Source: Erythrobacter sp. EC-HK427
Lineage (GTDB): Bacteria; Pseudomonadota; Alphaproteobacteria; Sphingomonadales; Sphingomonadaceae
Assembly (NCBI RefSeq): GCF_902498745.1
Contig: NZ_LR701479.1
Coordinates: 3,055,060 to 3,119,059, forward strand
DNA length: 64,000 bases
Direction: 5' to 3'
Part shown: positions 1-64,000 of the stretch, piece by piece
Layout of the letters: each line of letters opens with the position of its first letter
Numbering within the stretch: the stretch's first letter is position 1
The notes under the pieces: model-generated
Databases searched by the model: none
What the model was told of the DNA's origin: nothing
Seen by the model: only the letters and a program-made list of their open reading frames with translations
Translations under genes and position numbers: made by a program

Positions 1-459
1 CCCGGCCCTGATCCCCAGCATGGGAGACAGCAACACAGCTCCCGCCGGAGCAACGCGCCGCTCGGCCAAGGCGCGCAGCAGGATATGCCCGCCCATCGAA
101 TGGCCCACCAGAACCCGCGCGCCCGTAGGCGGCGGCAGGCTGACGCAAAATCCGGCCAGATCATCCACCAGCTGCGCGAAATCGGCGACATGGCAATATT
201 TGCCCGGATGGGTGGTGCCCGAACCGCCCTGCCCGCGCCAGTCGAAGCCGCGCACGTGCCAGCCCTGGCTGCTCCAATGCGCGATAGCCTCCAGATACTT
301 CTCAAAGAAATCCCCGCGACCACCGAGAAAAACGATCTCGCCGCGCTCCAAACCTTCCGCCGGCATGGCAAAAGCGCGGTGTGGCCAGCCGTCTGCCGCG
401 AGCCAGCGCGTGATCTGCATGGCCTCAGGATGAAAACGGCGGGGGCTCGGCTGGGTCAT
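1..459 (-). CDS. alpha/beta hydrolase (lysophospholipase-like), C-terminus cut by window edge
   Basis: Reading the minus strand from an ATG at 459 gives about 153 residues with no stop before the window edge, so the C-terminal half is missing. The visible part has the strand order of a serine hydrolase of the lysophospholipase/monoacylglycerol lipase group: an oxyanion-region segment FLGGRGDFFEKY near residue 45, the RGFDWRGQGGSG loop near residue 75, and the nucleophile elbow GHSMGGH near residue 120. The Asp and His of the triad would lie beyond the edge. No signal peptide is seen, so it is probably cytoplasmic. It precedes the porin gene on the same strand by about 64 bases. The substrate cannot be told from the sequence. 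Confidence 0.75.
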   Translation of the reverse strand, partial: MTQPSPRRFHPEAMQITRWLAADGWPHRAFAMPAEGLERGEIVFLGGRGDFFEKYLEAIAHWSSQGWHVRGFDWRGQGGSGTTHPGKYCHVADFAQLVDDLAGFCVSLPPPTGARVLVGHSMGGHILLRALAERRVAPAGAVLLSPMLGIRAG

Positions 460-523
460 GCAGGTCCCGATAGCCGTGCCCCCGCCGTCGGGGAAGGTGC
501 AGTCTGCTCAGGGGAGAGCAGCT

Positions 524-1915
524 TCAGAAGCTGAAGCGTGTGGAGACCTGCACCTTTTGGAGATTGCCCGAGCGCCCGTCCTCCAGCGCGCGTTCGGCAT
601 ACATATATTCCAGCCCCACATCGAAGCGGTTGAACGGCGACCAGACGATATTGGCCAGCGCGTTCCAGCTCTCGTCGGTCGTCTGGTTGCCGGTCAGCAG
701 CACCGGATTGTCGGCGCGGAAGTAGGACGCTGCGACTGTGGAGCGGATTTGCGGCGTCCAGAAATGGCGGAACGCGGCAAAGCCCGAATAGGTGAAAATC
801 GGATCGAGCTCTCCGCCGAGGTCAAGCGCAGCGTCGTTGACGATATTCACCCCGATATAGCGCCCGATGCCATCGCCCGCGGTCGCCATGAAACGCAGGT
901 CATCGCGTTCGCCGATGTTCAACCGGCCAGCAAGGCTCAGACCGTAACCGATCGCCGAATCCGCGCCAGTGCCGAAATCATCGTCGGCAATGTTCAGGCT
1001 GCGGAATATGCCCGCTGCCGAGACCGAACCCCAGTCACCACCGAAGTTGTAGCGGGCCACCAGATCGGGGATGGTGTCATCGCCCGGCAGCGCACGGCCT
1101 CCCGTGCGCGTTGTCACGGTCGTTTCGGGCTGTTCGGCAGCAATCTGGAACCCGCCCGACGAATAGCGGATCATGGGCTGGCGATCGAACACCGTGCCGG
1201 GCGTGGTGCCAATGAAATCCATCGATTCGGGCAGCGCGCCGACATTCTGGAAGGTCGACCAGGTCTGTCCGAACAACCAGTCGCCATAGCTGATATAGGC
1301 CTGGCGGATACGCGGCGTGTAGCTGTTTGAGACCCGCTCGTCGCCGCCCGCGGTCACCATGAAATCGACTTCCACCAGCGTGTTGACTGGCGTTCCGGTG
1401 CCCACGTCGCTGGCAGTTTGCAGGATCACCCGCGTTTGCCGCGCGGAGAAATCCGTATCCCATCCCGATGCCTGCCCGCCCACGGGAATAGTGCCGGGAA
1501 GCAGGAAATCGCGGGTAATGTCGCCATCGGCATATTGCCCGCCGCTGGTGCGCATCGTCAGCGCATCCAGCTTCACATAGCCGCCGATGGTGAAGCGGGT
1601 ATTGCCGATAGTGAAGCCATCCGCCTCCTGCGCTTCGACGACGGTGCCGACCTGCGCCGACAGTTCGGCCTGCTCGTTCCGCATCGCTGTGGCCTCGGCC
1701 ATCACCATTTCGGCGGTAGCGGCGATTTCGGCCTGCTGCTCTTCATTCATGGCATCTTGCGCATCCAGCCGCCCGAGCAGCTGCGCCATCATCCCTTCGA
1801 TCCGGTCGAGCCGTTGCTCGACGCTCAATTCCTGCGCCGCCGCCGCGGTCGGCACCAGCGCGCTCGACGCCAGCAGCCCCAATGCGACCGTGCGCAATGA
1901 CAGTTTTGCCAACAT
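524..1915 (-). CDS. DcaP-like trimeric outer-membrane porin
   Basis: A 463-residue protein with an N-terminal signal peptide ending in AAAAQ (cleavage near residue 28). Next comes a heptad-like coiled coil (about residues 30-85, rich in E, Q, A and M) and a long beta-barrel ending in the aromatic signature STRFSF. A periplasmic coiled coil in front of a 16-strand barrel is the layout of DcaP porins, which pass small negatively charged molecules such as dicarboxylates. The start has a GGGAGGG ribosome binding site. The gene diverges from acs across about 148 bases, so a role in organic-acid entry fits, but this is inference from position. A short inverted repeat (504-521) lies just past the stop. 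Confidence 0.8.
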   Translation of the reverse strand: MLAKLSLRTVALGLLASSALVPTAAAAQELSVEQRLDRIEGMMAQLLGRLDAQDAMNEEQQAEIAATAEMVMAEATAMRNEQAELSAQVGTVVEAQEADGFTIGNTRFTIGGYVKLDALTMRTSGGQYADGDITRDFLLPGTIPVGGQASGWDTDFSARQTRVILQTASDVGTGTPVNTLVEVDFMVTAGGDERVSNSYTPRIRQAYISYGDWLFGQTWSTFQNVGALPESMDFIGTTPGTVFDRQPMIRYSSGGFQIAAEQPETTVTTRTGGRALPGDDTIPDLVARYNFGGDWGSVSAAGIFRSLNIADDDFGTGADSAIGYGLSLAGRLNIGERDDLRFMATAGDGIGRYIGVNIVNDAALDLGGELDPIFTYSGFAAFRHFWTPQIRSTVAASYFRADNPVLLTGNQTTDESWNALANIVWSPFNRFDVGLEYMYAERALEDGRSGNLQKVQVSTRFSF

Positions 1916-2063
1916 TTATCCCTCCCAAGGTGTTTTTTGTGTCCTCAGGAATGGCGCGCGCATCGGCCTTCGCGCAATTAGCCCATCGTCTTACGACCTT
2001 TGTCTTGCTGCCCCCGCTTTATAGGAGGAATACAAAGCGGAAAAAGTTTTGGAGGACCTGAAC

Positions 2064-3989
2064 ATGAGCGACCGCATAGCCTGCCCTTCTGCCCCGCACG
2101 AAACGCATTGCACAGCCGAGCAATATGACGCGCTCTATGCGCGCTCTATCGAGGATTCGGACGGGTTCTGGCTCGATCAGGCAAAGCGGCTCGATTGGGA
2201 GAGCTTCCCCACCAAAGCGGGCGAGTGGACGTTCGATCCGCCGCAGATCAGCTGGTATGCCGATGGTTCGCTCAACCTCTGCTACAACGCAGTCGACCGC
2301 CACTTGGCCGAGCGCGGCGATGCAACCGCTTTCATCTTCGAGCCCGACGATCCGGCGAGCCCGTCGCGCAGCCTGACCTATGCCCAGCTGCACACCGAAG
2401 TGGTGCAGATGGCCAATGCACTGAAAGCCATGGGCGTTACCAAGGGCGACCGCGTTACGCTGTATATGCCGATGATCGTCGAAGGCGCGGTGGCGATGCT
2501 CGCTTGCGCGCGGCTTGGCGCCATTCACTCGGTGGTGTTCGGCGGTTTTTCACCCGAAGCCTTGGCGGGCCGGATCGAAGCCTGCGAAAGCCGCTTTGTC
2601 GTGACCGCTGATGAAGGGCTGCGCGGCACCAAGCGCGTGCCGTTGAAAGCCAATGTCGATGCCGCGCTAGCCGAACATGACGTCACCGTAGACGGCGTTC
2701 TCGTCATCAAACACACTGGCGGCGATATCGGGATGGCTGAAGGCCGCGACCACTGGTTCGACGATGTAAAAAGCGATGCCGATTGCCCGTGCGAGGTGAT
2801 GGGCGCGGAAGACCCGCTCTTCATCCTTTACACCTCCGGTTCCACCGGCAAGCCGAAGGGCGTGCTGCACACCACGGGCGGATACGGCGTGTGGGTGGCG
2901 ACGACGTTCCACTACACGTTCGATTACCAGCCGGGCGAAGTCTTCTGGTGTAGCGCTGATATCGGCTGGGTGACCGGGCACAGCTATGTCACTTACGGCC
3001 CACTCATCAATGGTGGCACCAGCCTGATCTTCGAAGGGGTGCCCAACTATCCCGATCACGGCCGTTTCTGGGATGTGATCGACAAACACCAAGTGAACAT
3101 CTTCTACACCGCCCCCACCGCCATCCGCGCGCTGATGCGCGAAGGCGATGACTGGGTGAACAGCCACGATCTTTCCAGCCTGCGGATGCTGGGCACGGTG
3201 GGTGAGCCGATCAATCCCGAAGCGTGGCGCTGGTATCACGAAACCGTCGGCAAGGGCCGATTGCCGATTGTCGACACATGGTGGCAGACCGAAACCGGCG
3301 GCCAGATGCTCACCACATTCCCCTATGCGCATGATATGAAGCCGGGCAGCGCAGGCTTGCCGTTCTTTGGGGTGCAATTGTTGCTGGTCGATAACGAAGG
3401 CAATACGCTGGAGGGCGCGACCGAGGGCAATCTTTGCATCAGCGACAGCTGGCCGGGTCAGGCGCGCACCGTCTATGGCGATCACGACCGCTTCATCGAG
3501 GCTTATTTCAGCACCTTCAAGGGCCTGTATTTCACCGGCGACGGCTGCAAGCGCGACGAGGACGGTTATTACCGCATCACGGGCCGCGTGGATGATGTGA
3601 TCAACGTCTCCGGCCACCGCATGGGCACTGCCGAAGTCGAAAGCGCGCTGGTGCTGCACGATACGGTCGCGGAAGCGGCGGTGGTCGGCTATCCGCACGA
3701 TATCAAAGGACAGGGCATTTACTGCTACGTCACCCTGATGGAAGGTGCGGAAGCCTCCGACGAACTCTACGCCGAACTGCGCCAGCACGTGCGCAAGGAA
3801 ATCGGCCCGATCGCCACGCCCGACCATCTGCAATTCACCGATGGCCTGCCCAAAACCCGCTCGGGCAAGATCATGCGGCGCATCCTGCGCAAGATTGCGG
3901 AGAACGACTTTGGTTCGCTCGGCGATACCTCCACGCTGGCTGACCCGTCGCTGGTTGACCGGCTGATCGAGGGGCGGCAGAACCGCTAA
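2064..3989 (+). CDS. acs: acetyl-CoA synthetase (AMP-forming)
   Basis: Activates acetate to acetyl-CoA through acetyl-AMP, in the cytoplasm. The 641-residue length is normal for Acs. Diagnostic parts are the AMP-binding P-loop [11 protein letters not shown] near residue 260, the WWQTETGG acetate/adenylate motif near residue 410, and the C-terminal [11 protein letters not shown] in which Lys602 is the catalytic and acetyl-regulated lysine. I chose the ATG at 2064 because GGAGGA lies 7 bases before it; an in-frame TTG at 2049 lacks such a site. The response-regulator gene follows after 4 bases, so the two are probably cotranscribed. Neighbouring crbS and actP point to control by the acetate-switch system. 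Confidence 0.97.
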
Positions 3990-3993
3990 GCCC

Positions 3994-4629
3994 ATGCCCG
4001 CCCGTATCATCATCGCCGACGATCATCCGCTCTTCCGCACGGCACTGGGCCATGCGGTCGCCGCCGCCTGGCCCGATGCGGATACGGTCGAAGCCTCCAG
4101 CGCGGCAGCCGCGCGCGCGGCCTTGCAGCACCATGCCGATTGCCTGCTGCTCGATCTGCATATGGAGGATTCGCAAGGCTTGAGCGCGCTGATGGACTTC
4201 CGGCAGGATTTCCCCGCCCTGCCCATCGTGATCATTTCGGCCAGTGAAGAGGCGCGCGTTTATGCCGCTGCCGCGCAGCTGGGCGCATCGGCGTTCATCC
4301 CCAAATCCGCCAGCCTGCAGCAAATGCGCGAAGCCTTGGTCGCCGTGCGCGATGGTGACCAGTGGTTCCCCGATGCCGAGGTCGAAGCGGACGGAGACTT
4401 GGCCAAGATCGCCTCGCTCACTCCGGCGCAGCGCCGCATTCTTGACCGGATGCGCGACGGGCTGCTGAACAAGCAGATCGCCTATGAACTCGACATCAGC
4501 GAAGCGACGGTGAAGGCGCATATCACCGCGATTTTCCGCAAGCTGGGGGTCATCAGCCGCACGCAAGCGGCGATGCTGTCTGCCAAGCTGGACGTCGATC
4601 AGCCCGCCGCCAACACACCGTCCGCCTGA
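3994..4629 (+). CDS. crbR: LuxR/NarL-type response regulator, acetate-switch CrbR-like
   Basis: A 211-residue response regulator. The receiver domain (about 1-120) has the acidic pair D9-D10, phospho-acceptor D54 in LLLDLH and a conserved lysine in FIPKSAS. The C-terminal LuxR helix-turn-helix (about 143-200) contains LNKQIAYELDISEATVKAH. It sits 4 bases after acs and overlaps the 3' end of the convergent sensor-kinase gene by 31 bases. In Vibrio and Pseudomonas the equivalent pair (CrbSR, MxtR/ErdR) activates acs and actP. The name here rests on that gene neighbourhood plus domain type, not on an alignment. Acs and this gene would form a feed-forward unit. Confidence 0.85.
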   Translation: MPARIIIADDHPLFRTALGHAVAAAWPDADTVEASSAAAARAALQHHADCLLLDLHMEDSQGLSALMDFRQDFPALPIVIISASEEARVYAAAAQLGASAFIPKSASLQQMREALVAVRDGDQWFPDAEVEADGDLAKIASLTPAQRRILDRMRDGLLNKQIAYELDISEATVKAHITAIFRKLGVISRTQAAMLSAKLDVDQPAANTPSA

Positions 4630-7600
4630 CCGGCCGCAGCCGCATCGCCGGAAGCGCGCTGCGCGATCAGGCTGGCGAGCAAAGACCGCAGGCTGGCAGG
4701 AGCCGCAGGCTTGAGCAGCCGGTGCGCACCAATGGCGCGCGCCGCTTCCTCGGTTTCGCTGCCAGCTTCCGCCGTGTGCAGAATGACAGGTGGCCGCTCG
4801 CCCCAGTGATCGCACAAGGCTTCGTAGACCAGGTGTCCCCGCGCGCCGTCATCCAACTGGTAGTCCATGATGACGATGTCGGGCGGTTGCGGGGTGGCGA
4901 GGCGCGCTGACATTTCGTCCGCCGCATCGATCACTTCGAGCTGCCAGCGTTCGAGCAAGGCCCGCGCGCCCTCGCGCGCTGCTGCATCATTGTCCACCAC
5001 CAGCACCCGCGCAGCGCCTAGTTCGGTGCTGCGTTGGCTGGGGCGCTTGGCGGTCTGGCCTGCGCCCCATTCGACCGGCTCCAAATGCAGCGAGAAACAG
5101 CTGCCCTGCCCTTCGACCGAGCGGGTTTCGACATGGACATCGAGCAGCGCGGTGATGCGCCGGACTATCGCGAGCCCCAGCCCCAAACCTTCGCTATCGG
5201 TTGATTTGCCGCGCTGGAACTCGTCGAAAATGCGCTGCACATCGTCTTCCGCAATCCCGCGCCCGGTATCGTAGACGCCCAACCTTATGCCTTGTCCACT
5301 CCGCCGAACGCCAATCAGCACGCCGCCCGTCGCAGTATAGCGCACGGCATTGCTGACGAGATTGCGCAGAACGCTTCCCATCAGCGCGCGGTCGGTCTGG
5401 ATCACGGCCCGCGTCGGCACATGGCGCAGCCGCAGCCCCTTGGCGCGCGCCTGCACTTCGAATTGGCGCACCGTCTCTTCGAGCAGGTCGTTGAGCGCGA
5501 CCCTCTCCAGCTTGGCCTCGATCCCGCCGCCATCGAGCTTGGAAATATCGAGCAGCGCGCGGATCAGCCGGTCTGCCGAGCTGATCGAACCGTCCAGATC
5601 GCGCACCAGCTTGCGCGCTGGATGCGAAGCCTCGAATTCCTCGTCCAGCGCCGAGGCAAATAGCCGCGCGGCATTGAGCGGCTGGATCAGATCATGGCTA
5701 GCCGCCGCCAGAAATCGTGTCTTTGAGCGCGTCGCACGTTCGAGCGCGGCATTCGCTTCGCTCAATTGCTTGGTGCGTTCGGCGACCTTTTCTTCCAGCG
5801 CCTGCTCGGCACGGCGGTCTGCGGTCACATCGAGATAGGACGTCACATAGCCGCCACCCGGCGCTGGGTTGCCGATGATCCGCATGATCGTGCCATCTGG
5901 CTGCTCGCGCTCCATCCGGTGCTGCGTGCCCGCGCGCATATGCTCCAGCCGCCGTTCGACCTGCCGCTCCACCTCGTCTCGCGGCACATCGCTACGCATC
6001 AGGTTCCAGCGGATCAGTTGCGCGATCGGCGTGCCCACCGTCACCAGCGCTTCGGGCAAGCCGAACATGGCGGTGTAGCGGCTGTTCCACGCGACGAGGT
6101 TCATATCGGCGTCGACCACCGCCACGCCCTGGTCGATATTCTCGATAGCGAGCTGCAAGAGATCGGCGCTGAAGGTGAGGCGCCTGCTCGTTTCATCGAA
6201 CATCGCCACCACATCGGCCAGCGGCACCGGCTCCCCGCCCGACCACGAACCCACCAGCAGCCGTGAGGAGGAGGATCCGACGACGCCTGCAATCGTTCGC
6301 TCGGCCATCGCCATTACTGCCTCGTCCGCCTGGTCGCTGTCGCGGTAATGGCCCGGCATGGCAGCCAGCGCCGCCCGCGCACGCTCTGGCCCTACCACCT
6401 GCGCGAGCAGCAGGCGGATATCGGCAATCCGTTTGCGCGTGGCGTAGGCCATAACCTCGGCAGAGGACGCGCGGCCAACGAAAGCAGCAGCCTGCGCCGC
6501 ATCGAGCAGCGAGGGCACGAAAAGGCCCGATGCCAGCCAGTAAATCAACACATTGGCCCCAAGGCTAAGGATCACGCCCGACACCAGCGTGTCTTCGTGC
6601 ATCTGCATCGGCGGCGGTACGCCGGTGGCAGCGGGGATGGCGAGCAACACCAGCCACAGGCCGAAACCGGTGGCAAGTCCGCTTAGCATTCCGATGCGGT
6701 TGCCGTGGCGGGTGAGCACGCCCAGCACAAGGCCGGGGGCAAATTGCGCCGCAGCGGCAAAGGCAAGCGTGCCGAGCCCTGCCAGACTCTCGCTTTCGCC
6801 AAACTGCCGGTAGACGAGGTAAGAGAATAGCAGCAGCGCCGCGATCACCACCCGCCGCACCAGCAGCAGACGGCTGGCGAGCCGCGTCCGGTCACCCTGC
6901 CCGCTCAGCGCGCGGCGGAAAATGACCGGCGCGAGCAGATCATTGGTAATCATGGTCGAGAGGGCAACGCTCGCCACCATGATCATGCCGGTAGAAGCAG
7001 ACAATCCGCCGATAAACATGAGCAGCGCCAGCGCGTCATTCCCCATCGCCAACGGCAGCGCCATAACGATGGAATCGCGCGGTGTATCCGGCGGCAAAAT
7101 TGCAAGGCCCGCCAGCACAATCGGTACGATCACCAGCGATGTCAGCACCAGATAGGCGGGGAAGATCCATTGCTTGGCCGCGTCCGGCCGATCATCGGGC
7201 GCTTCGACAAACGCCATGTGGAACTGGCGCGGCAGGCACAAGGCTGCGCAGGCCGCAAGCAGGGTGAGGATAAGGAAGCGCAGATCAAGCTGGCTTTCGT
7301 TGAAAACGCTCGCCACTCTGGGTGCTTCGGTATCGGCGAGCATCACCAGCGCCGCCACCGCCAGCACGATCAGCGCAAACAGCTTCACTACCGCTTCCAC
7401 CGCGATGGTCAGCACCAGGCCGGAATTTTCCCCCGCTTGGTCCGCCCTGCGCGAACCGAAAAAGATCGCGAACAGGGCCATGGTGGTGGCGACGGCCAGC
7501 ACGGTTTCGTCCATCGCCAGATTGCGCGACAGCGAACCATCGAGTGCCACCAGCGTTGCGCCCACCGATTGCAATTGCAGCGCCATATAGGGCAGCGAGC

Positions 7601-7973
7601 CGACAGTGGCGATAATCGTCACCAGCGCGGCGATGGCGGCGCTCTTGCCGTAACGGGCCGAGAGAAAATCGGCGATGGAGGTGGAATGCTGCGCCTTTGC
7701 TTGCCGCAGGATCTTCCCGATCAGGCCATAGCCCAGCGTAAACAGCAGGATCGGCCCAAGATAGATCGGCAGATATTGCAGCCCCGCCGTGGCTGCCGTG
7801 CCCACGCCGCCAAAGAATGTCCAACTGGTGCAATAGACCGCCAGTGATAGCCCGTAAATCCAGCCTCGATGCCGCGCCGAAACGGGTCGCTCCGCACGGT
7901 CAGCCCGCGCGGCGATCCAGAACAGCGCGCCCAGATACAGCGCGCTTGCGACAAGGGCGATTGCAACGAGCAT
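4599..7973 (-). CDS. crbS: SLC5 symporter-hybrid histidine kinase fusion, acetate-switch CrbS-like
   Basis: A 1124-residue inner-membrane sensor. Residues about 1-490 are a sodium:solute symporter (SLC5/PutP-type) with about 13 membrane spans. Then come a PAS domain (about 605-720), a short coiled coil (EKVAERTKQLSEANAALERA), a HisKA domain with phospho-acceptor His760 in ASHDLIQPLN, a HATPase domain (NLVSNAVRYT, DTGRGIAEDD) and a C-terminal receiver with Asp1037 in IMDYQLDD. This order is that of CrbS/MxtR kinases, which control acetate use. The start has GAGAGG 9 bases upstream. A strong terminator (8035-8059) separates it from actP, so it has its own promoter. Whether the symporter part transports or only senses cannot be told here. 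Confidence 0.92.
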   Translation of the reverse strand: MLVAIALVASALYLGALFWIAARADRAERPVSARHRGWIYGLSLAVYCTSWTFFGGVGTAATAGLQYLPIYLGPILLFTLGYGLIGKILRQAKAQHSTSIADFLSARYGKSAAIAALVTIIATVGSLPYMALQLQSVGATLVALDGSLSRNLAMDETVLAVATTMALFAIFFGSRRADQAGENSGLVLTIAVEAVVKLFALIVLAVAALVMLADTEAPRVASVFNESQLDLRFLILTLLAACAALCLPRQFHMAFVEAPDDRPDAAKQWIFPAYLVLTSLVIVPIVLAGLAILPPDTPRDSIVMALPLAMGNDALALLMFIGGLSASTGMIMVASVALSTMITNDLLAPVIFRRALSGQGDRTRLASRLLLVRRVVIAALLLFSYLVYRQFGESESLAGLGTLAFAAAAQFAPGLVLGVLTRHGNRIGMLSGLATGFGLWLVLLAIPAATGVPPPMQMHEDTLVSGVILSLGANVLIYWLASGLFVPSLLDAAQAAAFVGRASSAEVMAYATRKRIADIRLLLAQVVGPERARAALAAMPGHYRDSDQADEAVMAMAERTIAGVVGSSSSRLLVGSWSGGEPVPLADVVAMFDETSRRLTFSADLLQLAIENIDQGVAVVDADMNLVAWNSRYTAMFGLPEALVTVGTPIAQLIRWNLMRSDVPRDEVERQVERRLEHMRAGTQHRMEREQPDGTIMRIIGNPAPGGGYVTSYLDVTADRRAEQALEEKVAERTKQLSEANAALERATRSKTRFLAAASHDLIQPLNAARLFASALDEEFEASHPARKLVRDLDGSISSADRLIRALLDISKLDGGGIEAKLERVALNDLLEETVRQFEVQARAKGLRLRHVPTRAVIQTDRALMGSVLRNLVSNAVRYTATGGVLIGVRRSGQGIRLGVYDTGRGIAEDDVQRIFDEFQRGKSTDSEGLGLGLAIVRRITALLDVHVETRSVEGQGSCFSLHLEPVEWGAGQTAKRPSQRSTELGAARVLVVDNDAAAREGARALLERWQLEVIDAADEMSARLATPQPPDIVIMDYQLDDGARGHLVYEALCDHWGERPPVILHTAEAGSETEEAARAIGAHRLLKPAAPASLRSLLASLIAQRASGDAAAAGQADGVLAAG

Positions 7974-8034
7974 ACGCCAGACCTCTCCCCTGCACGATGG
8001 CTAGCGCAAAGATCGGGCGCTGGCAAAAAGAGAA

Positions 8035-8059
8035 AGGGCGACGCCAGCGGCGCCGCCCT
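8035..8059 (-). terminator. Rho-independent terminator after actP
   Basis: Arms AGGGCG and CGCCCT (8035-8040 / 8054-8059) enclose an inner CGCC/GGCG stem (8042-8045 / 8049-8052) with a three-base AGC loop and one A-C mismatch. Read on the minus strand, the hairpin is followed by TTTCTCTTTTTG, a good T tract. It lies 25 bases past the actP stop and before crbS, and would separate these transcripts. Confidence 0.8.
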
Positions 8060-8084
8060 CCCTTGCGACCCGTAGATCGTGCGA

Positions 8085-9860
8085 TCAGTGGGCGTGTGCC
8101 TCACCCGCGCCGCGCGGCACGCGGATCGAGTCGACCAAACGACGCACTTCGAGCGGTGTTTGCGCTGTCATCTTCGCCACCGCAATCGCGACACCGAAGT
8201 TGATGAGCATTCCGATCACGCCGATGCCTTCGGGCGATATGCCCAGCAGCCAGTTGTCCGCCACATTCATTGTCGGGTTCCACAGCTTGAAGTAGAAGAT
8301 ATAGGCAAATGTGAACACCAACCCGCTGACCATTCCGGCAATCGCGCCTTCGCGGTTCATGAACTTCGTGAAGATGCCCATGAAGATCACCGGGAACAGG
8401 CTGGCAGCGGCCAAGCCGAAGGCAAAGGCAACCACTTCGGCCACCCATCCGGGCGGATAAATGCCCAGATAGCCTGCCACCACAATCGCTGCCGTCGCCG
8501 CCAACCGTGCCGCGAGCAGCTCTCCCTTCTCCGAGATATCCGGCCGGAAAGTGGATTTGAGCAGATCGTGACTGACCGAACTGGAAATCACCAGCAGCAA
8601 GCCTGCCGCCGTGGAGAGCGCCGCGGCAAGGCCGCCCGCCGCCACCAGGGCGATCACCCAGCCCGGCAGATTGCCGATTTCGGGATTGGCCAGCACCATG
8701 ATGTCGCGGTCAACATAGACCTCGTTCTCGCTATCCGCGACCGGCGCATTGCTGACCAGCCTTTCGCCCGAAGGCCCGGTGCCCTCGACAAATGTCGGAG
8801 TGCCCTCGAACGCATTGCCCGCACGATACTGCATCACGCCGTCGCCATTCTTGTCGTGCCAGGCGATCAGATCGTTGCTTTCCCAATTGGTGAACCATTC
8901 GGGAGCCTCGGCATAGGCAGTCTCGTTCACCGTCTCGACAAAGTTGAGCCGGGCAAACGCGCCCACCGCCGGAGCCGTGGTGTAGAGCAGAGCAATGAAG
9001 AGCAGCGCCCAGCCCGCCGATTTGCGCGCATCCGATGCTTTGGGCACGGTGAAGAAGCGGACGATAACGTGGGGCAAGCCCGCCGTGCCGACCATCAGCG
9101 CCATTGTGATGCAGAACACGTCGATCGTCGATTTTGTGCCTGCGGTATAGGCAGTGAAGCCGAGATCAGTCAGCACCATATCCATCTTTTGCAATACGTA
9201 GAGGCCAGACCCGTCGTTCACCTCAGACCCCAGCCCCAATTGCGGGATCGGGTTGCCGGTAAGCATGAAGCTGAGGAAGAAGGCAGGCACCAGATAGGCC
9301 ATGATCAACACACAATACTGCGCAACCTGGGTGTAGGTGATGCCCTTCATACCGCCCAGCACCGAGTAGATAAACACGATGCCCATGCCCATGATCACGC
9401 CCATGGTGATGTCGACATCGAGGAAGCGCGAAAACACGATCCCGACCCCGCGCATCTGTCCGGCAATGTAGGTGAAGCTGATGAAAATCAGACAGATCAC
9501 CGCCACCACGCGCGCCGTCTTGGAATAATAGCGAGTGCCGATAAAGTCGGGAACAGTGAACTGGCCGAACTTACGCAAATATGGTGCCAGAAGGAGCGCC
9601 AGCAGAACGTATCCGCCCGTCCAGCCCATCAGATATACCGACGCGTCATAGCCGAGGAAGGCGATCAGACCCGCCATCGAAAGGAAGCTGGCCGCAGACA
9701 TCCAGTCTGCCGCCGTGGCCATGCCGTTGACCATCGGGCTGACCCCGCCACCAGCAACGTAGAATTCCTTGGTGGAACCGGCCCGTGACCAGATGGCGAT
9801 GCCGATATACAGCGCGAAGCTGAGCCCGACGAAGATGTAAATGAGAACCTGTGTCGACAT
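8085..9860 (-). CDS. actP: cation/acetate symporter family permease (ActP-like, SSS family)
   Basis: A 591-residue inner-membrane sodium:solute symporter. It opens with an unmistakable first membrane span (STQVLIYIFVGLSFALY) and has about 13 hydrophobic segments, with a soluble insert near residues 330-420 as in the VC_2705-like subfamily. I chose the ATG at 9860 because GAGGGAGGGG precedes it; the open frame runs further upstream, but that part is the DUF4212 gene in another frame. The small DUF4212 gene ends 11 bases upstream, and this gene pair is a constant feature of the subfamily. Next to acs and crbSR, acetate or another short carboxylate is the likely substrate. Confidence 0.9.
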   Translation of the reverse strand: MSTQVLIYIFVGLSFALYIGIAIWSRAGSTKEFYVAGGGVSPMVNGMATAADWMSAASFLSMAGLIAFLGYDASVYLMGWTGGYVLLALLLAPYLRKFGQFTVPDFIGTRYYSKTARVVAVICLIFISFTYIAGQMRGVGIVFSRFLDVDITMGVIMGMGIVFIYSVLGGMKGITYTQVAQYCVLIMAYLVPAFFLSFMLTGNPIPQLGLGSEVNDGSGLYVLQKMDMVLTDLGFTAYTAGTKSTIDVFCITMALMVGTAGLPHVIVRFFTVPKASDARKSAGWALLFIALLYTTAPAVGAFARLNFVETVNETAYAEAPEWFTNWESNDLIAWHDKNGDGVMQYRAGNAFEGTPTFVEGTGPSGERLVSNAPVADSENEVYVDRDIMVLANPEIGNLPGWVIALVAAGGLAAALSTAAGLLLVISSSVSHDLLKSTFRPDISEKGELLAARLAATAAIVVAGYLGIYPPGWVAEVVAFAFGLAAASLFPVIFMGIFTKFMNREGAIAGMVSGLVFTFAYIFYFKLWNPTMNVADNWLLGISPEGIGVIGMLINFGVAIAVAKMTAQTPLEVRRLVDSIRVPRGAGEAHAH

Positions 9861-9871
9861 GATCCCCTCCC

Positions 9872-10159
9872 TCAATCGTCGAGGTCGTATTTGCGTTCGA
9901 GCGAACGCATTTTGACGACGTAGATGACGATCAGCAGCATGAAGGCGTAGATCGAGCCCTGCTGCGCGAACCAGAATCCCAGCGGGTATCCGCCGAGCAT
10001 GAATTGATCCAGCCACTCGCGCAGCAGGATGCCTGCTGCGAAAGACACCGCAAACCACACCACCATCAGGGTGACGAGCAAGCGGACGTTTTCCCGCCAG
10101 TAAGCGGTTTCATTGGCATTTGTGGTGTCGCCCGGATCAGGCGGTGTTTCCTCGACCAT
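9872..10159 (-). CDS. DUF4212 small membrane subunit of the SSS symporter
   Basis: A 95-residue protein with a polar N-terminus and two membrane spans (about 27-48 and 62-85), ending in basic and acidic residues (RSLERKYDLDD). It matches the DUF4212 family, found almost always directly before VC_2705-type symporters and named putative solute symporter small subunit. The ribosome binding site GGAGGGG is strong and the gap to actP is 11 bases, so the two are co-expressed, probably as a two-part carrier. I see no clear operator in the roughly 100 bases upstream. Confidence 0.88.
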   Translation of the reverse strand: MVEETPPDPGDTTNANETAYWRENVRLLVTLMVVWFAVSFAAGILLREWLDQFMLGGYPLGFWFAQQGSIYAFMLLIVIYVVKMRSLERKYDLDD

Positions 10160-10281
10160 CGGTCCCCTCCTTTTTCTTTTTTCCGCAGCCAGGTTTGGCA
10201 GCTTGCCCTGAAGGCTATATTGGAGAGGGGCACCCGGCGAGCGCGACTTTAGTATGAATGCGGCCGGCAGGAGCCGATGCG

Positions 10282-10770
10282 GTGAAGCGACTTTCGATCA
10301 AGCCTGGGCTGAAAGACATGGCGCTTTCCCTGCGCGCGCTGCCGCTGCTTGTCCGCGCGAGCTATGTGCTGCGCCGCGCGCCGCCATCACGGGCGATGCA
10401 ATGGCTGGGGGTTGCGCAGGACTCGCCCGCGCCTGTTTCACGCGTTTGCCACGCCGGGGAACTCGCGCTTGCCCGCAGGATCGGCCGCGCCGTCCAGCGC
10501 GCCGCGCGTGGGCTCCCGTGGAAATGCGATTGTATGCCGCAAGCCATGGTCACCTGCCGCCTTCTGCAACAGGTGCGTATCGACCATGTGGCAACAATCG
10601 GCGGGCGCTTGGCGGGAGAAGGCGACACCGTTGCGCCCGGCACCTTCTACGCTCATGCGTGGGTCAGCGTAGGGGGCGAAGTCGTGGTCGGCCAAGCGAC
10701 CAGCGCCCTGCACACGCCGCTGGCCTATTTCGTGGCGGAAAGCGGCTCTGCCGCTAGATCGCCGAACTGA
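10282..10770 (+). CDS. orphan lasso-peptide B2-like (transglutaminase-like) protein
   Basis: A 162-residue protein of the transglutaminase-like family that includes lasso-peptide leader peptidases (B2). Seen directly are RRIGRAVQRAARGLPWKCDCMPQA, given here in parts as RRIGRAV near residue 66 and LPWKCDCMPQA near 78, with candidate nucleophile Cys84, and AHAWVSV with His125. The usual acidic third residue after the histidine is not evident (GGEVVVGQ). I prefer the GTG at 10282, with AGGAG 8 bases before it; ATGs at 10254 and 10258 lack such a site. No precursor peptide, RRE protein or asparagine-synthetase-like cyclase is nearby, so it is an orphan and its role is unknown. It converges with hemN, overlapping it by 17 bases. 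Confidence 0.7.
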   Translation: MKRLSIKPGLKDMALSLRALPLLVRASYVLRRAPPSRAMQWLGVAQDSPAPVSRVCHAGELALARRIGRAVQRAARGLPWKCDCMPQAMVTCRLLQQVRIDHVATIGGRLAGEGDTVAPGTFYAHAWVSVGGEVVVGQATSALHTPLAYFVAESGSAARSPN

Positions 10771-12064
10771 AGCGGTGCGCGGTTTGCGCGCGGTAGCTGT
10801 CGAAGATCGACGCCATCACGCGGGCATAGGGCAAGCCTTCGGGCGTGATACGCAGGCGCAACCCGTCAAGCACCGCAAGACCGCGCTCGACAAACGGCGC
10901 GAAGGCAGCTCCATGCCGCGCTTTAAGGCAGGGAGAAAGTTCCGTCTCGGCGCGGCACAGCAGATCATTGATCACACCGCCGCGCAGCTGGTCATCCGCA
11001 TTGCGCCTGATCCCGACCGAGGAGGTCAGCAGACCTTGCGATGCCATCATGCGGTAGCGGCCATTGTTCTTTTCGTTCTGCGCGATGAGATGCGGAAAGC
11101 CGCTGATCGCGGTTGCGCCCAGACCGATCAAGACAGGTGAGCTATCGTCGGTAAAGCCCTGAAAATTGCGGTGTAATTTCCCCGACCGCATCGCCCGCGC
11201 CAGCGGATCGCCGGGCAGCGCAAAGTGGTCAAATCCCACCGCGTCATAGCCGCTTGCGGTGAGAAAATCATACGCCTGCGCCGCCATCGCAAAGCGCGCA
11301 TCGCGGCCGGGCAATTCGCTCGCATCGATCATGTTCTGGCGCGGCACCATGTGCGGGACATGGGCATAGCCGAACACCGCGATCCGGTCTGCGCCGAGCA
11401 CCCTGGCATGATCCAGACTGTCAGCGAGATCATCGGCACTCTGGAAAGGCAAGCCATACATCAGATCGAAATTCAGCGACGTGACACCGGCTTCCCGCAA
11501 CCAGTCCATGCTCTGGCCAATCAGCGCATCGTCCTGCTCGCGGCCGATGGCCTTCTGGCAATGCTTGGCAAAAGTCTGCACGCCCATGCTGGCGCGGGTA
11601 ATCCCCGCCTCCCCGATGGCTCGGCCCCATTCGGCGGTCATCGAACGCGGATCTGTTTCGATCGACCATTCGGCCTCGCTCAAGCGGAACCCGCGATGCA
11701 AGGCCTCAACCAGCGCGGTGAATTCTTCGGGCGCAATCGCATTGGGGCTGCCCCCGCCAAAGGCGATGCGGTTGATCCGCGCGCTATCGGGCAATAGCCG
11801 TGCGACGGTGGCGATTTCCGTATGCAGGGCCGCCAGATAACTCGCCACCCGCTGTTTGCGCCCCGCCGCACCCGTATTGCAGCCGCAATAGTAGCAAATC
11901 TTGTCGCAAAACGGGATGTGCAGATAAAGCGAGACATCGCCATCCGCCCCTTCAATCGCCGCAGGCAGGGCATTGGCAGGAAGCGCGCCGAAATCGGCAG
12001 CGGTGGGATAGCTCGTATAGCGCGGCACGGGCACGTCGAGCAGTTCGGGATGGTATGGCCACAT
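10754..12064 (-). CDS. hemN: oxygen-independent coproporphyrinogen III oxidase
   Basis: Radical-SAM enzyme that decarboxylates coproporphyrinogen III to protoporphyrinogen IX when oxygen is scarce, feeding heme to the adjacent cbb3 oxidase. In the 436-residue protein the cluster motif is C53-x3-C57-x2-C60 in FCDKICYYCGCN. It opens with the HemN-type N-terminus PVPRYTSYPTA, which separates HemN from HemW. The start at 12064 has AGAGGTG upstream. The longer open frame begins with a TTG that falls inside an FNR box (12099-12112), so it is not the start. It is last in the cco operon and also has its own FNR site about 41 bases upstream. Confidence 0.93.
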   Translation of the reverse strand: MWPYHPELLDVPVPRYTSYPTAADFGALPANALPAAIEGADGDVSLYLHIPFCDKICYYCGCNTGAAGRKQRVASYLAALHTEIATVARLLPDSARINRIAFGGGSPNAIAPEEFTALVEALHRGFRLSEAEWSIETDPRSMTAEWGRAIGEAGITRASMGVQTFAKHCQKAIGREQDDALIGQSMDWLREAGVTSLNFDLMYGLPFQSADDLADSLDHARVLGADRIAVFGYAHVPHMVPRQNMIDASELPGRDARFAMAAQAYDFLTASGYDAVGFDHFALPGDPLARAMRSGKLHRNFQGFTDDSSPVLIGLGATAISGFPHLIAQNEKNNGRYRMMASQGLLTSSVGIRRNADDQLRGGVINDLLCRAETELSPCLKARHGAAFAPFVERGLAVLDGLRLRITPEGLPYARVMASIFDSYRAQTAHRFSSAI

Positions 12065-12071
12065 GGCACCT

Positions 12072-12299
12072 CTATGGGCGCGGATGCGGGCCCTTTCCTT
12101 GATCTCGATCAACCCGCTCGCGATTACCGGCGGCGTGGCAGGCGGTGAGCTTGCAGTCGCGCGCCGGTTCCTCGTCTCGCTTGCCCAGCGGGATCGTCAC
12201 TTCGCCACCGAGGCACAGGCTGACTGTCAGCACGCTCTCCTCCTCTGGCAGCGGGCCGGTGGCGAGCGGTAGTAGCGCGGCAAGGGCGAGGAGCTTCAT
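12072..12299 (-). CDS. small putative secreted protein between ccoS and hemN
   Basis: A 75-residue protein with a short hydrophobic start (MKLLALAALLPLATG) that looks like a signal peptide. A cysteine-containing body follows, with one Cys in VSLCLGGEV and a CKLTACHAA stretch near residue 50. Its ATG overlaps the ccoS stop (ATGA) and GGAAGAGCG precedes it, so it is translationally coupled to the cbb3 assembly genes. Function is unknown; the position suggests a helper in oxidase or heme maturation. The last codons (VDRDQG) are also the FNR box that serves hemN. I recognise no named family. Confidence 0.6.
   Translation of the reverse strand: MKLLALAALLPLATGPLPEEESVLTVSLCLGGEVTIPLGKRDEEPARDCKLTACHAAGNRERVDRDQGKGPHPRP
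12099..12112 (-). promoter_or_regulatory. FNR box upstream of hemN
   Basis: Perfect TTGAT-CTCG-ATCAA, centred about 41 bases before the hemN start. It is identical, spacer included, to the ccoN box at 20118-20131. It lies inside the 3' coding part of the small secreted-protein gene. Confidence 0.8.
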
Positions 12300-12451
12300 C
12301 GCTCTTCCCGCTCGTCATCGTCAATCAGGATGCGCGCTGCGGCGCCGTCCATATCCTCGTATTGCCCGCTACGCATGGCCCAGAAGAAGGCGCCCAGACC
12401 CGCAAGGCCCATGAACAGCGCAATGGGAATAAGGAAGGCAAGTCCGGTCAT
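12296..12451 (-). CDS. ccoS: cbb3 oxidase maturation protein CcoS
   Basis: A 51-residue protein: MTGLAFLIPIALFMGLAG forms one N-terminal membrane span, followed by AFFWAMRSGQYEDMDGAAAR and an acidic end. The FFWAxxSGQYxDxxGxAxRIL pattern is typical of CcoS, which is needed for heme and copper insertion into cbb3 oxidase in Rhodobacter. It overlaps ccoI by 4 bases at its start and the small secreted-protein gene by 2 bases at its end, so translation is coupled throughout. Confidence 0.92.
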   Translation of the reverse strand: MTGLAFLIPIALFMGLAGLGAFFWAMRSGQYEDMDGAAARILIDDDEREER

Positions 12452-14565
12452 TTCGCGCTCCCCGCCAGCCGCAGCGAATTGGCGACCACGATCAGGCTGC
12501 TCATCGACATAGCAATCGCCGCGATCAGCGGAGTGACGTAGCCGAACAGCGCCAGCGGAACGGCCAGCGCGTTATAGCCGATGGCGAGCACAAAGTTCTG
12601 GCGGACAATCGCCATCGTCTGGCGCGCCACTTTCACCGCGAGCGCGACGGGCATAAGCTGTGCCCCGATAAACACCGCGTCGGCGGCCTGCTGGCTCGCA
12701 TCGCTGGCGGTGCCGGGAGCGATGCTGGCGTGCGCGGCGGCGAGCGCGGGGCCGTCATTCAGCCCGTCCCCCACCATAAGCGGCCTGTGACCTGCGGCGC
12801 GCAAGGCTTCCAATGTGGAGAGCTTGTCCTGCGGGCTGGCCGCCGCCGTCGCCGCGATCCCGAGTATCCCGGCCACCGCGCTGACAGGGGCTTGGCGGTC
12901 GCCCGAAATGATGCTCGCTTCGATGCCGCTGGCGCGCAGCACGCCTAGGGCCTCCGCCGCATCCCCGCGCAGCGGATCGTGGAAGGTGAGCAGGTGCACT
13001 TCTTCGCCGATCATCAGCTGCGTGGCGAGTTGTGCATTGTCATGTTCGGGCCGGGTGAGCGCCACGGCTTGCCCGTTCCACATCCCGGCAATGCCCTGCC
13101 CGCTCGCTTCGCTGAGGCTTTCGATGGGCGCTGCCTTCACTCCCTCGGCGCGCAATGCAGCAGCAAGTCCCTGGCTGAGCGGGTGGCGGCTCGCTTGGGC
13201 AAGCCCCAGCGCAACCCGCTTCGCTTCCGCGTCCAATCCGCCAAGATCGGGCCTCGGTTCACCCAGCGTCAACGTGCCCGTCTTGTCGAACAGCGCGATG
13301 TCGACTTCGGCCAACCGTTCAAGCGCGCTGCCGTCTTTCACCAACAGCCCACGTTTGAGCAAAGCGCCCGCAGCAACCACTTGCGCGGTCGGCACGGCGA
13401 GGCCCATCGCGCAGGGGCAAGTGATTATCAGTACGGCAATCGCGATCACCAGCGACTGGTGCCAGCCCGCGCCCGCGATCATCCAGCCGACAAAGGCCAG
13501 CGCCGCCAGCGTGTGCACCACCGGCGCGTAAATGCGCGACGCGCGGTCGGCGATGCGGACATAGTGGCTGCGGGACTGGCCCGCCTCGTCCATCAACCGC
13601 GCGATTTCGGCAATTGCGGTGTCTTCTGCCGTGCGGGTCAGGCGGATACGCAAGGCCGCGCCGAGATTGATCGCACCGGCGTGGACAAGACTGCCTACGC
13701 CAGCGGCTTCGGGTGCGCTCTCACCGGTGAGCATCGCATTGTCGATCTGGCTGGTGCCTTCAACGACTTCGCCATCGGCGGCGAGTGCTTCTCCGGCGGC
13801 GACCAGTACCAACATTCCCGGCTCCAGCGCATCGGCAGCGACCCGACGCGTCGTGCCGTCGGGGCCGATCACGCTGGCGCTTTTGCCCATACGCCCGAGC
13901 AGCGCGCCGATCCCGGCCCGCGTGCGCGTGCGCATCGCAGCATCCAGCGCGCGTCCCGCCAGAAGGAAGAACAGCAGCATCACCGCGCTTTCGAAATAGG
14001 CGTGCCCGCCGCCTTCGATAGTCTCGTAAAGGCTGAGCGCGGTGGCGAGAATGACGCCAATCGAAATCGGCACATCCATATTGGTGCGGCGGTGTTTCAG
14101 CGCCATCCAGGCGGAGGCGAAGAAGGGCCTGCCCGCATAGGCGATCACCGGAATGCCGATCATAGCGGAGAGCCAGTGAAACAGTTCGCGCGTCGCCCCT
14201 TCCGCGCCCGACCAGACGCTAACCGACAGCAGCATGATGTTCATCATGCCGAAGCCCGAAACGCCCAGCGCACGCATCAGAAGTTTGCGATCCGCACTAT
14301 CCTCGGCGAGCGGGTTGTCCGCCACCGGCTGCGCTTCGAAGCCGATGGCATGCAGCGCCTGCGTCAGGTCGGTCTCGTCGAGGCTTTCCGAATGCGTGAT
14401 CGCGACGCGCTTGGCGGAGAAATTCACCCGCGCGCTGGCGATCCCCGCCACTTTCGGCAGTTCCCGCTCGATCTTGCCGATGCACCCCGCGCAGCGCATG
14501 CCCGGCACGGTGAATCGCGTGGTAATATCGCTTTCGGCTTCGGGGATGGCGCGTTGTGCGTTCAC
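12448..14565 (-). CDS. ccoI: P1B-type copper ATPase for cbb3 oxidase assembly
   Basis: A 705-residue heavy-metal ATPase, the CcoI/FixI copper exporter that supplies copper to the CcoN active site. An N-terminal metal-binding domain has C25-x2-C28 in GMRCAGC. Membrane helix 6 has the CPC motif (ITCPCAMGLAVP). The phosphorylation site is DKTGTLT and the hinge is GDGLNDGPALA. The start overlaps the ccoH stop by 4 bases and the stop overlaps the ccoS start by 4 bases. This order, GHIS, is the standard maturation cassette. Confidence 0.95.
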   Translation of the reverse strand: MNAQRAIPEAESDITTRFTVPGMRCAGCIGKIERELPKVAGIASARVNFSAKRVAITHSESLDETDLTQALHAIGFEAQPVADNPLAEDSADRKLLMRALGVSGFGMMNIMLLSVSVWSGAEGATRELFHWLSAMIGIPVIAYAGRPFFASAWMALKHRRTNMDVPISIGVILATALSLYETIEGGGHAYFESAVMLLFFLLAGRALDAAMRTRTRAGIGALLGRMGKSASVIGPDGTTRRVAADALEPGMLVLVAAGEALAADGEVVEGTSQIDNAMLTGESAPEAAGVGSLVHAGAINLGAALRIRLTRTAEDTAIAEIARLMDEAGQSRSHYVRIADRASRIYAPVVHTLAALAFVGWMIAGAGWHQSLVIAIAVLIITCPCAMGLAVPTAQVVAAGALLKRGLLVKDGSALERLAEVDIALFDKTGTLTLGEPRPDLGGLDAEAKRVALGLAQASRHPLSQGLAAALRAEGVKAAPIESLSEASGQGIAGMWNGQAVALTRPEHDNAQLATQLMIGEEVHLLTFHDPLRGDAAEALGVLRASGIEASIISGDRQAPVSAVAGILGIAATAAASPQDKLSTLEALRAAGHRPLMVGDGLNDGPALAAAHASIAPGTASDASQQAADAVFIGAQLMPVALAVKVARQTMAIVRQNFVLAIGYNALAVPLALFGYVTPLIAAIAMSMSSLIVVANSLRLAGSAK

Positions 14566-15026
14566 CTGAGCGCGCTTTCCTCGGCCCAGACCTGCTCGCC
14601 GGAGGTAATCCGCAGGCGGACTGTCCAGCGCCCCGCCTCAACTGGCGCGGTGGAGCGGTAGGTGTCAGGGCCGGTCGACTGGAACGCCAGTTCCAGCCGG
14701 TCATCCACGCCGATCGGGCGGCGCAGCTCGGCGGAGACCACTGCGCCCTGCGGAGCGTCACTGGTGCGGATGGTGACAAAACCGTCTTCGCTGCGCTCCG
14801 CCGTCGCTTCCCAGCCCAAAGCGCGCGAGGCTTCCGCCTCCTCCATCCAGTCGTTGAAGTTCTGGCTGGCGACGTAGGAATTCTCCACCACCACACCGTG
14901 AAAGCCGCTGGTGGCAAGGCTGGCCATGGTGAAATTCACCGCCACGACAATGCCGAACCCGACAATCAGGATCGCAGCCATCTTGCGCCCGGTGAAGGGT
15001 TTGCTGCTGGCTTGTGTCGTCATCAT
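14562..15026 (-). CDS. ccoH: cbb3 oxidase assembly protein CcoH/FixH
   Basis: A 154-residue FixH-family protein with one N-terminal membrane span (MAAILIVGFGIVVAVNFTMA). A periplasmic domain follows, with the family landmark GFHGVVVENSYVASQNFNDW near residue 45. CcoH binds the oxidase during assembly. It overlaps ccoG and ccoI by 4 bases each. Confidence 0.92.
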   Translation of the reverse strand: MMTTQASSKPFTGRKMAAILIVGFGIVVAVNFTMASLATSGFHGVVVENSYVASQNFNDWMEEAEASRALGWEATAERSEDGFVTIRTSDAPQGAVVSAELRRPIGVDDRLELAFQSTGPDTYRSTAPVEAGRWTVRLRITSGEQVWAEESALR

Positions 15027-16522
15027 TCGCCTCCTGGCATGGTGAAACCGGTTTCAACGCTGTCCTGCTCGCCCTGCTCGTCAAGCGTGGTCACAGCAAA
15101 GGTAAAATCCGCCGCGTCAGAGCCTGTGGGCACCATAACATAGGCGCGCACTATGGCGGTTTCGTCGGCCGGAACGGTCACGGTCAGCCGGTCTGCCGCT
15201 TCCTCCAGCGCGATGCGATCGGTCCACATCACCGCGCCTTGCGGCAAGCCTGCCAGCGTGATTTCCATATCGCGCGGGCGGCCTTCCATATTGCGCAGGC
15301 GCAGGGTGAAGGAATTGCGCACCGAACCATCGCTCATCAGCATGAAAGGCGGGTTGCGGTCGGGCGAGACGGTCACGTCGAGATGGCTCCGGGTGCCGAG
15401 CGCAAACAGCATGGCGAGGCCAATCCCTCCCCAGATGGCGAAATAGATGAAAGTGCGCGGGCGCAGCAACGCCTTCCATGCGGGCGTCGCTGGAGCGCCT
15501 TTCGCCTCCGCTTCGCACTGTTCCAGCGTGGCATAATCGATTAAACCACGCGGACGTCCGATATCCTTCATCACCCGGTCGCAGGCATCAATGCACAACC
15601 CGCAAGTGATGCAACCGATCTGCTGGCCTTCGCGGATATCAACGCCGGTCGGGCACACGGCGACGCATTGCAGGCAGTCGATACAATCGCCGTATTTCTC
15701 CGGTGCCTTTTCCGCTTTCTTGAGGCTGCCGCGCTGCTCGCCGCGCCAGTCCTTATAGGTGACGATCAGCGACTTTTCATCGAGCATCGCGGTCTGGATG
15801 CGTGGCCAGGGACACATATAGATGCACACCTGTTCGCGCATGAAGCCGCCGAGCCAGAAGGTGGTGAACGTCAGGATGCCCACCGTCGCATAGGCCACGG
15901 TTGCCGCCTGCCCGCTGAAGAAATCGGCAAACAGCGTGGGCGCGTCGGCGAAGTAGAGAATCCATGCCCCGCCTGTCACCAGGCTGATGAGCAGGTAGAT
16001 CGCATATTTGAACCCGCGCCGGGCAATCTTGCTGGCGGTCCAGGGTGCAGCGTCAAGCCGCATCCGCGCATTGCGGTCGCCATCGATAAAGCGGTCGACG
16101 TGCTGGAACACGTCGGTCCACACGGTTTGCGGGCAGGAATAGCCGCACCATGCACGGCCCACCGCGCTCGTCACCAGAAACAGGCCGATGCCCGCCATGA
16201 TGAGCATTCCGGCGACGAAATAGAACTCGTGCGGCCAGATCTCGATATCGAACATATAAAAACGGCGATTGGCCAAATCGATCAGCACCGCCTGATCGGG
16301 CGCGTAAGGGCCGCGATCCCAGCGGATCCACGGGGTGATATAATAAATGCCTAGGGTGACGAGCATCACCAGCCATTTGAAACGCCGGAACGGGCCGTCG
16401 ATCCGCTTGTTGTGCACCGCCTTGCGCTTGGCGTAGAGCTGCGGCGGCGGCTGACTAGGGGCCCTCCTGTCCGTTTGGGGCCGGTCAGCCGCCGGAGCCT
16501 TCTTGGCGAAAGTTTCAGGCAT
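15023..16522 (-). CDS. ccoG: cbb3 oxidase accessory iron-sulfur protein CcoG/FixG
   Basis: A 499-residue membrane ferredoxin-like protein (RdxA/FixG). It has about five membrane spans, the motif CGYSCPQTVW, and two clusters of ferredoxin cysteines, CIDCLQCVAVCPTG and CITCGLCIDAC, for two 4Fe-4S centres. A C-terminal FixG Ig-like domain (about 390-495) closes it. CcoG reduces Cu(II) to Cu(I) during cbb3 assembly. The ATG at 16522 lies in a GAGAGCGGGGGCG context and overlaps the ccoP end by 8 bases. The frame is open further upstream, but that part lies inside ccoP. Confidence 0.95.
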   Translation of the reverse strand: MPETFAKKAPAADRPQTDRRAPSQPPPQLYAKRKAVHNKRIDGPFRRFKWLVMLVTLGIYYITPWIRWDRGPYAPDQAVLIDLANRRFYMFDIEIWPHEFYFVAGMLIMAGIGLFLVTSAVGRAWCGYSCPQTVWTDVFQHVDRFIDGDRNARMRLDAAPWTASKIARRGFKYAIYLLISLVTGGAWILYFADAPTLFADFFSGQAATVAYATVGILTFTTFWLGGFMREQVCIYMCPWPRIQTAMLDEKSLIVTYKDWRGEQRGSLKKAEKAPEKYGDCIDCLQCVAVCPTGVDIREGQQIGCITCGLCIDACDRVMKDIGRPRGLIDYATLEQCEAEAKGAPATPAWKALLRPRTFIYFAIWGGIGLAMLFALGTRSHLDVTVSPDRNPPFMLMSDGSVRNSFTLRLRNMEGRPRDMEITLAGLPQGAVMWTDRIALEEAADRLTVTVPADETAIVRAYVMVPTGSDAADFTFAVTTLDEQGEQDSVETGFTMPGGE

Positions 16523-17459
16523 CGCCCCCGCTCTCCGCCGGTGCCGCTGCATCGGTTTCCTCGACAACGGCCTCGACCGCTTCGGCCTCGCCGCCGCCAC
16601 GCGAGTGGATATAGGCGGCGAGCATCCGGATCGTCACCGCATCCAGCTTGTCGCTCCAGCCCGGCATCACGCCGTGGCGGGGTGCGGCAATCTGGCTGCG
16701 GATGTTCGCCGCCGAATTGCCATAGAGCCAGATCGCGTCATTGAGCACGGGCGCACCCAAGGCGCGATTGCCCGAACCGTCCGAGCCGTGACACACCGCA
16801 CAGTTGGTCTCGAACAGAGCCGCACCAGCCGCATTGCCATTTCCCTGCCCGCTCAGCGAGAGGACGTGCGCCACCACCTGATCGATCTGCGCCGGTTGCA
16901 GCACTTCGCCAAAAGCGGGCATCATCGACTGGCGGGTCTGCGTCGAGCCTTCCCAACGAATGCCGTGGGTCAGGGTAAATTCGATCTCGCTCAGGCTGCC
17001 GCCCCAAAGCCAATCGTCATCGTTGAGATTGGGGTAGCCATATTGCTCGTACCCCGCAGCGCCCGCGCCGTGGCATTGCACGCAATGCTGGCGGAAGGCC
17101 GCCGCCCCGCCTGCAATCGCCTGCGCCATCAGTTCGGGATTGGCCGGAAGGTCGGTCACCTCGGTCGCGCCGATCTGCGCATAGATATCCGCACGCGCCG
17201 CTTCGGCAGCGGTCATCTCGGCCGCCAGATCGCTGCGGCTCGTCCAGCCGAGCGTGCCCGCCGTCGCCCGCTCCACCATCGGCCAAGCCGGATAGAGCAC
17301 GACATAGACCGCCGCCCAAGCGATGCAGGCGTAGAAGGTCCACAGCCACCAGCGCGGCAGCGGCGTATTGAGTTCCTGGATCCCGTCCCACTCGTGCCCG
17401 ACAAATTCGGTGCCGGTGGGTGCGTCGATACGGGTGTTGTCGTTACTGGACGGAGCCAT
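16515..17459 (-). CDS. ccoP: cbb3 cytochrome c oxidase subunit III (diheme)
   Basis: A 314-residue diheme cytochrome c that passes electrons to CcoO/CcoN. One N-terminal membrane span (about 38-57) precedes two heme-binding sites, CVQCH at 126-130 and CAVCH at 220-224. Methionine ligands are probable in MMPAFGEV and VMPGW. The start lies 17 bases inside ccoQ. A long acidic, Ala/Glu-rich tail (EAVEAVVEETDAAAPAE) ends the protein. Confidence 0.96.
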   Translation of the reverse strand: MAPSSNDNTRIDAPTGTEFVGHEWDGIQELNTPLPRWWLWTFYACIAWAAVYVVLYPAWPMVERATAGTLGWTSRSDLAAEMTAAEAARADIYAQIGATEVTDLPANPELMAQAIAGGAAAFRQHCVQCHGAGAAGYEQYGYPNLNDDDWLWGGSLSEIEFTLTHGIRWEGSTQTRQSMMPAFGEVLQPAQIDQVVAHVLSLSGQGNGNAAGAALFETNCAVCHGSDGSGNRALGAPVLNDAIWLYGNSAANIRSQIAAPRHGVMPGWSDKLDAVTIRMLAAYIHSRGGGEAEAVEAVVEETDAAAPAESGGDA

Positions 17460-17613
17460 GGTCGTCTCCCTGGAAAATCGAGTGCTTGGCGCGTTCTACG
17501 CCGTCACGAGAGCGCGGCAGGAAATGCCAGCCGCACAGCAAGAGATAGAGGGCGAATGTCACCACCAGCCCGTAACTGTCGGCGAAGTGGCGCAGCGTTT
17601 CGTAAAAGCTCAT
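17443..17613 (-). CDS. ccoQ: cbb3 oxidase small subunit CcoQ
   Basis: A 56-residue protein read from the ATG at 17613. It starts [18 protein letters not shown] and has one membrane span ending in [12 protein letters not shown], then a polar tail ([11 protein letters not shown]). This is the CcoQ pattern. It overlaps ccoO by 4 bases and ccoP by 17 bases. CcoQ stabilises the CcoP-CcoNO contact. Confidence 0.9.
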
Positions 17614-18392
17614 CGCCCGCGCTCCTCTGCCAGATCGGCCTGCGCCGCGGCGCTTTCGACATCGACCAGCGTGCCAAGCATTTGCAGATAGGCGACCAGC
17701 GCGTCCATTTCGGTCACCGCGTCGGGGTTCCCGTCATAGTCACGCACCTGCGCGTTGGGATAGCGGTCTGCCAGATCGCCCCCGTCGCCAAACGGATTGG
17801 CCTGCGCGAACATATCGGTTTCCGCCTGCGCGATGTCGGTATCGGTATACGGAACCCCCACCCGCCGCAGCGCGGTGAGATTGGCGGCGATATCGGCAAC
17901 CTCCAGCGGCGTTTCTGCCAGGAAGCTGTAGGACGGCATGATGCTTTGCGGCACCACCGATTGCGGATTGATCAGGTGTTGGACGTGCCATTCATCCGAA
18001 TAGCGGCCGCCAACGCGCGCCAGATCCGGCCCCGTGCGCTTCGATCCCCACTGGAAGGGGTGATCGAACATACTTTCCGCTGCCAGGCTGTAGTGGCCAT
18101 AGCGCTCCACCTCGTCGCGGAACGGACGGATCATCTGGCTGTGGCAGGTGTAGCACCCTTCACGGATATAGATGTCGCGGCCGGCCTGCTCCAGCGGCGT
18201 GTAGGGCCGCATCCCTTCCACTTCCTCGATGGTGTTATCGAGGTAGAAAAGCGGAGTGATCTGCACCAGCCCGCCAATGGCGACGGTGACGAAGGTGGCG
18301 ATGGCCAGAAGCGTGATGTTCTTTTCCAGCTTCTTGTGGCCTTCGAACACGCCCTGCGAGGGAGCGCCCGGTGTGGTGTTTTCGCTGCTCAT
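17610..18392 (-). CDS. ccoO: cbb3 cytochrome c oxidase subunit II (monoheme)
   Basis: A 260-residue monoheme cytochrome c. One N-terminal membrane span (about 26-48) is followed by the heme site CYTCH at 80-84 in the invariant context [16 protein letters not shown]. The [18 protein letters not shown] and SIMPSY segments (with the Met axial ligand) are typical of CcoO. It starts 12 bases after the ccoN stop and overlaps ccoQ by 4 bases. Confidence 0.97.
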
Positions 18393-18404
18393 CGGTCAGC
18401 CTCC

Positions 18405-20066
18405 TTATTGTGCGGCCACAGGCTGCGGCACGATCGGCCGGTCAGCACTTGCGTCATGCGGGGTGTCACCCATGGGCGCCTCTTCACGCAGGCGTCCGGC
18501 GATGGTCATCCAGATGTTATAGGCCATTAGGATCGCGCCCGAGAGATAGAGCAGGCCGCCAAAGGCACGCATCAGATACATCGGGTGCAGCGCAGCGACG
18601 GTGTCGATGAAGCTGTTCACCAGATAGCCGTCCGAGCCATATTCCCGCCACATCAGGCCCTGAGTAATCCCGGCCACCCACATGCTGGCGGCGTAGAAAA
18701 CGATGCCCAGAGTGGCGAGCCAGAAGTGCCAGTTGATCATCCGCAGCGAATACATCCGCTCACGCTTCCACAGACGCGGGGCGAGGAAGTAGACGCAGGC
18801 GAAGGTAATCATGCCGTTCCACCCCAGCGCGCCGGAATGGACGTGGCCGATGGTCCAATCGGTGTAGTGCGACAGGCTGTTCACCGCCTTCACCGAGAGC
18901 ATCGGGCCTTCGAACGTGCTCATGCCGTAGAAGGCCAGCGCCATCACCATCATGCGGATGATCGGATCGGTGCGCACCTTGTCCCATGCGCCGTTCAGCG
19001 TCATCAGGCCGTTGATCATGCCGCCCCAGCTCGGCATCCACAGCATGATCGAAAAGACCATGCCCAGCGTCTGCGCCCAGTCGGGCAGCGCGGTGTAGTG
19101 CAGATGGTGCGGGCCAGCCCAGATGTAGAGGAAGATCAGCGACCAGAAGTGGATGATCGACAGGCGGTAGGAATAGACCGGCCGCCCGGCCTGCTTCGGC
19201 ACGAAGTAATACATCATGGCGAGGAAGCCTGCGGTGAGGAAAAAGCCCACCGCATTGTGGCCATACCACCACTGGGTCAGCGCGTCCTGCACCCCGGCAA
19301 AGGCGGAATAGCTGCGCGAACCCAGCAGATCGACCGGCATCGCCAGATTGTTCACCACGTGCAGCATGGCAACGGTGATGATGAAAGCGAGGTAGAACCA
19401 GTTCGCCACATAGATATGCGGTTCATTGCGGCGCAGCAGCGTGCCCACGAAGACCGCGAGATAGGCAAGCCAAACGATGGTCAGCCACAGATCGACATAC
19501 CATTCGGGCTCGGCATATTCGCGCGACTGGGTAACGCCCATCAAATAGCCGGTTGCCGCCAGCACGATGAACAGCTGGTATCCCCAAAACACGAAACGCG
19601 CCGTGCCCGGCAGCGCCAGCGTGGTGCGGCAGGTGCGCTGCACGACGTAGAAGCTCGTCGCCAGCAAGGCATTGCCGCCAAACGCGAAAATCACCGCGCT
19701 GGTATGCAGCGGGCGGACGCGTCCGAAATTGAGATAGGGTTCGAAGTTCAGCTCGGGGAATGCCAGCTGCAAGGCGATAAACAGGCCCGCCAGCAGACCT
19801 GCCAGCCCCCAGAACATCGTGGCGATCACGCCCCAGCGCACAACGTCATCATCATACACCGTATCGCCCGGAGGCAATTTGAAGATGCTCTGCGCTTTGG
19901 ACAGCGGGTTGTAACGCCCCACCGTCATCAGCAGCAAAAACGCCGCGACCGCAGCGATAATGCCCATGTGAATAGCGAAGCCGGTATCTTGCGCACCGGC
20001 TATTGCGGCAATGGCAAGGAGCAGGACTACCGCCCAGATCCCAGCCCGTCCCAATGTTGCTTCCAT
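18405..20066 (-). CDS. ccoN: cbb3 cytochrome c oxidase catalytic subunit I
   Basis: Heme-copper oxidase subunit I, which reduces oxygen with high affinity and pumps protons. The 553 residues contain about 12-14 membrane spans. CuB/heme ligands are visible in [22 protein letters not shown] and GALGWNGM with the preceding GHVHSG. I chose the ATG at 20066, with AAAGGGA upstream; a GTG at 20084 is an alternative that would add six residues. An FNR box (20118-20131) lies about 58 bases upstream. It is first in a ten-gene operon that runs to hemN. Confidence 0.96.
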
Positions 20067-20117
20067 GATAATGATCCCTTTCACGCTCGCCCTTACGGCG
20101 CGGCAAAATGAGTGTAT

Positions 20118-20131
20118 TTGATCTCGATCAA
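20118..20131 (-). promoter_or_regulatory. FNR box upstream of ccoN
   Basis: Perfect TTGAT-CTCG-ATCAA between fnr and ccoN, centred about 58 bases before the ccoN ATG, a spacing that suits class II activation from a promoter with a short leader. Confidence 0.85.
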
Positions 20132-20181
20132 ATCCTGTTTGGATAGGAAAAAAGTCTAAGGCGGGTTGCCGGTTTGGCGGC

Positions 20182-20895
20182 TCAGGTGCCGAGCAGGCGC
20201 ACCAGCGAGCGGCCTTCGGTCTCGATCACGCCTGCATCGCGCAGGGCGGCAAACTGGCGGCTGACGGTTTCTATAGTGAGGCCCAAATGGTCGGCGATTT
20301 CGCGGCGGCTCATCGGCAGGCTGAACTCGCACGGCCCCTTGCTCCAGCCGGTGATCTTCACCGCCATGGCGCGCAGGAATTCCTCCAGCCGCTCGCTGGC
20401 AGACGCGCTGGCGAGGCGGATCATGCCCGACCGCCCGGCGTCCACCGCCTGGAACGCGCGCGCCAGCACAATGCGCAGCATGGCCGAATCGCCCGCTGCG
20501 ATATTGAGCAGCGCATGGGTCGGAAAAATCAGGCATTCCAACGGGGTAAGCGCTGCGAGATGCGCCTGCGCGTCGGGCCTGCGGAGCACGGGCACGAAAT
20601 CGCCGGGGAAGTGGAAGGACAGCACCTGGCCATGCGCGCCATCTTTGCGTTGGCTGCCCGAACAGCTGCACGCGCACGGCTTCACCTGCACTTCCAGCTT
20701 GGCCGCGCCTTTCAGGATAAAGACCATGCGATCCTGTTCGGGATCGACGGGAAGGTACTGCTTCGCCGCCAGCGAGACCCGCCCGGCAATCGCCAGAAGA
20801 TGTTCGAACGAACCGGCGCACGCCCCGCCCTGCGCCAGCGTGCTGCGCAGCAATTCCTCGTCGAACGAGACCGGAGATAGCGAAAGCGTAGCCAT
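20182..20895 (-). CDS. Crp/Fnr-family regulator with unusual cysteine pattern
   Basis: A 237-residue transcription factor. A cyclic-nucleotide-like beta-roll (about 25-150) leads into a dimer helix and a winged HTH (about 180-225). The recognition helix ETVSR has the E-x2-SR signature of FNR, which reads TTGAT, matching the four boxes nearby. The classic N-terminal C-x2-C-x5-C cluster ligands are absent. Instead there is a CACSC stretch in a beta-roll loop near residue 72 and a Cys in TPLECLIF, where FNR has its internal fourth ligand. I chose the ATG at 20895; a TTG at 20955 would add 20 residues. An FNR-like box about 46 bases upstream suggests autoregulation. Confidence 0.88.
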
Positions 20896-20934
20896 GATCG
20901 GGTGCGGCAATGCCTCTTGTTGCGAGGCCTGTCT

Positions 20935-20948
20935 TTGACACCGATCAA
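20935..20948 (-). promoter_or_regulatory. FNR-like box upstream of the fnr-type gene
   Basis: TTGAC-ACCG-ATCAA, one mismatch from the consensus, centred about 46 bases before the regulator ATG at 20895. This fits autoregulation. It lies 26 bases, centre to centre, from the ompW box. Confidence 0.65.
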
Positions 20949-20960
20949 AGCGCAAATGCT

Positions 20961-20974
20961 TTGATCAGGATCAA
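20961..20974 (+). promoter_or_regulatory. FNR box upstream of ompW
   Basis: Perfect TTGAT-CAGG-ATCAA, centred about 98 bases before the ompW ATG at 21066, in the divergent region shared with the fnr-type gene. Confidence 0.8.
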
Positions 20975-21065
20975 TGAAACCCGCCGCGAAGCACGCAATA
21001 GCGGCGCGTGGCAGCAAAAACCCTTGGCCGCACAGGGCGGCCACTGTTGCCAACAGGAATTTGCA

Positions 21066-21737
21066 ATGAAGTATCTCATCCTCTCCGCCGCCACCGTGCT
21101 GGCTGCGCTGTCAGCACCTGCCGCTGCGCAGGATCGCGCAGGCGACATTCAGGTCAAACTGCTGGGCACCGCAGTACTGCCCGACGGATCGATCGATGCG
21201 GTCAACCGCGACGATGTCGGCCTGCCCACAGGCACCGATACTGCCGCGAACGACAATTACGTGCCGACGCTGGCAGTCGAGTATTTTGTGACGAACAATG
21301 TCTCGATCGAAACCATCGCTGGCACGACGCAGCACGATGTTGACGCGATTTCGGGCTTCCCCGCCGGAACCGAGCTGGTGTCGGACGCGCTGCTGCTGCC
21401 CGCCACCGTCACCGCCAAGCTGCATTTCGATCTCGGCGGCGTGAAACCCTATGTCGGCGCAGGCACGGCCTATTTCATCTGGCTGAGCGATGATCCGGGC
21501 GCGGCGACCATTCCGCTGGGCGTCACCGAAACCAATCTGTCGGACGAATTCGGCTTCGCGCTGCAAGCCGGTATCGATGTGCCGCTGGGCGATAACGGTT
21601 TCGGCTTCTCGATCGATGCCAAGCGCTACTTCATCGGCACCACAGCCGAATGGCTGGTGGGCGGCACGCAGGTTATCGAAACCGAACACGCGCTCGACCC
21701 GTGGGTGGTCAGCGCGGGCGTCAGCTTCCGCTTCTGA
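21066..21737 (+). CDS. ompW: OmpW-family outer-membrane protein
   Basis: A 223-residue protein with a signal peptide (cleavage near AAAQ, residue 22) and an eight-stranded barrel ending in VSAGVSFRF. OmpW features are the IQVKLLGTAVLPDG opening, the TLAVEYFVTNNVSIETIAGTT strand pair and GGVKPYVGAGTAYF. OmpW forms a narrow hydrophobic channel and is often raised under low oxygen by Fnr, which agrees with the upstream FNR box. The ATG at 21066 has AGGA 7 bases before it. The DUF2189 gene follows after 6 bases. Confidence 0.92.
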   Translation: MKYLILSAATVLAALSAPAAAQDRAGDIQVKLLGTAVLPDGSIDAVNRDDVGLPTGTDTAANDNYVPTLAVEYFVTNNVSIETIAGTTQHDVDAISGFPAGTELVSDALLLPATVTAKLHFDLGGVKPYVGAGTAYFIWLSDDPGAATIPLGVTETNLSDEFGFALQAGIDVPLGDNGFGFSIDAKRYFIGTTAEWLVGGTQVIETEHALDPWVVSAGVSFRF

Positions 21738-21743
21738 GGCCGG

Positions 21744-22547
21744 ATGGTGACAACATCCCCCACCCCGCCGCCAGTGACCTACACCGTCGCGGACGATCTC
21801 TCTCCCGAAGATCTGCGCGCAGCACTGGTGGCGGGGTGGCGGGATTTTGTCGCCCACCCGAAATTCGGCCTCTTCTTCGGCGCGATCTTTGCCTTTGGCG
21901 GGATCGCGCTGTTTTTTATCCTGACCAACCGCAGCGGGATCACCTGGCTGATCCCCGTGATTGCAGGCTTCCCGCTGATCGCGCCCTTCGTCGCCGTGGG
22001 CCTTTACGAAGTCAGCCGCCGCCGCGAGCTGGGCTTGCCGATGGGCTGGAGCAAAATCCTCGGCGCCTTACGCGGGCATGGCGACGAGCAGATCATCAGC
22101 ATGGGGGTGATTATCTTTGTCGCCTTTTCCTTCTGGGTCATCATCGCGCATCTGGTGTTCTCGGTCTTCGCCGCGCAATACGGGTCGGGCGCTGAATCGA
22201 TAGACTTCTTCTTCACGGCCACCGGGCTCACGATGCTGGGTGTGGGCAGCGTGATCGGCGCGATCATCGCCTTTGTCTTTTACGCCATCACGGTGATGAG
22301 CCTGCCCATGCTGATCGATCGCGAGGTGGATTTCCTGACCGCGATTTTCGTCAGCCTGCGCGCGATCAAGCACAACACCTTTATTCTGTGCGTCTGGGCC
22401 TTTGTCATCGCGATGCTGCTGGCGATTGCGATGGTGCCCGGATTCCTCGGCCTCTTCGTTGCTTTGCCCGTGCTCGGCCACGCGACCTGGCACCTTTATC
22501 GCCGCACTGTCACACCGATTGAAGCAGTCTCTAGCCCATATGTCTGA
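21744..22547 (+). CDS. DUF2189 multi-spanning membrane protein
   Basis: A 267-residue inner-membrane protein with about six hydrophobic segments after a 25-residue polar start (YTVADDLSPEDLRAALVAGWRDF). The AGWRDFxxHPxxGLFFGAIF opening and a late SLPMLIDREVDFLTAI segment are hallmarks of DUF2189 proteins. In alphaproteobacteria these often lie near cbb3 oxidase genes. It begins 6 bases after ompW and is probably cotranscribed under Fnr. The function is not known; no catalytic motif is seen. Confidence 0.85.
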   Translation: MVTTSPTPPPVTYTVADDLSPEDLRAALVAGWRDFVAHPKFGLFFGAIFAFGGIALFFILTNRSGITWLIPVIAGFPLIAPFVAVGLYEVSRRRELGLPMGWSKILGALRGHGDEQIISMGVIIFVAFSFWVIIAHLVFSVFAAQYGSGAESIDFFFTATGLTMLGVGSVIGAIIAFVFYAITVMSLPMLIDREVDFLTAIFVSLRAIKHNTFILCVWAFVIAMLLAIAMVPGFLGLFVALPVLGHATWHLYRRTVTPIEAVSSPYV

Positions 22548-22582
22548 GTGCAGCGGGACACTGGCGGGAGTATAGGGGTATC

Positions 22583-24445
22583 ATGGGACAGGAATTTGCC
22601 GAAATTGCCCGCTTCCTCGGCAGCGCCGCGCCGTTCAACCTGCTCGGCGAAGAGGTGCTGGCGCGCATTTCGCGGCAAGTCACCATCACCTATTTCCCCG
22701 CCGGCGAAACGGTGCTTTCCGCAGGCGAGATCAACAACCGGCTGATGATCGTGCGATCGGGCGCGGTCGAATTGCGGCTGGCGGGGGAGGAACTTACCGC
22801 CCGCCTCGAACCCGGCAGCGCCTTTGCCTACCCTTCGATCCTGCGCGGCGGCGAAGTGCGCAACACCGCCATCGCGATGGAAGACACGCTGCTGTACCAG
22901 CTCTCCGGCGCGCTGTTTCTCAAGCTGCGCAAGGATCACAAGCGCTTCCGCGAATATTTCGTCGAGGATGAGGCCGACCGCATCCGCCACGCGCTGCGCC
23001 GCCGCGAAAGCGGCGCGCAGGGGATGTTCGATACGACACAGGTCGATAGCCTGCTGCGCCGCAGCGGGCCGGTCGTCTGCTCCCCGCAGCAAACAATCCG
23101 CGAGGCCGCACAGATCATGCGCGAACGCGATGTCAGCACGCTGGCGGTATGCGACGATACGGGATTGGTCGGCATTCTCAGCGACAAGGATTTGCGCAAC
23201 CGCGTGGTCGCGGCGGGCGTGTCTGGCGATCACGCAGTGCGCGAGGTGATGACACCCCGCCCGAAGACGCTCCCCACCGATGCTAGCGTTGCCGAAGCCA
23301 TGGCGCTGATGGCCGCAGGCGGTTTCCGCCATGTGCCGCTGATTGCAGCCGATGGCGCGCTGGCGGGGGTAATCAGCTCGAGCGACATCCTCGCCTTTCT
23401 CGGCAGCAATGCCATTGATGCAGGGCTGGCGATTGCCCGCGCGGACAGCCCCGCCGCTCTGGTCGCCGCAGCGGCGCGCATTCCCGAGAGCTTCGTTCGC
23501 ATGGAGCATCAGGGGCTTGGCCCTGCGCATATCATGCGCTTCGTCTCCGCTTTGGGCGAGGCCGCGCATCGCCGCGCGGCGCAATTGGCGGAGGCCGAAC
23601 TGGGCAAGCCGCCTGTCCCCTATGCGCTGGTCGTCTTCGGCTCGCTCGCCCGCGAAGAGCAGCTGGTCGGATCGGATCAGGACAATGGGCTGGTGATCGA
23701 CGATACTATGGCAGAAGGCGATGCCGCCTATTTCGCGCAATTGGGTGGCCGCATCTCCGACCTGCTCAATGATTGCGGCTTCGTCTATTGCAACGGCGGG
23801 ATCATGGCCAAAGAAGCCGCGCAGCGGCTCACTGCGGGCGAATGGCAGCGGCGCTATACCGACTGGATCGAGCGGCCCGATGAAGACAAGATTCTGCGCG
23901 CCACCATCTTCTTCGATATGAGCTGCGTGCATGGCGAGGCCGCGCTCGTCGATAGTCTGCGCGAAAATGTGCTGCAACGCGCCGCCGCCTCCTCGATCTT
24001 CGCCAGCTATCTCGCCCGCGATGCGCAGCGCAGCAAAGTGCCCTTGGGCTTTTTCCGCAATCTGGTGCTGGAAAGCACGGCGGATGGCGAGAAGGTGTTC
24101 GATGTGAAAGCGCAAGCGGTGATGCCGGTGATCGACATCGCCCGCACCACCGCGCTTGCGCATGGCATTAGCGCTGTCGGCACTGCCGACCGGCTCGACG
24201 CGATTGTCCGCGCGGGCAAAATGGCGAGTGGCGACGCGCAAAGCCTGAAGGATGCGATGGTGCTGGTGAACGATTTGCGCATCCGCCATCAGGCCCAGCT
24301 GCTGGCGGCAGGCAAGGCGCCCGAAAATGCGATTGCCCCCGCCACTCTCTCCCCGCTGGAGCGCGACCATCTGAAGGACGCTTTCGCCGTTATTCGCGGC
24401 GCGCTCGATTCACTGCGGCGCAACCTAGCCGGGGGGATTGCGTGA
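22583..24445 (+). CDS. cNMP-binding / CBS / DUF294 nucleotidyltransferase-like signalling protein
   Basis: A 620-residue cytoplasmic protein. An N-terminal cyclic-nucleotide-like domain (about 10-135) is followed by a CBS pair (about 155-275), a DUF294 nucleotidyltransferase-like domain (about 310-440, motif GSLAREEQLVGSDQDNG) and the DUF294 C-terminal substrate-binding domain (about 470-615). It resembles GlnD-type regulators without the GlnD effector parts. In many bacteria this gene and a DnaQ-type exonuclease sit beside DUF4212-actP-acs; here they lie 12 kb away. The exonuclease gene begins 1 base after its stop. The target is unknown. Confidence 0.88.
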   Translation: MGQEFAEIARFLGSAAPFNLLGEEVLARISRQVTITYFPAGETVLSAGEINNRLMIVRSGAVELRLAGEELTARLEPGSAFAYPSILRGGEVRNTAIAMEDTLLYQLSGALFLKLRKDHKRFREYFVEDEADRIRHALRRRESGAQGMFDTTQVDSLLRRSGPVVCSPQQTIREAAQIMRERDVSTLAVCDDTGLVGILSDKDLRNRVVAAGVSGDHAVREVMTPRPKTLPTDASVAEAMALMAAGGFRHVPLIAADGALAGVISSSDILAFLGSNAIDAGLAIARADSPAALVAAAARIPESFVRMEHQGLGPAHIMRFVSALGEAAHRRAAQLAEAELGKPPVPYALVVFGSLAREEQLVGSDQDNGLVIDDTMAEGDAAYFAQLGGRISDLLNDCGFVYCNGGIMAKEAAQRLTAGEWQRRYTDWIERPDEDKILRATIFFDMSCVHGEAALVDSLRENVLQRAAASSIFASYLARDAQRSKVPLGFFRNLVLESTADGEKVFDVKAQAVMPVIDIARTTALAHGISAVGTADRLDAIVRAGKMASGDAQSLKDAMVLVNDLRIRHQAQLLAAGKAPENAIAPATLSPLERDHLKDAFAVIRGALDSLRRNLAGGIA

Positions 24446-24446
24446 G

Positions 24447-25115
24447 ATGTTCGCCCGGCTGCGCTTTGCGCATGATCTGCGCCGCTTGGGCAAGGCGGAG
24501 GAGCCCGTGCTGGCCCGCTATGCCGCCGCAGAATGGCCCGAGGCCGGGACGCCAGTGCGCGATGCGCCGCTGCTCGCACTCGATTTCGAGCTCGACGGGC
24601 TGAAACGCGGCGCGCATCTGCTGCAAGCAGGCTGGACGCGCTTCACCCCCCGGGCGATCCCGCTGGAACACGCGCAGGTGCACGATATCCGCAGCAATGC
24701 AGCGCTCGACCGGCAGGCGGTGACGATCCACGGCATCGGCGGACAGCGCGCCTCGGAGGGCGCCCGTCTGAGGGAAGTCATTGCTGCACTGATCGCTGAT
24801 CTGGCAGGCCGCGTGTTGGTGGCACATGGCGCTTCGATAGAAGTCGAGGCGCTGCAAGGCGCGGCCAAGGCGCTTTACGGCGCGCGCCTGCCCATTCGCA
24901 GCATCTGCACGCTTATGCTGGAACGCCATCTTGCGCCCAATCTGGCGGGCGATGGCGCGTATCGCCTTGGTGCAGCGCGGGCGCGCTATGGCTTGCCTGC
25001 CTATGACGCGCATGACGCGCTGGGCGATGCCATCGCTGCCGCCGAATTGCTGATGGCACAGCTAACGCGGATGCCGCGCGATACGACATTGGGCAGGCTG
25101 GAGGCGCTAGGCTGA
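24447..25115 (+). CDS. DnaQ-like 3'-5' exonuclease (DEDDh fold)
   Basis: A 222-residue protein. The exonuclease fold starts near residue 38 with LDFELDG (Exo I, Asp and Glu present). Exo II reads VAHGASIEVEAL where the family usually has an Asp, so the metal ligand here would be Glu. Exo III is HDALGDA, with the catalytic His and Asp. The ATG at 24447 is 1 base after the DUF294 gene stop and is preceded by a GGGGGG run; an in-frame TTG at 24438 is less likely. The pair is a common companion of acetate symporter loci, which is known family context; a true nuclease role is not proven. Confidence 0.85.
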   Translation: MFARLRFAHDLRRLGKAEEPVLARYAAAEWPEAGTPVRDAPLLALDFELDGLKRGAHLLQAGWTRFTPRAIPLEHAQVHDIRSNAALDRQAVTIHGIGGQRASEGARLREVIAALIADLAGRVLVAHGASIEVEALQGAAKALYGARLPIRSICTLMLERHLAPNLAGDGAYRLGAARARYGLPAYDAHDALGDAIAAAELLMAQLTRMPRDTTLGRLEALG

Positions 25116-25130
25116 GCGACAAACGCCCGC

Positions 25131-26351
25131 CTATTTTTCCTCGACAATGTCAAAGGTCAGTCCGGCATGGGCCTGTAATCGCGCGATAAGTGCATCACCC
25201 ATCAGCGTGGCAGGAGTCCAGAAACCGCCGGGAGCATCCGCAGGCACATCGCGCGCCAGACACAGGGCCGCTTGGCTCAGCATTTTCGCGGTCGAGCCGT
25301 AGCCCGGATCGCGATCACCCGTCACGCGGCAGCGCAGTCTCTCGCCCTTCGCGGTGGTGCCGAGGAAGGCCATGTCGAACATCCCCTCGCGCTGCTCGGT
25401 CTCGCTCGGCCCCTCGCCCGGCTTGGGCAGGAACTTGCCGAGCACCCAGCGCAGCGGCGGGATCGCCAGCCCCGACGTAAACGCACCCAGCCCCATGGCG
25501 GTCAGTTTCGCACGGCGCTTCCCGCCGCTGCCTTTGCCCGTCACCATCGCTTCTTCGTAGAGGAAGTTTTGGCCATAGGCCTTGCCGCTCAACGCGTTGG
25601 AGCGATGCACGACCTTGGTGTTGATCGAGGCCATGATGAAAGGCGCGAGCCAGCGTTCGAGCCGCGCGTCGTAATCTGCCCCGACACTGCTTTGCCGCGC
25701 GGTAAAGCCGTGGTCGGGCGGGCACAGGCTATAAGGGTTCTTGAGCTCGCGGCGCAAAGCCGGGTCGCCCGAGGCTTCCTTCACCAGATTGACCATGCTG
25801 GCGATGGTGCCGCCCGAAGCGCCGCCTTTCATCCGCATCACGCGCATATCAATCCGCTCGCACGGCGCGCCAAAGGCTTGCTGCGCGTGGGCTTGGAGGA
25901 AATGCACGCCCATGTCGGAGGGGATCGAATCAAAGCCGCAGCAATGGACAATGCGCGCCCCGCTCGCCTTGGCCGCCGCCTCATGCCGCGCCTGCATCCG
26001 GCGGATCCAGTGCGGCTCTCCGGTCAGGTCACAATAATGCGTGCCCGATGCCGTGCAGATCTCCACCAGCAGATCGCCGTGGAGCGCGTAGGGGCCGACG
26101 GTGGAGACAATCACCGTGCCTTGTGCGCACATCGCTTCGAGCGTCGCCCTGTCAGCCGCATCGGCGACGATCATCGGAATGTCGGACAGCCCGACTGCCG
26201 CATTCACCGCTTCCAGCTTGGCTTTCGAGCGCCCCGCAATTGCCCAGCGCACGCCCTCGCCGGCGAAGGTCTCGTGCATATACCGCGTGACGATTTGCCC
26301 GACAAAGCTGGTCGCGCCGTAGACGATGATGTCGAAGGGTTTGTCGGTCAT
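25131..26351 (-). CDS. saccharopine-dehydrogenase-family / trans-acting enoyl-reductase-like oxidoreductase
   Basis: A 406-residue protein with an N-terminal Rossmann motif GATSFVGQIV (about 11-20), the segment IVSTVGPYALHG near residue 83, and YCDLTGE / HCCGFDSIPSD. These mark the family that includes mycobacterial trans-acting enoyl reductases and eukaryotic SCCPDH-like proteins. They are NAD(P)-dependent oxidoreductases of lipid or polyketide metabolism. It converges with the exonuclease gene (15-base gap). There is no sign that it belongs to the sucrose operon that begins 41 bases upstream on the same strand. Confidence 0.82.
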   Translation of the reverse strand: MTDKPFDIIVYGATSFVGQIVTRYMHETFAGEGVRWAIAGRSKAKLEAVNAAVGLSDIPMIVADAADRATLEAMCAQGTVIVSTVGPYALHGDLLVEICTASGTHYCDLTGEPHWIRRMQARHEAAAKASGARIVHCCGFDSIPSDMGVHFLQAHAQQAFGAPCERIDMRVMRMKGGASGGTIASMVNLVKEASGDPALRRELKNPYSLCPPDHGFTARQSSVGADYDARLERWLAPFIMASINTKVVHRSNALSGKAYGQNFLYEEAMVTGKGSGGKRRAKLTAMGLGAFTSGLAIPPLRWVLGKFLPKPGEGPSETEQREGMFDMAFLGTTAKGERLRCRVTGDRDPGYGSTAKMLSQAALCLARDVPADAPGGFWTPATLMGDALIARLQAHAGLTFDIVEEK

Positions 26352-26392
26352 AGGGGCACCGATCTAGGACAGGGTCGGCCCTTTGGCCAGTC

Positions 26393-27271
26393 TCAAGACG
26401 CGCGGGCAGCCTCGGCCAGCAGGAGCGCGCCCGTCACCCCGGCATTATCACCCAAGGCAGGCGGCACGATCTTTTGCCGCGCACGGCCCGGCAGATAATT
26501 GTTGCCAGCAAGCCTTGCGCTTTCGTCAATCTTGCCGAGCAGGCCGGGGGTTTTTGTAACGCCGCCGCCCAGCACAACCGTCTCCACCGCCGTCAGCGCG
26601 AACAGGCTGTGGCACAACTGGCCGAGATAACCCGCAACCCGGTCAACCGCCTCGTGTTCACTGCCGAGGTCGGAGAGCGTTGCCCCCCACCGGTCCAGAA
26701 TGGCAGGCCCACTCGCCAGCCCTTCAAGACAGTCACCATGGAAGGGGCAAAAGCCGGAGTAGGAAACATCATCCGCAGCGCGCTTGGAATGATAATGGCC
26801 CATTTCCGGATGGCCGGCGCCGTGGACCAGTTCTCCGCCCAACACCAGCCCGCCGCCGATCCCCGTGCCGACAGTAACATAGGCCATGCCCGCCGCACCC
26901 TGCCCCGCGCCCATGCAGTATTCAGCAAGCGCCGCACCGTTCACATCGGTGTCGAATCCGATAGGAATGCCATACCTGCGCGCAAAATAGCCCGCCAGAT
27001 CGCAGTGCGACCAGCCGGGCTTGGGCGTATCGAGGATATGGCCCCAGTCGGGGGCGGATTCGTCTAACTGCGCGGGGCCGAACGTGGCAATTCCCAGCGC
27101 GCTGAGCCTTCCCTGCGCATCAAACCAGCGCGCGGCCTCGGCCAACGTGTCCTCGGGAGTGAGCGTCGGAATTTCCTGTCGCGCGAGGATGTCGCCGGGC
27201 GTGCGGGCCACCGCGAGGACGAATTTCGTGCCTCCCGCCTCAATCGCGCCCAGCAGGCTTTCGTTTTGCAT
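26393..27271 (-). CDS. ROK-family fructokinase
   Basis: A 292-residue sugar kinase that would phosphorylate the fructose freed from sucrose to fructose 6-phosphate. It has the N-terminal phosphate loop GAIEAGGTKFVL, the sugar-binding FDTDVNGAALAEY and GTGIGGGLV segments, and the ROK zinc motif in which a His (GHYHSK) and three Cys (GFCPFHGDCLEG) bind zinc. Bacterial fructokinases of the ScrK type share this pattern. GGGACAATAGCT precedes the ATG. The gene lies 12 bases after the GH68 gene on the same strand. Confidence 0.9.
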   Translation of the reverse strand: MQNESLLGAIEAGGTKFVLAVARTPGDILARQEIPTLTPEDTLAEAARWFDAQGRLSALGIATFGPAQLDESAPDWGHILDTPKPGWSHCDLAGYFARRYGIPIGFDTDVNGAALAEYCMGAGQGAAGMAYVTVGTGIGGGLVLGGELVHGAGHPEMGHYHSKRAADDVSYSGFCPFHGDCLEGLASGPAILDRWGATLSDLGSEHEAVDRVAGYLGQLCHSLFALTAVETVVLGGGVTKTPGLLGKIDESARLAGNNYLPGRARQKIVPPALGDNAGVTGALLLAEAARAS

Positions 27272-27283
27272 AGCTATTGTCCC

Positions 27284-28423
27284 TTACCCCACCAGCCGCG
27301 AACGGTCGCCATCGAGCGCCAATTGCAGGAACGGCGCAAACGTGCCGCCAAACTGTGCCCGCCGCGCGCTCACATCGGCCCCGTCAACCTTGTTGATTCC
27401 CCAGTAATCGACAAAGCTCGTGACCGAAAGATCGGGCAGCACCCACCAGCTATATGCTTGGCGCGGTCGTTCAGGCGGATTGCCGATGACAAGGCCGCTG
27501 CCATTGAGCAATGTCCACGGCCCGGCCAGAGAGGCCGCGCGTGCGCCATACAGCCCGGTGGGTGCGGCAATGCCCGGCGCAAAGACCGAGCTCTGGGTAG
27601 ACCAGAACAGATAGAGCAAGCCGCAATGCGCAACGATATGCGGGCGCTCCAGTTCATTGCTGGTTCCCACCGCATCGATCAGCGGCGGCATCGGCGTGAA
27701 GGTACCGTCCGGATTGTCGCTGGCGATGCCGATCACGCCATCATGCAAACCCGGATGACTGGCGGAAGAGCCGGTGAACACGACATAGTCTTTACCGTTC
27801 GCATCACGATAATGCGCGGGATCGCGGAAGGCTTTGATCTTGCCGGGTTCGCCATGATTTTCGTTCGCCGGGCGGTAATGCAGGCCATCGGCCGCCACGA
27901 TCTCTTGCGGAACGGACCATTCGCCGAAATCGCCATCGGGCTGCATGGCAGCGCGCGTTGCATAGATGGTCTGATGAAAGGTCAGCGTATCGTCCCCGCG
28001 CCGTCCGGCAGCGGTGAAGAACAATGTCACTGTTCCAGCCTCAAACAGGGCCGAGCCTGACCATTCGCGGGCGCCGGGAGAAAGCGCGGGAGGCAAAACG
28101 GCGGAGAGGTGGGCAAAACCGCTCCACGTCCGGTGGAAACTGTGGATGCGCGCGAGGTGATGGCGCGCCTCGGGATCGCCCCCGCGCGGTGCAGCGAGCG
28201 CGAACCACAATTCGCCGCCGCGCCAAGGCACTGGCTGGCCCGCCGCATCGGCCAGCGGCCACGCATCCCATATGTCGAGTTCGGGCGAAACAAACTGCAC
28301 ATCAGCCGCGTCAAGCTCCGGTGCCTGATTTGCCTCGCTTAAGCGCAAAGCGAGGAGCGCTTCGGCAGGCCACTTGCTCGCCGCTGCATCGGCTTCACGA
28401 ATGGATTGCACGGGCGCGGACAT
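27284..28423 (-). CDS. GH68 sucrose hydrolase (levansucrase/invertase family), no signal peptide
   Basis: A 379-residue five-bladed propeller enzyme of glycoside hydrolase family 68, which cleaves sucrose and may transfer fructose. The three catalytic acids are visible: nucleophile Asp53 in WDAWP, stabiliser Asp201 in FRDP and acid/base Glu259 in ELERPH. The N-terminus has no signal peptide, so it should act in the cytoplasm on imported sucrose, unlike secreted levansucrases. An ATG at 28441 would add six residues; neither start has a clear ribosome site. The fructokinase gene follows after 12 bases and the TonB receptor gene precedes it by about 144. Confidence 0.9.
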   Translation of the reverse strand: MSAPVQSIREADAAASKWPAEALLALRLSEANQAPELDAADVQFVSPELDIWDAWPLADAAGQPVPWRGGELWFALAAPRGGDPEARHHLARIHSFHRTWSGFAHLSAVLPPALSPGAREWSGSALFEAGTVTLFFTAAGRRGDDTLTFHQTIYATRAAMQPDGDFGEWSVPQEIVAADGLHYRPANENHGEPGKIKAFRDPAHYRDANGKDYVVFTGSSASHPGLHDGVIGIASDNPDGTFTPMPPLIDAVGTSNELERPHIVAHCGLLYLFWSTQSSVFAPGIAAPTGLYGARAASLAGPWTLLNGSGLVIGNPPERPRQAYSWWVLPDLSVTSFVDYWGINKVDGADVSARRAQFGGTFAPFLQLALDGDRSRLVG

Positions 28424-28513
28424 CAGTTCTGCTTTTCCCATGAGATCGAGGTTACACGATCAGACGATGATCGAACAATCGATCCACGTATAATCGTTGC
28501 AAGAAAAGGGTTT

Positions 28514-28545
28514 GGGCGGCGGACACGGGAGAGTTGTCCGCCACC
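28514..28545 (-). terminator. hairpin after the sucrose TonB receptor
   Basis: Arms GGCGGAC (28518-28524) and GTCCGCC (28536-28542) with an 11-base loop, flanked by GGG and CCC runs that extend the stem imperfectly. On the minus strand it is followed by AAACCCTTTTCTT. It could end or weaken transcription between the receptor and GH68 genes, lowering enzyme output relative to the receptor. Confidence 0.4.
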
Positions 28546-28567
28546 CATTGCGACCCGCATCAGCAGA

Positions 28568-31036
28568 TCAGAAATCGATCCGGACCGAAGCGGAAATCGT
28601 GCGGCCAGCGATCGAACGGGCGCGGACGATGCCATTGCCCGGGATCGAACCTTCCTCCGCCTCGGTGTAGCCGACGCTATCGAACAGGTTGTTGGCGTTG
28701 ATTGCCAGTTCCAGCCGATCAAGCGGGCGCACCGCCAGGAAGGCGTTCACCTGATTGTAGGCGGGCAACACCAGATCGTTATTGTCCTGCGTGAAGCTTT
28801 CCGTCGTGCCGACAAGGTTGGCACCGACAGTAAAGAAGTCATCCTCATACTGTGCGGTAGCCTGATAGACGAAATCGGCCTGGCGGCGCGGCGTGTTGCC
28901 GATGATCGATGGATTGTTGGCATCGACGATTTCGGAATCGGTCCACGTCAAACCGGCATTGAGCGAGAACGGGCCGACCGAATATCCGCCTTCCAGCTCC
29001 AAACCAATCGCTTCGTATTCGTTGTCGGTCAGTTCGAGCGGCGCAATTTCCACGTTGGTTTCAGCGGTCTGGGCGTAGAACAGTGTGGCATAGAGCCGCA
29101 GCGCATCGCCCTGATACTTCAGACCACCTTCCAGCTGGTTCACATTGGCGATCACGCCTTCGTCCCCGCCCGACAGGCTGCCGTCGGTGGTGCTAACCGC
29201 TGGGGCGAACAGGCTACGGTCAGCCGTGTGACGGCCGCCCTGGCTGTAACGCGCAAAGGCCGAGAAATCATTGGTCAGCAGATAGTTGGCGCCCAGCGAG
29301 AACGACACAAAGTCGTAATCGTAATTGACCGGGCGGGCATTGTTCAGCGGCAACACGGCGGTGTTCGCCTCTGCTGCGTCAATCGTGCCGTTATTGTCGA
29401 AATCGAACGAGGTGATGCCGCTCCCGAAGCCGCTATCGCTGCCGGTGATGGTGCCATCAGCCGAGCCGAAATCATAGCGGATGCTACCATCCAGCGTTAG
29501 CGCGCCGAGTTCGAGTGACAGCGATGCAAACGGGGCGAAGGTGTTGTAATTGATGTCGTAATTCCGGCGGCAGCAATTACCGAAGAAGCTGGCACTGAAA
29601 CCAACGGTGCCATTCTGGGTGACCAGATTTCCACCCGCATCGCGGATATTGACCAGCACCGAATTGCCGTCGCCTTCCACCGTTTGCACGAAGGAAGTCC
29701 ACAGCCAGTCGGTGTTCACTTCCTGCCGCGAGCCGTAGAAGCCGGCAAGGAACGTCGCCGAACCGCCGCCGAAATCGAAGTCGCGCGAAATGCGCAGATC
29801 ATTCGAGATATTGTCGAGGCTGTTGAGGCGGGTGTTGAACAACACCACATTGGTGAGCAAGCCATTGCCACCAATGCTTGCCGCATTGGCCACTGCTCCC
29901 GAATTCGGGCCGCTGGCGAACTCGATGGTCGAGCCCGCACCGCCAATGCCATTTGCAATGGATTGCGCGCTGCCAGCACTGGCGGGGAACGGGGAGACGA
30001 AGCTGCCCGAATTGTCGGCAAAGCGGAACCGCTCGGTCAGCACCCAGCCATCGGCAAATTCGACTTCGGCTTCAAGCCCGAACGCTGCCGACTGGACCGA
30101 GAGGCCGTCGTGCAGATTGAACGTGGTCGGGTTGTTGTCCCCGTCCAGCGTTGTCGCGGTGGTGATGTAGCGACTGTAGAGCGAATCCGAACGCGGATCG
30201 AAATTGGCAATGCCTTGATATTCGGGATCGGCACCCGTGCCGCCTACAAATACCGGCTGCGGCAGGATCGTGGGCGTGCTGTCATCCAGATATTTGCCGT
30301 AAATGCGGATGTAGCCGCCTTCGAATTCCTGCGTGAAATTAGCGCGGATCTGGCCACCATTGTTGCCATTATAGCCGGTATCGCGATTGCCTTCGCCGGT
30401 GCGATAGAAGCCGCCGATGTGGAAATAGCTGTCGTCCGTCAGGCTGGCGCCGTAGTTGAAATCGAGCCGATAGGTCTCGAAATCGACACCGAGCGTTGCA
30501 GCAATGGCACCGCCTTCGCGTTCGCCCGTGTTCGAGATGAAGTTGATAACCCCGCCCGGTGCGTTGGAAGCGAAGGTAGAGGCAGAGCCGCCCCGAACCG
30601 CTTCGACGCGGCCCACGCTTCGGTCTGCGCGCAAGAAATTGTCGGCATTGCCGAAAATGATATCGCCGAATTCGAGCACGGGCAGCCCGTCTTCCTGCAA
30701 TTGCAGGTAACGCGCACCGCCGGTGGACACAGGGATACCGCGAACAGCAATGTTGGCATTGCCTTCGCCGCCCGACGCTTCGGAACGGATGCCGGGGATT
30801 TGCCGGATCAGGTCTGCCGAGGAGCTTGGATTGACGTTGGCGATCGCATCCGCATCGATGACGCTGAGCGAGACCGAAGTCTCCAACTCGTTGCCACCGC
30901 GGGCTACGGCGGTGACGAAAATGACATTCTCTTCGGTGTCAGGGTCTTCCGCCCCAGCAGCGTTATCCTGCGCAAAGGCGGGTGTCGAAAAGGCCGAAAG
31001 CGCGACGCCAAAGGCCAAAGCATGGCTGAATTTCAT
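28568..31036 (-). CDS. TonB-dependent outer-membrane receptor of the sucrose locus
   Basis: An 822-residue receptor with a signal peptide (MKFSHALAFGVALSAFS to AFAQ). An N-terminal plug follows (about 45-165; ELETSVSLSVIDADAI, DLIRQIPGIRSE, NIAVRGIP, VEAVRGGSASTFASNAPGG), then a 22-strand barrel ending in ISASVRIDF. It would carry sucrose or a sucrose-containing oligosaccharide across the outer membrane using TonB energy. The assignment rests on the neighbours (sucrose carrier, GH68, fructokinase, LacI), as in the Xanthomonas and Caulobacter sucrose loci. Mirrored operators lie 72-111 bases before its start. Confidence 0.9.
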   Translation of the reverse strand: MKFSHALAFGVALSAFSTPAFAQDNAAGAEDPDTEENVIFVTAVARGGNELETSVSLSVIDADAIANVNPSSSADLIRQIPGIRSEASGGEGNANIAVRGIPVSTGGARYLQLQEDGLPVLEFGDIIFGNADNFLRADRSVGRVEAVRGGSASTFASNAPGGVINFISNTGEREGGAIAATLGVDFETYRLDFNYGASLTDDSYFHIGGFYRTGEGNRDTGYNGNNGGQIRANFTQEFEGGYIRIYGKYLDDSTPTILPQPVFVGGTGADPEYQGIANFDPRSDSLYSRYITTATTLDGDNNPTTFNLHDGLSVQSAAFGLEAEVEFADGWVLTERFRFADNSGSFVSPFPASAGSAQSIANGIGGAGSTIEFASGPNSGAVANAASIGGNGLLTNVVLFNTRLNSLDNISNDLRISRDFDFGGGSATFLAGFYGSRQEVNTDWLWTSFVQTVEGDGNSVLVNIRDAGGNLVTQNGTVGFSASFFGNCCRRNYDINYNTFAPFASLSLELGALTLDGSIRYDFGSADGTITGSDSGFGSGITSFDFDNNGTIDAAEANTAVLPLNNARPVNYDYDFVSFSLGANYLLTNDFSAFARYSQGGRHTADRSLFAPAVSTTDGSLSGGDEGVIANVNQLEGGLKYQGDALRLYATLFYAQTAETNVEIAPLELTDNEYEAIGLELEGGYSVGPFSLNAGLTWTDSEIVDANNPSIIGNTPRRQADFVYQATAQYEDDFFTVGANLVGTTESFTQDNNDLVLPAYNQVNAFLAVRPLDRLELAINANNLFDSVGYTEAEEGSIPGNGIVRARSIAGRTISASVRIDF

Positions 31037-31107
31037 TTCTCAAGCTCCTCATCCAAACGTCGCAATGGCTTCTTGCGGCCAGCGAGTCGCTATTATGCAT
31101 AAGGCCG

Positions 31108-31123
31108 TTGCAAACGATTGCAA
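31108..31123. promoter_or_regulatory. LacI-type operator 1 of the sucrose locus
   Basis: TTGCAAACGATTGCAA, a near-palindrome in the divergent region between the TonB receptor and the sucrose carrier. Its exact reverse complement occurs at 31132-31147. The CG-centred TTGCAA arms fit a LacI-family repressor, probably the one at 32566-33606. Confidence 0.75.
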
Positions 31124-31131
31124 CAATCATT

Positions 31132-31147
31132 TTGCAATCGTTTGCAA
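31132..31147. promoter_or_regulatory. LacI-type operator 2 of the sucrose locus
   Basis: TTGCAATCGTTTGCAA, the exact inverse copy of operator 1. Centres are 24 bases apart, about two and a quarter helical turns, so two dimers could bind side by side and shut off both divergent promoters. Confidence 0.75.
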
Positions 31148-31217
31148 ACAAGCGATCATTGTGTCACAAGATCGCCACACGGTGCCGGAAGAGCGGCCGT
31201 TCAAGAGGATGCATAGG

Positions 31218-32552
31218 ATGACGATTGGCGGAAAACCGCGGCTCTCTTTGCTGCGAATCATCGAAATGAACATCGGCTTTTTCGGGCTGCAATTCAGCTT
31301 CGGCTTGCAGCAGGCGAACATGGGGCCGATCTATGGATTTCTCGGCGCGGATGAGGCTACCATGCCGCTGCTGTGGCTGGCAGGGCCGATGACGGGGCTG
31401 ATCATCCAGCCAATCGTCGGCGCGATGAGCGACCGGACAAGTTCGCGCTTTGGCCGCCGCACGCCCTACTTCCTGATCGGCGCAATCATCTGCACGATCT
31501 GCCTGTTCCTGATGCCCTATTCCAGCACGCTGTGGATGGCGGCGAGCCTGCTGTGGATACTCGATGCGGGCAACAACATTACGATGGAGCCGTACCGCGC
31601 CTATGTGGCGGACCGGTTGCTGCCGGACCAGCGCTCGGTCGGCTTCCTCACCCAAAGCGCTTTTACCGGGCTTGCACAGACGCTCTCCTACCTTGCCCCC
31701 ACTCTGCTGACGGCGTTTGTCGCGAAGGATGTGCTCGACGATAACGGCATTCCGGTGATCGTGCGCATCGCCTTCGTTATCGGCGCAATTCTTTCCATCA
31801 GCACAATCGTCTGGTCGATCTGGCGGGTGCCGGAATTGCCCCTGGAACCCGAGGAACAGGCCGTGGTCGACGCCAAGCCCATGACGGTGCGCGCGACCTT
31901 GGGAGAAATCGGCGATGCCATCCGCGATATGCCCAAACCGATGCGGCAATTGGCGCTTGCGATGCTGTGCCAGTGGTACGCCATGTTCGCCTATTGGCAG
32001 TACATCACCTTCGCCGTGGGCCGCGCGATCTATGACACGTCCGACGCATCGAGTGCGGCCTTCCGCGATGCAACCTTGACCACGCAGCAAGCAGGCGCTC
32101 TGTATAATTTTGTCGCGTTCCTCGGTGCGCTGGCGCTCATCCCGATTGTCGCGCGGATGGGAGCGCGCATTGTCCATGCGGTGTGCCTGGCCGCATCGGG
32201 CATCGCCATGCTGCTGATCCCCGGCGTCGAGACCCCGGCCGCACTGTTCGTGTTGATGCTCGGCATCGGCATCGGTTGGGCGGGGATGATGGGCAACACC
32301 TATGTGATGCTGGCAGACTCGATCCCGGCAGAACGTAACGGCATTTATATGGGTATTTTCAATATGTTCATCGTGGTGCCGATGCTATTCCAAACGCTCA
32401 CCATGCCGCTGATGTACAATTCCCTGCTTGGCGGCGATCCGCGCAATGTGCTTTTGCTCGGCGGCGCGCTAATGCTGCTTGGTGCGGTCGCGACGCTGTT
32501 TGTCGATGCCGGCCACCGTGTGCCGCGCCAGCAGAAGACAATTGCCGCCTAG
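31218..32552 (+). CDS. MFS sucrose/disaccharide transporter (SUT/GPH-like)
   Basis: A 444-residue inner-membrane carrier with about 12 spans. MNIGFFGLQFSFGLQQANM in the first span and the loop motif DRTSSRFGRRTPYF are typical of the SLC45/SUT-like MFS branch, which carries sucrose or maltose with protons. I chose the ATG at 31218, with AGAGG 9 bases upstream; an ATG at 31209 sits too close to that site. The open frame continues far upstream, but that stretch lies inside the receptor gene. It diverges from the TonB receptor and is followed by the LacI gene after 13 bases. Confidence 0.9.
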   Translation: MTIGGKPRLSLLRIIEMNIGFFGLQFSFGLQQANMGPIYGFLGADEATMPLLWLAGPMTGLIIQPIVGAMSDRTSSRFGRRTPYFLIGAIICTICLFLMPYSSTLWMAASLLWILDAGNNITMEPYRAYVADRLLPDQRSVGFLTQSAFTGLAQTLSYLAPTLLTAFVAKDVLDDNGIPVIVRIAFVIGAILSISTIVWSIWRVPELPLEPEEQAVVDAKPMTVRATLGEIGDAIRDMPKPMRQLALAMLCQWYAMFAYWQYITFAVGRAIYDTSDASSAAFRDATLTTQQAGALYNFVAFLGALALIPIVARMGARIVHAVCLAASGIAMLLIPGVETPAALFVLMLGIGIGWAGMMGNTYVMLADSIPAERNGIYMGIFNMFIVVPMLFQTLTMPLMYNSLLGGDPRNVLLLGGALMLLGAVATLFVDAGHRVPRQQKTIAA

Positions 32553-32565
32553 GAGGATGATTTCG

Positions 32566-33606
32566 GTGATCGAGGACGAAAAGCTGGAGATACGGCCCAA
32601 GGCCCCTCGCGCGGTTCGCACGCTCACCGATCTGGCGAATATCGCAGGCGTTTCTGCTGGTACTGTATCGCGTGCGCTTGCCGGTAACTCGCTCGTGAAC
32701 ACCAAAACGCGTGACCGCATTCAGGCTCTGGCGCGCGAATACGGGTTCCAGCCCAACCAGATGGCGAGCAAGCTGCGGCGACAGAAAACCGGAGTGATTG
32801 GCGTGATCATTCCGCTGGGCCATGATCGACGCCAGCAGATTTCGGACAGTTTTTTTATGACCTTGCTCGGCCATCTGGCGGACGAGCTGACCGAAAAGGG
32901 TTACGACCTGATGCTCCGCCGCGTCGTCCCCGAACGCGACGAGGATTGGCTCGACCGGTTCATCGGTTCGGGCATGATCGACGGGGTAATCGTGATCGGC
33001 CAGTCCAACCAGTTCGAGCGGATCGAGGAAGTGGCGGACGGATATCTGCCCATGGTCGTATGGGGCAACCATCAGGAAGGGCAGCGGCATTGCGTAGTCG
33101 GCGCGGACAACCGGCTTGGCGGGCGGCTCGCCACCGAACGGCTGATCGCAGCAGGTGCCACGCGGATCGCATTTCTGGGCGACACCGCTCCGTTCGAATT
33201 TGCCGCCCGCTTCGCCGGGGCACAAGATGTGGCGAGCAGACTCGGCGCCTCGCTCCGCGCCGTTTCCACCCATCTCTCTCCCGAACAGACGCGCAAGGAA
33301 ATCGCCGGATTCCTCTCCCGCCATCACACCGAAATCGACGGGATCTTTGCCGCGAGCGACAGCATTGCCTTTGCCGCAATGCAAGAATTGCGGCGCCTGC
33401 GCATCGCAGTGCCGGACGCAATCAAGCTGGTCGGCTTCGATGATCTGCCCATCGCCAGCCAGACGATCCCGCCGCTGACCACGATCCATCAGGACATTAT
33501 GGCGGGCGCGCAGGGACTGGTCGAACTGTTGCTGCGGAGATTGAAAGGCGAGGCGACCGAAAGCCTCGTGCTACCACCACGACTGGTGGTCAGAGGAACG
33601 GCGTAG
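32566..33606 (+). CDS. LacI-family repressor of the sucrose locus
   Basis: A 346-residue regulator with an N-terminal LacI HTH (about 20-70: TLTDLANIAGVSAGTVSRAL) and a periplasmic-binding-like sensor domain (about 75-340). I chose the GTG at 32566 because AGGAGG lies 9 bases before it; the ATG at 32557 touches that site. It follows the carrier gene, so it is probably in that operon and represses it through the two 16-base operators at 31108-31147. The expected inducer is sucrose or a product of it. Confidence 0.92.
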   Translation: MIEDEKLEIRPKAPRAVRTLTDLANIAGVSAGTVSRALAGNSLVNTKTRDRIQALAREYGFQPNQMASKLRRQKTGVIGVIIPLGHDRRQQISDSFFMTLLGHLADELTEKGYDLMLRRVVPERDEDWLDRFIGSGMIDGVIVIGQSNQFERIEEVADGYLPMVVWGNHQEGQRHCVVGADNRLGGRLATERLIAAGATRIAFLGDTAPFEFAARFAGAQDVASRLGASLRAVSTHLSPEQTRKEIAGFLSRHHTEIDGIFAASDSIAFAAMQELRRLRIAVPDAIKLVGFDDLPIASQTIPPLTTIHQDIMAGAQGLVELLLRRLKGEATESLVLPPRLVVRGTA

Positions 33607-33623
33607 AGCCCCGCCTTGGCTCT
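33605..33623 (+). terminator. hairpin overlapping the sucrose lacI stop
   Basis: Arms AGAGCC and GGCTCT with a seven-base loop, beginning inside the TAG stop codon, followed by TGCCTCTTTCC. It is a moderate candidate for the end of the carrier-lacI transcript. Confidence 0.45.
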
Positions 33624-33679
33624 TGCCTCTTTCCGATGGCAGACCCGCAAATTTTCTGAGCACCACGCTGGCTCTGTCA

Positions 33680-33697
33680 CAAGACGCGATTGTCTTG
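33680..33697. promoter_or_regulatory. inverted repeat upstream of the SDR gene
   Basis: CAAGAC and GTCTTG arms (33680-33685 / 33692-33697) separated by GCGATT, 55 bases before the SDR start. A third GTCTTG-like half lies at 33714. It could be an operator for a regulator not seen in the window, or part of a hairpin in the leader. Confidence 0.35.
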
Positions 33698-33751
33698 CGC
33701 GCAAAATTCCTACAGTCTTGACCGGAAAAGCAACACGAGAGGAGCAATCGA

Positions 33752-34495
33752 ATGGCAGCGCAGCTTGCTGGCAAAACAGCTATTATCACGGGGGCCGCAA
33801 GCGGCATTGGCCTCGCCATTACCCGCCTCTATCTCAGCGAGGGTGCGCGCGTTCTCGCTGTCGATCGTGACAGCTTCGACGGCACCGGTTTGGTTGAAGG
33901 CGACGCGCTCGCGTTTCTGGTGGTGGATATCACCGAGGCCGATGCCCCTGCCCGCATTGTCGAAACGGCTTTGGCTCGCTTCTCCAAGTTCGAAATTCTG
34001 GTCAACAATGCCGGTGTCTGCCTGCCAGGTACCGTTGAAGACCAGACGATAGACAGCTGGAACCAGACCATAGCCATCAATGTGACGGCCCCCTTCTTGC
34101 TCACGAAGGCTGCTATCCCGCATCTGAAAGCGTCCGGCTGGGGCCGCATCATCAATGTGGGTTCGATCATGTCTGACTTTGGCGGGCCGTCTTTGTGTGC
34201 CTATGGCACCAGCAAGCATGCGATTGCCGGCTTTACAAAGTCGCTCGCTGCGGACCTTGGCAAATCGAACATCACGGCAAATTACCTTCAGCCCGGTGCC
34301 ATCATGACACCTTTGGCTGCGCCTGCCATGTCTGACCCAGCGTTCCGCGCGTATTGGGAGGAGAAGGCACCCGTGGGCCGTATCGGCGAGCCCGAGGAAG
34401 TCGCTGCCGCCGCGCTCTTCCTTGCCAATGAAAGCGCCAGCTATGTCAACGGCGCGGGCCTGAAAGTCTGCGGCGGGGCGATTTCTCGGTTCTAG
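33752..34495 (+). CDS. short-chain dehydrogenase/reductase, substrate unknown
   Basis: A 247-residue classical SDR. The cofactor loop is TGAASGIG (about 14-21), LVNNAG is near residue 88, the catalytic Ser lies in NVGSIMS, and Tyr/Lys in YGTSK near residue 150. Asp in AVDRDS, after the second strand, suggests NAD rather than NADP. AGAGGAG lies before the ATG. It stands alone on the plus strand between the sucrose locus and the IclR cluster, whose nearest genes are convergent with it, so its pathway is open. The C-terminus (VCGGAISRF) departs from the common VDGG ending. Confidence 0.85.
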   Translation: MAAQLAGKTAIITGAASGIGLAITRLYLSEGARVLAVDRDSFDGTGLVEGDALAFLVVDITEADAPARIVETALARFSKFEILVNNAGVCLPGTVEDQTIDSWNQTIAINVTAPFLLTKAAIPHLKASGWGRIINVGSIMSDFGGPSLCAYGTSKHAIAGFTKSLAADLGKSNITANYLQPGAIMTPLAAPAMSDPAFRAYWEEKAPVGRIGEPEEVAAAALFLANESASYVNGAGLKVCGGAISRF

Positions 34496-34501
34496 CTTTG
34501 G

Positions 34502-34522
34502 TCTGGCTCTCGCAGGGCCAGA
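34502..34522 (+). terminator. hairpin after the SDR gene
   Basis: TCTGGCTCT pairs with AGGGCCAGA across a three-base CGC loop (one G-T pair), starting 7 bases past the SDR stop. There is no T tract, so termination is only a fair guess. Confidence 0.4.
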
Positions 34523-34555
34523 GTTCCAAACGCCCACTATGCGAGTGAGCGCACA

Positions 34556-34587
34556 GCTAGTAAGGTCTACCAGTAGACCTTACTAGC
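34556..34587. repeat. perfect 15-bp inverted repeat spanning the MetE-like stop codon
   Basis: GCTAGTAAGGTCTAC (34556-34570) and its exact reverse complement (34573-34587) are separated only by CA. The repeat covers the last seven codons and the TAG stop of the minus-strand methyltransferase gene. Between two convergent genes it may act as a two-way terminator built into coding sequence; there is no T tract. Confidence 0.7.
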
Positions 34588-35694
34588 CTTCGCAGCGCCC
34601 TGCGCCAGTGCCGCGAGCTTCGCCCAGACGATCTCCGGATCGAGGCTGTTGCTGCCCGCGTGCACCGAGAAACCGCAGTCTACGCCCGCCAGCACCCGCT
34701 CGCGGCCGAGCAAATCGGCATAGCGGCCAATGCGCTGGGCGATCAGATCGGGGTGTTCGATGTAAGGGCTTTGCGGCTCGACCATGCCGGGGCAGAGGAT
34801 CTTGTTGTCAGGCAGCGGGTTGCTTTCGAAAAAGGCGAATTCATGCGCGTGGCGCGGGTTTGCCCCTTCCAGCAGCACGGTCTGCGGCTTCGCGCTCCAT
34901 ACGATGTCCGCAATCTCGCCCAGCGCCACGTCGCAGTGATGCGGCCCGGGATAATTGCCCCAGCACAGATGCATCCGGCATTGCTCTGCCGGAATATTCT
35001 GCAACGCATGGTTGAGCGCGGCGATGTTCATGCCGATGCGCTTGCGGAACTCCTCCAGCGAAAGCTCGGTAAACTGCACATGGCGGCCCATGGCGAGATC
35101 GGGGCAATCGACCTGCAGCGTGATCCCCGCTGCCGCAATCGTCTCATATTCGTGCCGCAGCCCTTCGGCGAGCGCGAAGACATAGGCCTCGTCGCTCTCG
35201 TAATACTGGTTGGGGAAGAACAGCGCGGTGACACCGGGGGACGCGGCGGACATGAATGTGGCATGGCCATCGGCAAGCCGGGACAAGCGTTCGGCATCCT
35301 GTCGCGGCGCGTCCATATCAATGACTTCAATCGGCGCGGTGCAGGCAGGGGCGGAACGTTTGGCGCGTCCCTTATTGCCGAAGACTTGCGCCTTTGCGCC
35401 GGGATAATCTTCCAGATCCTGGAATTCATACTGCCCCGCCTCACCGCCAAATCCCGACAGGCGATGCTTGATATAGGTGGCGTAGCTGGGCTTCGACATC
35501 TCGCCGTCGTTGATGATGTCAACACCGGCTGCTTTCTGTCGATGGACGATATGGGCCGTGGCGCGCTCAACGGCTTCGTCGAAATCGCTTTCGACTATGT
35601 CCGCGCCCTCCTCCTTCGCAAAGACGAGGTCGAGCAGATATTCGGGGCGCGGCAGGCTGCCGACATGGGTGGTGAGAAAACGTCCTGCGCTCAT
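34567..35694 (-). CDS. cobalamin-independent methionine-synthase-II-family protein (MetE/epoxyalkane-CoM transferase-like)
   Basis: A 375-residue TIM-barrel protein like the C-terminal half of MetE. It opens with TTHVGSLPRP. The zinc-site region has HLCWGNYPGPHH (His and Cys) near residue 235 and GVDCGF (Cys) near residue 338, with an acidic ligand probably in LLEGANPRH. Stand-alone members of this family include methyl transferases and epoxyalkane:coenzyme M transferase, all of which activate a thiol on zinc. It is the last gene of a minus-strand run (TonB receptor, VOC, hydrolase, this gene), so a catabolic alkyl or methyl transfer is more likely than methionine synthesis. The actual acceptor is unknown. 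Confidence 0.8.
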   Translation of the reverse strand: MSAGRFLTTHVGSLPRPEYLLDLVFAKEEGADIVESDFDEAVERATAHIVHRQKAAGVDIINDGEMSKPSYATYIKHRLSGFGGEAGQYEFQDLEDYPGAKAQVFGNKGRAKRSAPACTAPIEVIDMDAPRQDAERLSRLADGHATFMSAASPGVTALFFPNQYYESDEAYVFALAEGLRHEYETIAAAGITLQVDCPDLAMGRHVQFTELSLEEFRKRIGMNIAALNHALQNIPAEQCRMHLCWGNYPGPHHCDVALGEIADIVWSAKPQTVLLEGANPRHAHEFAFFESNPLPDNKILCPGMVEPQSPYIEHPDLIAQRIGRYADLLGRERVLAGVDCGFSVHAGSNSLDPEIVWAKLAALAQGAAKASKVYW

Positions 35695-35719
35695 GAAAAT
35701 CGCCCGTGTTTGCGCGGCT

Positions 35720-36541
35720 CTACGCGCCGCATTTGTTCAAGAAATCACGCACAATGGCGTTGAAAGCTGCGGGATTGTCGCAATTGGCGAGATGGCCTGC
35801 TGCGTCCACTTCGCAATGCGAACCGCGCGGCACCGTTCCGGCCAGCGCCTTGGCGCAGGCGCGCCGCCACGGGCTGTCCCCCGTCCCGGTCAAGGCGAGG
35901 CAAGGCGTGGACAGATGTGCCAGAACCTCTTTGGGCACGCCGGGCAGAACCGAGGGAGCGAGCAGGTCGCGTCCGTCATACCCCGCCACGATCTGTTCCA
36001 GCAGCGCTGCAACTTGCGCATTGGAGCATTGCATCAACGGATGGCGCATCCAGTCGCTGCGCATCTGCTCCCACGTGCCCGCTGCGGCCCATGCCTCATA
36101 TTGCGCCAGATCAAGTTCTTCGTCCCGCTCCACCAGCGTGGGCAAGGGCGCGCCGGAGACGATCAGGCTGGTCAGCCGCTCCGCATGGCGATGGGCGTAA
36201 TCGAGCGCGATGGCCGCACCCTGCGACAGCCCCAGCAGCGCAAACCGCTCGAACCCGAAGAAGCTGGCGATGGCGTGAATGTCGTCCGCCTCGCGCGCCA
36301 GATCGGGCGGAGCGGTGGAGCGGCCGAAGCCGCGCCGGTCGGGCATCACCAGCAAATGGCTGCGCGAAAGTTCGGCCACTTGCGGCAACCACATCCGCCA
36401 ATCCAGCGTCCAGCCATGCAGCAGGATGAGCGGTGGCCCCTCCCCCGCCATGGCAATCGGCACGATGCCGTCGCCGACAGCGACTTCACCGTGCCAGACC
36501 ATGTCCAGCGCGTCGGGCGCAATGGTGGCCATGGCGCCCAT
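35720..36541 (-). CDS. alpha/beta hydrolase of the IclR cluster
   Basis: A 273-residue serine hydrolase. The oxyanion motif is LILLHGWTLDW, the PDRRGFGRS loop follows, and the nucleophile is Ser in GLSQGAA near residue 104. A late Asp (GTGDSPW) and His (DAAGHLAN) complete the triad. It resembles meta-cleavage-product hydrolases and esterases in size and layout. It lies 9 bases after the VOC gene and 25 bases before the MetE-like gene. An extradiol-type VOC enzyme followed by a hydrolase is the usual order in ring-cleavage pathways, but the substrate is not shown. Confidence 0.85.
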   Translation of the reverse strand: MGAMATIAPDALDMVWHGEVAVGDGIVPIAMAGEGPPLILLHGWTLDWRMWLPQVAELSRSHLLVMPDRRGFGRSTAPPDLAREADDIHAIASFFGFERFALLGLSQGAAIALDYAHRHAERLTSLIVSGAPLPTLVERDEELDLAQYEAWAAAGTWEQMRSDWMRHPLMQCSNAQVAALLEQIVAGYDGRDLLAPSVLPGVPKEVLAHLSTPCLALTGTGDSPWRRACAKALAGTVPRGSHCEVDAAGHLANCDNPAAFNAIVRDFLNKCGA

Positions 36542-36550
36542 CCGGCAGGA

Positions 36551-37099
36551 TCAGGCCGCTTCGGCGGCGCGGAACGGATTGTTGTTTTCGTGATTGCCCG
36601 CCAGCCAGCGCGCCAGATCGCCATGCGCATTCGCGCGGCGCTCGGCATCGAGCGGCTCGGCGCGCGGATCGTCATGCGTGAATTCGAGGATCATGCCATT
36701 GGGATCGGTGACATAGACCGAACGGCAATAGCCATGTTCGAGCGTGTAGGTCTGCGGCTCAGTGATACCGGCATCGCGGATGCGCTTTTCAATCTCGTCC
36801 TGCCCGGCCTTCTCGACATGGAGCGCGACGTGGATGAACGGGCTTGACGGCATTTCCGGCCCGAATTCGGCCTGGTCTTCAGGATCGGCAAACTGGAAAA
36901 AGGCCAGGGCGCTGCCGTCGGCCAGCTCGAAGAAGCAGTGGCAATAGGTGCGCTCTTTGCCGAACAGTTCGTCCTTTTCGCAATAGGTCGCCATCAGCGG
37001 GAAGCCGAGCACGTCTTCATAAAAGGCGCGGGTCGCTTCCAGATCCTTGGTGACATAGGCGGTGTGGTGAAGACGGTTGGCAAGAATTCTGTCGCTCAT
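36551..37099 (-). CDS. VOC-family (glyoxalase / extradiol dioxygenase-like) enzyme
   Basis: A 182-residue metalloprotein with two beta-alpha-beta-beta-beta modules. Candidate metal ligands are His in LHHTAYVTKDLE near residue 12, His in FIHVALHVEK near residue 90, and Glu in VYVTDPNGMILEFTHD near residue 140. That spacing fits the VOC superfamily (glyoxalase I, extradiol dioxygenase, and epimerase branches). The DPNGMILEF ending is typical. GAGGAAG precedes the ATG. It is transcribed with the hydrolase (9-base gap) downstream of the TonB receptor. Confidence 0.85.
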   Translation of the reverse strand: MSDRILANRLHHTAYVTKDLEATRAFYEDVLGFPLMATYCEKDELFGKERTYCHCFFELADGSALAFFQFADPEDQAEFGPEMPSSPFIHVALHVEKAGQDEIEKRIRDAGITEPQTYTLEHGYCRSVYVTDPNGMILEFTHDDPRAEPLDAERRANAHGDLARWLAGNHENNNPFRAAEAA

Positions 37100-37157
37100 G
37101 ACGGCTTCCTCGTCGGTTGTAATGTTGCAAACAAACTAAGCGCTCTCAGCGCGGAAC

Positions 37158-37192
37158 GGCAGGCAGACTATCACCAGTGATAGCCGCCTGCC
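37158..37192. terminator. hairpin between the TonB receptor and VOC genes
   Basis: GGCAGGC (37158-37164) pairs with GCCTGCC (37186-37192) and an inner CTATCA pairs with TGATAG around a four-base loop. It lies just past the receptor stop. There is no T tract; it may end part of the receptor transcript or protect the 3' end of that message. Confidence 0.45.
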
Positions 37193-37209
37193 ATATCCGC
37201 CCCGCTAGC

Positions 37210-39420
37210 CTAGAACTGGTATCCCACTTCCACCCCGTAACGCGCCGGACGCGCTCGGAAAACGAAGCCGCCGGGCGAAAACTCGGCATTATACGTCTCG
37301 TCGAACAGGTTCTGCGCGAAGGCGGTGATCGAGACATCATTGAAGCGCAGGCCGGCGCGGGCATCGACGATGTTCACCGGATCGCGCACGGTGGTGTTGA
37401 ACGGCTCCCACCATGTGCGGCCCGTGCGGCGGAAATCGACACGCAGCAGCGCATCGACAGAGTCGCTGATCGGCCCGTCATACTGCATCCCCAGATTGAC
37501 CGTGGAGCGCGAGATCTGCGGCGCTTCATTGCCGATCACCGACGGATCGGCAAATTCTTCGATATTGCTGTAGGTCACACCCCATGCGGCGTTCACGTCG
37601 AGATCGGGAAGGATTTCCGCCGTCGCTTCCAGTTCGAAACCCTGCAAGCTAACCTCGGGAATATTGCCAAGATTCTGTGTGGAGGATGCGGCCAGGAACA
37701 CGAAGAAATAGCTGTTTTCCGACGTGGTCGAATAGGCAGCACCGTTCAGGCGGAACGGGCCGAAGTCCGATTTGAAGCCGAGTTCGAACGTGTCGGCGGT
37801 TTCGGCTTCGAAAATGTCCCCGACGCCGACAATCCCGTTGGCCACGGCTTCCGCGCCCACGCCCGTCTGGTTGAAACCGCCGGAACGGAAACCGCGGCTG
37901 TATCCGCCATACAGCGTCAGCTCGTCGGTCGGCTCATAGGTCAGCGTGATCTTCGGCTGCCAGTCATCGAAAGTGCGCGTGCGCACTTCGCCGCTTTGCG
38001 CCTGCGGAACCCCCGGCACCACCGGGAGGAAGGCCTGCGGCGTCAGCGTCGTCTGTTCGCGCCGGTCACGATCATACCGCAGCGAGGCATCGATGCGCAG
38101 CTGTTCGGAGATTTCATATCCGGCATTGGCGAACAGCGCCCAGGCGAAATTGCTCTGCCCGTCCGACAGGAAGGTGAATTGCGGGTTCAGCGGATTGGTC
38201 GCAGGGGTGCGGAATACCGGGAACACGCCATTCCCTGTGTCCACCATATTGCCGGTGGAGATGAAGCGTTCGGTATCGATCAGATAGCCGCCCACCATCC
38301 AGTTGAAGCGGCGCCCGTCATCGGGCGAGGCCAAGCGGATTTCCTGGCTGAACGCCTCCACATCGAGGAACTGCGCCTGGTTGAGATCGAACCCGTTGCC
38401 CGCGCCGAAAATGGTCTCGAACAGGTTGAAGAAGAACGAATCTTCAATCGGCAGGAAGTCGAAGGCGTCGCCCGTGAGGATTTCCTCCAGCGTGTCATAC
38501 GAAGTGACCGAGGTGAAGACGACATTGTCGCCTTCATACTCGGCGCGCAGCGCGACGTTGTAGATATCCCGGTCGTTCTGGCCCGGATTGTTCACCCGCA
38601 CATCGGCGATGTCGTTCACATCGCCAACGATGTTATAATAGAGGCCCTGCGTGCGCAGCTGGTTCATTGATCCGCGCAGATCGATGGTGAAACGGTCGGT
38701 CGGCTCGAACAGCAGACTGCCGCGCAGGCTCAAATCCTGCACCGGATCGGCCTCTTCGCCAAGGAAGGTGTTTTCGATAAAGCCGTCGGTTTCATACCAC
38801 GAACCCGCCACGCGGAAGAACGCGCCTTCGCCCAGCGGGCCACTCACCCCGCCGCGGAGGAAATAGCCGAAGCCATTGTCGATCCCGGCGGTGATATTGC
38901 CTTCGAAATTGCTGGTCGGTTGGCGCGTGGTGATAATAATCGCCCCGCCAATGGCGTTGCGACCATAGAGGCCACCTTGCGGCCCCTTGAGCACTTCGAT
39001 CTGCTCGATATCGAACAGATCCTGGTTGAATTGCGCGGGGTTTACTTGTTGCACCCCGTCTACAATCACTGCGACCGAAGGCTCGGAATTGCGGTTCTGG
39101 GTAATCCCGCGAATGATGACGAAGGCGTTGCCCGCGTTCTGCGTCTCGACGAGATTGACGTTGGGCGTGAGCGCGATGAAGTCACCCGGGCGCTGGATGC
39201 CGGCGTTTTCGATCGACTCGGCGGTGAATGCGGTCACCGCGGCAGGCGTATCCTGCAGGCTTTCGTCACGGCGCAGCGCGGTAACGACAATGGTGTTGCC
39301 ATCGGCTTCGGCCTCTTCGCCGGTCTCCGGATCGGCTTGCTGCGCAGTGGCGGGCACGGCCCACAGGGCGGCAGCGCCAAGCGCGATAAAACTCACAAAA
39401 GTAGAGTCCAACCTCTTCAT
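37210..39420 (-). CDS. TonB-dependent outer-membrane receptor of the IclR cluster
   Basis: A 736-residue receptor with a signal peptide (to ATAQQ, about residue 28), a TonB-box-like NTIVVTALRR, and a plug (about 50-165; DTPAAVTAFTAESI, VIIRGI, QIEVLKGPQGGLYGRNAIGG). The barrel ends in RYGVEVGYQF. The plug type is the common sphingomonad small-molecule/siderophore class, distinct from the two large receptors at 52-58 kb. GGGAGAG precedes the ATG. A 32-base compound operator (39497-39528) lies 77 bases upstream, also found before the citryl-CoA-lyase-like gene, which ties its uptake role to the IclR-regulated pathway. Confidence 0.9.
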   Translation of the reverse strand: MKRLDSTFVSFIALGAAALWAVPATAQQADPETGEEAEADGNTIVVTALRRDESLQDTPAAVTAFTAESIENAGIQRPGDFIALTPNVNLVETQNAGNAFVIIRGITQNRNSEPSVAVIVDGVQQVNPAQFNQDLFDIEQIEVLKGPQGGLYGRNAIGGAIIITTRQPTSNFEGNITAGIDNGFGYFLRGGVSGPLGEGAFFRVAGSWYETDGFIENTFLGEEADPVQDLSLRGSLLFEPTDRFTIDLRGSMNQLRTQGLYYNIVGDVNDIADVRVNNPGQNDRDIYNVALRAEYEGDNVVFTSVTSYDTLEEILTGDAFDFLPIEDSFFFNLFETIFGAGNGFDLNQAQFLDVEAFSQEIRLASPDDGRRFNWMVGGYLIDTERFISTGNMVDTGNGVFPVFRTPATNPLNPQFTFLSDGQSNFAWALFANAGYEISEQLRIDASLRYDRDRREQTTLTPQAFLPVVPGVPQAQSGEVRTRTFDDWQPKITLTYEPTDELTLYGGYSRGFRSGGFNQTGVGAEAVANGIVGVGDIFEAETADTFELGFKSDFGPFRLNGAAYSTTSENSYFFVFLAASSTQNLGNIPEVSLQGFELEATAEILPDLDVNAAWGVTYSNIEEFADPSVIGNEAPQISRSTVNLGMQYDGPISDSVDALLRVDFRRTGRTWWEPFNTTVRDPVNIVDARAGLRFNDVSITAFAQNLFDETYNAEFSPGGFVFRARPARYGVEVGYQF

Positions 39421-39496
39421 TTCATTCTCTCCCGAACGGGCGCGTGCGCGCGCCTCTGTGGAATCACTCTTCTGGACCGATGCAGCGAATATGAAA

Positions 39497-39528
39497 TTCG
39501 TAATGCGAAGTCAACTTCGATATGCGAA
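39497..39528. promoter_or_regulatory. compound inverted-repeat operator (IclR) before the TonB receptor
   Basis: Three nested inverted repeats: TTCG-TAATG-CGAA (39497-39509), CGAAGT-CA-ACTTCG (39506-39519) and TTCG-ATATG-CGAA (39516-39528). The same 32-base design recurs at 41532-41563. It lies between the iclR stop and the receptor start. Confidence 0.75.
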
Positions 39529-39530
39529 AA

Positions 39531-40346
39531 CTATGGTTTGAGCGATGCCTCAAGGGCGGGCCAACGCTTCAGCGCCCCCTCGATCTCGCTCGCCGCACCG
39601 CGCAACAGCGGCAGACGGGTGCGCACAAGTTCATCCTGCGAAATGCGGGTCGTGGAGGTGGAACAGTTGATCGCGGCAACGACCTTGCGCTCGCGCCCGT
39701 AGATCGGGACAGCCACCGAAACGATGCCGTAATCCAGCTCGTCGAGCGCGGAATCATACCCCCGCTCGGCAATCAGCACGAACCGCTCCTCGATGGCGGC
39801 GCGGTCTGTCACTGTGCGTTCGGTGAACCGTTGGTAGGGCGCCTGCGCCAGCAGCCCATCGCGCTCTCCGGCAGGGAGGCTGGCGGCCATGGCTTTGCCG
39901 AGCGAGGTCGCATGAAACGGGAAGCGCGTGCCCACATTGGCCGCGAGCCGGAACCGGCGGTCGGTAGAAACGTGCGCGACATATAGGATTTCGTTGCCCG
40001 CCAGCACCGCCAGCGAAGCGCTGTCGCCGGTCTGGTCGCGCAAATGCTGCAAAGCCGGATGCACCACCTGCTCGATCTGCATCGACGCGAGGAAGGCCGA
40101 CCCGATGGTCAGCACCGCCGGCCGCAACAGGAATTTGCGTTCGTGCTGCGCGACATAGCCAAGTTCGAGGAAAGTCTTGAGACAACGCCGGGCCACTGCG
40201 GGCGGCAGGCCGGTTTTCACTGCGACTTCGCTGAGGGTCATTTCGGGATCGTCCTCGTCAAACGCCTTCAGCACCCGCATCCCGCGTTCCAGCGTGGACA
40301 GAAACTCCGGATCCTTGGTGGCCGGATGTTTTCCCTCAAATCCCAT
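39531..40346 (-). CDS. IclR-family transcriptional regulator
   Basis: A 271-residue regulator. The N-terminal winged HTH (about 15-75: RGMRVLKAFDEDDPEMTLSEVAVKTGLPPAVARRCL, only partly quoted as MTLSEVAVKTGLPP) is followed by the IclR effector domain (about 90-265) with the landmark GTRFPFHATSLGKAM and the late AINCST segment. Relatives sense small acids, often aromatic ring-cleavage intermediates. I chose the ATG at 40346, with AGGAGG 8 bases upstream. It follows the CoA transferase gene by 2 bases, so the two are one operon. Candidate operators lie at 39497-39528 and 41532-41563. Confidence 0.92.
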   Translation of the reverse strand: MGFEGKHPATKDPEFLSTLERGMRVLKAFDEDDPEMTLSEVAVKTGLPPAVARRCLKTFLELGYVAQHERKFLLRPAVLTIGSAFLASMQIEQVVHPALQHLRDQTGDSASLAVLAGNEILYVAHVSTDRRFRLAANVGTRFPFHATSLGKAMAASLPAGERDGLLAQAPYQRFTERTVTDRAAIEERFVLIAERGYDSALDELDYGIVSVAVPIYGRERKVVAAINCSTSTTRISQDELVRTRLPLLRGAASEIEGALKRWPALEASLKP

Positions 40347-40348
40347 CG

Positions 40349-41485
40349 TCAGTCCCTCCTGCGCCCGCAAATCTCCGCATCGCCCTCGCCCAGCACGGGC
40401 GGGGCAAGCACGGTGTTTGGCCGTTCACCATCGAAGCTGAGCGGCGAGCGGATGGTGCGGAATTCGCCGTGCGGCCCATCCGGATCGCACACTTCGATCC
40501 CCAGATGCCGCGCCTGCTCGCTGTCGAGCACTTCTTGCGAGGTGCGCACTGGCGAATTGGGCACTTCCAGCCGCGTCAGTTCGTCGGCCCAATAGGCGCG
40601 CGGCTTCGTCGCAAATATCGGTGCCAGGAACGCCACGACATCCTCGTAATGCGCAATCCGCGCCTCGCGGCTTTCGAAGGCAGGCAATTGCAGCATATCA
40701 GTCCGCCCCACGGCGCTGGCCAGATTCTCCCAGAATTTGGGCGGTGAAGACATATGCAACGCCAGCCATTGCCCGTCCGCGCATTCGAAGACATAGCTTT
40801 GCGATACGTGCGGGCGGCTATACGGCCCCATCACTTCATCAGCGGACAGCAGATGGGTGAAATCGTCGAGATTGAAGTGGCACATCGCCTCGAACATGGA
40901 CGTCTCGACCGCGCGCCCCTTCCCCGTCGTCCCGCGTTCGTGCAGCGCGGCGAGGATGCCGAGCGCGGTGTAAAACCCCGTCATCGCATCGGCAACCGCC
41001 GGGCCAACGACGCGCGGATGTTCGGGATTGACGAACAGGCGGAGGAACCCCGAAGCGGCCTGCGCCACGGTGTCGAAAGCGGGCCGGTCACGGTCGGGGC
41101 CGGAACTGCCGAAGCCGGAAATGGAGGCGTAGATCAGCCGCGGATTGATCGCCTGCAAGCGTTCCGCACCGACATTCAGCCGGTCGGCCACGCCGGGGCG
41201 GAAATTCTGGATGAAGACATCGGCCGTTTCGACAAGCCGGTCGAGGATCGCAAGATCATCAGGATCCTTGGGATCAATCGTGATCGACCGCTTGTTGCGG
41301 TTGTAGGTCTGGAAATGCGGACTGTAGAGGCCGCCTTTGAAACTGCGGAACGGATCGCCCAGGCCGGGCTTTTCAACCTTGATGACTTTGGCGCCCAGAT
41401 CGGCCAACAGCATCCCAGCGGCAGGCCCGGTGATGAAAGTGCCCATTTCGAGCACTGTGATATCCTGTAGAGGCTTGACCGGCAT
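40349..41485 (-). CDS. CaiB/BaiF-type (class III) CoA transferase
   Basis: A 378-residue enzyme that moves CoA from one carboxylic acid to another. It begins PLQDITVLEMGTFITGPAAG and has the NRNKRSITIDPKDP segment, the catalytic-Asp region VETADVFIQNFRPG, and the FDTVAQAASGF segment of the family. The ATG at 41485 has GGGAA nearby; a GTG at 41506 would add seven residues. It diverges from the citryl-CoA-lyase-like gene across a 91-base region that contains the IclR-type operator. Together the two suggest a pathway in which an acid is made into its CoA ester and then cleaved or condensed. Confidence 0.9.
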   Translation of the reverse strand: MPVKPLQDITVLEMGTFITGPAAGMLLADLGAKVIKVEKPGLGDPFRSFKGGLYSPHFQTYNRNKRSITIDPKDPDDLAILDRLVETADVFIQNFRPGVADRLNVGAERLQAINPRLIYASISGFGSSGPDRDRPAFDTVAQAASGFLRLFVNPEHPRVVGPAVADAMTGFYTALGILAALHERGTTGKGRAVETSMFEAMCHFNLDDFTHLLSADEVMGPYSRPHVSQSYVFECADGQWLALHMSSPPKFWENLASAVGRTDMLQLPAFESREARIAHYEDVVAFLAPIFATKPRAYWADELTRLEVPNSPVRTSQEVLDSEQARHLGIEVCDPDGPHGEFRTIRSPLSFDGERPNTVLAPPVLGEGDAEICGRRRD

Positions 41486-41531
41486 CCGCGTTTCCCGATT
41501 TGACACTTGACTTTGCGGAGGGCATATATTC

Positions 41532-41563
41532 TTCGCATACCGAAATCAACTTCGTTTAACGAA
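41532..41563. promoter_or_regulatory. compound inverted-repeat operator (IclR) in the divergent promoter
   Basis: Three nested inverted repeats: TTCG-CATAC-CGAA (41532-41544), CGAAAT-CA-ACTTCG (41541-41554) and TTCG-TTTAA-CGAA (41551-41563). It ends 13 bases before the citryl-CoA-lyase-like ATG, so binding here should repress that gene and could control the divergent CoA transferase-iclR operon as well. Confidence 0.75.
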
Positions 41564-41576
41564 AAGGAAATCCGCT

Positions 41577-42359
41577 ATGCGCATCGGCAAGCAGGATAAC
41601 GCCGTCACTTCGATCTGCGCTTCAGATGCTACCAGCATCACCGTGCGCGGCCTTGATCTGTGTAACGAGGTGATCGGAAAAGTCGACTTCACCAGCTATT
41701 TCTGGCTGTTGGTAACAGGCACCATGCCCGATGCGCGGCAGAAACTGCTCGCTGACGCTGTCCTGTGCGCGATTGCCGAGCACGGGCTCGTGCCCAGCGT
41801 GGTCGCCACGCGCATGACCTACGCCGCCGCGCCCGAAGCCTTCCACGGCGCGGTCGCTGCGGGACTGCTCGGCTGCGGATCGGTGGTTTTGGGCAGCGCC
41901 GAGGTCGCAGGCCGCTTCTACGCCGCCTGCATCACGCGCGCGCAGACCGAAGGCCTGAGTTTCGAAGAAGCCGCACGCATCGGCATCACCGAATTGCGCG
42001 CGGAGAAGCAGCCCATTCCCGGCTTCGGCCACCCGCAACATTCGGGCGGTGACCCGCGCGCGCATCGCCTGCTCGCCATCGCCGAAGAACAGGGCGCTTC
42101 TGCCGACCATGTGCGGATGCTCCGCGCGATCGAGACCGTTCTGCCCGATACCATTGGACGCAGCCTGCCGATCAACGTGAACGGCGCGATCCCCGTGGTG
42201 ATGCTGGATGCCGGTTTCCCGCTTGCCGCGCTCAAAGGCATATCCCTCCTCGCCCGCACCGCCAGCCTGATCGGCCACCTGCAAGAAGAGACCGAACGCC
42301 CCATCGGCTTCATCATGAGTGGCGCTGCGGCCGCGCGGATCGGGTTTGAAACGGATTGA
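41577..42359 (+). CDS. citrate-synthase-fold citryl-CoA-lyase-like protein
   Basis: A 260-residue short member of the citrate synthase superfamily, of the type named citryl-CoA lyase. Two histidines expected for catalysis are present, in AFHGAVAAG (about 84) and PGFGHPQHSGGDPRAH (about 146). Where true citrate synthases have NVD with the catalytic Asp, this protein has INVNGAIPVVMLD, so Asp is replaced. Cleavage of a citryl-CoA-like ester is plausible, but synthesis of citrate is not expected. AAGGAAAT precedes the ATG. It diverges from the CoA transferase gene and carries the IclR-type operator at its promoter. Confidence 0.82.
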   Translation: MRIGKQDNAVTSICASDATSITVRGLDLCNEVIGKVDFTSYFWLLVTGTMPDARQKLLADAVLCAIAEHGLVPSVVATRMTYAAAPEAFHGAVAAGLLGCGSVVLGSAEVAGRFYAACITRAQTEGLSFEEAARIGITELRAEKQPIPGFGHPQHSGGDPRAHRLLAIAEEQGASADHVRMLRAIETVLPDTIGRSLPINVNGAIPVVMLDAGFPLAALKGISLLARTASLIGHLQEETERPIGFIMSGAAAARIGFETD

Positions 42360-42620
42360 AGCCGGTTGGTTGGCTATCCGGGCAACTGGCCGAACGGCAG
42401 CGCTCTTAAGATTGCCGGCGCAAGACCTTTGCAACGCAATGCCGGTGCGGATGACCAGCTAGCGCATCACGCCCAGTATTGGCTCCGAGCTTGAGGGGCG
42501 CACGGATAGGGCCGTCTAAACATCTCTCCCTAACCGCAAATGCTAACCAATCAACGCTGCCATGCAGATGCGAGCAGAGATTTCATTGGGATCGTGCGGG
42601 CGCGCTGCTAAGGGCCGCCT
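42360..42620. other. intergenic region without recognised content
   Basis: 261 bases between the citryl-CoA-lyase-like gene and the ABC-F gene, both on the plus strand. I see no tRNA, no convincing small gene and no strong hairpin followed by T's. It presumably holds the end of one transcript and the ABC-F promoter. Confidence 0.5.
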
Positions 42621-44486
42621 ATGCTTACGATCGACAGCCTCACTGTCCGGCTTGGCGGCCGGCCCATACTTGAACGCGCCAGCGCAACCGTGCCGCAGGG
42701 CGCGCGGGTGGGCCTGATCGGTCGCAATGGCGCGGGCAAGTCTACGCTGATGAAGGCACTGATTGGGGAAATCGAGCCCGATGACGGCGAAATTTCCAAG
42801 CCGTCGCGCGCCCGGATCGGCTATATCGCACAGCAAGCACCCAGCGGCGCGATGACGCCCGAACAGATCGTGCTGGCGGCAGATAGCGAACGCGAGCAAC
42901 TGATGGCGGAGGCGGAGACCTGCACCGATCTTGACCGGCTGGGCGAAGTGCACGAGCGGTTGCTGGCCATCGACGCCTACAGCGCTCCGTCGCGCGCGGC
43001 GAAAATCCTGAAAGGATTGGGGTTCGACGAGGCCATGCAAAACCGTCCGGTCGATACCTTCTCGGGGGGCTGGAAAATGCGCATTGCGCTGGGCGCGTTG
43101 TTGTTCTCCCAGCCCGACATCCTGTTGCTGGATGAACCGTCCAACCACCTCGATCTCGAGGCCACGCTCTGGCTGGAGAACTTCCTCAAGTCCTATCCGG
43201 CGACATTGGTCGTGATAAGCCACGAGCGTGACCTGCTGAACAATGTGGTCGATCACATCCTGCATCTGCAGGGCGGGCAGCTGACGCTCTACCCCGGCGG
43301 GTATGACTCGTTCGAGCGCCAGCGCGCCGAACGGGCGGCGCAGCTGGCGGCGGCCAAGGCCGCACAGGATGCGCAGCGGGCCAAGTTGCAGGATTACGTC
43401 GCCCGCAACAGCGCCCGCGCCTCAACCGCAAAGCAAGCGCAATCGCGCGCCAAGATGCTCGCCAAGATGCAGCCCATCGCCGCGCTGATGGAAGATCCGA
43501 CGCTTGTGTTCGATTTTCCCGATCCTGCCGAAATGCGCTCGCCCATGATTACGCTTGATGATGCGGCGGTCGGTTATGGCGATGCCCCACGCGTGTTGCA
43601 GCGGCTAAATATGCGCATCGACGCCAACGACCGGATTGCCCTGCTGGGGCGCAATGGCAATGGCAAGACCACGCTGGCGCGCCTGCTTGCCGCACAGCTG
43701 GCTCCTGCCGAGGGCGAGGTGAATGCGCCCGGCCGGATGAAGGTCGGTTACTTCACCCAATACCAAGTGGAAGAACTGGCGGCCGAAGAAACACCGCTAG
43801 AGCTGATGACCCGCGCAATGGATGGCAAAACGCCCGGCGCAGTGCGGGCGCATTTGGGCCGCTTCGGCTTTTCCGGATCGCGCGCCGAAACGAAGACCGA
43901 AAAACTGTCTGGCGGGGAAAGGGCACGCTTGGCGCTGGCACTGATCACATATGATGCGCCGCATCTGCTGATCCTCGACGAACCGACCAACCACCTCGAT
44001 GTGGATGCGCGCGAAGCCCTGATCCATGCGCTTAATGACTATTCGGGCGCGGTCATCCTTATCAGCCACGATCGCCACATGGTCGAACTCACCGCTGACC
44101 GGCTGGTGCTGGTCGATGCCGGCACTGCCCGCGAGTATGCCGGGAGCATGGAAGACTATATCGACTTCGTGCTGGGCCGGAACCAGCCGAAGCCTGCCAA
44201 GAAGCCCGCCACGCCCAAGCCTGCGCCTGTTAGTAACGATCGTGCGAAGGAAAAGTATCTGCGGTCCGAACTGTCGAAGGCGGAAAAAGCTCTAGCACAG
44301 CTCACCATACAAGCGGAGCGCTTGGACCGGGAGATTGCTGATCTCGCCGCGACCCAGCAGGGAGCCGGTGCAAAGCGCCTGGAAACGCTCCTCGCCGACC
44401 GCGCGCAATTGTCCGCGCGGATGGCAGAGGCCGAAGCGAAGTGGCTTGCCGCAGGCGAGGCGCTCGAAGGCGCTTCAGCACTCTGA
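42621..44486 (+). CDS. ABC-F family ATPase (ribosome-associated type)
   Basis: A 621-residue protein with two ATP-binding cassettes and no membrane span. The first has Walker A GRNGAGKST near residue 35, signature FSGGWKMR and Walker B DILLLDEPSNHLD. The second has GRNGNGKTT near residue 346, LSGGERAR and HLLILDEPTNHLD. A charged linker lies between (about 240-300), and a basic, coiled-coil C-terminal extension (about 540-620) follows. The layout is that of Uup/YheS-type ABC-F proteins, which act on ribosomes or on DNA branch structures rather than as transporters. It is unlinked to the catabolic genes on either side. Confidence 0.92.
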   Translation: MLTIDSLTVRLGGRPILERASATVPQGARVGLIGRNGAGKSTLMKALIGEIEPDDGEISKPSRARIGYIAQQAPSGAMTPEQIVLAADSEREQLMAEAETCTDLDRLGEVHERLLAIDAYSAPSRAAKILKGLGFDEAMQNRPVDTFSGGWKMRIALGALLFSQPDILLLDEPSNHLDLEATLWLENFLKSYPATLVVISHERDLLNNVVDHILHLQGGQLTLYPGGYDSFERQRAERAAQLAAAKAAQDAQRAKLQDYVARNSARASTAKQAQSRAKMLAKMQPIAALMEDPTLVFDFPDPAEMRSPMITLDDAAVGYGDAPRVLQRLNMRIDANDRIALLGRNGNGKTTLARLLAAQLAPAEGEVNAPGRMKVGYFTQYQVEELAAEETPLELMTRAMDGKTPGAVRAHLGRFGFSGSRAETKTEKLSGGERARLALALITYDAPHLLILDEPTNHLDVDAREALIHALNDYSGAVILISHDRHMVELTADRLVLVDAGTAREYAGSMEDYIDFVLGRNQPKPAKKPATPKPAPVSNDRAKEKYLRSELSKAEKALAQLTIQAERLDREIADLAATQQGAGAKRLETLLADRAQLSARMAEAEAKWLAAGEALEGASAL

Positions 44487-44593
44487 ACTGCGGACTGGCG
44501 GGCTTCTTGGGACGAGGCATCGCCCTGCCCTAGCTGATTACGCCAATTGCGCCAGCCTTGGCATTTGCTCTTGCAGAGCCCTCCAGAGAACCA

Positions 44594-44625
44594 GCGACGC
44601 CCCACGGCAGTGCGGCGTCTCTGTA
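44594..44625. terminator. two-way hairpin between ABC-F and kdgK
   Basis: GACGCC and GGCGTC (44598-44603 / 44616-44621), with an inner CAC/GTG stem and a GGCA loop, separated by one C-C mismatch; a few outer pairs extend it. It sits in the 186-base gap between convergent genes, and could end both transcripts. Confidence 0.5.
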
Positions 44626-44672
44626 TGGCTGCTGCCAACCACTCGGCCTAAGCACAACGAAATTGAAACAGA

Positions 44673-45704
44673 TCACCGTTGGACGCGGCCTGACCCATCG
44701 CCGGACATCAGCTTCTCGACTTCGGGCACTGTCACGCGGTTGAAATCGCCCATGATCGTGTGCTTGAGCGCCGATGCCGCGACCGCGAATTCAAGGCTCT
44801 GCTGCCGGTCTTCATAGGCGTTGAGCCCGTAAATCAGCGCCGAAGCAAAGCTGTCCCCGCCGCCCACACGGTCGACAATATCGGTCAGCTCGTATTTGCG
44901 GCTGAGCATAAAGCCGTGATCGCGCGTGCGCAGGCAGGCCGACCAATTGTTGCGATCCGCGCTCAGGCTTTCGCGCAGGGTGATCGCGATGGTGTGCATA
45001 TCGGGATAGATATCGAGCACCTTCTGGCCCAGCGCCTCATACTTCGCGGTATCAAGCTCGCCCGATTCCACATCGACATCCACCGTGATGTCGAGCGACT
45101 TTTGGCAGTCTTCTTCATTGGCGATGCCGACATCGACATATTTCACCAGTTCGCGCATCACTTGCGGCGCACTCTTGCCGTACTTCCACAGCTTGCCGCG
45201 GAAGTTGAAATCGCAGGAGACGGTAAGCCCCGCTTCCTTCGCCGCTTTGACACAAGCCATGGAGAGGTCAGCGGCGGACTGGCTTAGCGCAGGGGTAATG
45301 CCGGTGATGTGCAGCCATTTGGCGCCTGCGAAAATGGTCGGCCAGTCGAATTCATCCGCGCTGGCATTGCAGATCGAGGAATTGGCGCGGTCATACACGA
45401 CTTTGGATGGGCGCTGGTTCGATCCGGTTTCGAGGAAATAGATCCCCACACGCTCCCCCGAGCGGCTGATATGCGCGGTGTCGACGCCGAACTTGCGCAA
45501 TTCCATGATCGCGTTTTCGCCAATGTCATTGTCGGGCAGCGCGGTGACGAAACCGGCATCCAGACCGTAATTGCTCAGCGCCACCGCCACATTTGCTTCG
45601 CCGCCACCGAAGGTCGCTTCGAACTGCGGCGATTGGAAAAAGCGCTCGTGTCCCGGCGTTTTCAGCCGCAGCATGATTTCGCCGAAGGAGAGAAAGTCAG
45701 TCAT
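44673..45704 (-). CDS. kdgK: 2-keto-3-deoxygluconate kinase (PfkB family)
   Basis: A 343-residue ribokinase-family enzyme that phosphorylates KDG to KDPG, the entry to the lower Entner-Doudoroff route. It opens [12 protein letters not shown], has the [15 protein letters not shown] substrate-site motif near residue 33, and the C-terminal PfkB signature [13 protein letters not shown] with the catalytic Asp. The alginate lyases and uronate reductase upstream on the same strand fix the substrate as KDG. GGGA precedes the ATG. It is the last gene of the run PL6-PL17-SDR-kdgK. The aldolase (eda) is not in the window. Confidence 0.92.
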
Positions 45705-45738
45705 CGAAAGTCCCGTGAAATGCGACCGCGCAGCGCGA

Positions 45739-46494
45739 TCAGGAGAAGGCCAGGCCGCCGTTTATATCCAAATTGACACCGGTGACAAAGGCAGAATTCT
45801 GGGAAATCAGATAAAATACCGCATCGGCCACTTCACCTGCTGCGCCCTGCCGTTTGAGCGGGGTGGCATTGGCCACGTTTTCGCGCACCGCATCAGGCGT
45901 GAAGGTGTCGTGGAAGGTAGTGGCGATCATCCCCGGAGCGACCGCGTTGACGCGAATGCCCTTCGGCCCGAGCTCCTTGGCGAGACCGCGGGTGAAGGTC
46001 ATCACCGCGCCTTTGGACGTGGCATAGGCAATCGCCCCGCCCCCGCCGCCATCGCGCCCGGCTATCGAGGACAGGTTAACAATCGCCGCGCCTGCCTGCA
46101 TATGCGGCACCGCTGCCTTGCAGGCGAGAAACGTGCTGGTGAGGTTTAGCTGGATAACATGGTTGAAGAAGGTCTCGTCCATTTCGGCCAGCGTCTTGCG
46201 AGCCACCAGACCGCCCGCATTGTTGACCAGTGCGTGGATTTCCTCCCCGAACGCGGCCTGTGCAGCTTGCACCAAAGCATCGACATCGGCCGCCTTGGTC
46301 ACATCGGCCTTCACCGCAATGGCCTTGCCCCCCGCCGCTTCAACCGCCGCCACCGTCGCATCCGCATCAGCCTGATTGCTGTTGTAATTGACGACGACAT
46401 TAGCGCCTTCGCTGCCCAGCCGGACCGCAATGGCGCGCCCGATATCGCGGCTGCCGCCGGTAACGATTGCGGTTTTCCCTGTAAGACTGCCCAT
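45739..46494 (-). CDS. SDR, probable DEH (unsaturated uronate) reductase to KDG
   Basis: A 251-residue short-chain reductase. The cofactor loop is [10 protein letters not shown] (about 12-21), NNAGG is near residue 92, and Ser in NLSSIAG and YATSK near residue 155 form the active site. After the second strand, NYNSN replaces the Asp of NAD-users, so NADPH is likely. Between an oligoalginate lyase and KdgK, the expected reaction is reduction of 4-deoxy-L-erythro-5-hexoseulose uronate to KDG, as by A1-R of Sphingomonas sp. A1. AAGGAA precedes the ATG. The gap to the PL17 gene is 39 bases. Function is by context and family, not by a unique motif. Confidence 0.85.
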
Positions 46495-46533
46495 GTGTAT
46501 TCCTTGTCCGGTGATTGGATGTGATGGAGAGGA

Positions 46534-48699
46534 TTAGTCGCCCAGGCTGAAGCGGGCGGCATAGCCCTGCCACGCAAGCTCTCGGCTTTCGATTGTTACG
46601 CGGTGCGATGCCGCAGGATCATTCTGCCAGGAAATCGCCACCGCGACTGTTTCCCCGGCAAGCGTTTCGATCAGGATGACGTCATATTCGTCTGCTTCGA
46701 CATGGCGCAGGGCGGCAATCCGGCTGTCGCCTTCAACCGTTTGTTCGGCTGCGCCATCATAAAGGCCGTGTGGTTCCAGCACGCTAACGAAAGTCGCATC
46801 GCTGCTGTCCATCACCCGCTGGATCACCACCGGCTCGCGGCGCAGATTGAAATCAGGGTCATTCGCCCCGCTTTCGCCAAGGATCACCTCAAGGCCGTCC
46901 TGCGGAACAAAGCGATAAGTGTAGAAGCGGCCGTCGAGCAGCCACGTCATGAAACTTTCGCCCTCGTCCGGCGCGGCGCGTCCGTCTTCCCAGATATGCT
47001 GGTAACCATGCCCGCTGCCCAGCACCGGGCGCGTATCGACATAGCGTTCGAGATCGAACCCCAGCCGCATGATATGGCCCGCATAATGCAGCGGCAGATC
47101 AAACTGCACCGGCGTTTCGCTGGAGGCGCGCAGCACATCCAGCGCGAGCGGCTGCGCAAGCCCTTCCACGGTCACCAGAGCGAGCAGCCGCTCCATCGCC
47201 ACGCCTTCGTTCGGATAGGCGCTGTCGATGCTGGCGGCGCTGGCCTGGAAGCCGTCTGCCACATGGAACCAATCCTGCGTCGGCCACGCCGCCTCGGCCA
47301 GAGCGAGATCGCCGTAGAAATGGCTCTGTTCGTTCACCACCAGCGTATTGTGCGCGATGGTCTGCTTCGCCCAGCTTTCGTTTTCAGGCAGGTAGCGCCC
47401 GCCCTCTTTCGCCTCGATATTGAGGAAACGCGCCGCGCCGTAATCGGTGACGACTTCCTCGCCCATCGCGTAAAGCTGCCAGCTCAGCTTGTCGAAATGG
47501 CCGTGCCCCATGCCTTGCGAGGCATTCTTGGCGACCAGCGCCATGTGATTGGGGCCAGTGCCTTCACGCAGCACGGCAATCGCGCCCTGATCGCCATCAG
47601 GCCCGTCGGAAAATAGCATGGAGCGGAAGCGAAATGGCTCGGCCTCCCCAGCGGAGAGCGCCTCGGCCATGCCCAGCCCGGCGGGCGAAATCACCGTGCG
47701 GTTCTGGAAGCGGGCGATATCGAGCAGCGCGGGATCGCCGCTCACCGCGTAACCGATGGCAACGCCTTCATACAGTTCGGCCGTGTTCAGGCTCTTGTCG
47801 CGCATGGCATCGTTGAAGGGGAAGAAATACCCGTTGTAAGTCAGCTGGATGGTCGTATCGAGCGCCTTTAGCAGAATGCCGTCACGATGTTCGAAAATGC
47901 GCAATTCCGGCTGGTTTCGCTCGATCGCTCCAGCAAACACCATGAACGGCAGCATGGCGAAACGCTGGTAATATGGCCCTTCGGTATAATATCCATCGGG
48001 CGAGAACAGCAGTTCGGCCTGGCGGATAAAGCCCGCCTCTCCCGGCCCCGCCGTGCCGTAGAGCGCGCTGCGCACCATTTCCTCGTCATCCAGCACATAT
48101 CCGGTCATCCCGACCGCGGCGGTGGCCCAGGTGGCGTGGTTGTGGATGAGATTGAACGTCGCAGCCGATTCCACCGAGAGGAAATGCGATGCGCGGCGGA
48201 ACACGTCATTGTCGATCCGTTCCCGCTCAGCAGCGGGCAATTCGTCTCGGATAATCTCGTAGGCTTGGATCGCGTGGACTTGCCACATGGCATCGTTGAG
48301 CACTTGCCAGAACAACCGCCCCACATTCTGGTTCGCCCTTGCGGGATGCTCCCCGAGCGTCGGATAAAGCGCCGCGTATTCGAGCAGCATTTCACGCACG
48401 AAGCCGAAATATCGCGGTTCGCCCGTCAGTTCGTATAGCTGCGCGGCGAGCAGCATCGCGCGGTAATTCCGCTTGTGCTGTTCATGCGTGTAGCCACCGC
48501 CTGGGTCACGCGGGACAGGCACAATCACGCCCGCTGCGATCATCTCCTCCACGAAGGTCTCTGCCTGCGCCATCTCTGCGGCAAAGAGCGGGGGGTAGGC
48601 CCGTTGCTCCGCAGCTTCGGCAATTGTAGCGTCCTGTGCGGTTGCGTGCGTTGGCAAGGCGATCGCCGCCGCCATTGCGAGAGCAAACACTGTCCTCAT
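46534..48699 (-). CDS. PL17 oligoalginate lyase (heparinase II/III-like)
   Basis: A 721-residue exo-lyase with a signal peptide (to ATAQ, about residue 22). An alpha/alpha toroid (about 30-360) and a C-terminal beta-sheet domain follow. Active-site residues are Asn187-His188 in HNHATW and the Tyr pair 243-244 in EGPYYQR; they sit 14 residues before Asn201, His202 and Tyr258 of Alg17C. A GMGHGHFDKLSW segment carries further conserved His and Asp. It cuts alginate oligomers to the unsaturated monomer, which becomes DEH. The signal peptide places this in the periplasm or on the surface. Its ATG overlaps the PL6 stop by 4 bases. Confidence 0.92.
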   Translation of the reverse strand: MRTVFALAMAAAIALPTHATAQDATIAEAAEQRAYPPLFAAEMAQAETFVEEMIAAGVIVPVPRDPGGGYTHEQHKRNYRAMLLAAQLYELTGEPRYFGFVREMLLEYAALYPTLGEHPARANQNVGRLFWQVLNDAMWQVHAIQAYEIIRDELPAAERERIDNDVFRRASHFLSVESAATFNLIHNHATWATAAVGMTGYVLDDEEMVRSALYGTAGPGEAGFIRQAELLFSPDGYYTEGPYYQRFAMLPFMVFAGAIERNQPELRIFEHRDGILLKALDTTIQLTYNGYFFPFNDAMRDKSLNTAELYEGVAIGYAVSGDPALLDIARFQNRTVISPAGLGMAEALSAGEAEPFRFRSMLFSDGPDGDQGAIAVLREGTGPNHMALVAKNASQGMGHGHFDKLSWQLYAMGEEVVTDYGAARFLNIEAKEGGRYLPENESWAKQTIAHNTLVVNEQSHFYGDLALAEAAWPTQDWFHVADGFQASAASIDSAYPNEGVAMERLLALVTVEGLAQPLALDVLRASSETPVQFDLPLHYAGHIMRLGFDLERYVDTRPVLGSGHGYQHIWEDGRAAPDEGESFMTWLLDGRFYTYRFVPQDGLEVILGESGANDPDFNLRREPVVIQRVMDSSDATFVSVLEPHGLYDGAAEQTVEGDSRIAALRHVEADEYDVILIETLAGETVAVAISWQNDPAASHRVTIESRELAWQGYAARFSLGD

Positions 48700-50942
48700 T
48701 CCCCTGCCTCCCCGTCAAAGCTGTTGTCGCGCATTTCCACGCGCGGCGCGCAGGCGCATTCGCGTTCAACGATTGCAGGCGCGGGGGTGTTCTGAAAGCG
48801 GTTATCCGCCACCACAGTGCGCGGCGTGCCGACAGTATGCGTGATAGCCACAGGTGCCGAGCCAAGGAAGTGGTTGCCAAGGATGCGGGTGCGCTGTGTT
48901 CCGTGCAGCTCAAGCGATGCCCCGGCGCCCGCGCCAACTGCTTCAAGGGTCGAACCGGAAATCAGGATATGCGGTCCGAACGTGCTTTCATCTCGCCCGC
49001 CGCGATAGACCTCGGCGACTGGCCCGCGCACATTGCGGAAAGTCGAGCCGCTGATATCGAGATATTCGACATTGTAGCGCCCCTGATCGTCCGCCTCGGC
49101 GATGGCGGAGACGACGCTGCCGCTGATATTCTCAAATGTGCTGTTGCGGATATCCACCCGATCAGCGAGCGTTGACGGGCCGAACGCGATCACATCGAAA
49201 TCGCGGTTGATATCGAGATTGCGGACAAGAACATGGCCCAGCGCGATGCGCAGATTGCCGCGAATGGGAACGCTCGCCGTGCGGATCACAGCATTGGCGG
49301 AGGAATCGGGGGCCTGCGAACCGTCGATAACCAGATTGTGCAGCGCCAGCGCGCCATTCTCGCGCAATTCAAACAGGGTGGGCCGCGCAAATTCGATGAT
49401 CGTTGCGCCATTGCTGCTGCCGGTCAGCGAGACCATGCGCTCCACCGGAATGGTGCGGTCTATCACATAGGTTCCGGGCGCGAGCAGCAAGGTGTCGGAT
49501 TCGCCCGTGTCGCCAATCGCGGCAATCAGCGCCGCGGATGAGAGCGGGACGGCCCGCATCTCGCTTTGCCCGAAAGCAGCCTCCGGTGCGGGCTTGGGAT
49601 ACCAGTCCACCCCCACTTCATCGAGCGCAAGCACCCGCAAGTCGCGCGGTGCGCCGACAGCCGCCAGCGCAGGATCGACCGGATAGAGCAAGCCATTCGC
49701 GCCGCGTTCCAGCCGCGTATCGGCGGGCTTCGCAAAGGACAGCTCGGGTGCCGCCTCGCCGGCCAGCAGCGCATTGCCTGCAAAGCGGATGCCATCGACC
49801 GGCGCATCGACCTCGACAAATCTGGCCCCTGCCCGGCCAGCGAGGAGATTGTTGCCGAACGTGCTGTCAGAGGGCGCGACCGAGCGTTCGGCATCCGCCC
49901 CTGCGCCAAACGTAATGCGATCACTATCGTGGATCGAATTGTTCTCGATCTCGGCAAATTGCACCTCGACATAGCGGTTGGCGGGCGAATTGGGCACGCC
50001 GTTCATCACTGTCAGCGCGCTGGCGAACCCGTCTCCCCGCAGCCCTTCCATGTAATTTTCACGCACGATCTGGCGGCGGTTGATCACCCGTATCCCGCCC
50101 GTGTGATCTACGCCATTGCCCAGAAAGACATTGCGCTCCACCACATTGCCGTCGCCGTGGCGCAAAGTCAGCGCGCCGCGCGATTCCAGGAACAGATTGC
50201 CGCGCACCAGATTGCCGCCCGCCTTGACCGAAATGATCTCCACCTCGCCATTGCAGCGGTCGAAAATGTTGTTTTCGACAATCGTGTTCGAATTGAACTC
50301 GGCAAAATGGCTGGTGCCGATCCGCAGCGTCTCCCCGCCATTGGATCCGAGATTGGGGCGCGGGCCGAAATAATTGTGGTCGATCCGGTGGTTGTTCTCG
50401 CGGCTGTCTTCGGTGTTGAGCCGGACGGCCAGCGTCACGCCGGCGTTGGTCTTGCCTACCAAGTGGTTGTGATCGAAGCGGTTGTTGCGCCCGTAAAGCG
50501 CCACCCAGTAATCCGAATCGAAGCGGTCGGGCTTGCTGAAGTGGTCGATGACCACCTGCGTCACGCGCGAATTGAAGGCCAGTGTTTCACTATCAACCCG
50601 GAAAGCAATCACTTCGCCTGTGGGGCTGTGTCCGTCGCGGAAGACGAGGCCGGATACGACAAGATGCGATCCGCCAATCCGCAAATTGGACTGGCCGGTC
50701 AGGATGACCCCGCCCATGGTTTCCGCAGTCAGCGTGATCGGCGCTTCCTCGCGCCCCTGCCCTTGCAGCACGATTTCGAAATCGCGCCATTCGCCATCGG
50801 CAAGGATGATAGTGTCACCTGCTACAACGCTGCCCGCCACCTGCTCGTACTCCGCCTGCGTTTCGACGAAATACTCCTCCGCCATGGCGGGAGACGCAGC
50901 GAGGCACAATGCGACAATCCAGGCGGCCAGTGCGCGAAACAT
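48696..50942 (-). CDS. PL6 alginate lyase (chondroitinase-B-like, two-domain)
   Basis: A 748-residue lyase with a signal peptide (MFRALAAWIVALCLAASPAMA region, first 21 residues). The catalytic beta-helix (about 22-440) contains the base Lys240 in EIISVK and acid Arg261 in LTLRHG. Calcium ligands are probable at Asn201 (NGGE), Glu233 and Glu235. All five lie 20 residues beyond their counterparts in AlyGC, a G-specific two-domain PL6 enzyme. A second beta-helix (about 470-740) makes it the long, AlyGC-like class. The ATG at 50942 has AGAGGAAAG upstream. It leads an operon with PL17, the SDR and kdgK, behind a GntR-type operator (51028-51041). Confidence 0.93.
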   Translation of the reverse strand: MFRALAAWIVALCLAASPAMAEEYFVETQAEYEQVAGSVVAGDTIILADGEWRDFEIVLQGQGREEAPITLTAETMGGVILTGQSNLRIGGSHLVVSGLVFRDGHSPTGEVIAFRVDSETLAFNSRVTQVVIDHFSKPDRFDSDYWVALYGRNNRFDHNHLVGKTNAGVTLAVRLNTEDSRENNHRIDHNYFGPRPNLGSNGGETLRIGTSHFAEFNSNTIVENNIFDRCNGEVEIISVKAGGNLVRGNLFLESRGALTLRHGDGNVVERNVFLGNGVDHTGGIRVINRRQIVRENYMEGLRGDGFASALTVMNGVPNSPANRYVEVQFAEIENNSIHDSDRITFGAGADAERSVAPSDSTFGNNLLAGRAGARFVEVDAPVDGIRFAGNALLAGEAAPELSFAKPADTRLERGANGLLYPVDPALAAVGAPRDLRVLALDEVGVDWYPKPAPEAAFGQSEMRAVPLSSAALIAAIGDTGESDTLLLAPGTYVIDRTIPVERMVSLTGSSNGATIIEFARPTLFELRENGALALHNLVIDGSQAPDSSANAVIRTASVPIRGNLRIALGHVLVRNLDINRDFDVIAFGPSTLADRVDIRNSTFENISGSVVSAIAEADDQGRYNVEYLDISGSTFRNVRGPVAEVYRGGRDESTFGPHILISGSTLEAVGAGAGASLELHGTQRTRILGNHFLGSAPVAITHTVGTPRTVVADNRFQNTPAPAIVERECACAPRVEMRDNSFDGEAGE

Positions 50943-51027
50943 TGCTTTCCTCTCATCCTCAATTGGGAGGGAAGAATAGGCCGCCAATGCTGTCAGTCAA
51001 CCGATATTCTATGCCAAAATGGCAATT

Positions 51028-51041
51028 TATATCATACCAAT
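51028..51041 (-). promoter_or_regulatory. GntR-type operator before the PL6 operon
   Basis: On the minus strand ATTGGTATGATATA. It matches ATTGGTANGAYAKA, found also before the gntR gene and both large TonB receptors. It lies about 86 bases before the PL6 ATG. Confidence 0.7.
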
Positions 51042-51051
51042 TTCTAACAGA

Positions 51052-51792
51052 TCAGCCGAGCTTTGCCGCGGTCATGAAGCGCTCGCGGCTCTGGCTCGCG
51101 CGTTGTTGCAACTCGGCAAGTGCCTGCGCCTCGGTGGCGTCGAGCATTGTGCCGATCAACCGCTTGAAATGTTCGCGCATCGCGCCGCGGGCTGCTGCCG
51201 CATCGCGCGACCTAAGGGCTTCAAAGATCGCCCGATGCTCCTCGCGGCGCGCCGAGGCATCATGCAAGCAGACCGCATCATAGGTGGCCTTCACCTGCGG
51301 CAACTGGTCGCGCATCTGCCACAGCTGGGTAATGGTGTGCACCATGGCCGTGTTGTTCGATGCAGCGGCAATGGTCAGGTGAAACTGCTCGTCAGCTTCG
51401 TCCGATAATGCGTTATCCTCGCTCGCCATTTGCTCGACGAGTTCGGCCAACCGTTCGATCTGCGCGTCGGTGATGTTGTGCGCGGCCAGCGCGGCGGCTT
51501 CGGATTCGATCAGCAAACGTGCCTCGGTGACTTCAAAAGCACTCGCCGCAGGCAGGGCCGCCAGCGCCTGCGGTGACCGCTCGGCCACATAAACTCCCGA
51601 ACCGGTCTTGATCTCCAGCCGTCCGATCGCTTGCAGCGCGATCTCCGCTTCCCGGATGGTGACGCGGCTGACGTTGAATTTCTCGGCCAGATCGCGCTCG
51701 CCTGGCAACCGCGAACCCGGTGGATACGCCCCTTCATCGATCAATACGACAATCTTTCGTGCGATGTCCTGATAAAGGCGTTTTGCGGTCAT
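51052..51792 (-). CDS. GntR/FadR-family regulator of the alginate locus
   Basis: A 246-residue regulator. A winged HTH (about 1-72: GSRLPGERDLAEKFNVSRVTIREA region) precedes an all-helical FCD effector domain (about 92-230) in which His and Asp residues (TIAAASNNTAMVHTI, DASARREEHRAIFEAL) suit metal and carboxylate binding. FadR-type relatives UxuR and ExuR control hexuronate genes and bind TTGGTATACCAA-like sites; the candidate operators here carry the same TTGGTA half. GGGGAT precedes the ATG. It lies between the TonB receptor and lyase genes and has an operator in its own promoter. Confidence 0.92.
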   Translation of the reverse strand: MTAKRLYQDIARKIVVLIDEGAYPPGSRLPGERDLAEKFNVSRVTIREAEIALQAIGRLEIKTGSGVYVAERSPQALAALPAASAFEVTEARLLIESEAAALAAHNITDAQIERLAELVEQMASEDNALSDEADEQFHLTIAAASNNTAMVHTITQLWQMRDQLPQVKATYDAVCLHDASARREEHRAIFEALRSRDAAAARGAMREHFKRLIGTMLDATEAQALAELQQRASQSRERFMTAAKLG

Positions 51793-51843
51793 GGTATCCC
51801 CGGAAACAGACGAATCGTGTCGTTTGGCGACGGCGTTAGCCGA

Positions 51844-51857
51844 TATGTCATACCAAT
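51844..51857 (-). promoter_or_regulatory. GntR-type operator before the gntR gene
   Basis: On the minus strand ATTGGTATGACATA, the best match to the four-site consensus, about 52 bases before the gntR ATG. This points to autoregulation. Confidence 0.7.
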
Positions 51858-51886
51858 TCCAGACTTTGCCTGTGGAGCGCGAAGAA

Positions 51887-51912
51887 GGGCACCCGCGGGA
51901 GAACGAGCGCCC
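51887..51912 (-). terminator. hairpin after TonB receptor 1
   Basis: On the minus strand GGGCGCTCG pairs with CGGGTGCCC (two G-T pairs) around an eight-base loop, starting 10 bases past the receptor stop and followed by TTCTTCG. It is a fair terminator that separates the receptor from gntR. Confidence 0.5.
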
Positions 51913-51922
51913 CTCTCCGCTG

Positions 51923-54900
51923 TCAGAACCTTACGCGGACACCGGCGAAGTAGCGCGGACCGTAGACCAGAGTCTGACTGAAATCATCGGGAGTGCCGCG
52001 GTAATCGGTGCGCGGTTCATTGAAGAGATTGAGCCCTTCAATGGTGAAGCGGACATTGCGATTAAGCGTATAGGAAATGCGCGCTTCGAACACGCCGGTA
52101 TCATCGACATAGCGAATGCGGCCCGGATCGCCCACGAATTGCTGGAAATAGCTGCTCCGGTATTTGTAGACGCCCTGGAAATCGAACCCGGCAATCTCGT
52201 AATACACCTGCGCCGACAGGACGTGCCGCGAAAGGCCGAAGATGTTCGACGGCGGGATCAAGGCTGCGCTGGTCGTCGTCGAACCGTCAGGATTGACGGT
52301 CGTGATGGCACCCAGAGTATCATCTTGAAACTCGAAATCGGAATCGGCGAAGTTGTAGCCGAGCCGGAAACCAAGCCCGTCGAGCGGGCGCGGCAGATAG
52401 GAGAAGCGGTGCGCCGCCGAAATCTCGAAGCCGTAGATCGTGCTGGTATCCTGCGTGGTGTTGGTGGTGGTGACCAGCGTTTGCAGGTCTTCCCCATCCA
52501 CCGTGAAGGTTTCAAACTGGCCAACGGTCTCGAAACCGCCATTGAAAGATTTGTAATACCCGCCAACTGCGAAGATCGTGTCTTCGTCAGGATACCATTC
52601 CAGCGCCACGTCGAAATTCCATGACAGCAGCGGATCGGTGAACGGGTTACCGGTTGCGCTGGCGGTGCCAATCGCCTCCGCGACCGAGAAGATCGGGCTC
52701 CCTTCGTCAACCAATGCATTGAAACTGCGGCCGAAGCTGAGATTCGACGGGTCGGGCCGCGAAAGCGCGCGGAACACCGCCACACGGCCAAGCAGATCGG
52801 GTGTCAGGTCAGCAGTCAGGTTGAAGCTCGGCAGATACTCGGTGTAGGAACCGCCGCCGGTCACCTCTACCAGCGACGTGGTATCCTGCACAATGCTGGT
52901 CAGTTCACCCGTATTCTGGTCGAACACGGCGCTGAGTTCGCCGCGAAAGCCCGTCGCAGCAACCTCGGTATTCACCACGCGAAGGCCGATATTGCCGCGA
53001 ATGGGCAAGCTGCCAAGCGTCGCATCGAAATTGGCCTGGATATAGGCTGCCAACGTCTTCTCGCTGACATTGCTGTTCTGGATCGAATCAAAATCGCCGC
53101 CCGGATAGATCGGCACACCGTTGCTATCGAAGCTGATCCCTCTTGGGTCATTCGCCTCCAGCGTTTGCGCAAGGCACAGCGCATCGAACGTTGCATAGGT
53201 GTTATAGGTTGCGATGACTTGGCCGGTCGCGGTGTCGACATTGGTGATCAGCGGGTTGCCGCCGCTCACCGATTGCAGGAAGCCTTCCTCCGGGAAAGCC
53301 GTGCGACAGGCCTGGTTCGCGATTGCCAAAGCATCATTAGTATAAGTAAGTTCTAACCGGCTAGGGAGACCCGCATCGGCACCCGGCACATCGCGATAGA
53401 CCAGATCCTGGTAGCGACCGCCAATTTCAACCGACGAAAAGAAGCCATCCAGTTCGTAGGCAAGATCGACCCGTGTCGCCCAGATCGAATTGAAGCGATC
53501 CTGTTCCAGATCATAGCGCGCACGCGCATTGTCGCTGAAGACATCCGGATTGGTCGGGTCAAAGTCGCCAACAATGAAATTGACGATCTGCGATCCGTTC
53601 TGCTGGATCTGGTAAGCGGTCTCGATCCTGTCGTCTGACGTATTGCTGTTGCTGTTAGGGTTGGAGAAATCGCTTTCGCGCGAGCGGGGATAGCCTGCGG
53701 GATTGCCGAAGATATCTCGCTGGTCACGGATACGCATCCGGACTTGCACCGCTTCTTCAACCCGCTGCGTTTCCGAATAGGACACATCGCCCGTAATCGT
53801 CAGCCGATCAGAGATGTTGGCTTCAAAACCGATTCCGCCACCATAATATGTTTCCAGGCGCTCTGTATATTCACTGTTGGTCTCGATGCTGGTTTCGCCG
53901 GTGAACTGGAGCAATTCGCCGTTGGGGCCGACGAGCAGATCGTAATCGAGCCGGTTGCCGATCAAAGGATTGTCGAGGAAGCTGGGATCGTTCGCATCAT
54001 CGACGCGCCGCCCCTCGGAAAAATTCAGATCGTTGCGCCGCTCGCGGAACAGGCGCTGCGAATACTGGAAATCCGCGTTGAGCTCGAACAGGGGGGACGG
54101 CTGATATTGCAGCGCCGCAAAGAAGGCATCGCGCGTATCGTCCGTGATGTTCTGGCGATAGAAATAGCTGTTGCGGCCAATCACAAAATCTTCGGTGCCG
54201 GCAACATCGGGCCGGGTCGTGTTGCAATTGTTGTCGTCGCCGGTGCCCGCTGATGTGCTCGACGGATCATTGCGGCAGTAATTGAGCGTCGGGCTCGCCG
54301 CTGCCTCCTGCTCGGGATTCGTCGCCTCGTTGCGCGAATAGCCGAGCGAAATCCCAAGCTCTCCGTAACCGCCAAGGTCATATTGATCGATGTAGCTCAG
54401 CGTTCCGCGGAAGCCGAAATCCTGGAACCGCTGGTCGGGATCGATATCGAAATTGCCGGGATTGTAATTGAGCTTAAGCTCGCCCTGTACGCGCGTCCGT
54501 CCGAAATCGAGCGGGCGCACCGATTCCAGCGCGATCTGGCCCGCCACGCCGCCTTCGATAAGGCTGGCCGACTGCGTCTTGTAAATGCCGACCGAGTTGA
54601 ACAGCTCGGACGGGAACTGGCTGAAATTGACCGAACGATCACCGCTGCCATTGGTCGCAATTCGACCATTGATAACGGTGGAGCTCAAGAACGGGCCGAG
54701 CCCGCGGATGGATATCTCGGTCGCCCCGCCCTGCTCGCGGTGCGAGCTCGCGCCGGTTAGCGTTTCCAGAGCTTCGCCGATGGAAAGTGCCGGAAGATCG
54801 CCGATGTCGTCCGAGGTAAGAGCATCGAAAATCAAATCGTTCTCGCGCTTTTCCTCAATCGAGGACTGGATCGTGCCGCGAATACCCGTGACCACAATGG

Positions 54901-55051
54901 AATTGCCCTCGGCAACCTCAGGGTCAGCAGCCTCTGCGTCCTGCGCCAACGCAGGCGACGCCACCATCGCCATCGCACTTGTCGCCAGAAGCGCGCCAAG
55001 TGTGCGGACATTGCGACCCGGCAGGCCAGCGCAAGCGTTCAACTTCACCAT
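51923..55051 (-). CDS. TonB-dependent receptor 1 of the alginate locus (Xanthomonas/Caulobacter type)
   Basis: A 1042-residue receptor with a signal peptide (to ALAQD, about residue 37). Plug segments are IVVTGIRGTIQSSIEEKR, DIGDLPALSIGEALETL, ISIRGLGPF and EGGVAGQIALESVRPLDF. The large barrel ends in YFAGVRVRF. This long class with a TGIR-type opening is the carbohydrate receptor group common in Caulobacter and sphingomonads. Beside the lyases, alginate oligomers are the likely cargo. The ATG at 55051 has GGGAGAG upstream. A GntR-type operator lies 79-92 bases before it and a hairpin follows the stop. Confidence 0.9.
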   Translation of the reverse strand: MVKLNACAGLPGRNVRTLGALLATSAMAMVASPALAQDAEAADPEVAEGNSIVVTGIRGTIQSSIEEKRENDLIFDALTSDDIGDLPALSIGEALETLTGASSHREQGGATEISIRGLGPFLSSTVINGRIATNGSGDRSVNFSQFPSELFNSVGIYKTQSASLIEGGVAGQIALESVRPLDFGRTRVQGELKLNYNPGNFDIDPDQRFQDFGFRGTLSYIDQYDLGGYGELGISLGYSRNEATNPEQEAAASPTLNYCRNDPSSTSAGTGDDNNCNTTRPDVAGTEDFVIGRNSYFYRQNITDDTRDAFFAALQYQPSPLFELNADFQYSQRLFRERRNDLNFSEGRRVDDANDPSFLDNPLIGNRLDYDLLVGPNGELLQFTGETSIETNSEYTERLETYYGGGIGFEANISDRLTITGDVSYSETQRVEEAVQVRMRIRDQRDIFGNPAGYPRSRESDFSNPNSNSNTSDDRIETAYQIQQNGSQIVNFIVGDFDPTNPDVFSDNARARYDLEQDRFNSIWATRVDLAYELDGFFSSVEIGGRYQDLVYRDVPGADAGLPSRLELTYTNDALAIANQACRTAFPEEGFLQSVSGGNPLITNVDTATGQVIATYNTYATFDALCLAQTLEANDPRGISFDSNGVPIYPGGDFDSIQNSNVSEKTLAAYIQANFDATLGSLPIRGNIGLRVVNTEVAATGFRGELSAVFDQNTGELTSIVQDTTSLVEVTGGGSYTEYLPSFNLTADLTPDLLGRVAVFRALSRPDPSNLSFGRSFNALVDEGSPIFSVAEAIGTASATGNPFTDPLLSWNFDVALEWYPDEDTIFAVGGYYKSFNGGFETVGQFETFTVDGEDLQTLVTTTNTTQDTSTIYGFEISAAHRFSYLPRPLDGLGFRLGYNFADSDFEFQDDTLGAITTVNPDGSTTTSAALIPPSNIFGLSRHVLSAQVYYEIAGFDFQGVYKYRSSYFQQFVGDPGRIRYVDDTGVFEARISYTLNRNVRFTIEGLNLFNEPRTDYRGTPDDFSQTLVYGPRYFAGVRVRF

Positions 55052-55129
55052 TTCACTCTCCCATGTTTTGTCAAAGCGTAAAAGGCTGGACCAAAAGGTC
55101 AACCTAAAAACTACACCAATTATCAGATT

Positions 55130-55143
55130 TATGTCTTACCAAT
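55130..55143 (-). promoter_or_regulatory. GntR-type operator before TonB receptor 1
   Basis: On the minus strand ATTGGTAAGACATA. A weaker ATTGGTGTAG copy follows about 17 bases nearer the gene. Confidence 0.65.
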
Positions 55144-55158
55144 GTGAGGCAAAAGAAA

Positions 55159-55183
55159 CCCCGGGCCGCTATGCAGCCCGGGG
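55159..55183 (-). terminator. Rho-independent terminator after TonB receptor 2
   Basis: Perfect eight-base arms CCCCGGGC and GCCCGGGG (55159-55166 / 55176-55183) with a nine-base loop. On the minus strand the hairpin is followed by TTTCTTTT. It lies 25 bases past the receptor 2 stop. Confidence 0.85.
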
Positions 55184-55207
55184 TCAAGGGAGGAGGAGCT
55201 TCGTGCA

Positions 55208-58200
55208 TCAGAAGCTTAGTGATGCACCAAAGGTCACACGCCGGTCAGGCAGGCCTTCGAAGCAAAGCAAAGCACCGTCGTTCACACAGAACTGGCGGAT
55301 GTTCGACCGCGTGAGGTTCACGCCTTCAACGCCAATGTTGAGGAACGGGGTCACATCATAATTGATGCTGGCGTTCAGCTGTCCGCGCGCTTCCGACACC
55401 ACCGGGAAACCGAAGGTCGAGTTGAGCGACGCACCGCCAGCCGTATCCAGCGTGCGGAATGCATCGCGCCAAGTGTAGCGGGCGCGCGCCGAGATGCCGT
55501 ATTTCTCGTAGAACAGCGTGACGTTGTAAGCGTGCGGCGAGAAGTCGAGCAGACCCTGCACCGCCGACACTGGCACGAAATTCGCATCGTTGTAAATGCC
55601 GTTGATCGCGTTGAACACGTCCGTCCCGCGCTGGGCTGAAAGGTTCTCCGCCTCGCCGCCGCCGAACTCCTGATAGGTGTAGTTGGCGATCACGCCGAAG
55701 CCCGAAGCGAAGCCCAACGATTCTTCGAAGGACGACAGGTCGTACTGGAAAGCGACTTCGATACCGGTCTGCGTGGTCGTTGCGCTGTCATTGATCGTCG
55801 TCTGGATATCGACACAGATGCCGGTGCCCGGAATGTTCGACGAGACGTTACGGTTGGCCACCGGATTGAAGATACCGCCGCCTTCGCACGGCGGCGTGAT
55901 GTCGCCGAAGCCGTTGCCATCACGCGGTGCTTCTTCCAGCTGCGCCACGAACAGATTGGTGCGCTCTTTGTGGAACACGCCAACGCTGAACAGCGCGGAC
56001 GGAGCGAAGTACCAATCCACCGACGCATCGAAGCTCTGCACGGTTTCCGGCTGCAGATTGGGATTTCCGATCGGGATCGCCGCCTGCGCACTGGTGCCGA
56101 ACACCACCGAAGTGGACAGCTGGTTGAAGTCAGGGCGGTTGATATCCTCTGTGTAACTCGCACGCAGGACGATATCTTCGGTCACTTCAGCGGTCAGGTT
56201 AAGGCGCGGCAACCATTCGTCGTAATTGCCGGTGCTGGTGACCTGCGTGACTGTCGTGCCGCTGACCGCATTACCCGTCGATGCGACACTGGTGCCGATA
56301 TAACGCAGACCCAGATTGCCCCGCACCGGACCGAATTCGAAATTAGCCTGCGTGTAGAAGGCCACCGTTTCCTCTTCGATGTCGAAGAAGCCGGTATTGC
56401 TAGCCGTGGGTTCGGCAATCGAGCGCATTCCCGGAACGCCGGCCAAGGCCTGGTTGAGGATGGCAATCGTGCCCGCCTGATCGTTGAACGAACGGTTCGG
56501 ATCGATCAGCAGGAAGTCGCGGAACGCCAACGCGCGCCCGTCTGCCGCATCGAAATTGCGCGGCCCGGGAACAAGTAGCTCCGAGAAAGCCGTGCCGCGC
56601 GGGCTGTCGCTGATCCGCGTCAGGTTGAGGTTGGAGGAGAATTCCTGGAACGCGCTCCGCCGTGTATTGTAACGCAAGCCCGCGTCGAAGCTCGTCAGGA
56701 AGCCCGTCAGATCGAAAGTGTCATAGCTGAAATCGAGACGGAGCGAATCCTCTGTATTTTCCCGCTGGTCATTGCCGACATTCACCGCCTGCAGAACCAC
56801 GTTGGCTGGATCAAGCAATTGCGCCACCGAAGGCGCGAACGGGGAGCTTTCCGCGATTCCAAAGGTCAATGAACCACCGCTCAGATCGTATGCAAACGGC
56901 ACCGCGTTATCGTTCAGCGTACCCACCAGAGGAGTGTTGGGGTTGATGAAGTTCAGCGTGGTGCTGAGTTCGGGATTGACGGTATCCGAGCGTGAGGTCG
57001 CCGCTTCGACAAACACCGTTACCAGTCCGATTTCCCATTCGCCGCCCAGCCGGAACAGCTGGCTATCGGTGATTCGCGCACCCGTATCGCTGGAGAAGCG
57101 CAGGTTGGGATCATCCGGATCAACCGACAAAACCGGTTCGATCACGCCCGTCACGGCAGCCTGGATGCTACCGAGCTGCACCCCGTCAAGCGAGCCGAAA
57201 TCCACTGTCTCGAAACCGGTCGGCACATTGACATTCAGCACCGCGCTGACGCCCGACCCCTGCACGCGCGAGCTGTCCTGACGGCGCTCCTGCTCGTTCA
57301 CGAAAGCATCGAAGAAGATGCGCAGATTGTCCGATGGCGCCCATTCGACGGTGCCGGCAAAGTTGATCGTTTCAAACTCGAAATTCTCGAGTTCCTGGTT
57401 GAGGAACTGGATACCGAGGAAGTCGAAACTTTGCGCGGCAGGACGGCGAGTGGCCTGATTTTCGAGACTGCCATTGCGGATCACCTGCGCATTGACGTTT
57501 TCGACAAGACCGCCATCACGGTCAACACGCGGGCGGAAAGAAGTCGCTTCCTGCTCGGTGTAGCTGCCCGAAAGCACGATACCGATTTCGCCGATGCCGG
57601 TGTCCCAATTGTCGCCGAAACTGGCGGCAAAGCGCGGCGTCACGCTTTCGGAAAGCTCCGAATATTCGCCCTGCACGCGGACAGTGGCTACGCGGTCAAC
57701 CAGATCGAGAGGGCGGATCGTGCGCAGATTGATCGTGCCGCCAACCGAACCTTCGATGGTCCTCGCCTCGGGCGCTTTGATGACTTCAACCGAAGCGATA
57801 ATCGCGGCGTTGACGTCTTCGAAGTTGATGCCGCCGCGCCCAGCACCAGCACCTACGGTGGACACACCGTTGATTTCGGTACGGTTGTCGTTGGTGCCGC
57901 GGATCTGCACGCCGGTGCCGACACCGGCGGTGCGGGTAATCTGGATGCCGGGAATGTTTTCCAGCACTTCGGCGAGATTCTGGTCGGGCAGCTTGCCGAT
58001 GTCTTCGGCCTGAATCACTTCGACGAGGCTGTCGGCATTGCGCTCTTCATTGAGCGCGCTTTGTAGCGAGGAGCGGATGCCAGTCACAACGATGCGATTA
58101 TCGGGCGCCTCTTCCGCACCCGGATCGGCAACCTCCTGCGCCATGGCCGGCGCGGCCAGAGCCGCCACTGCACCACTTGCGAGCAAAGTCGCCAAAACCC

Positions 58201-58249
58201 GCGATTTCCATCCGGACGGTACCGAACAATCCCAATTGCCCTTCGTCAT
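55208..58249 (-). CDS. TonB-dependent receptor 2 of the alginate/uronate locus (Xanthomonas/Caulobacter type)
   Basis: A 1013-residue receptor with a signal peptide (to AMAQE, about residue 38). Its plug carries RIVVTGIRSSLQSALNEERN, DIGKLPDQNLAEVLENIPG, VQIRGTNDNRTEING and SVEVIKAPEARTIEGSVGG. The barrel ends in VTFGASLSF. It belongs to the same carbohydrate class as receptor 1 but is clearly a different sequence, so a different oligomer may be its cargo. AAAGGGAGAG precedes the ATG. Upstream lie both a GntR-type site (58339-58352) and a LacI-type site (58421-58434), which suggests dual control. Confidence 0.9.
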   Translation of the reverse strand: MTKGNWDCSVPSGWKSRVLATLLASGAVAALAAPAMAQEVADPGAEEAPDNRIVVTGIRSSLQSALNEERNADSLVEVIQAEDIGKLPDQNLAEVLENIPGIQITRTAGVGTGVQIRGTNDNRTEINGVSTVGAGAGRGGINFEDVNAAIIASVEVIKAPEARTIEGSVGGTINLRTIRPLDLVDRVATVRVQGEYSELSESVTPRFAASFGDNWDTGIGEIGIVLSGSYTEQEATSFRPRVDRDGGLVENVNAQVIRNGSLENQATRRPAAQSFDFLGIQFLNQELENFEFETINFAGTVEWAPSDNLRIFFDAFVNEQERRQDSSRVQGSGVSAVLNVNVPTGFETVDFGSLDGVQLGSIQAAVTGVIEPVLSVDPDDPNLRFSSDTGARITDSQLFRLGGEWEIGLVTVFVEAATSRSDTVNPELSTTLNFINPNTPLVGTLNDNAVPFAYDLSGGSLTFGIAESSPFAPSVAQLLDPANVVLQAVNVGNDQRENTEDSLRLDFSYDTFDLTGFLTSFDAGLRYNTRRSAFQEFSSNLNLTRISDSPRGTAFSELLVPGPRNFDAADGRALAFRDFLLIDPNRSFNDQAGTIAILNQALAGVPGMRSIAEPTASNTGFFDIEEETVAFYTQANFEFGPVRGNLGLRYIGTSVASTGNAVSGTTVTQVTSTGNYDEWLPRLNLTAEVTEDIVLRASYTEDINRPDFNQLSTSVVFGTSAQAAIPIGNPNLQPETVQSFDASVDWYFAPSALFSVGVFHKERTNLFVAQLEEAPRDGNGFGDITPPCEGGGIFNPVANRNVSSNIPGTGICVDIQTTINDSATTTQTGIEVAFQYDLSSFEESLGFASGFGVIANYTYQEFGGGEAENLSAQRGTDVFNAINGIYNDANFVPVSAVQGLLDFSPHAYNVTLFYEKYGISARARYTWRDAFRTLDTAGGASLNSTFGFPVVSEARGQLNASINYDVTPFLNIGVEGVNLTRSNIRQFCVNDGALLCFEGLPDRRVTFGASLSF

Positions 58250-58338
58250 AATCTCTCCCTTTCACCTTACTGGCTTTGCGCCTCTTTGAGCGTTCTACGC
58301 CCTTTTGTAAACCTTCGATGCACTCCAATTACCGATTA

Positions 58339-58352
58339 TCTGTCCTACCAAT
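58339..58352 (-). promoter_or_regulatory. GntR-type operator before TonB receptor 2
   Basis: On the minus strand ATTGGTAGGACAGA, about 90-103 bases before the receptor 2 ATG, fitting the consensus ATTGGTANGAYAKA. Confidence 0.65.
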
Positions 58353-58420
58353 TTACAGAAGGTGGCGATCTCGCGTCGCAAAACCCGCCTTGCCCCGCAC
58401 GTTTCGGATCAATCTTGCTC

Positions 58421-58434
58421 TGATACCGGTGTCA
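58421..58434. promoter_or_regulatory. LacI-type operator before TonB receptor 2
   Basis: TGATACCGGTGTCA, a palindrome but for one pair, with a CG centre typical of LacI-family sites. A related site occurs at 60016-60029. Confidence 0.55.
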
Positions 58435-58525
58435 TTTTCGGACACGCAAATTGCCCGACCAGCTTCAAACCCAGAACGGGACGTGAAGCAGGCACCGCCC
58501 CAGGCCGACCATGCGCCAAGCTCTG

Positions 58526-59293
58526 TCATCGGGCCAGCCACCCTCCGTCTACGGCAAGGATATGGCCCTGAACATAGTCCGCCGCGCTGCTTGCGAGGAA
58601 CACTGCGGCGCCGCCGATATCCGCCGGATCGCCCCAGCGCCCTTCGGGTATCCGTTCGAGGATCTGGCGGTTACGCGTCGCGTCTGCCTGCAAAGCCGCC
58701 GTGTTGTTGGTGGCGATATAGCCCGGCGCAATGGCATTCACATTGATTCCCTTGGCCGCCCATTCATTGGCCATCAGCTTTGTGAGGCCACCCACACCGC
58801 TTTTGCTGGCTGTGTAGCTCGGCACGCGGATGCCGCCCTGGAAAGTCAGCATACTGGCGATATTGATAATCTTCCCGCGCGCGCCATCCCGCGATGACCA
58901 ACCGGTCATGTGGCGAGCCACCGCTTGGCTGAGGAAGAACAGAACCTTGAGGTTCACGTCCATCACCGCGTCCCAGTCAGCCTCGGTAAACTGCAGCGCA
59001 TCCTCGCGTCGGATAATCCCCGCATTGTTGACGAGAATATCGATGCGGCCGAGCGTCCCGACGCATTCCGCCACCACGCGCGCGCAGGGTTCGATCGAGG
59101 ACAGGTCAGCATTGATGACCTGCGCCCGCACCCCTTCAGCTTCGACCAGTTCGCGCGTTTCGGCCGGATCGCGCCGCGCCACCAGCGCAACATCGGCTCC
59201 GGCCTTGGCAAGCGTGACAGCGATGCCTTGGCCGATGCCGGTATTCGCGCCGGTCACCAGAGCCACCTTGCCGGTCAGATCGAATGCGCTCAC
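58526..59293 (-). CDS. kduD: KduD/DhuD-like 2-dehydro-3-deoxy-D-gluconate 5-dehydrogenase
   Basis: A 255-residue SDR that would reduce the 2,5-diketo sugar acid (DKII) to KDG. The cofactor loop is TGANTGIGQG, followed by VNNAGIIRREDALQF, Ser in NIASMLTFQGG and Tyr-x3-Lys in SYTASKSGV. The FQGGIRVPSYTASK and IAPGYIATNNTAAL segments are typical of KduD. I chose the GTG at 59293, with GGGAGAAGG upstream; the frame opens further up, but that part lies inside the isomerase gene. It follows the RpiB-family isomerase gene by 19 bases. That pairing mirrors streptococcal DhuI-DhuD, which process unsaturated uronates. Confidence 0.87.
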   Translation of the reverse strand: MSAFDLTGKVALVTGANTGIGQGIAVTLAKAGADVALVARRDPAETRELVEAEGVRAQVINADLSSIEPCARVVAECVGTLGRIDILVNNAGIIRREDALQFTEADWDAVMDVNLKVLFFLSQAVARHMTGWSSRDGARGKIINIASMLTFQGGIRVPSYTASKSGVGGLTKLMANEWAAKGINVNAIAPGYIATNNTAALQADATRNRQILERIPEGRWGDPADIGGAAVFLASSAADYVQGHILAVDGGWLAR

Positions 59294-59312
59294 CCAGGCC
59301 TTCTCCCGAACT

Positions 59313-59945
59313 TCAGAGGCCGCGAAGATAGGCGCTAATCGCCTCGTCTTGCGAATTGGCGTAAAACAGATCCGCAAACCGCTCGCCAGCAATCGCGCTG
59401 CGGAGCAGTTCCTGATCGACCGTTTGCAACACGGTCAGCATATCGTGGCACGTCTTGGACTTGAGCTCCGCCAAGACGCCCCTGTTCTTCGCCATGATGG
59501 CCGCGCGTTCTTTGGGATAGCCGACACCGCTCTCGCCTTCGAACAGCTTGCGATAGCAATCCTGCAGGTTCAGTTCTGCTGCCCAACCGAAGCCCTTGGC
59601 ATAGGGCATGGCAACCGCATTGCCGTCATTGATCTGGGCAAAAAGGAAGGCGTCGGTCGGATCAATCACCAGACCGCAGAACACGCCCGGCATAGCATTG
59701 CTCGCCAGCATCGAACCCGTCCCCGTGCCGCATCCGGTGATCACGAAATCCGCCGCACCGCTATTCAACAAGATGCCCGTCAGCAAACCAACCATGGGGT
59801 AGGTCAGCTGCGCATCGTCCTCTGCCGCATACATTCCATAATTGTGCACTTCGTGGCCCAGCGGCTCCACCGCCGCAGTCAGCGCACCGTGGATGACGCA
59901 GTTTTTGGCCGCCTGGCTGTTTTCATTGATGAGTGCGATTTTCAT
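59313..59945 (-). CDS. RpiB/LacAB-family isomerase, probable DhuI-like ketouronate isomerase
   Basis: A 210-residue protein of the RpiB/LacA/LacB fold. It starts MKIALINENSQAAKN and has the phosphate/carboxylate loop and catalytic Cys in ITGCGTGTGSMLASN near residue 65. Plain RpiB is about 150 residues; the extra C-terminal 60 residues and the KduD partner match streptococcal DhuI, which isomerises 4-deoxy-L-threo-5-hexosulose uronate and replaces KduI. That function is by analogy. The ATG at 59945 starts the conserved strand; an upstream start at 59981 is possible. A LacI-type site (60016-60029) lies about 71-84 bases upstream. Confidence 0.82.
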   Translation of the reverse strand: MKIALINENSQAAKNCVIHGALTAAVEPLGHEVHNYGMYAAEDDAQLTYPMVGLLTGILLNSGAADFVITGCGTGTGSMLASNAMPGVFCGLVIDPTDAFLFAQINDGNAVAMPYAKGFGWAAELNLQDCYRKLFEGESGVGYPKERAAIMAKNRGVLAELKSKTCHDMLTVLQTVDQELLRSAIAGERFADLFYANSQDEAISAYLRGL

Positions 59946-60015
59946 TCGTTCCACGTCCCGTTGCAGCCGCTCCGCGGCCATGCGCGCGAAAAGCAGGTTC
60001 TTATTTGTCCACTTT

Positions 60016-60029
60016 GGTAACCGGTGTCA
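60016..60029. promoter_or_regulatory. LacI-type operator before the RpiB-kduD operon
   Basis: GGTAACCGGTGTCA, sharing ACCGGTGTCA and a following ATTTT with the site at 58421-58434. It lies between the lacI stop and the isomerase start. Confidence 0.55.
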
Positions 60030-60066
60030 TTTTTGATTGCAAGAACTTCCTTCCCGCTTGTGCACA

Positions 60067-61083
60067 TCAGGCTGGCGGAGTGACGGATTCGCGCTTTACG
60101 AGTGTGGAAGGGAGGAGCCATGGATGCTCCGCGGCGGCCTCTGGCGGGCCGATCAGCTTAAGCGCCGCGACCCGCGCCATTTCGACAATGGGCCACCGCA
60201 CCGTGGTGAGCGACGGCCAGACATGGCTCGACAAAGGCGTATCGTCGAACCCGACAACCGAAATATCCTGCGGTATGCGCAGCCCGTTCCGGCGGCAGGT
60301 AATCATCGCGCCAATGGCCATTTCGTCATTGCAGGCGAAGATCGCGGTGGGCGGATCGGCCAGTGCAATTAGATCGCGCGCGGCCTCTACCCCGGATTCA
60401 AAAGTGTAGGCGCCCGGACGAAACAGCTCGGGCAACAGCGGGATGCCCGCCGCCACCAGCGCTTCCTCGAACCCGCCACGCCGCTCTTGCGGAGAGGTAA
60501 AACCGACCGGCCCGTCGATCAACCCGATCCGCCGGTGCCCGCTGGCGATGAGATATTCGGTCGCCTGCCGCACCGCCTCGCGGTCGTTCGAGCTGACGAT
60601 ATGCGCCGCGTCATCATTCTTGATCGAGCTCATCCGGACATAACGGGTGCCCGTCTCGCGGCACAGCGCGACCAGATTCTCGTCGCTCGACAGCGGCGGC
60701 AGCAGCACCACGCCATGCGGGCGTTGGCGTTCGAGGAATGCGCGCACATCGTCTTCGAAACTGGCCGAGTTGCGGTCAAACGGCTGCACCATCAGAGCAA
60801 ATTCGCTGCCCGCAATCGCCTCCATCACCCCTTGTTGCACGTTTACGAGGAACTGCGCGTTGGGGTTGTCATGGATCGCGGCGATAATGAAATTGCGGCG
60901 CAAGGCGAGCGCGCGGGCTTGGAGATTGGGCACGAAGCCCATCTCCCTGATCACCGCTTCAACTTTCTCCCGCGTCTTTTCAGAGAGCAAGGGGGACTTG
61001 TTAATGACTCGGCTGACCGTCTTTTTGGAGACCTTCGCGGCGGCGGCCACGTCGTTGATCGTCGGTTTGCCCTCGCCCTTCAT
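60067..61083 (-). CDS. LacI-family regulator of the uronate genes
   Basis: A 338-residue regulator. An N-terminal LacI HTH and hinge (about 5-60: TINDVAAAAKVSKKTVSRVI) precede a sugar-binding-like effector domain (about 62-330; IVSSNDREAVRQATEYLI, FACNDEMAIGAMI). In proteobacteria, LacI regulators of the KdgR type often control pectin and uronate genes; the neighbours here (TRAP transporter, isomerase, KduD) support such a role. Candidate operators with an ACCGGTGTCA core lie before the isomerase operon and TonB receptor 2. It follows the TRAP genes on the same strand by 44 bases. Confidence 0.9.
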   Translation of the reverse strand: MKGEGKPTINDVAAAAKVSKKTVSRVINKSPLLSEKTREKVEAVIREMGFVPNLQARALALRRNFIIAAIHDNPNAQFLVNVQQGVMEAIAGSEFALMVQPFDRNSASFEDDVRAFLERQRPHGVVLLPPLSSDENLVALCRETGTRYVRMSSIKNDDAAHIVSSNDREAVRQATEYLIASGHRRIGLIDGPVGFTSPQERRGGFEEALVAAGIPLLPELFRPGAYTFESGVEAARDLIALADPPTAIFACNDEMAIGAMITCRRNGLRIPQDISVVGFDDTPLSSHVWPSLTTVRWPIVEMARVAALKLIGPPEAAAEHPWLLPSTLVKRESVTPPA

Positions 61084-61127
61084 CGGGCTCTCTTAAGTCC
61101 AAGTTTGTGCAAGGCCAAGAGGCGGTG

Positions 61128-62405
61128 TCAAAATGCGCCCGGCAACCAGAGCGACAACTGCGGGACATAAGTGACAAGGATGAGCGCCGCGATCAGCGTT
61201 AGATAGAACGGCCAGATCGTGCGCACCATCTGGCTAATCGGCATTTTGCTCACCGCCGAGCCAACAAACAGCACCGCGCCTACCGGCGGCGTCACCAGCC
61301 CGATCCCCAGATTGAGCATCACGATAATGCCGAAATGCACCGGATCGACCCCGCTCGCCATGGCGACAGGAAGGAAGATCGGCGTTGTGATGACGATCAG
61401 CGGCGCCATATCCATGAAGGTGCCGAGCATCAGCAGCATGATGTTGATGACGAGCAAGGTCATCAGCGGATTGTCGCTGATGGTGGTGATAAGACTCCCC
61501 AGCCCGGCGGGCACTTCCAGCAGTGCCAGCGCAAAGCCGAACGCGGTAGCCGCCGCAACGATGAACAGCACCATGGCGGCGGTGCGCACCGATTGCTGCG
61601 CCGCTTCCCACGTCCCGCGCAGGCCGAGACTGCGATAGACCAGCGATCCGACCAGGATGGTGTAAACCACCGCGATGGCAGAGCTTTCCGTGGGGGTAAA
61701 TATGCCCGACAAGATGCCGCCCATAATGATGATCGCAGTCATCAGACCCGGAATCGCATAGAAGGCAGCGCGCAGGAAGGCTCTCCAGCCCGGGAAATGA
61801 CCTCTGGGCAGATTGCGCCGCCGCGCCACCAGCCACGCCGTACCCATCAGCATGAACCCGGTCAGCAGACCCGGGATGACGCCTGCCAGAAACAGATCTC
61901 CGATGGACACGCCAATCCCCGATGCCGCGGCATAGATAATCATATTGTGGGAGGGCGGGATCAGCAGCCCAACAATCGCTGCCGTTACCGTCACGTTGGT
62001 TGAATAGTCGCGGTCATATCCCTTCTCGTCCATCAGCGGGATCATGCTCGATCCGATGGCCGATGCGCTGGCAATGGCGGAGCCGGAAACCGCGCCGAAC
62101 ATCATGCTCGCGCCGACATTGACCAGGCCGAGACCGCCCTGCACGCGGCCAAAGGCGGCATCGGCCACGCGCACCAGCCGCTCGGCAATACCGGCGCGAT
62201 ACATCAGGTCACCGGCAAAGATGAAGAAGGGTATCGCCATCAGCGTGAAAACGCTGATCCCTGCCGCCATGCGCTGCACTGCCACGATCAGCGGGATATC
62301 GGCCACCCAGAAGGTCGCCAGCGCTGCACCGAAAAGGGCAAAGGCCACCGGCACACCCACCGCCAGCAGCAGGAACAACACGCCGAACAGGACGAGGATT
62401 TCCAT
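61128..62405 (-). CDS. TRAP transporter large permease (DctM type)
   Basis: A 425-residue inner-membrane subunit with about 12 spans that forms the ion-driven channel of a TRAP transporter. Family features are the MEILVLFGVLFLLLAVGVPVA start, FGAVSGSAIASASAIGSSMIP near residue 100, and LIPPSHNMIIYAAASG and LVTPPVGAVLFVG repeats. The ATG at 62405 overlaps the small-permease stop by 1 base, so translation is coupled; the longer open frame lies inside that gene. In this locus the cargo is probably an unsaturated mono- or diuronate, by context. Confidence 0.92.
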   Translation of the reverse strand: MEILVLFGVLFLLLAVGVPVAFALFGAALATFWVADIPLIVAVQRMAAGISVFTLMAIPFFIFAGDLMYRAGIAERLVRVADAAFGRVQGGLGLVNVGASMMFGAVSGSAIASASAIGSSMIPLMDEKGYDRDYSTNVTVTAAIVGLLIPPSHNMIIYAAASGIGVSIGDLFLAGVIPGLLTGFMLMGTAWLVARRRNLPRGHFPGWRAFLRAAFYAIPGLMTAIIIMGGILSGIFTPTESSAIAVVYTILVGSLVYRSLGLRGTWEAAQQSVRTAAMVLFIVAAATAFGFALALLEVPAGLGSLITTISDNPLMTLLVINIMLLMLGTFMDMAPLIVITTPIFLPVAMASGVDPVHFGIIVMLNLGIGLVTPPVGAVLFVGSAVSKMPISQMVRTIWPFYLTLIAALILVTYVPQLSLWLPGAF

Positions 62406-62881
62406 CAGCCCTGCTCCTTCTCGGTCAGTCGGACATAGATACGGCCAAGCGAGAACAGCGAAATCAGCAGACCGGCAAAGGGGATAATGATATACGCCCA
62501 GCCCCGGCTGATCCCCAACGAGGGGATCACGTGCACCCGTACCTCCCACGCCAGCATGGCGCCATAAACCAGAAAAATTCCGCCAAAGACGCAAATCAGC
62601 GCGTGGATGCCAATCCGTAGGCGTCGACGCGCCTTGGCAGAAAGCTGCTGTTCAAGCAGTTCGATACGGATATGGAACCGCTCCCACACGCCTGCTGCGG
62701 CGGCGAGGAACACATACCAGATCATCAGCACGAGCGAGAGTTGCTCAGACCAAGAAGGGCTGCTTTCGAGCACGTATCGCCCGAACACCTGCCAGCCGAT
62801 AATGGCCGTCATGATCAACAGGCCGAGTGCGCCAAGTTTCACCAACACATCGGCCGCACTGTCTGCAATGTTGCGCTTCAC
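62405..62881 (-). CDS. TRAP transporter small permease (DctQ type)
   Basis: A 158-residue membrane protein with four spans (about 16-35, 46-66, 88-112, 128-147) and the DctQ motif GRYVLESSPSWSEQLSLVLMIW between the first two, of which the core SPSWSEQLS is diagnostic. It pairs with the large permease and helps dock the binding protein. Its start overlaps the binding-protein gene stop by 4 bases. Confidence 0.92.
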   Translation of the reverse strand: MKRNIADSAADVLVKLGALGLLIMTAIIGWQVFGRYVLESSPSWSEQLSLVLMIWYVFLAAAAGVWERFHIRIELLEQQLSAKARRRLRIGIHALICVFGGIFLVYGAMLAWEVRVHVIPSLGISRGWAYIIIPFAGLLISLFSLGRIYVRLTEKEQG

Positions 62882-63879
62882 AAGCTGCCTCCCCGCAAGG
62901 CCAGAACCCGGTCAACCAGTTCGCGCTGCAACGGTTTGGTGAGCGATGCCTGCCACACGCCTGTCATCGCAGCGACAAAGGGCGCGGGATCGACTTCGTT
63001 TACCTCGACACCGGAGGCCATGATAATCGCGCGGCTGCGCGCATCCTGCGCTTCCCACAGCTCGCGCATATAGGGCACGGAATCGCGTGCCGCCTGCTTC
63101 ACAATGGTCTGATCCTCGGCCGACAACGCATCGTAAGTCACCTTGCTCATCACGAACATTTCGGGGGCGAGAAGATGCTGGGTCAGGCTGTAATAGGGCG
63201 CGACTTCGAAATGGCGGCCATTCTCGAAGCTCGGCCAGTTGTTTTCCGCCCCGTCGATCACGCCCTGGGCGAGGCTGGTATAGACCTCGTCGAGCGGCAT
63301 CGGCACTGCGTCAGCACCCAGCGAGCGCACCATTTCGATGTAGAGATCGGAACCGGGAACGCGCAATTTCAGTCCGCGCATATCCTCCGGCGTGCGGATC
63401 GGGCGGCGGGTGTTGTAAAAGCTGCGCGCTCCGGAATCGTAGAAGCATAGGCCGATCAACCCGTGCGGCGTAATGGAATCAAGCACCGCCTGGCCAATCG
63501 GGCCGTCGGCGAATTCGTGCATATGCGCCACATCCTCGAACAGGAAAGGAAGCGCGGGAACGATGGTTGTGGGCTCAATCGAATTGAGTGGGGCGAGATT
63601 GACGCGGTTGAAATCGATGCCGCCAAATGTGGTTATCTCCAGCGTATCACGCTCATTGCCCAATTGTCCGCCGGGATAGAGACGCAGATTGAGCCTGCCC
63701 GCGGTCCGCTCGCGCAGCAAGTCGCCGAAATAGCGCACCGCCTCGACCGGAGGAAACCCTTCGGGATGCGTATCGACCGAGGTCAGCAGGCCTGGCCCCA
63801 GCCTGCGGCCACAGCCCGCGAGCATAAGGCTCGCTGCACCGCTGGCAAGCACCCCTCTGCGCGACATTCCGAAAGTCAT
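62878..63879 (-). CDS. TRAP transporter solute-binding lipoprotein (DctP type)
   Basis: A 333-residue periplasmic binding protein. The N-terminus has a twin-arginine motif (SRRGVLAS) and a lipobox (LMLAGC, Cys at about 22), so export by Tat and a lipid anchor are likely; most DctP proteins are free in the periplasm. The body shows DctP landmarks: RLYPGGQLGNERDTLE near residue 68, the carboxylate-binding Arg region GLKLRVPGSDLYIEM near residue 168, and GVIDGAENNWPSF near residue 207. It starts the dctPQM set; its ATG overlaps the upstream gene stop by 4 bases. Confidence 0.9.
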   Translation of the reverse strand: MTFGMSRRGVLASGAASLMLAGCGRRLGPGLLTSVDTHPEGFPPVEAVRYFGDLLRERTAGRLNLRLYPGGQLGNERDTLEITTFGGIDFNRVNLAPLNSIEPTTIVPALPFLFEDVAHMHEFADGPIGQAVLDSITPHGLIGLCFYDSGARSFYNTRRPIRTPEDMRGLKLRVPGSDLYIEMVRSLGADAVPMPLDEVYTSLAQGVIDGAENNWPSFENGRHFEVAPYYSLTQHLLAPEMFVMSKVTYDALSAEDQTIVKQAARDSVPYMRELWEAQDARSRAIIMASGVEVNEVDPAPFVAAMTGVWQASLTKPLQRELVDRVLALRGGSL

Positions 63880-64000
63880 CGTTTCTCCGCATTGGCGAGA
63901 ATAATCTCGAAGGCACCAAACCCGCCGAAGCTCAATTCGGCGTGCGCCCCCGCAACCGCTTCATGAATGCCGGTGACTGCACCGCTGGATACATACAATC
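63876..64000 (-). CDS. C-terminal fragment, possibly FAH / 2-keto-4-pentenoate-hydratase-like, cut by window edge
   Basis: About 41 codons end at a TGA (63876-63878) that overlaps the binding-protein ATG, so this gene is translationally coupled to the TRAP set. The visible end reads VSSGAVTGIHEAVAG followed by AELSFGGFGAFEIILA. That resembles the last strands of fumarylacetoacetase-fold hydratases (a TG-xTG-hP-v-xG pattern, then a GGLG-like turn), which act on 2-keto acids. The match is by eye on a short piece and is tentative; the N-terminal part lies outside the window. Confidence 0.5.
   Translation of the reverse strand, partial: LYVSSGAVTGIHEAVAGAHAELSFGGFGAFEIILANAEKR

Follow-up and report, generated by a model that had tools for sequence, protein, structure and literature searches.

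A conserved seven-gene cluster of Erythrobacter sp. EC-HK427 with a possible role in the breakdown of hydroquinone-type aromatic compounds

Sphingomonads carry out 4,5-cleavage of protocatechuate and gallate and O-demethylation by LigAB and LigM, and their DdvT receptor takes up lignin dimers. Degradation of citramalate and itaconate uses a CoA-transferase and a citramalyl-CoA lyase. A VOC-type homogentisate pathway is represented by Acinetobacter and by PDB entry 9u42. In the core methionine synthases MesA to MesD, the MetE catalytic domain stands alone and keeps its zinc and homocysteine residues; MesD also depends on oxygen and on a partner protein, and a flavin reductase is often nearby, according to Price et al. 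(2021, PMC7857596).

Each of these systems resembles in part a cluster of seven genes in Erythrobacter sp. EC-HK427, contained in a 64,000-nucleotide stretch of its genome (the window). The cluster would have ring cleavage and receptor uptake in common with the LigAB/LigM system, and one-carbon genes occur near relatives of its MetE-like gene, but it contains no LigAB, LigM or aldolase, and its lower route would run via CoA esters. As in citramalate/itaconate degradation, a class III CoA-transferase would be followed by a CoA-ester lyase, whereas the lyase of the cluster has a citrate-synthase fold without its catalytic Asp and a His. The VOC-type homogentisate pathway shares the VOC dioxygenase fold and the active-site-type residues, with an IclR gene nearby in a plasmid relative, yet the cluster lacks the isomerase and fumarylacetoacetase and possesses a CoA-transferase, a citrate-synthase-fold protein, a MetE-like protein and its own receptor. 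The MetE-like protein is like MesA to MesD, as described in PMC7857596, in its lone catalytic domain and retained residues, and unlike them in reaching no methionine synthase cut-off, in having no DUF1852 among the seven genes and in belonging to a catabolic operon. A sequence-only reading of the window had recognized no named pathway with this exact set, and none was found for the seven-gene set in the open-licence literature. In the explanation that we prefer, and to which we give an even chance, the genes form an operon under IclR control that takes up a substituted para-diphenol (hydroquinone/quinone type), probably a methoxylated one, and degrades it completely. The product is most likely acetyl-CoA; we infer the substrate and the final steps.

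Layout and borders of the cluster

All seven open reading frames (six minus-strand genes and a divergent seventh, spanning 34567-42359) were located where the sequence-only reading had placed them, and profile searches matched every one to the family that it had named (Table 1). The intergenic gaps along the cluster are 25, 9, 110, 110, 2 and 70 bases, the 2-base gap presuming that the IclR gene starts at the ATG at 40346; the mechanical open reading frame, with a TTG start at 40370, overlaps the neighboring gene. The MFS, LacI, SDR, ABC-F, kinase and second SDR genes on the flanks showed no conserved neighborhood in related loci, with the exceptions of a 72% match of LacI in one locus (L081) and an 80% match of ABC-F in another (L018). 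Since the flanking genes tested are not conserved in related loci, the MetE-like and lyase-like genes were taken as the borders, and the LacI, SDR and kinase neighbors, which are not kept beside the cluster there, were ruled out as members. Promoter scans of the cluster found no promoter, which counts against our preferred explanation, and terminator scans gave matches not above chance level.

Table 1. Genes and operators of the cluster, with positions in the window
Feature	Position	Strand	Matches and remarks
MetE-like zinc protein, 375 aa, without folate-binding N-terminal domain	34567..35694	-	PF01717 38.9 bits
Alpha/beta hydrolase, PcaD (3-oxoadipate enol-lactonase)-like	35720..36541	-	PF00561; TIGR02427 86.3 bits (cut-off 255.85)
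Single-domain VOC dioxygenase, homogentisate/hydroquinone type	36551..37099	-	PF00903; nearest PDB chain 9u42
TonB-dependent outer-membrane receptor	37210..39420	-	PF00593 + PF07715
Compound operator 1	39497..39528	+	Upstream of receptor gene; exact match
IclR-family regulator	39531..40346	-	PF01614 + PF09339
Class III (CaiB/BaiF) CoA-transferase	40349..41506	-	PF02515 348 bits
Compound operator 2	41532..41563	+	Between divergent CoA-transferase and lyase-like genes; exact match
Citrate-synthase-fold protein named 'citryl-CoA lyase'	41577..42359	+	NF004868 302.5 bits (cut-off 193); Asn202 for catalytic Asp

Conservation and joint control

The seven genes do belong together: the set is widely conserved, and its genes are under joint control. 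The same 19 of 149 genomes of the family carry close VOC and MetE-like genes, the lyase-like gene occurs in those 19 plus one more, and the cluster genes are linked within 15 kb in 17 to 18 of the 19. These counts use identity thresholds placed at gaps in the lists (lyase-like, 60%; VOC, 67%; MetE, 62%), under which 6 of the 26 lyase-like rows were discarded, as were many VOC and MetE rows with weaker matches. A second sample consisted of 80 loci, the best of 402 MetE-like relatives; because they were picked in this way, they are biased to close relatives and all carry the MetE-like gene. Receptor and MetE matches of <55% identity were excluded from the gene counts of these loci, and extra conserved genes were spotted by open reading frame calls, shadow frames included, and then recounted by tblastn. 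The set of seven is incomplete in 44 loci, 14 of which are shorter than 15 kb; it is complete, for example, in the loci of Blastomonas natatoria (L009) and Erythrobacter ramosus (L020). A four-gene core of CoA-transferase, lyase-like, VOC and MetE-like genes stands without receptor, IclR gene and hydrolase in 24 of these best 80 of 402, and the missing hydrolase in loci that keep the core counts against our preferred explanation. The expectation that the genes would be neighbors in other genomes too was thus borne out, and the conserved linkage in related loci and in the 149 family genomes rules out an accidental neighborhood.

The shared compound operators that had been noticed in the window are two exact 32-bp copies of TTCG-N5-CGAA-N6-TTCG-N5-CGAA. 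A scan of the whole 3.14-Mb genome with up to 2 mismatches found the operator twice, both times inside the cluster; allowing 3 mismatches added one match in the window, at 54851, against a chance expectation of 0.61. The 149 family genomes contain 25 exact sites, and all but one of these (24) belong to the cluster, spread over 11 cluster-bearing genomes. Two observations count against the preferred explanation, namely, the exact operator is missing from 8 of the 19 cluster-bearing genomes, and one exact site occurs in 1 genome without the cluster. Operator and IclR gene agree in presence or absence in 76 of the best 80 of 402 loci (both present in 42, both missing in 34, discordant in 4). This agreement and the conserved neighborhood support the earlier view that the genes work as one unit, served by a receptor and a regulator of their own. 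The regulator has the IclR domains and stays below the cut-off of the PcaR/PcaU/PobR model TIGR02431 (248.6 bits versus 284.75).

Active sites and gene neighborhoods of the enzymes

The best match of the VOC protein, by sequence and by fold (fold E, 1.1e-12), is 9u42, an entry titled homogentisate 1,2-dioxygenase; H12, H54, H90, H122, Y129 and E139 are identical in this alignment and invariant in 27 sequences. A WrbA quinone reductase gene is present in 41 of the 49 sister loci of the IclR/receptor type, two of the eight loci in which it was not found being contigs of <10 kb, and it lies between the receptor and VOC genes in 37 of 43 WrbA-bearing loci. The likeness to homogentisate dioxygenase, together with WrbA in sister loci, indicates a hydroquinone-type ring; the genome of Erythrobacter sp. 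EC-HK427 gave no WrbA match, a point against the preferred explanation. The substrate, previously described as possibly methylated or aromatic, can be narrowed on these comparisons to a probable para-diphenol (hydroquinone) rather than a generic catechol. The claim that the VOC protein and the hydrolase form a pair compatible with ring cleavage was supported, the hydrolase scoring under the cut-off of the PcaD model.

The CoA-transferase matches its family model and has a formyl-CoA transferase as its best PDB match. Its Asp145, presumably the equivalent of the catalytic Asp of class III CoA-transferases, is kept in >95% of 75 aligned sequences. The lyase-like protein passes its name-giving model, and its top fold match is 6hxp (predicted model, pLDDT 74.3). 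Asn202 aligns with the catalytic Asp of the NVD motif in 6hxp, 1iom and 6qcl, and across 76 lyase-like sequences, the window included, this position holds N in 66, S in 9 and A in 1. In alignments read by eye, Val104/Leu105 stand opposite a His near the HGGA motif in 6hxp and 1iom, which we take to be catalytic. By their PDB titles, Asp-to-Ala mutants of ATP-citrate lyase were solved with substrates, products or citryl-CoA, and we assume that these mutations hit the same Asp. Because the catalytic Asp and a catalytic His are missing, the name 'citryl-CoA lyase' is unsafe and a true citryl-CoA lyase is ruled out, so the earlier suggestion of a lyase that splits a citryl-type CoA ester by the known mechanism of citryl-CoA lyases and citrate synthases is unlikely to hold. 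The loss of these residues also counts against our preferred explanation.

The zinc residues H242, C244, E276 and C340 and the homocysteine residues S13, E65 and D196 of the MetE-like protein do not vary in any of the 25 aligned sequences, the window included. Their roles were transferred by motifs and alignments from those given by Price et al. (PMC7857596). No methionine synthase NCBIfam model reaches its cut-off for this protein, the best scoring 93.2 bits versus 406. Relatives of 42 to 44% identity lie near metF, other folate genes and a gene read as a LigM-type O-demethylase; the LigM-type protein of locus L100 has a sole match in the genome that is 27% identical, over part of the length.

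Candidate route and alternative readings

According to the preferred explanation, the TonB receptor would import the aromatic compound and a quinone reductase, which in most sister loci is WrbA but has no counterpart here, would hold it as a hydroquinone. The zinc MetE-like protein would move a methyl group to homocysteine or another thiol, the VOC dioxygenase would cleave the ring adjacent to a hydroxyl, and the ester or beta-diketone so formed would be cut by the alpha/beta hydrolase to give a maleylacetate-like acid. The CoA-transferase would put CoA onto this acid, and the citrate-synthase-fold enzyme, although it lacks the usual catalytic aspartate, would split the CoA ester into acetyl-CoA and a C4 acid. 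The IclR protein would sense a pathway intermediate and govern both promoters via the two compound operators. A more specific mechanism is speculative, and we consider it quite unlikely: the MetE-like proteins would be zinc/thiol-dependent O-demethylases, requiring no folate, cobalamin or monooxygenase, that act on the hydroquinone or the ring-opened product; the VOC enzyme would open the ring; and the Asp-less enzyme would release acetyl-CoA from the CoA ester of the maleylacetate-like acid, so that CoA-dependent steps would take the place of the maleylacetate reductase/3-oxoadipate route. If the preferred explanation is right, the cluster would be a dedicated route of aromatic degradation that occurs in the Erythrobacteraceae, in Blastomonas and in other sphingomonads and has related gene sets in Rhizobiales, Burkholderiales and Rhodococcus, and it would give a function to 'citryl-CoA lyase' proteins whose catalytic residues contradict their name and to a MetE-like class called methionine synthases by annotation pipelines. 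With the regulator, its exact operator and the gene set defined, culturable strains allow a direct test.

Catechols, with two neighboring hydroxyls, are the usual substrates of VOC extradiol enzymes, and the VOC protein and hydrolase might be a classical meta-cleavage pair in which quinone reductases merely protect the catechol. This reading, favored by the single-domain L-DOPA dioxygenase 6on1 among the VOC fold matches and by cluster relatives that carry extradiol dioxygenases instead of VOC (the best scores of the Aminobacter enzyme, all below cut-off, are to models of class III extradiol enzymes, gallate dioxygenase among them), appears unlikely, since the nearest solved VOC relative acts, by its PDB title, on homogentisate, a hydroquinone, and an Acinetobacter plasmid carries a distant VOC relative that adjoins maiA, fahA and an IclR gene. 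The same nearest relative could point to a second homogentisate (tyrosine/phenylalanine) pathway, which is very improbable: a cupin-type HmgA match elsewhere in the genome and the lack of maleylacetoacetate isomerase and fumarylacetoacetase among the seven genes in profile searches rule it out. The family names of the CoA-transferase and lyase, and the LeuCD-type hydratases that adjoin this pair on two plasmids, would also suit a non-aromatic substrate, a small di- or tricarboxylate (citramalate-like) that is imported and split by the two enzymes, with the VOC protein as an epimerase. We regard this as improbable, because the residues for citryl-CoA cleavage are lost, the VOC protein has active-site-type residues in common with a ring-cleaving dioxygenase, and relatives of the pair in other bacteria repeatedly adjoin dioxygenases of extradiol, VOC or intradiol type. 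Some lyase-like relatives have no dioxygenase among their listed neighbors, which counts against the para-diphenol explanation; the absence of a gene from the plasmid records is weak evidence, since these have incomplete gene tables.

The MetE-like protein might instead be a mere methionine synthase or serve methyl-folate disposal, linked to the cluster by chance or one-carbon balance and not acting on the ring, a possibility that we hold to be doubtful. All its zinc and homocysteine residues are retained, and the latter would fit simple disposal of the methyl group of methyl-folate just as well; genes of folate metabolism, metF among them, lie near the more distant relatives; and the gene is solitary in 5 of the best 80 of 402 loci (L059, L075 and L076 with ~21 kb of DNA), so it is usable without the rest of the cluster. 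On the other side, a MetH-domain match in the Erythrobacter sp. EC-HK427 genome rules out a needed methionine synthase role, the gene at at least 62% identity occurs in exactly those 19 of 149 genomes that have the close VOC gene, and 12 of these 19 cluster-bearing genomes have a second MetE-like gene alongside, superfluous for plain methionine synthesis.

Further MetE-like relatives, in Rhodococcus (two), Ruegeria, Dietzia and Pantoea, have other gene settings. VOC relatives in Streptomyces and several others have uninformative or different neighbors, although one of them has a TonB receptor gene and a gene of quinone reductase type beside it.

Gene content, conservation and regulation

Open reading frames and domain and family models bear out all seven genes, in position and family, as the sequence-only reading had proposed, in a genome of 3.14 Mb (3 contigs, 99.99% complete). 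The citrate-synthase-fold (lyase-like) gene is divergent from the other six. The MetE-like protein has its nearest named relatives in Erythrobacter, Aurantiacibacter, Sphingomonas ursincola, Porphyrobacter and Blastomonas.

Location and content of the cluster, its operators, the adjoining locus and a related plasmid cluster
Feature	Replicon	Positions	Strand	Content
Seven-gene cluster	window	34567-42359	six genes -, one +	minus-strand order from the lyase side: CoA-transferase, IclR, TonB receptor, VOC, alpha/beta hydrolase, MetE-like
Lyase-like gene	window	41577-42359	+	
Operator	window	39497-39528		TTCG-N5-CGAA-N6-TTCG-N5-CGAA
Operator	window	41532-41563		TTCG-N5-CGAA-N6-TTCG-N5-CGAA
Probable alginate-use locus	window	44673-63879		PfkB-type sugar kinase, alginate/heparinase-type lyase, chondroitinase-B-like lyase, GntR regulator, two large TonB receptors, TRAP transporter genes
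Related-looking cluster (L082)	Aminobacter MSH1 plasmid pUSP2	6613-17238		FMN reductase, IclR, TRAP transporter, hydrolase, MetE-like, lyase-like, CoA-transferase, extradiol dioxygenase

When the best 80 loci of 402 MetE-like relatives were scanned with the window's proteins, all seven genes were matched in 36, and only the lyase-like, CoA-transferase, VOC and MetE-like genes in 24 (the four-gene type). The remaining 20 hold partial sets, five of them the MetE-like gene alone, of which three have about 21 kb of DNA. The proposal that the genes belong together also stood in a less biased co-occurrence check of 149 family genomes: 19 have a close VOC relative, exactly these 19 also have a close MetE-like relative, and the lyase-like gene occurs in all of them plus one more (Fisher p about 4e-23 and 2e-24). 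In 18 of the 19, VOC is no more than 15 kb from the lyase-like gene; the count is again 18 for MetE-like and VOC, and 17 for MetE-like and lyase-like.

The compound operator lies in both intergenic regions of the cluster and, at up to 2 mismatches, nowhere else in the genome. At that tolerance a control search with the pattern reversed gave no site genome-wide. Across the 80 loci, 42 have IclR together with an exact operator and 34 have neither; the other 4, two of them shorter contigs, have one without the other. The 85 sites in these loci are found in the gap separating the divergent CoA-transferase and lyase-like genes (39), before the receptor (41) or before VOC (4), with 1 unplaced. Exact sites occur in 12 of the 149 genomes: 11 of these carry the cluster and hold 24 sites, every one of them at the cluster, and the twelfth lacks the cluster and holds a single site; 8 of the 19 cluster-bearing genomes have no exact operator. 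The Aminobacter relative L082 carries one site directly upstream of its IclR gene, and a Niveispirillum relative carries two. Because operator sites accompany IclR and the cluster, IclR is likely a dedicated regulator that would bind them. Overall, the seven genes very probably form a genuine catabolic unit that is conserved and under joint regulation.

Two loci (L065, L066) are rearranged, and each contains a third exact operator, located between VOC and the lyase-like gene. Another locus (L062) has VOC surrounded by three distinct MetE-like genes, with tblastn identities to the window's of 35%, 23% and 75%; its lyase-like, CoA-transferase and IclR genes are nearby in reversed orientation.

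Probable ring cleavage and the lyase-like protein

The best solved relative of VOC by sequence, and the best fold match of its predicted model (mean pLDDT 89.6), is PDB chain 9u42, titled homogentisate 1,2-dioxygenase from Acinetobacter. H12, H54, H90, H122, Y129 and E139 are identical in both and do not vary among 27 sequences, relatives from Rhodococcus, Streptomyces and Paraburkholderia among them; their positions are like those of the metal-binding and acid-base residues in type I extradiol dioxygenases. A distant VOC relative on an Acinetobacter plasmid has maiA, fahA and an IclR gene as neighbours. WrbA, an NAD(P)H:quinone oxidoreductase (318.5 bits vs a cut-off of 132.5 in the one example scored), occurs in 41 of 49 IclR/receptor-type loci vs 2 of 24 four-gene-type loci, between the receptor and VOC genes in 37 of 43 WrbA-bearing loci; it is absent from the window's cluster, with no match in this genome. 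Aromatic ring cleavage is a probable function of the cluster. Since the VOC relatives and quinone reductases favour a para-diphenol, a hydroquinone-type ring is moderately favoured.

The lyase-like protein has the citrate-synthase fold, and the window's protein, the one scored, exceeds the cut-off of the NCBIfam subfamily model for citryl-CoA lyase. Among 76 sequences, the window's included, the catalytic Asp position is Asn (66), Ser (9) or Ala (1), so the public name citryl-CoA lyase is probably wrong for this protein and 75 relatives. The HGGA-motif His is also missing, while a later His (H152) is kept, and with both catalytic residues lost we rejected assignment as a citryl-CoA lyase. The replaced Asp is presumably the one mutated in ATP-citrate lyase structures, whose Asp-to-Ala forms were, by their entry titles, solved with substrates, products or citryl-CoA; if the positions match, replacing it would be expected to impair normal turnover.

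The lyase-like and CoA-transferase genes accompany annotated extradiol dioxygenase genes in Aminobacter, Martelella and Sinorhizobium; and VOC, an FAD monooxygenase and a hydrolase in Rhodococcus. In Burkholderia the pair occurs with genes for an intradiol-type dioxygenase, an FAD hydroxylase and a LeuCD-type hydratase, and Cupriavidus has a similar set that is less tightly grouped. No dioxygenase is among the genes listed around the Agrobacterium, Neorhizobium, Paraburkholderia and Bosea relatives, whose gene tables have gaps. The Burkholderia and Cupriavidus sets suggest a maleylacetate-like acid, whose CoA ester would be cleaved into acetyl-CoA and a C4 acid; such last steps may apply here, with weak support. 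Nitrile hydratase genes lie within a few kb of L082.

Role of the MetE-like protein

The MetE-like protein has no folate-binding N-terminal domain. The residues for zinc and homocysteine named by Price et al. (PMC7857596), as mapped by us, are invariant in 25 of 25 aligned MetE-like sequences, the second type included. The protein should not be needed for methionine, because this genome has a MetH-domain match. Relatives at 42-44% identity adjoin metF and a gene we read as LigM-type, annotated as glycine cleavage T/aminomethyltransferase family; in Novosphingobium US6-1 the relative also adjoins purU, ligA and an extradiol gene. Our preferred reading, held tentatively, is that the protein may remove a methoxyl group, passing the methyl to homocysteine; its main rival is disposal of methyl-folate. 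An instructive parallel is the MesD/MesX pair, in which the MetE-like core enzyme MesD needs oxygen and a partner protein, and which is often encoded near a flavin reductase (PMC7857596).

A second MetE-like gene adjoins the first in 12 of the 19 cluster-bearing genomes; two examples from other loci best match the PRK09121 methionine synthase model (262 vs a cut-off of 392 bits). Of the 24 four-gene-type loci, 18 carry this second gene, 19 a GMC oxidoreductase and 17 a P450; of two MBL-fold lactonase-like genes, one is found in 15 loci and the other in 18. These neighbours may or may not be part of the four-gene set.

Open-licence papers yielded no description of the cluster's gene set, and the passages on hydroquinone ring cleavage in PMC9420511 do not describe it. 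The neighbours checked for conservation beside the cluster on the alginate-locus side were the kinase, SDR and ABC-F genes. The adjoining probable alginate-use locus hints at an algal setting.
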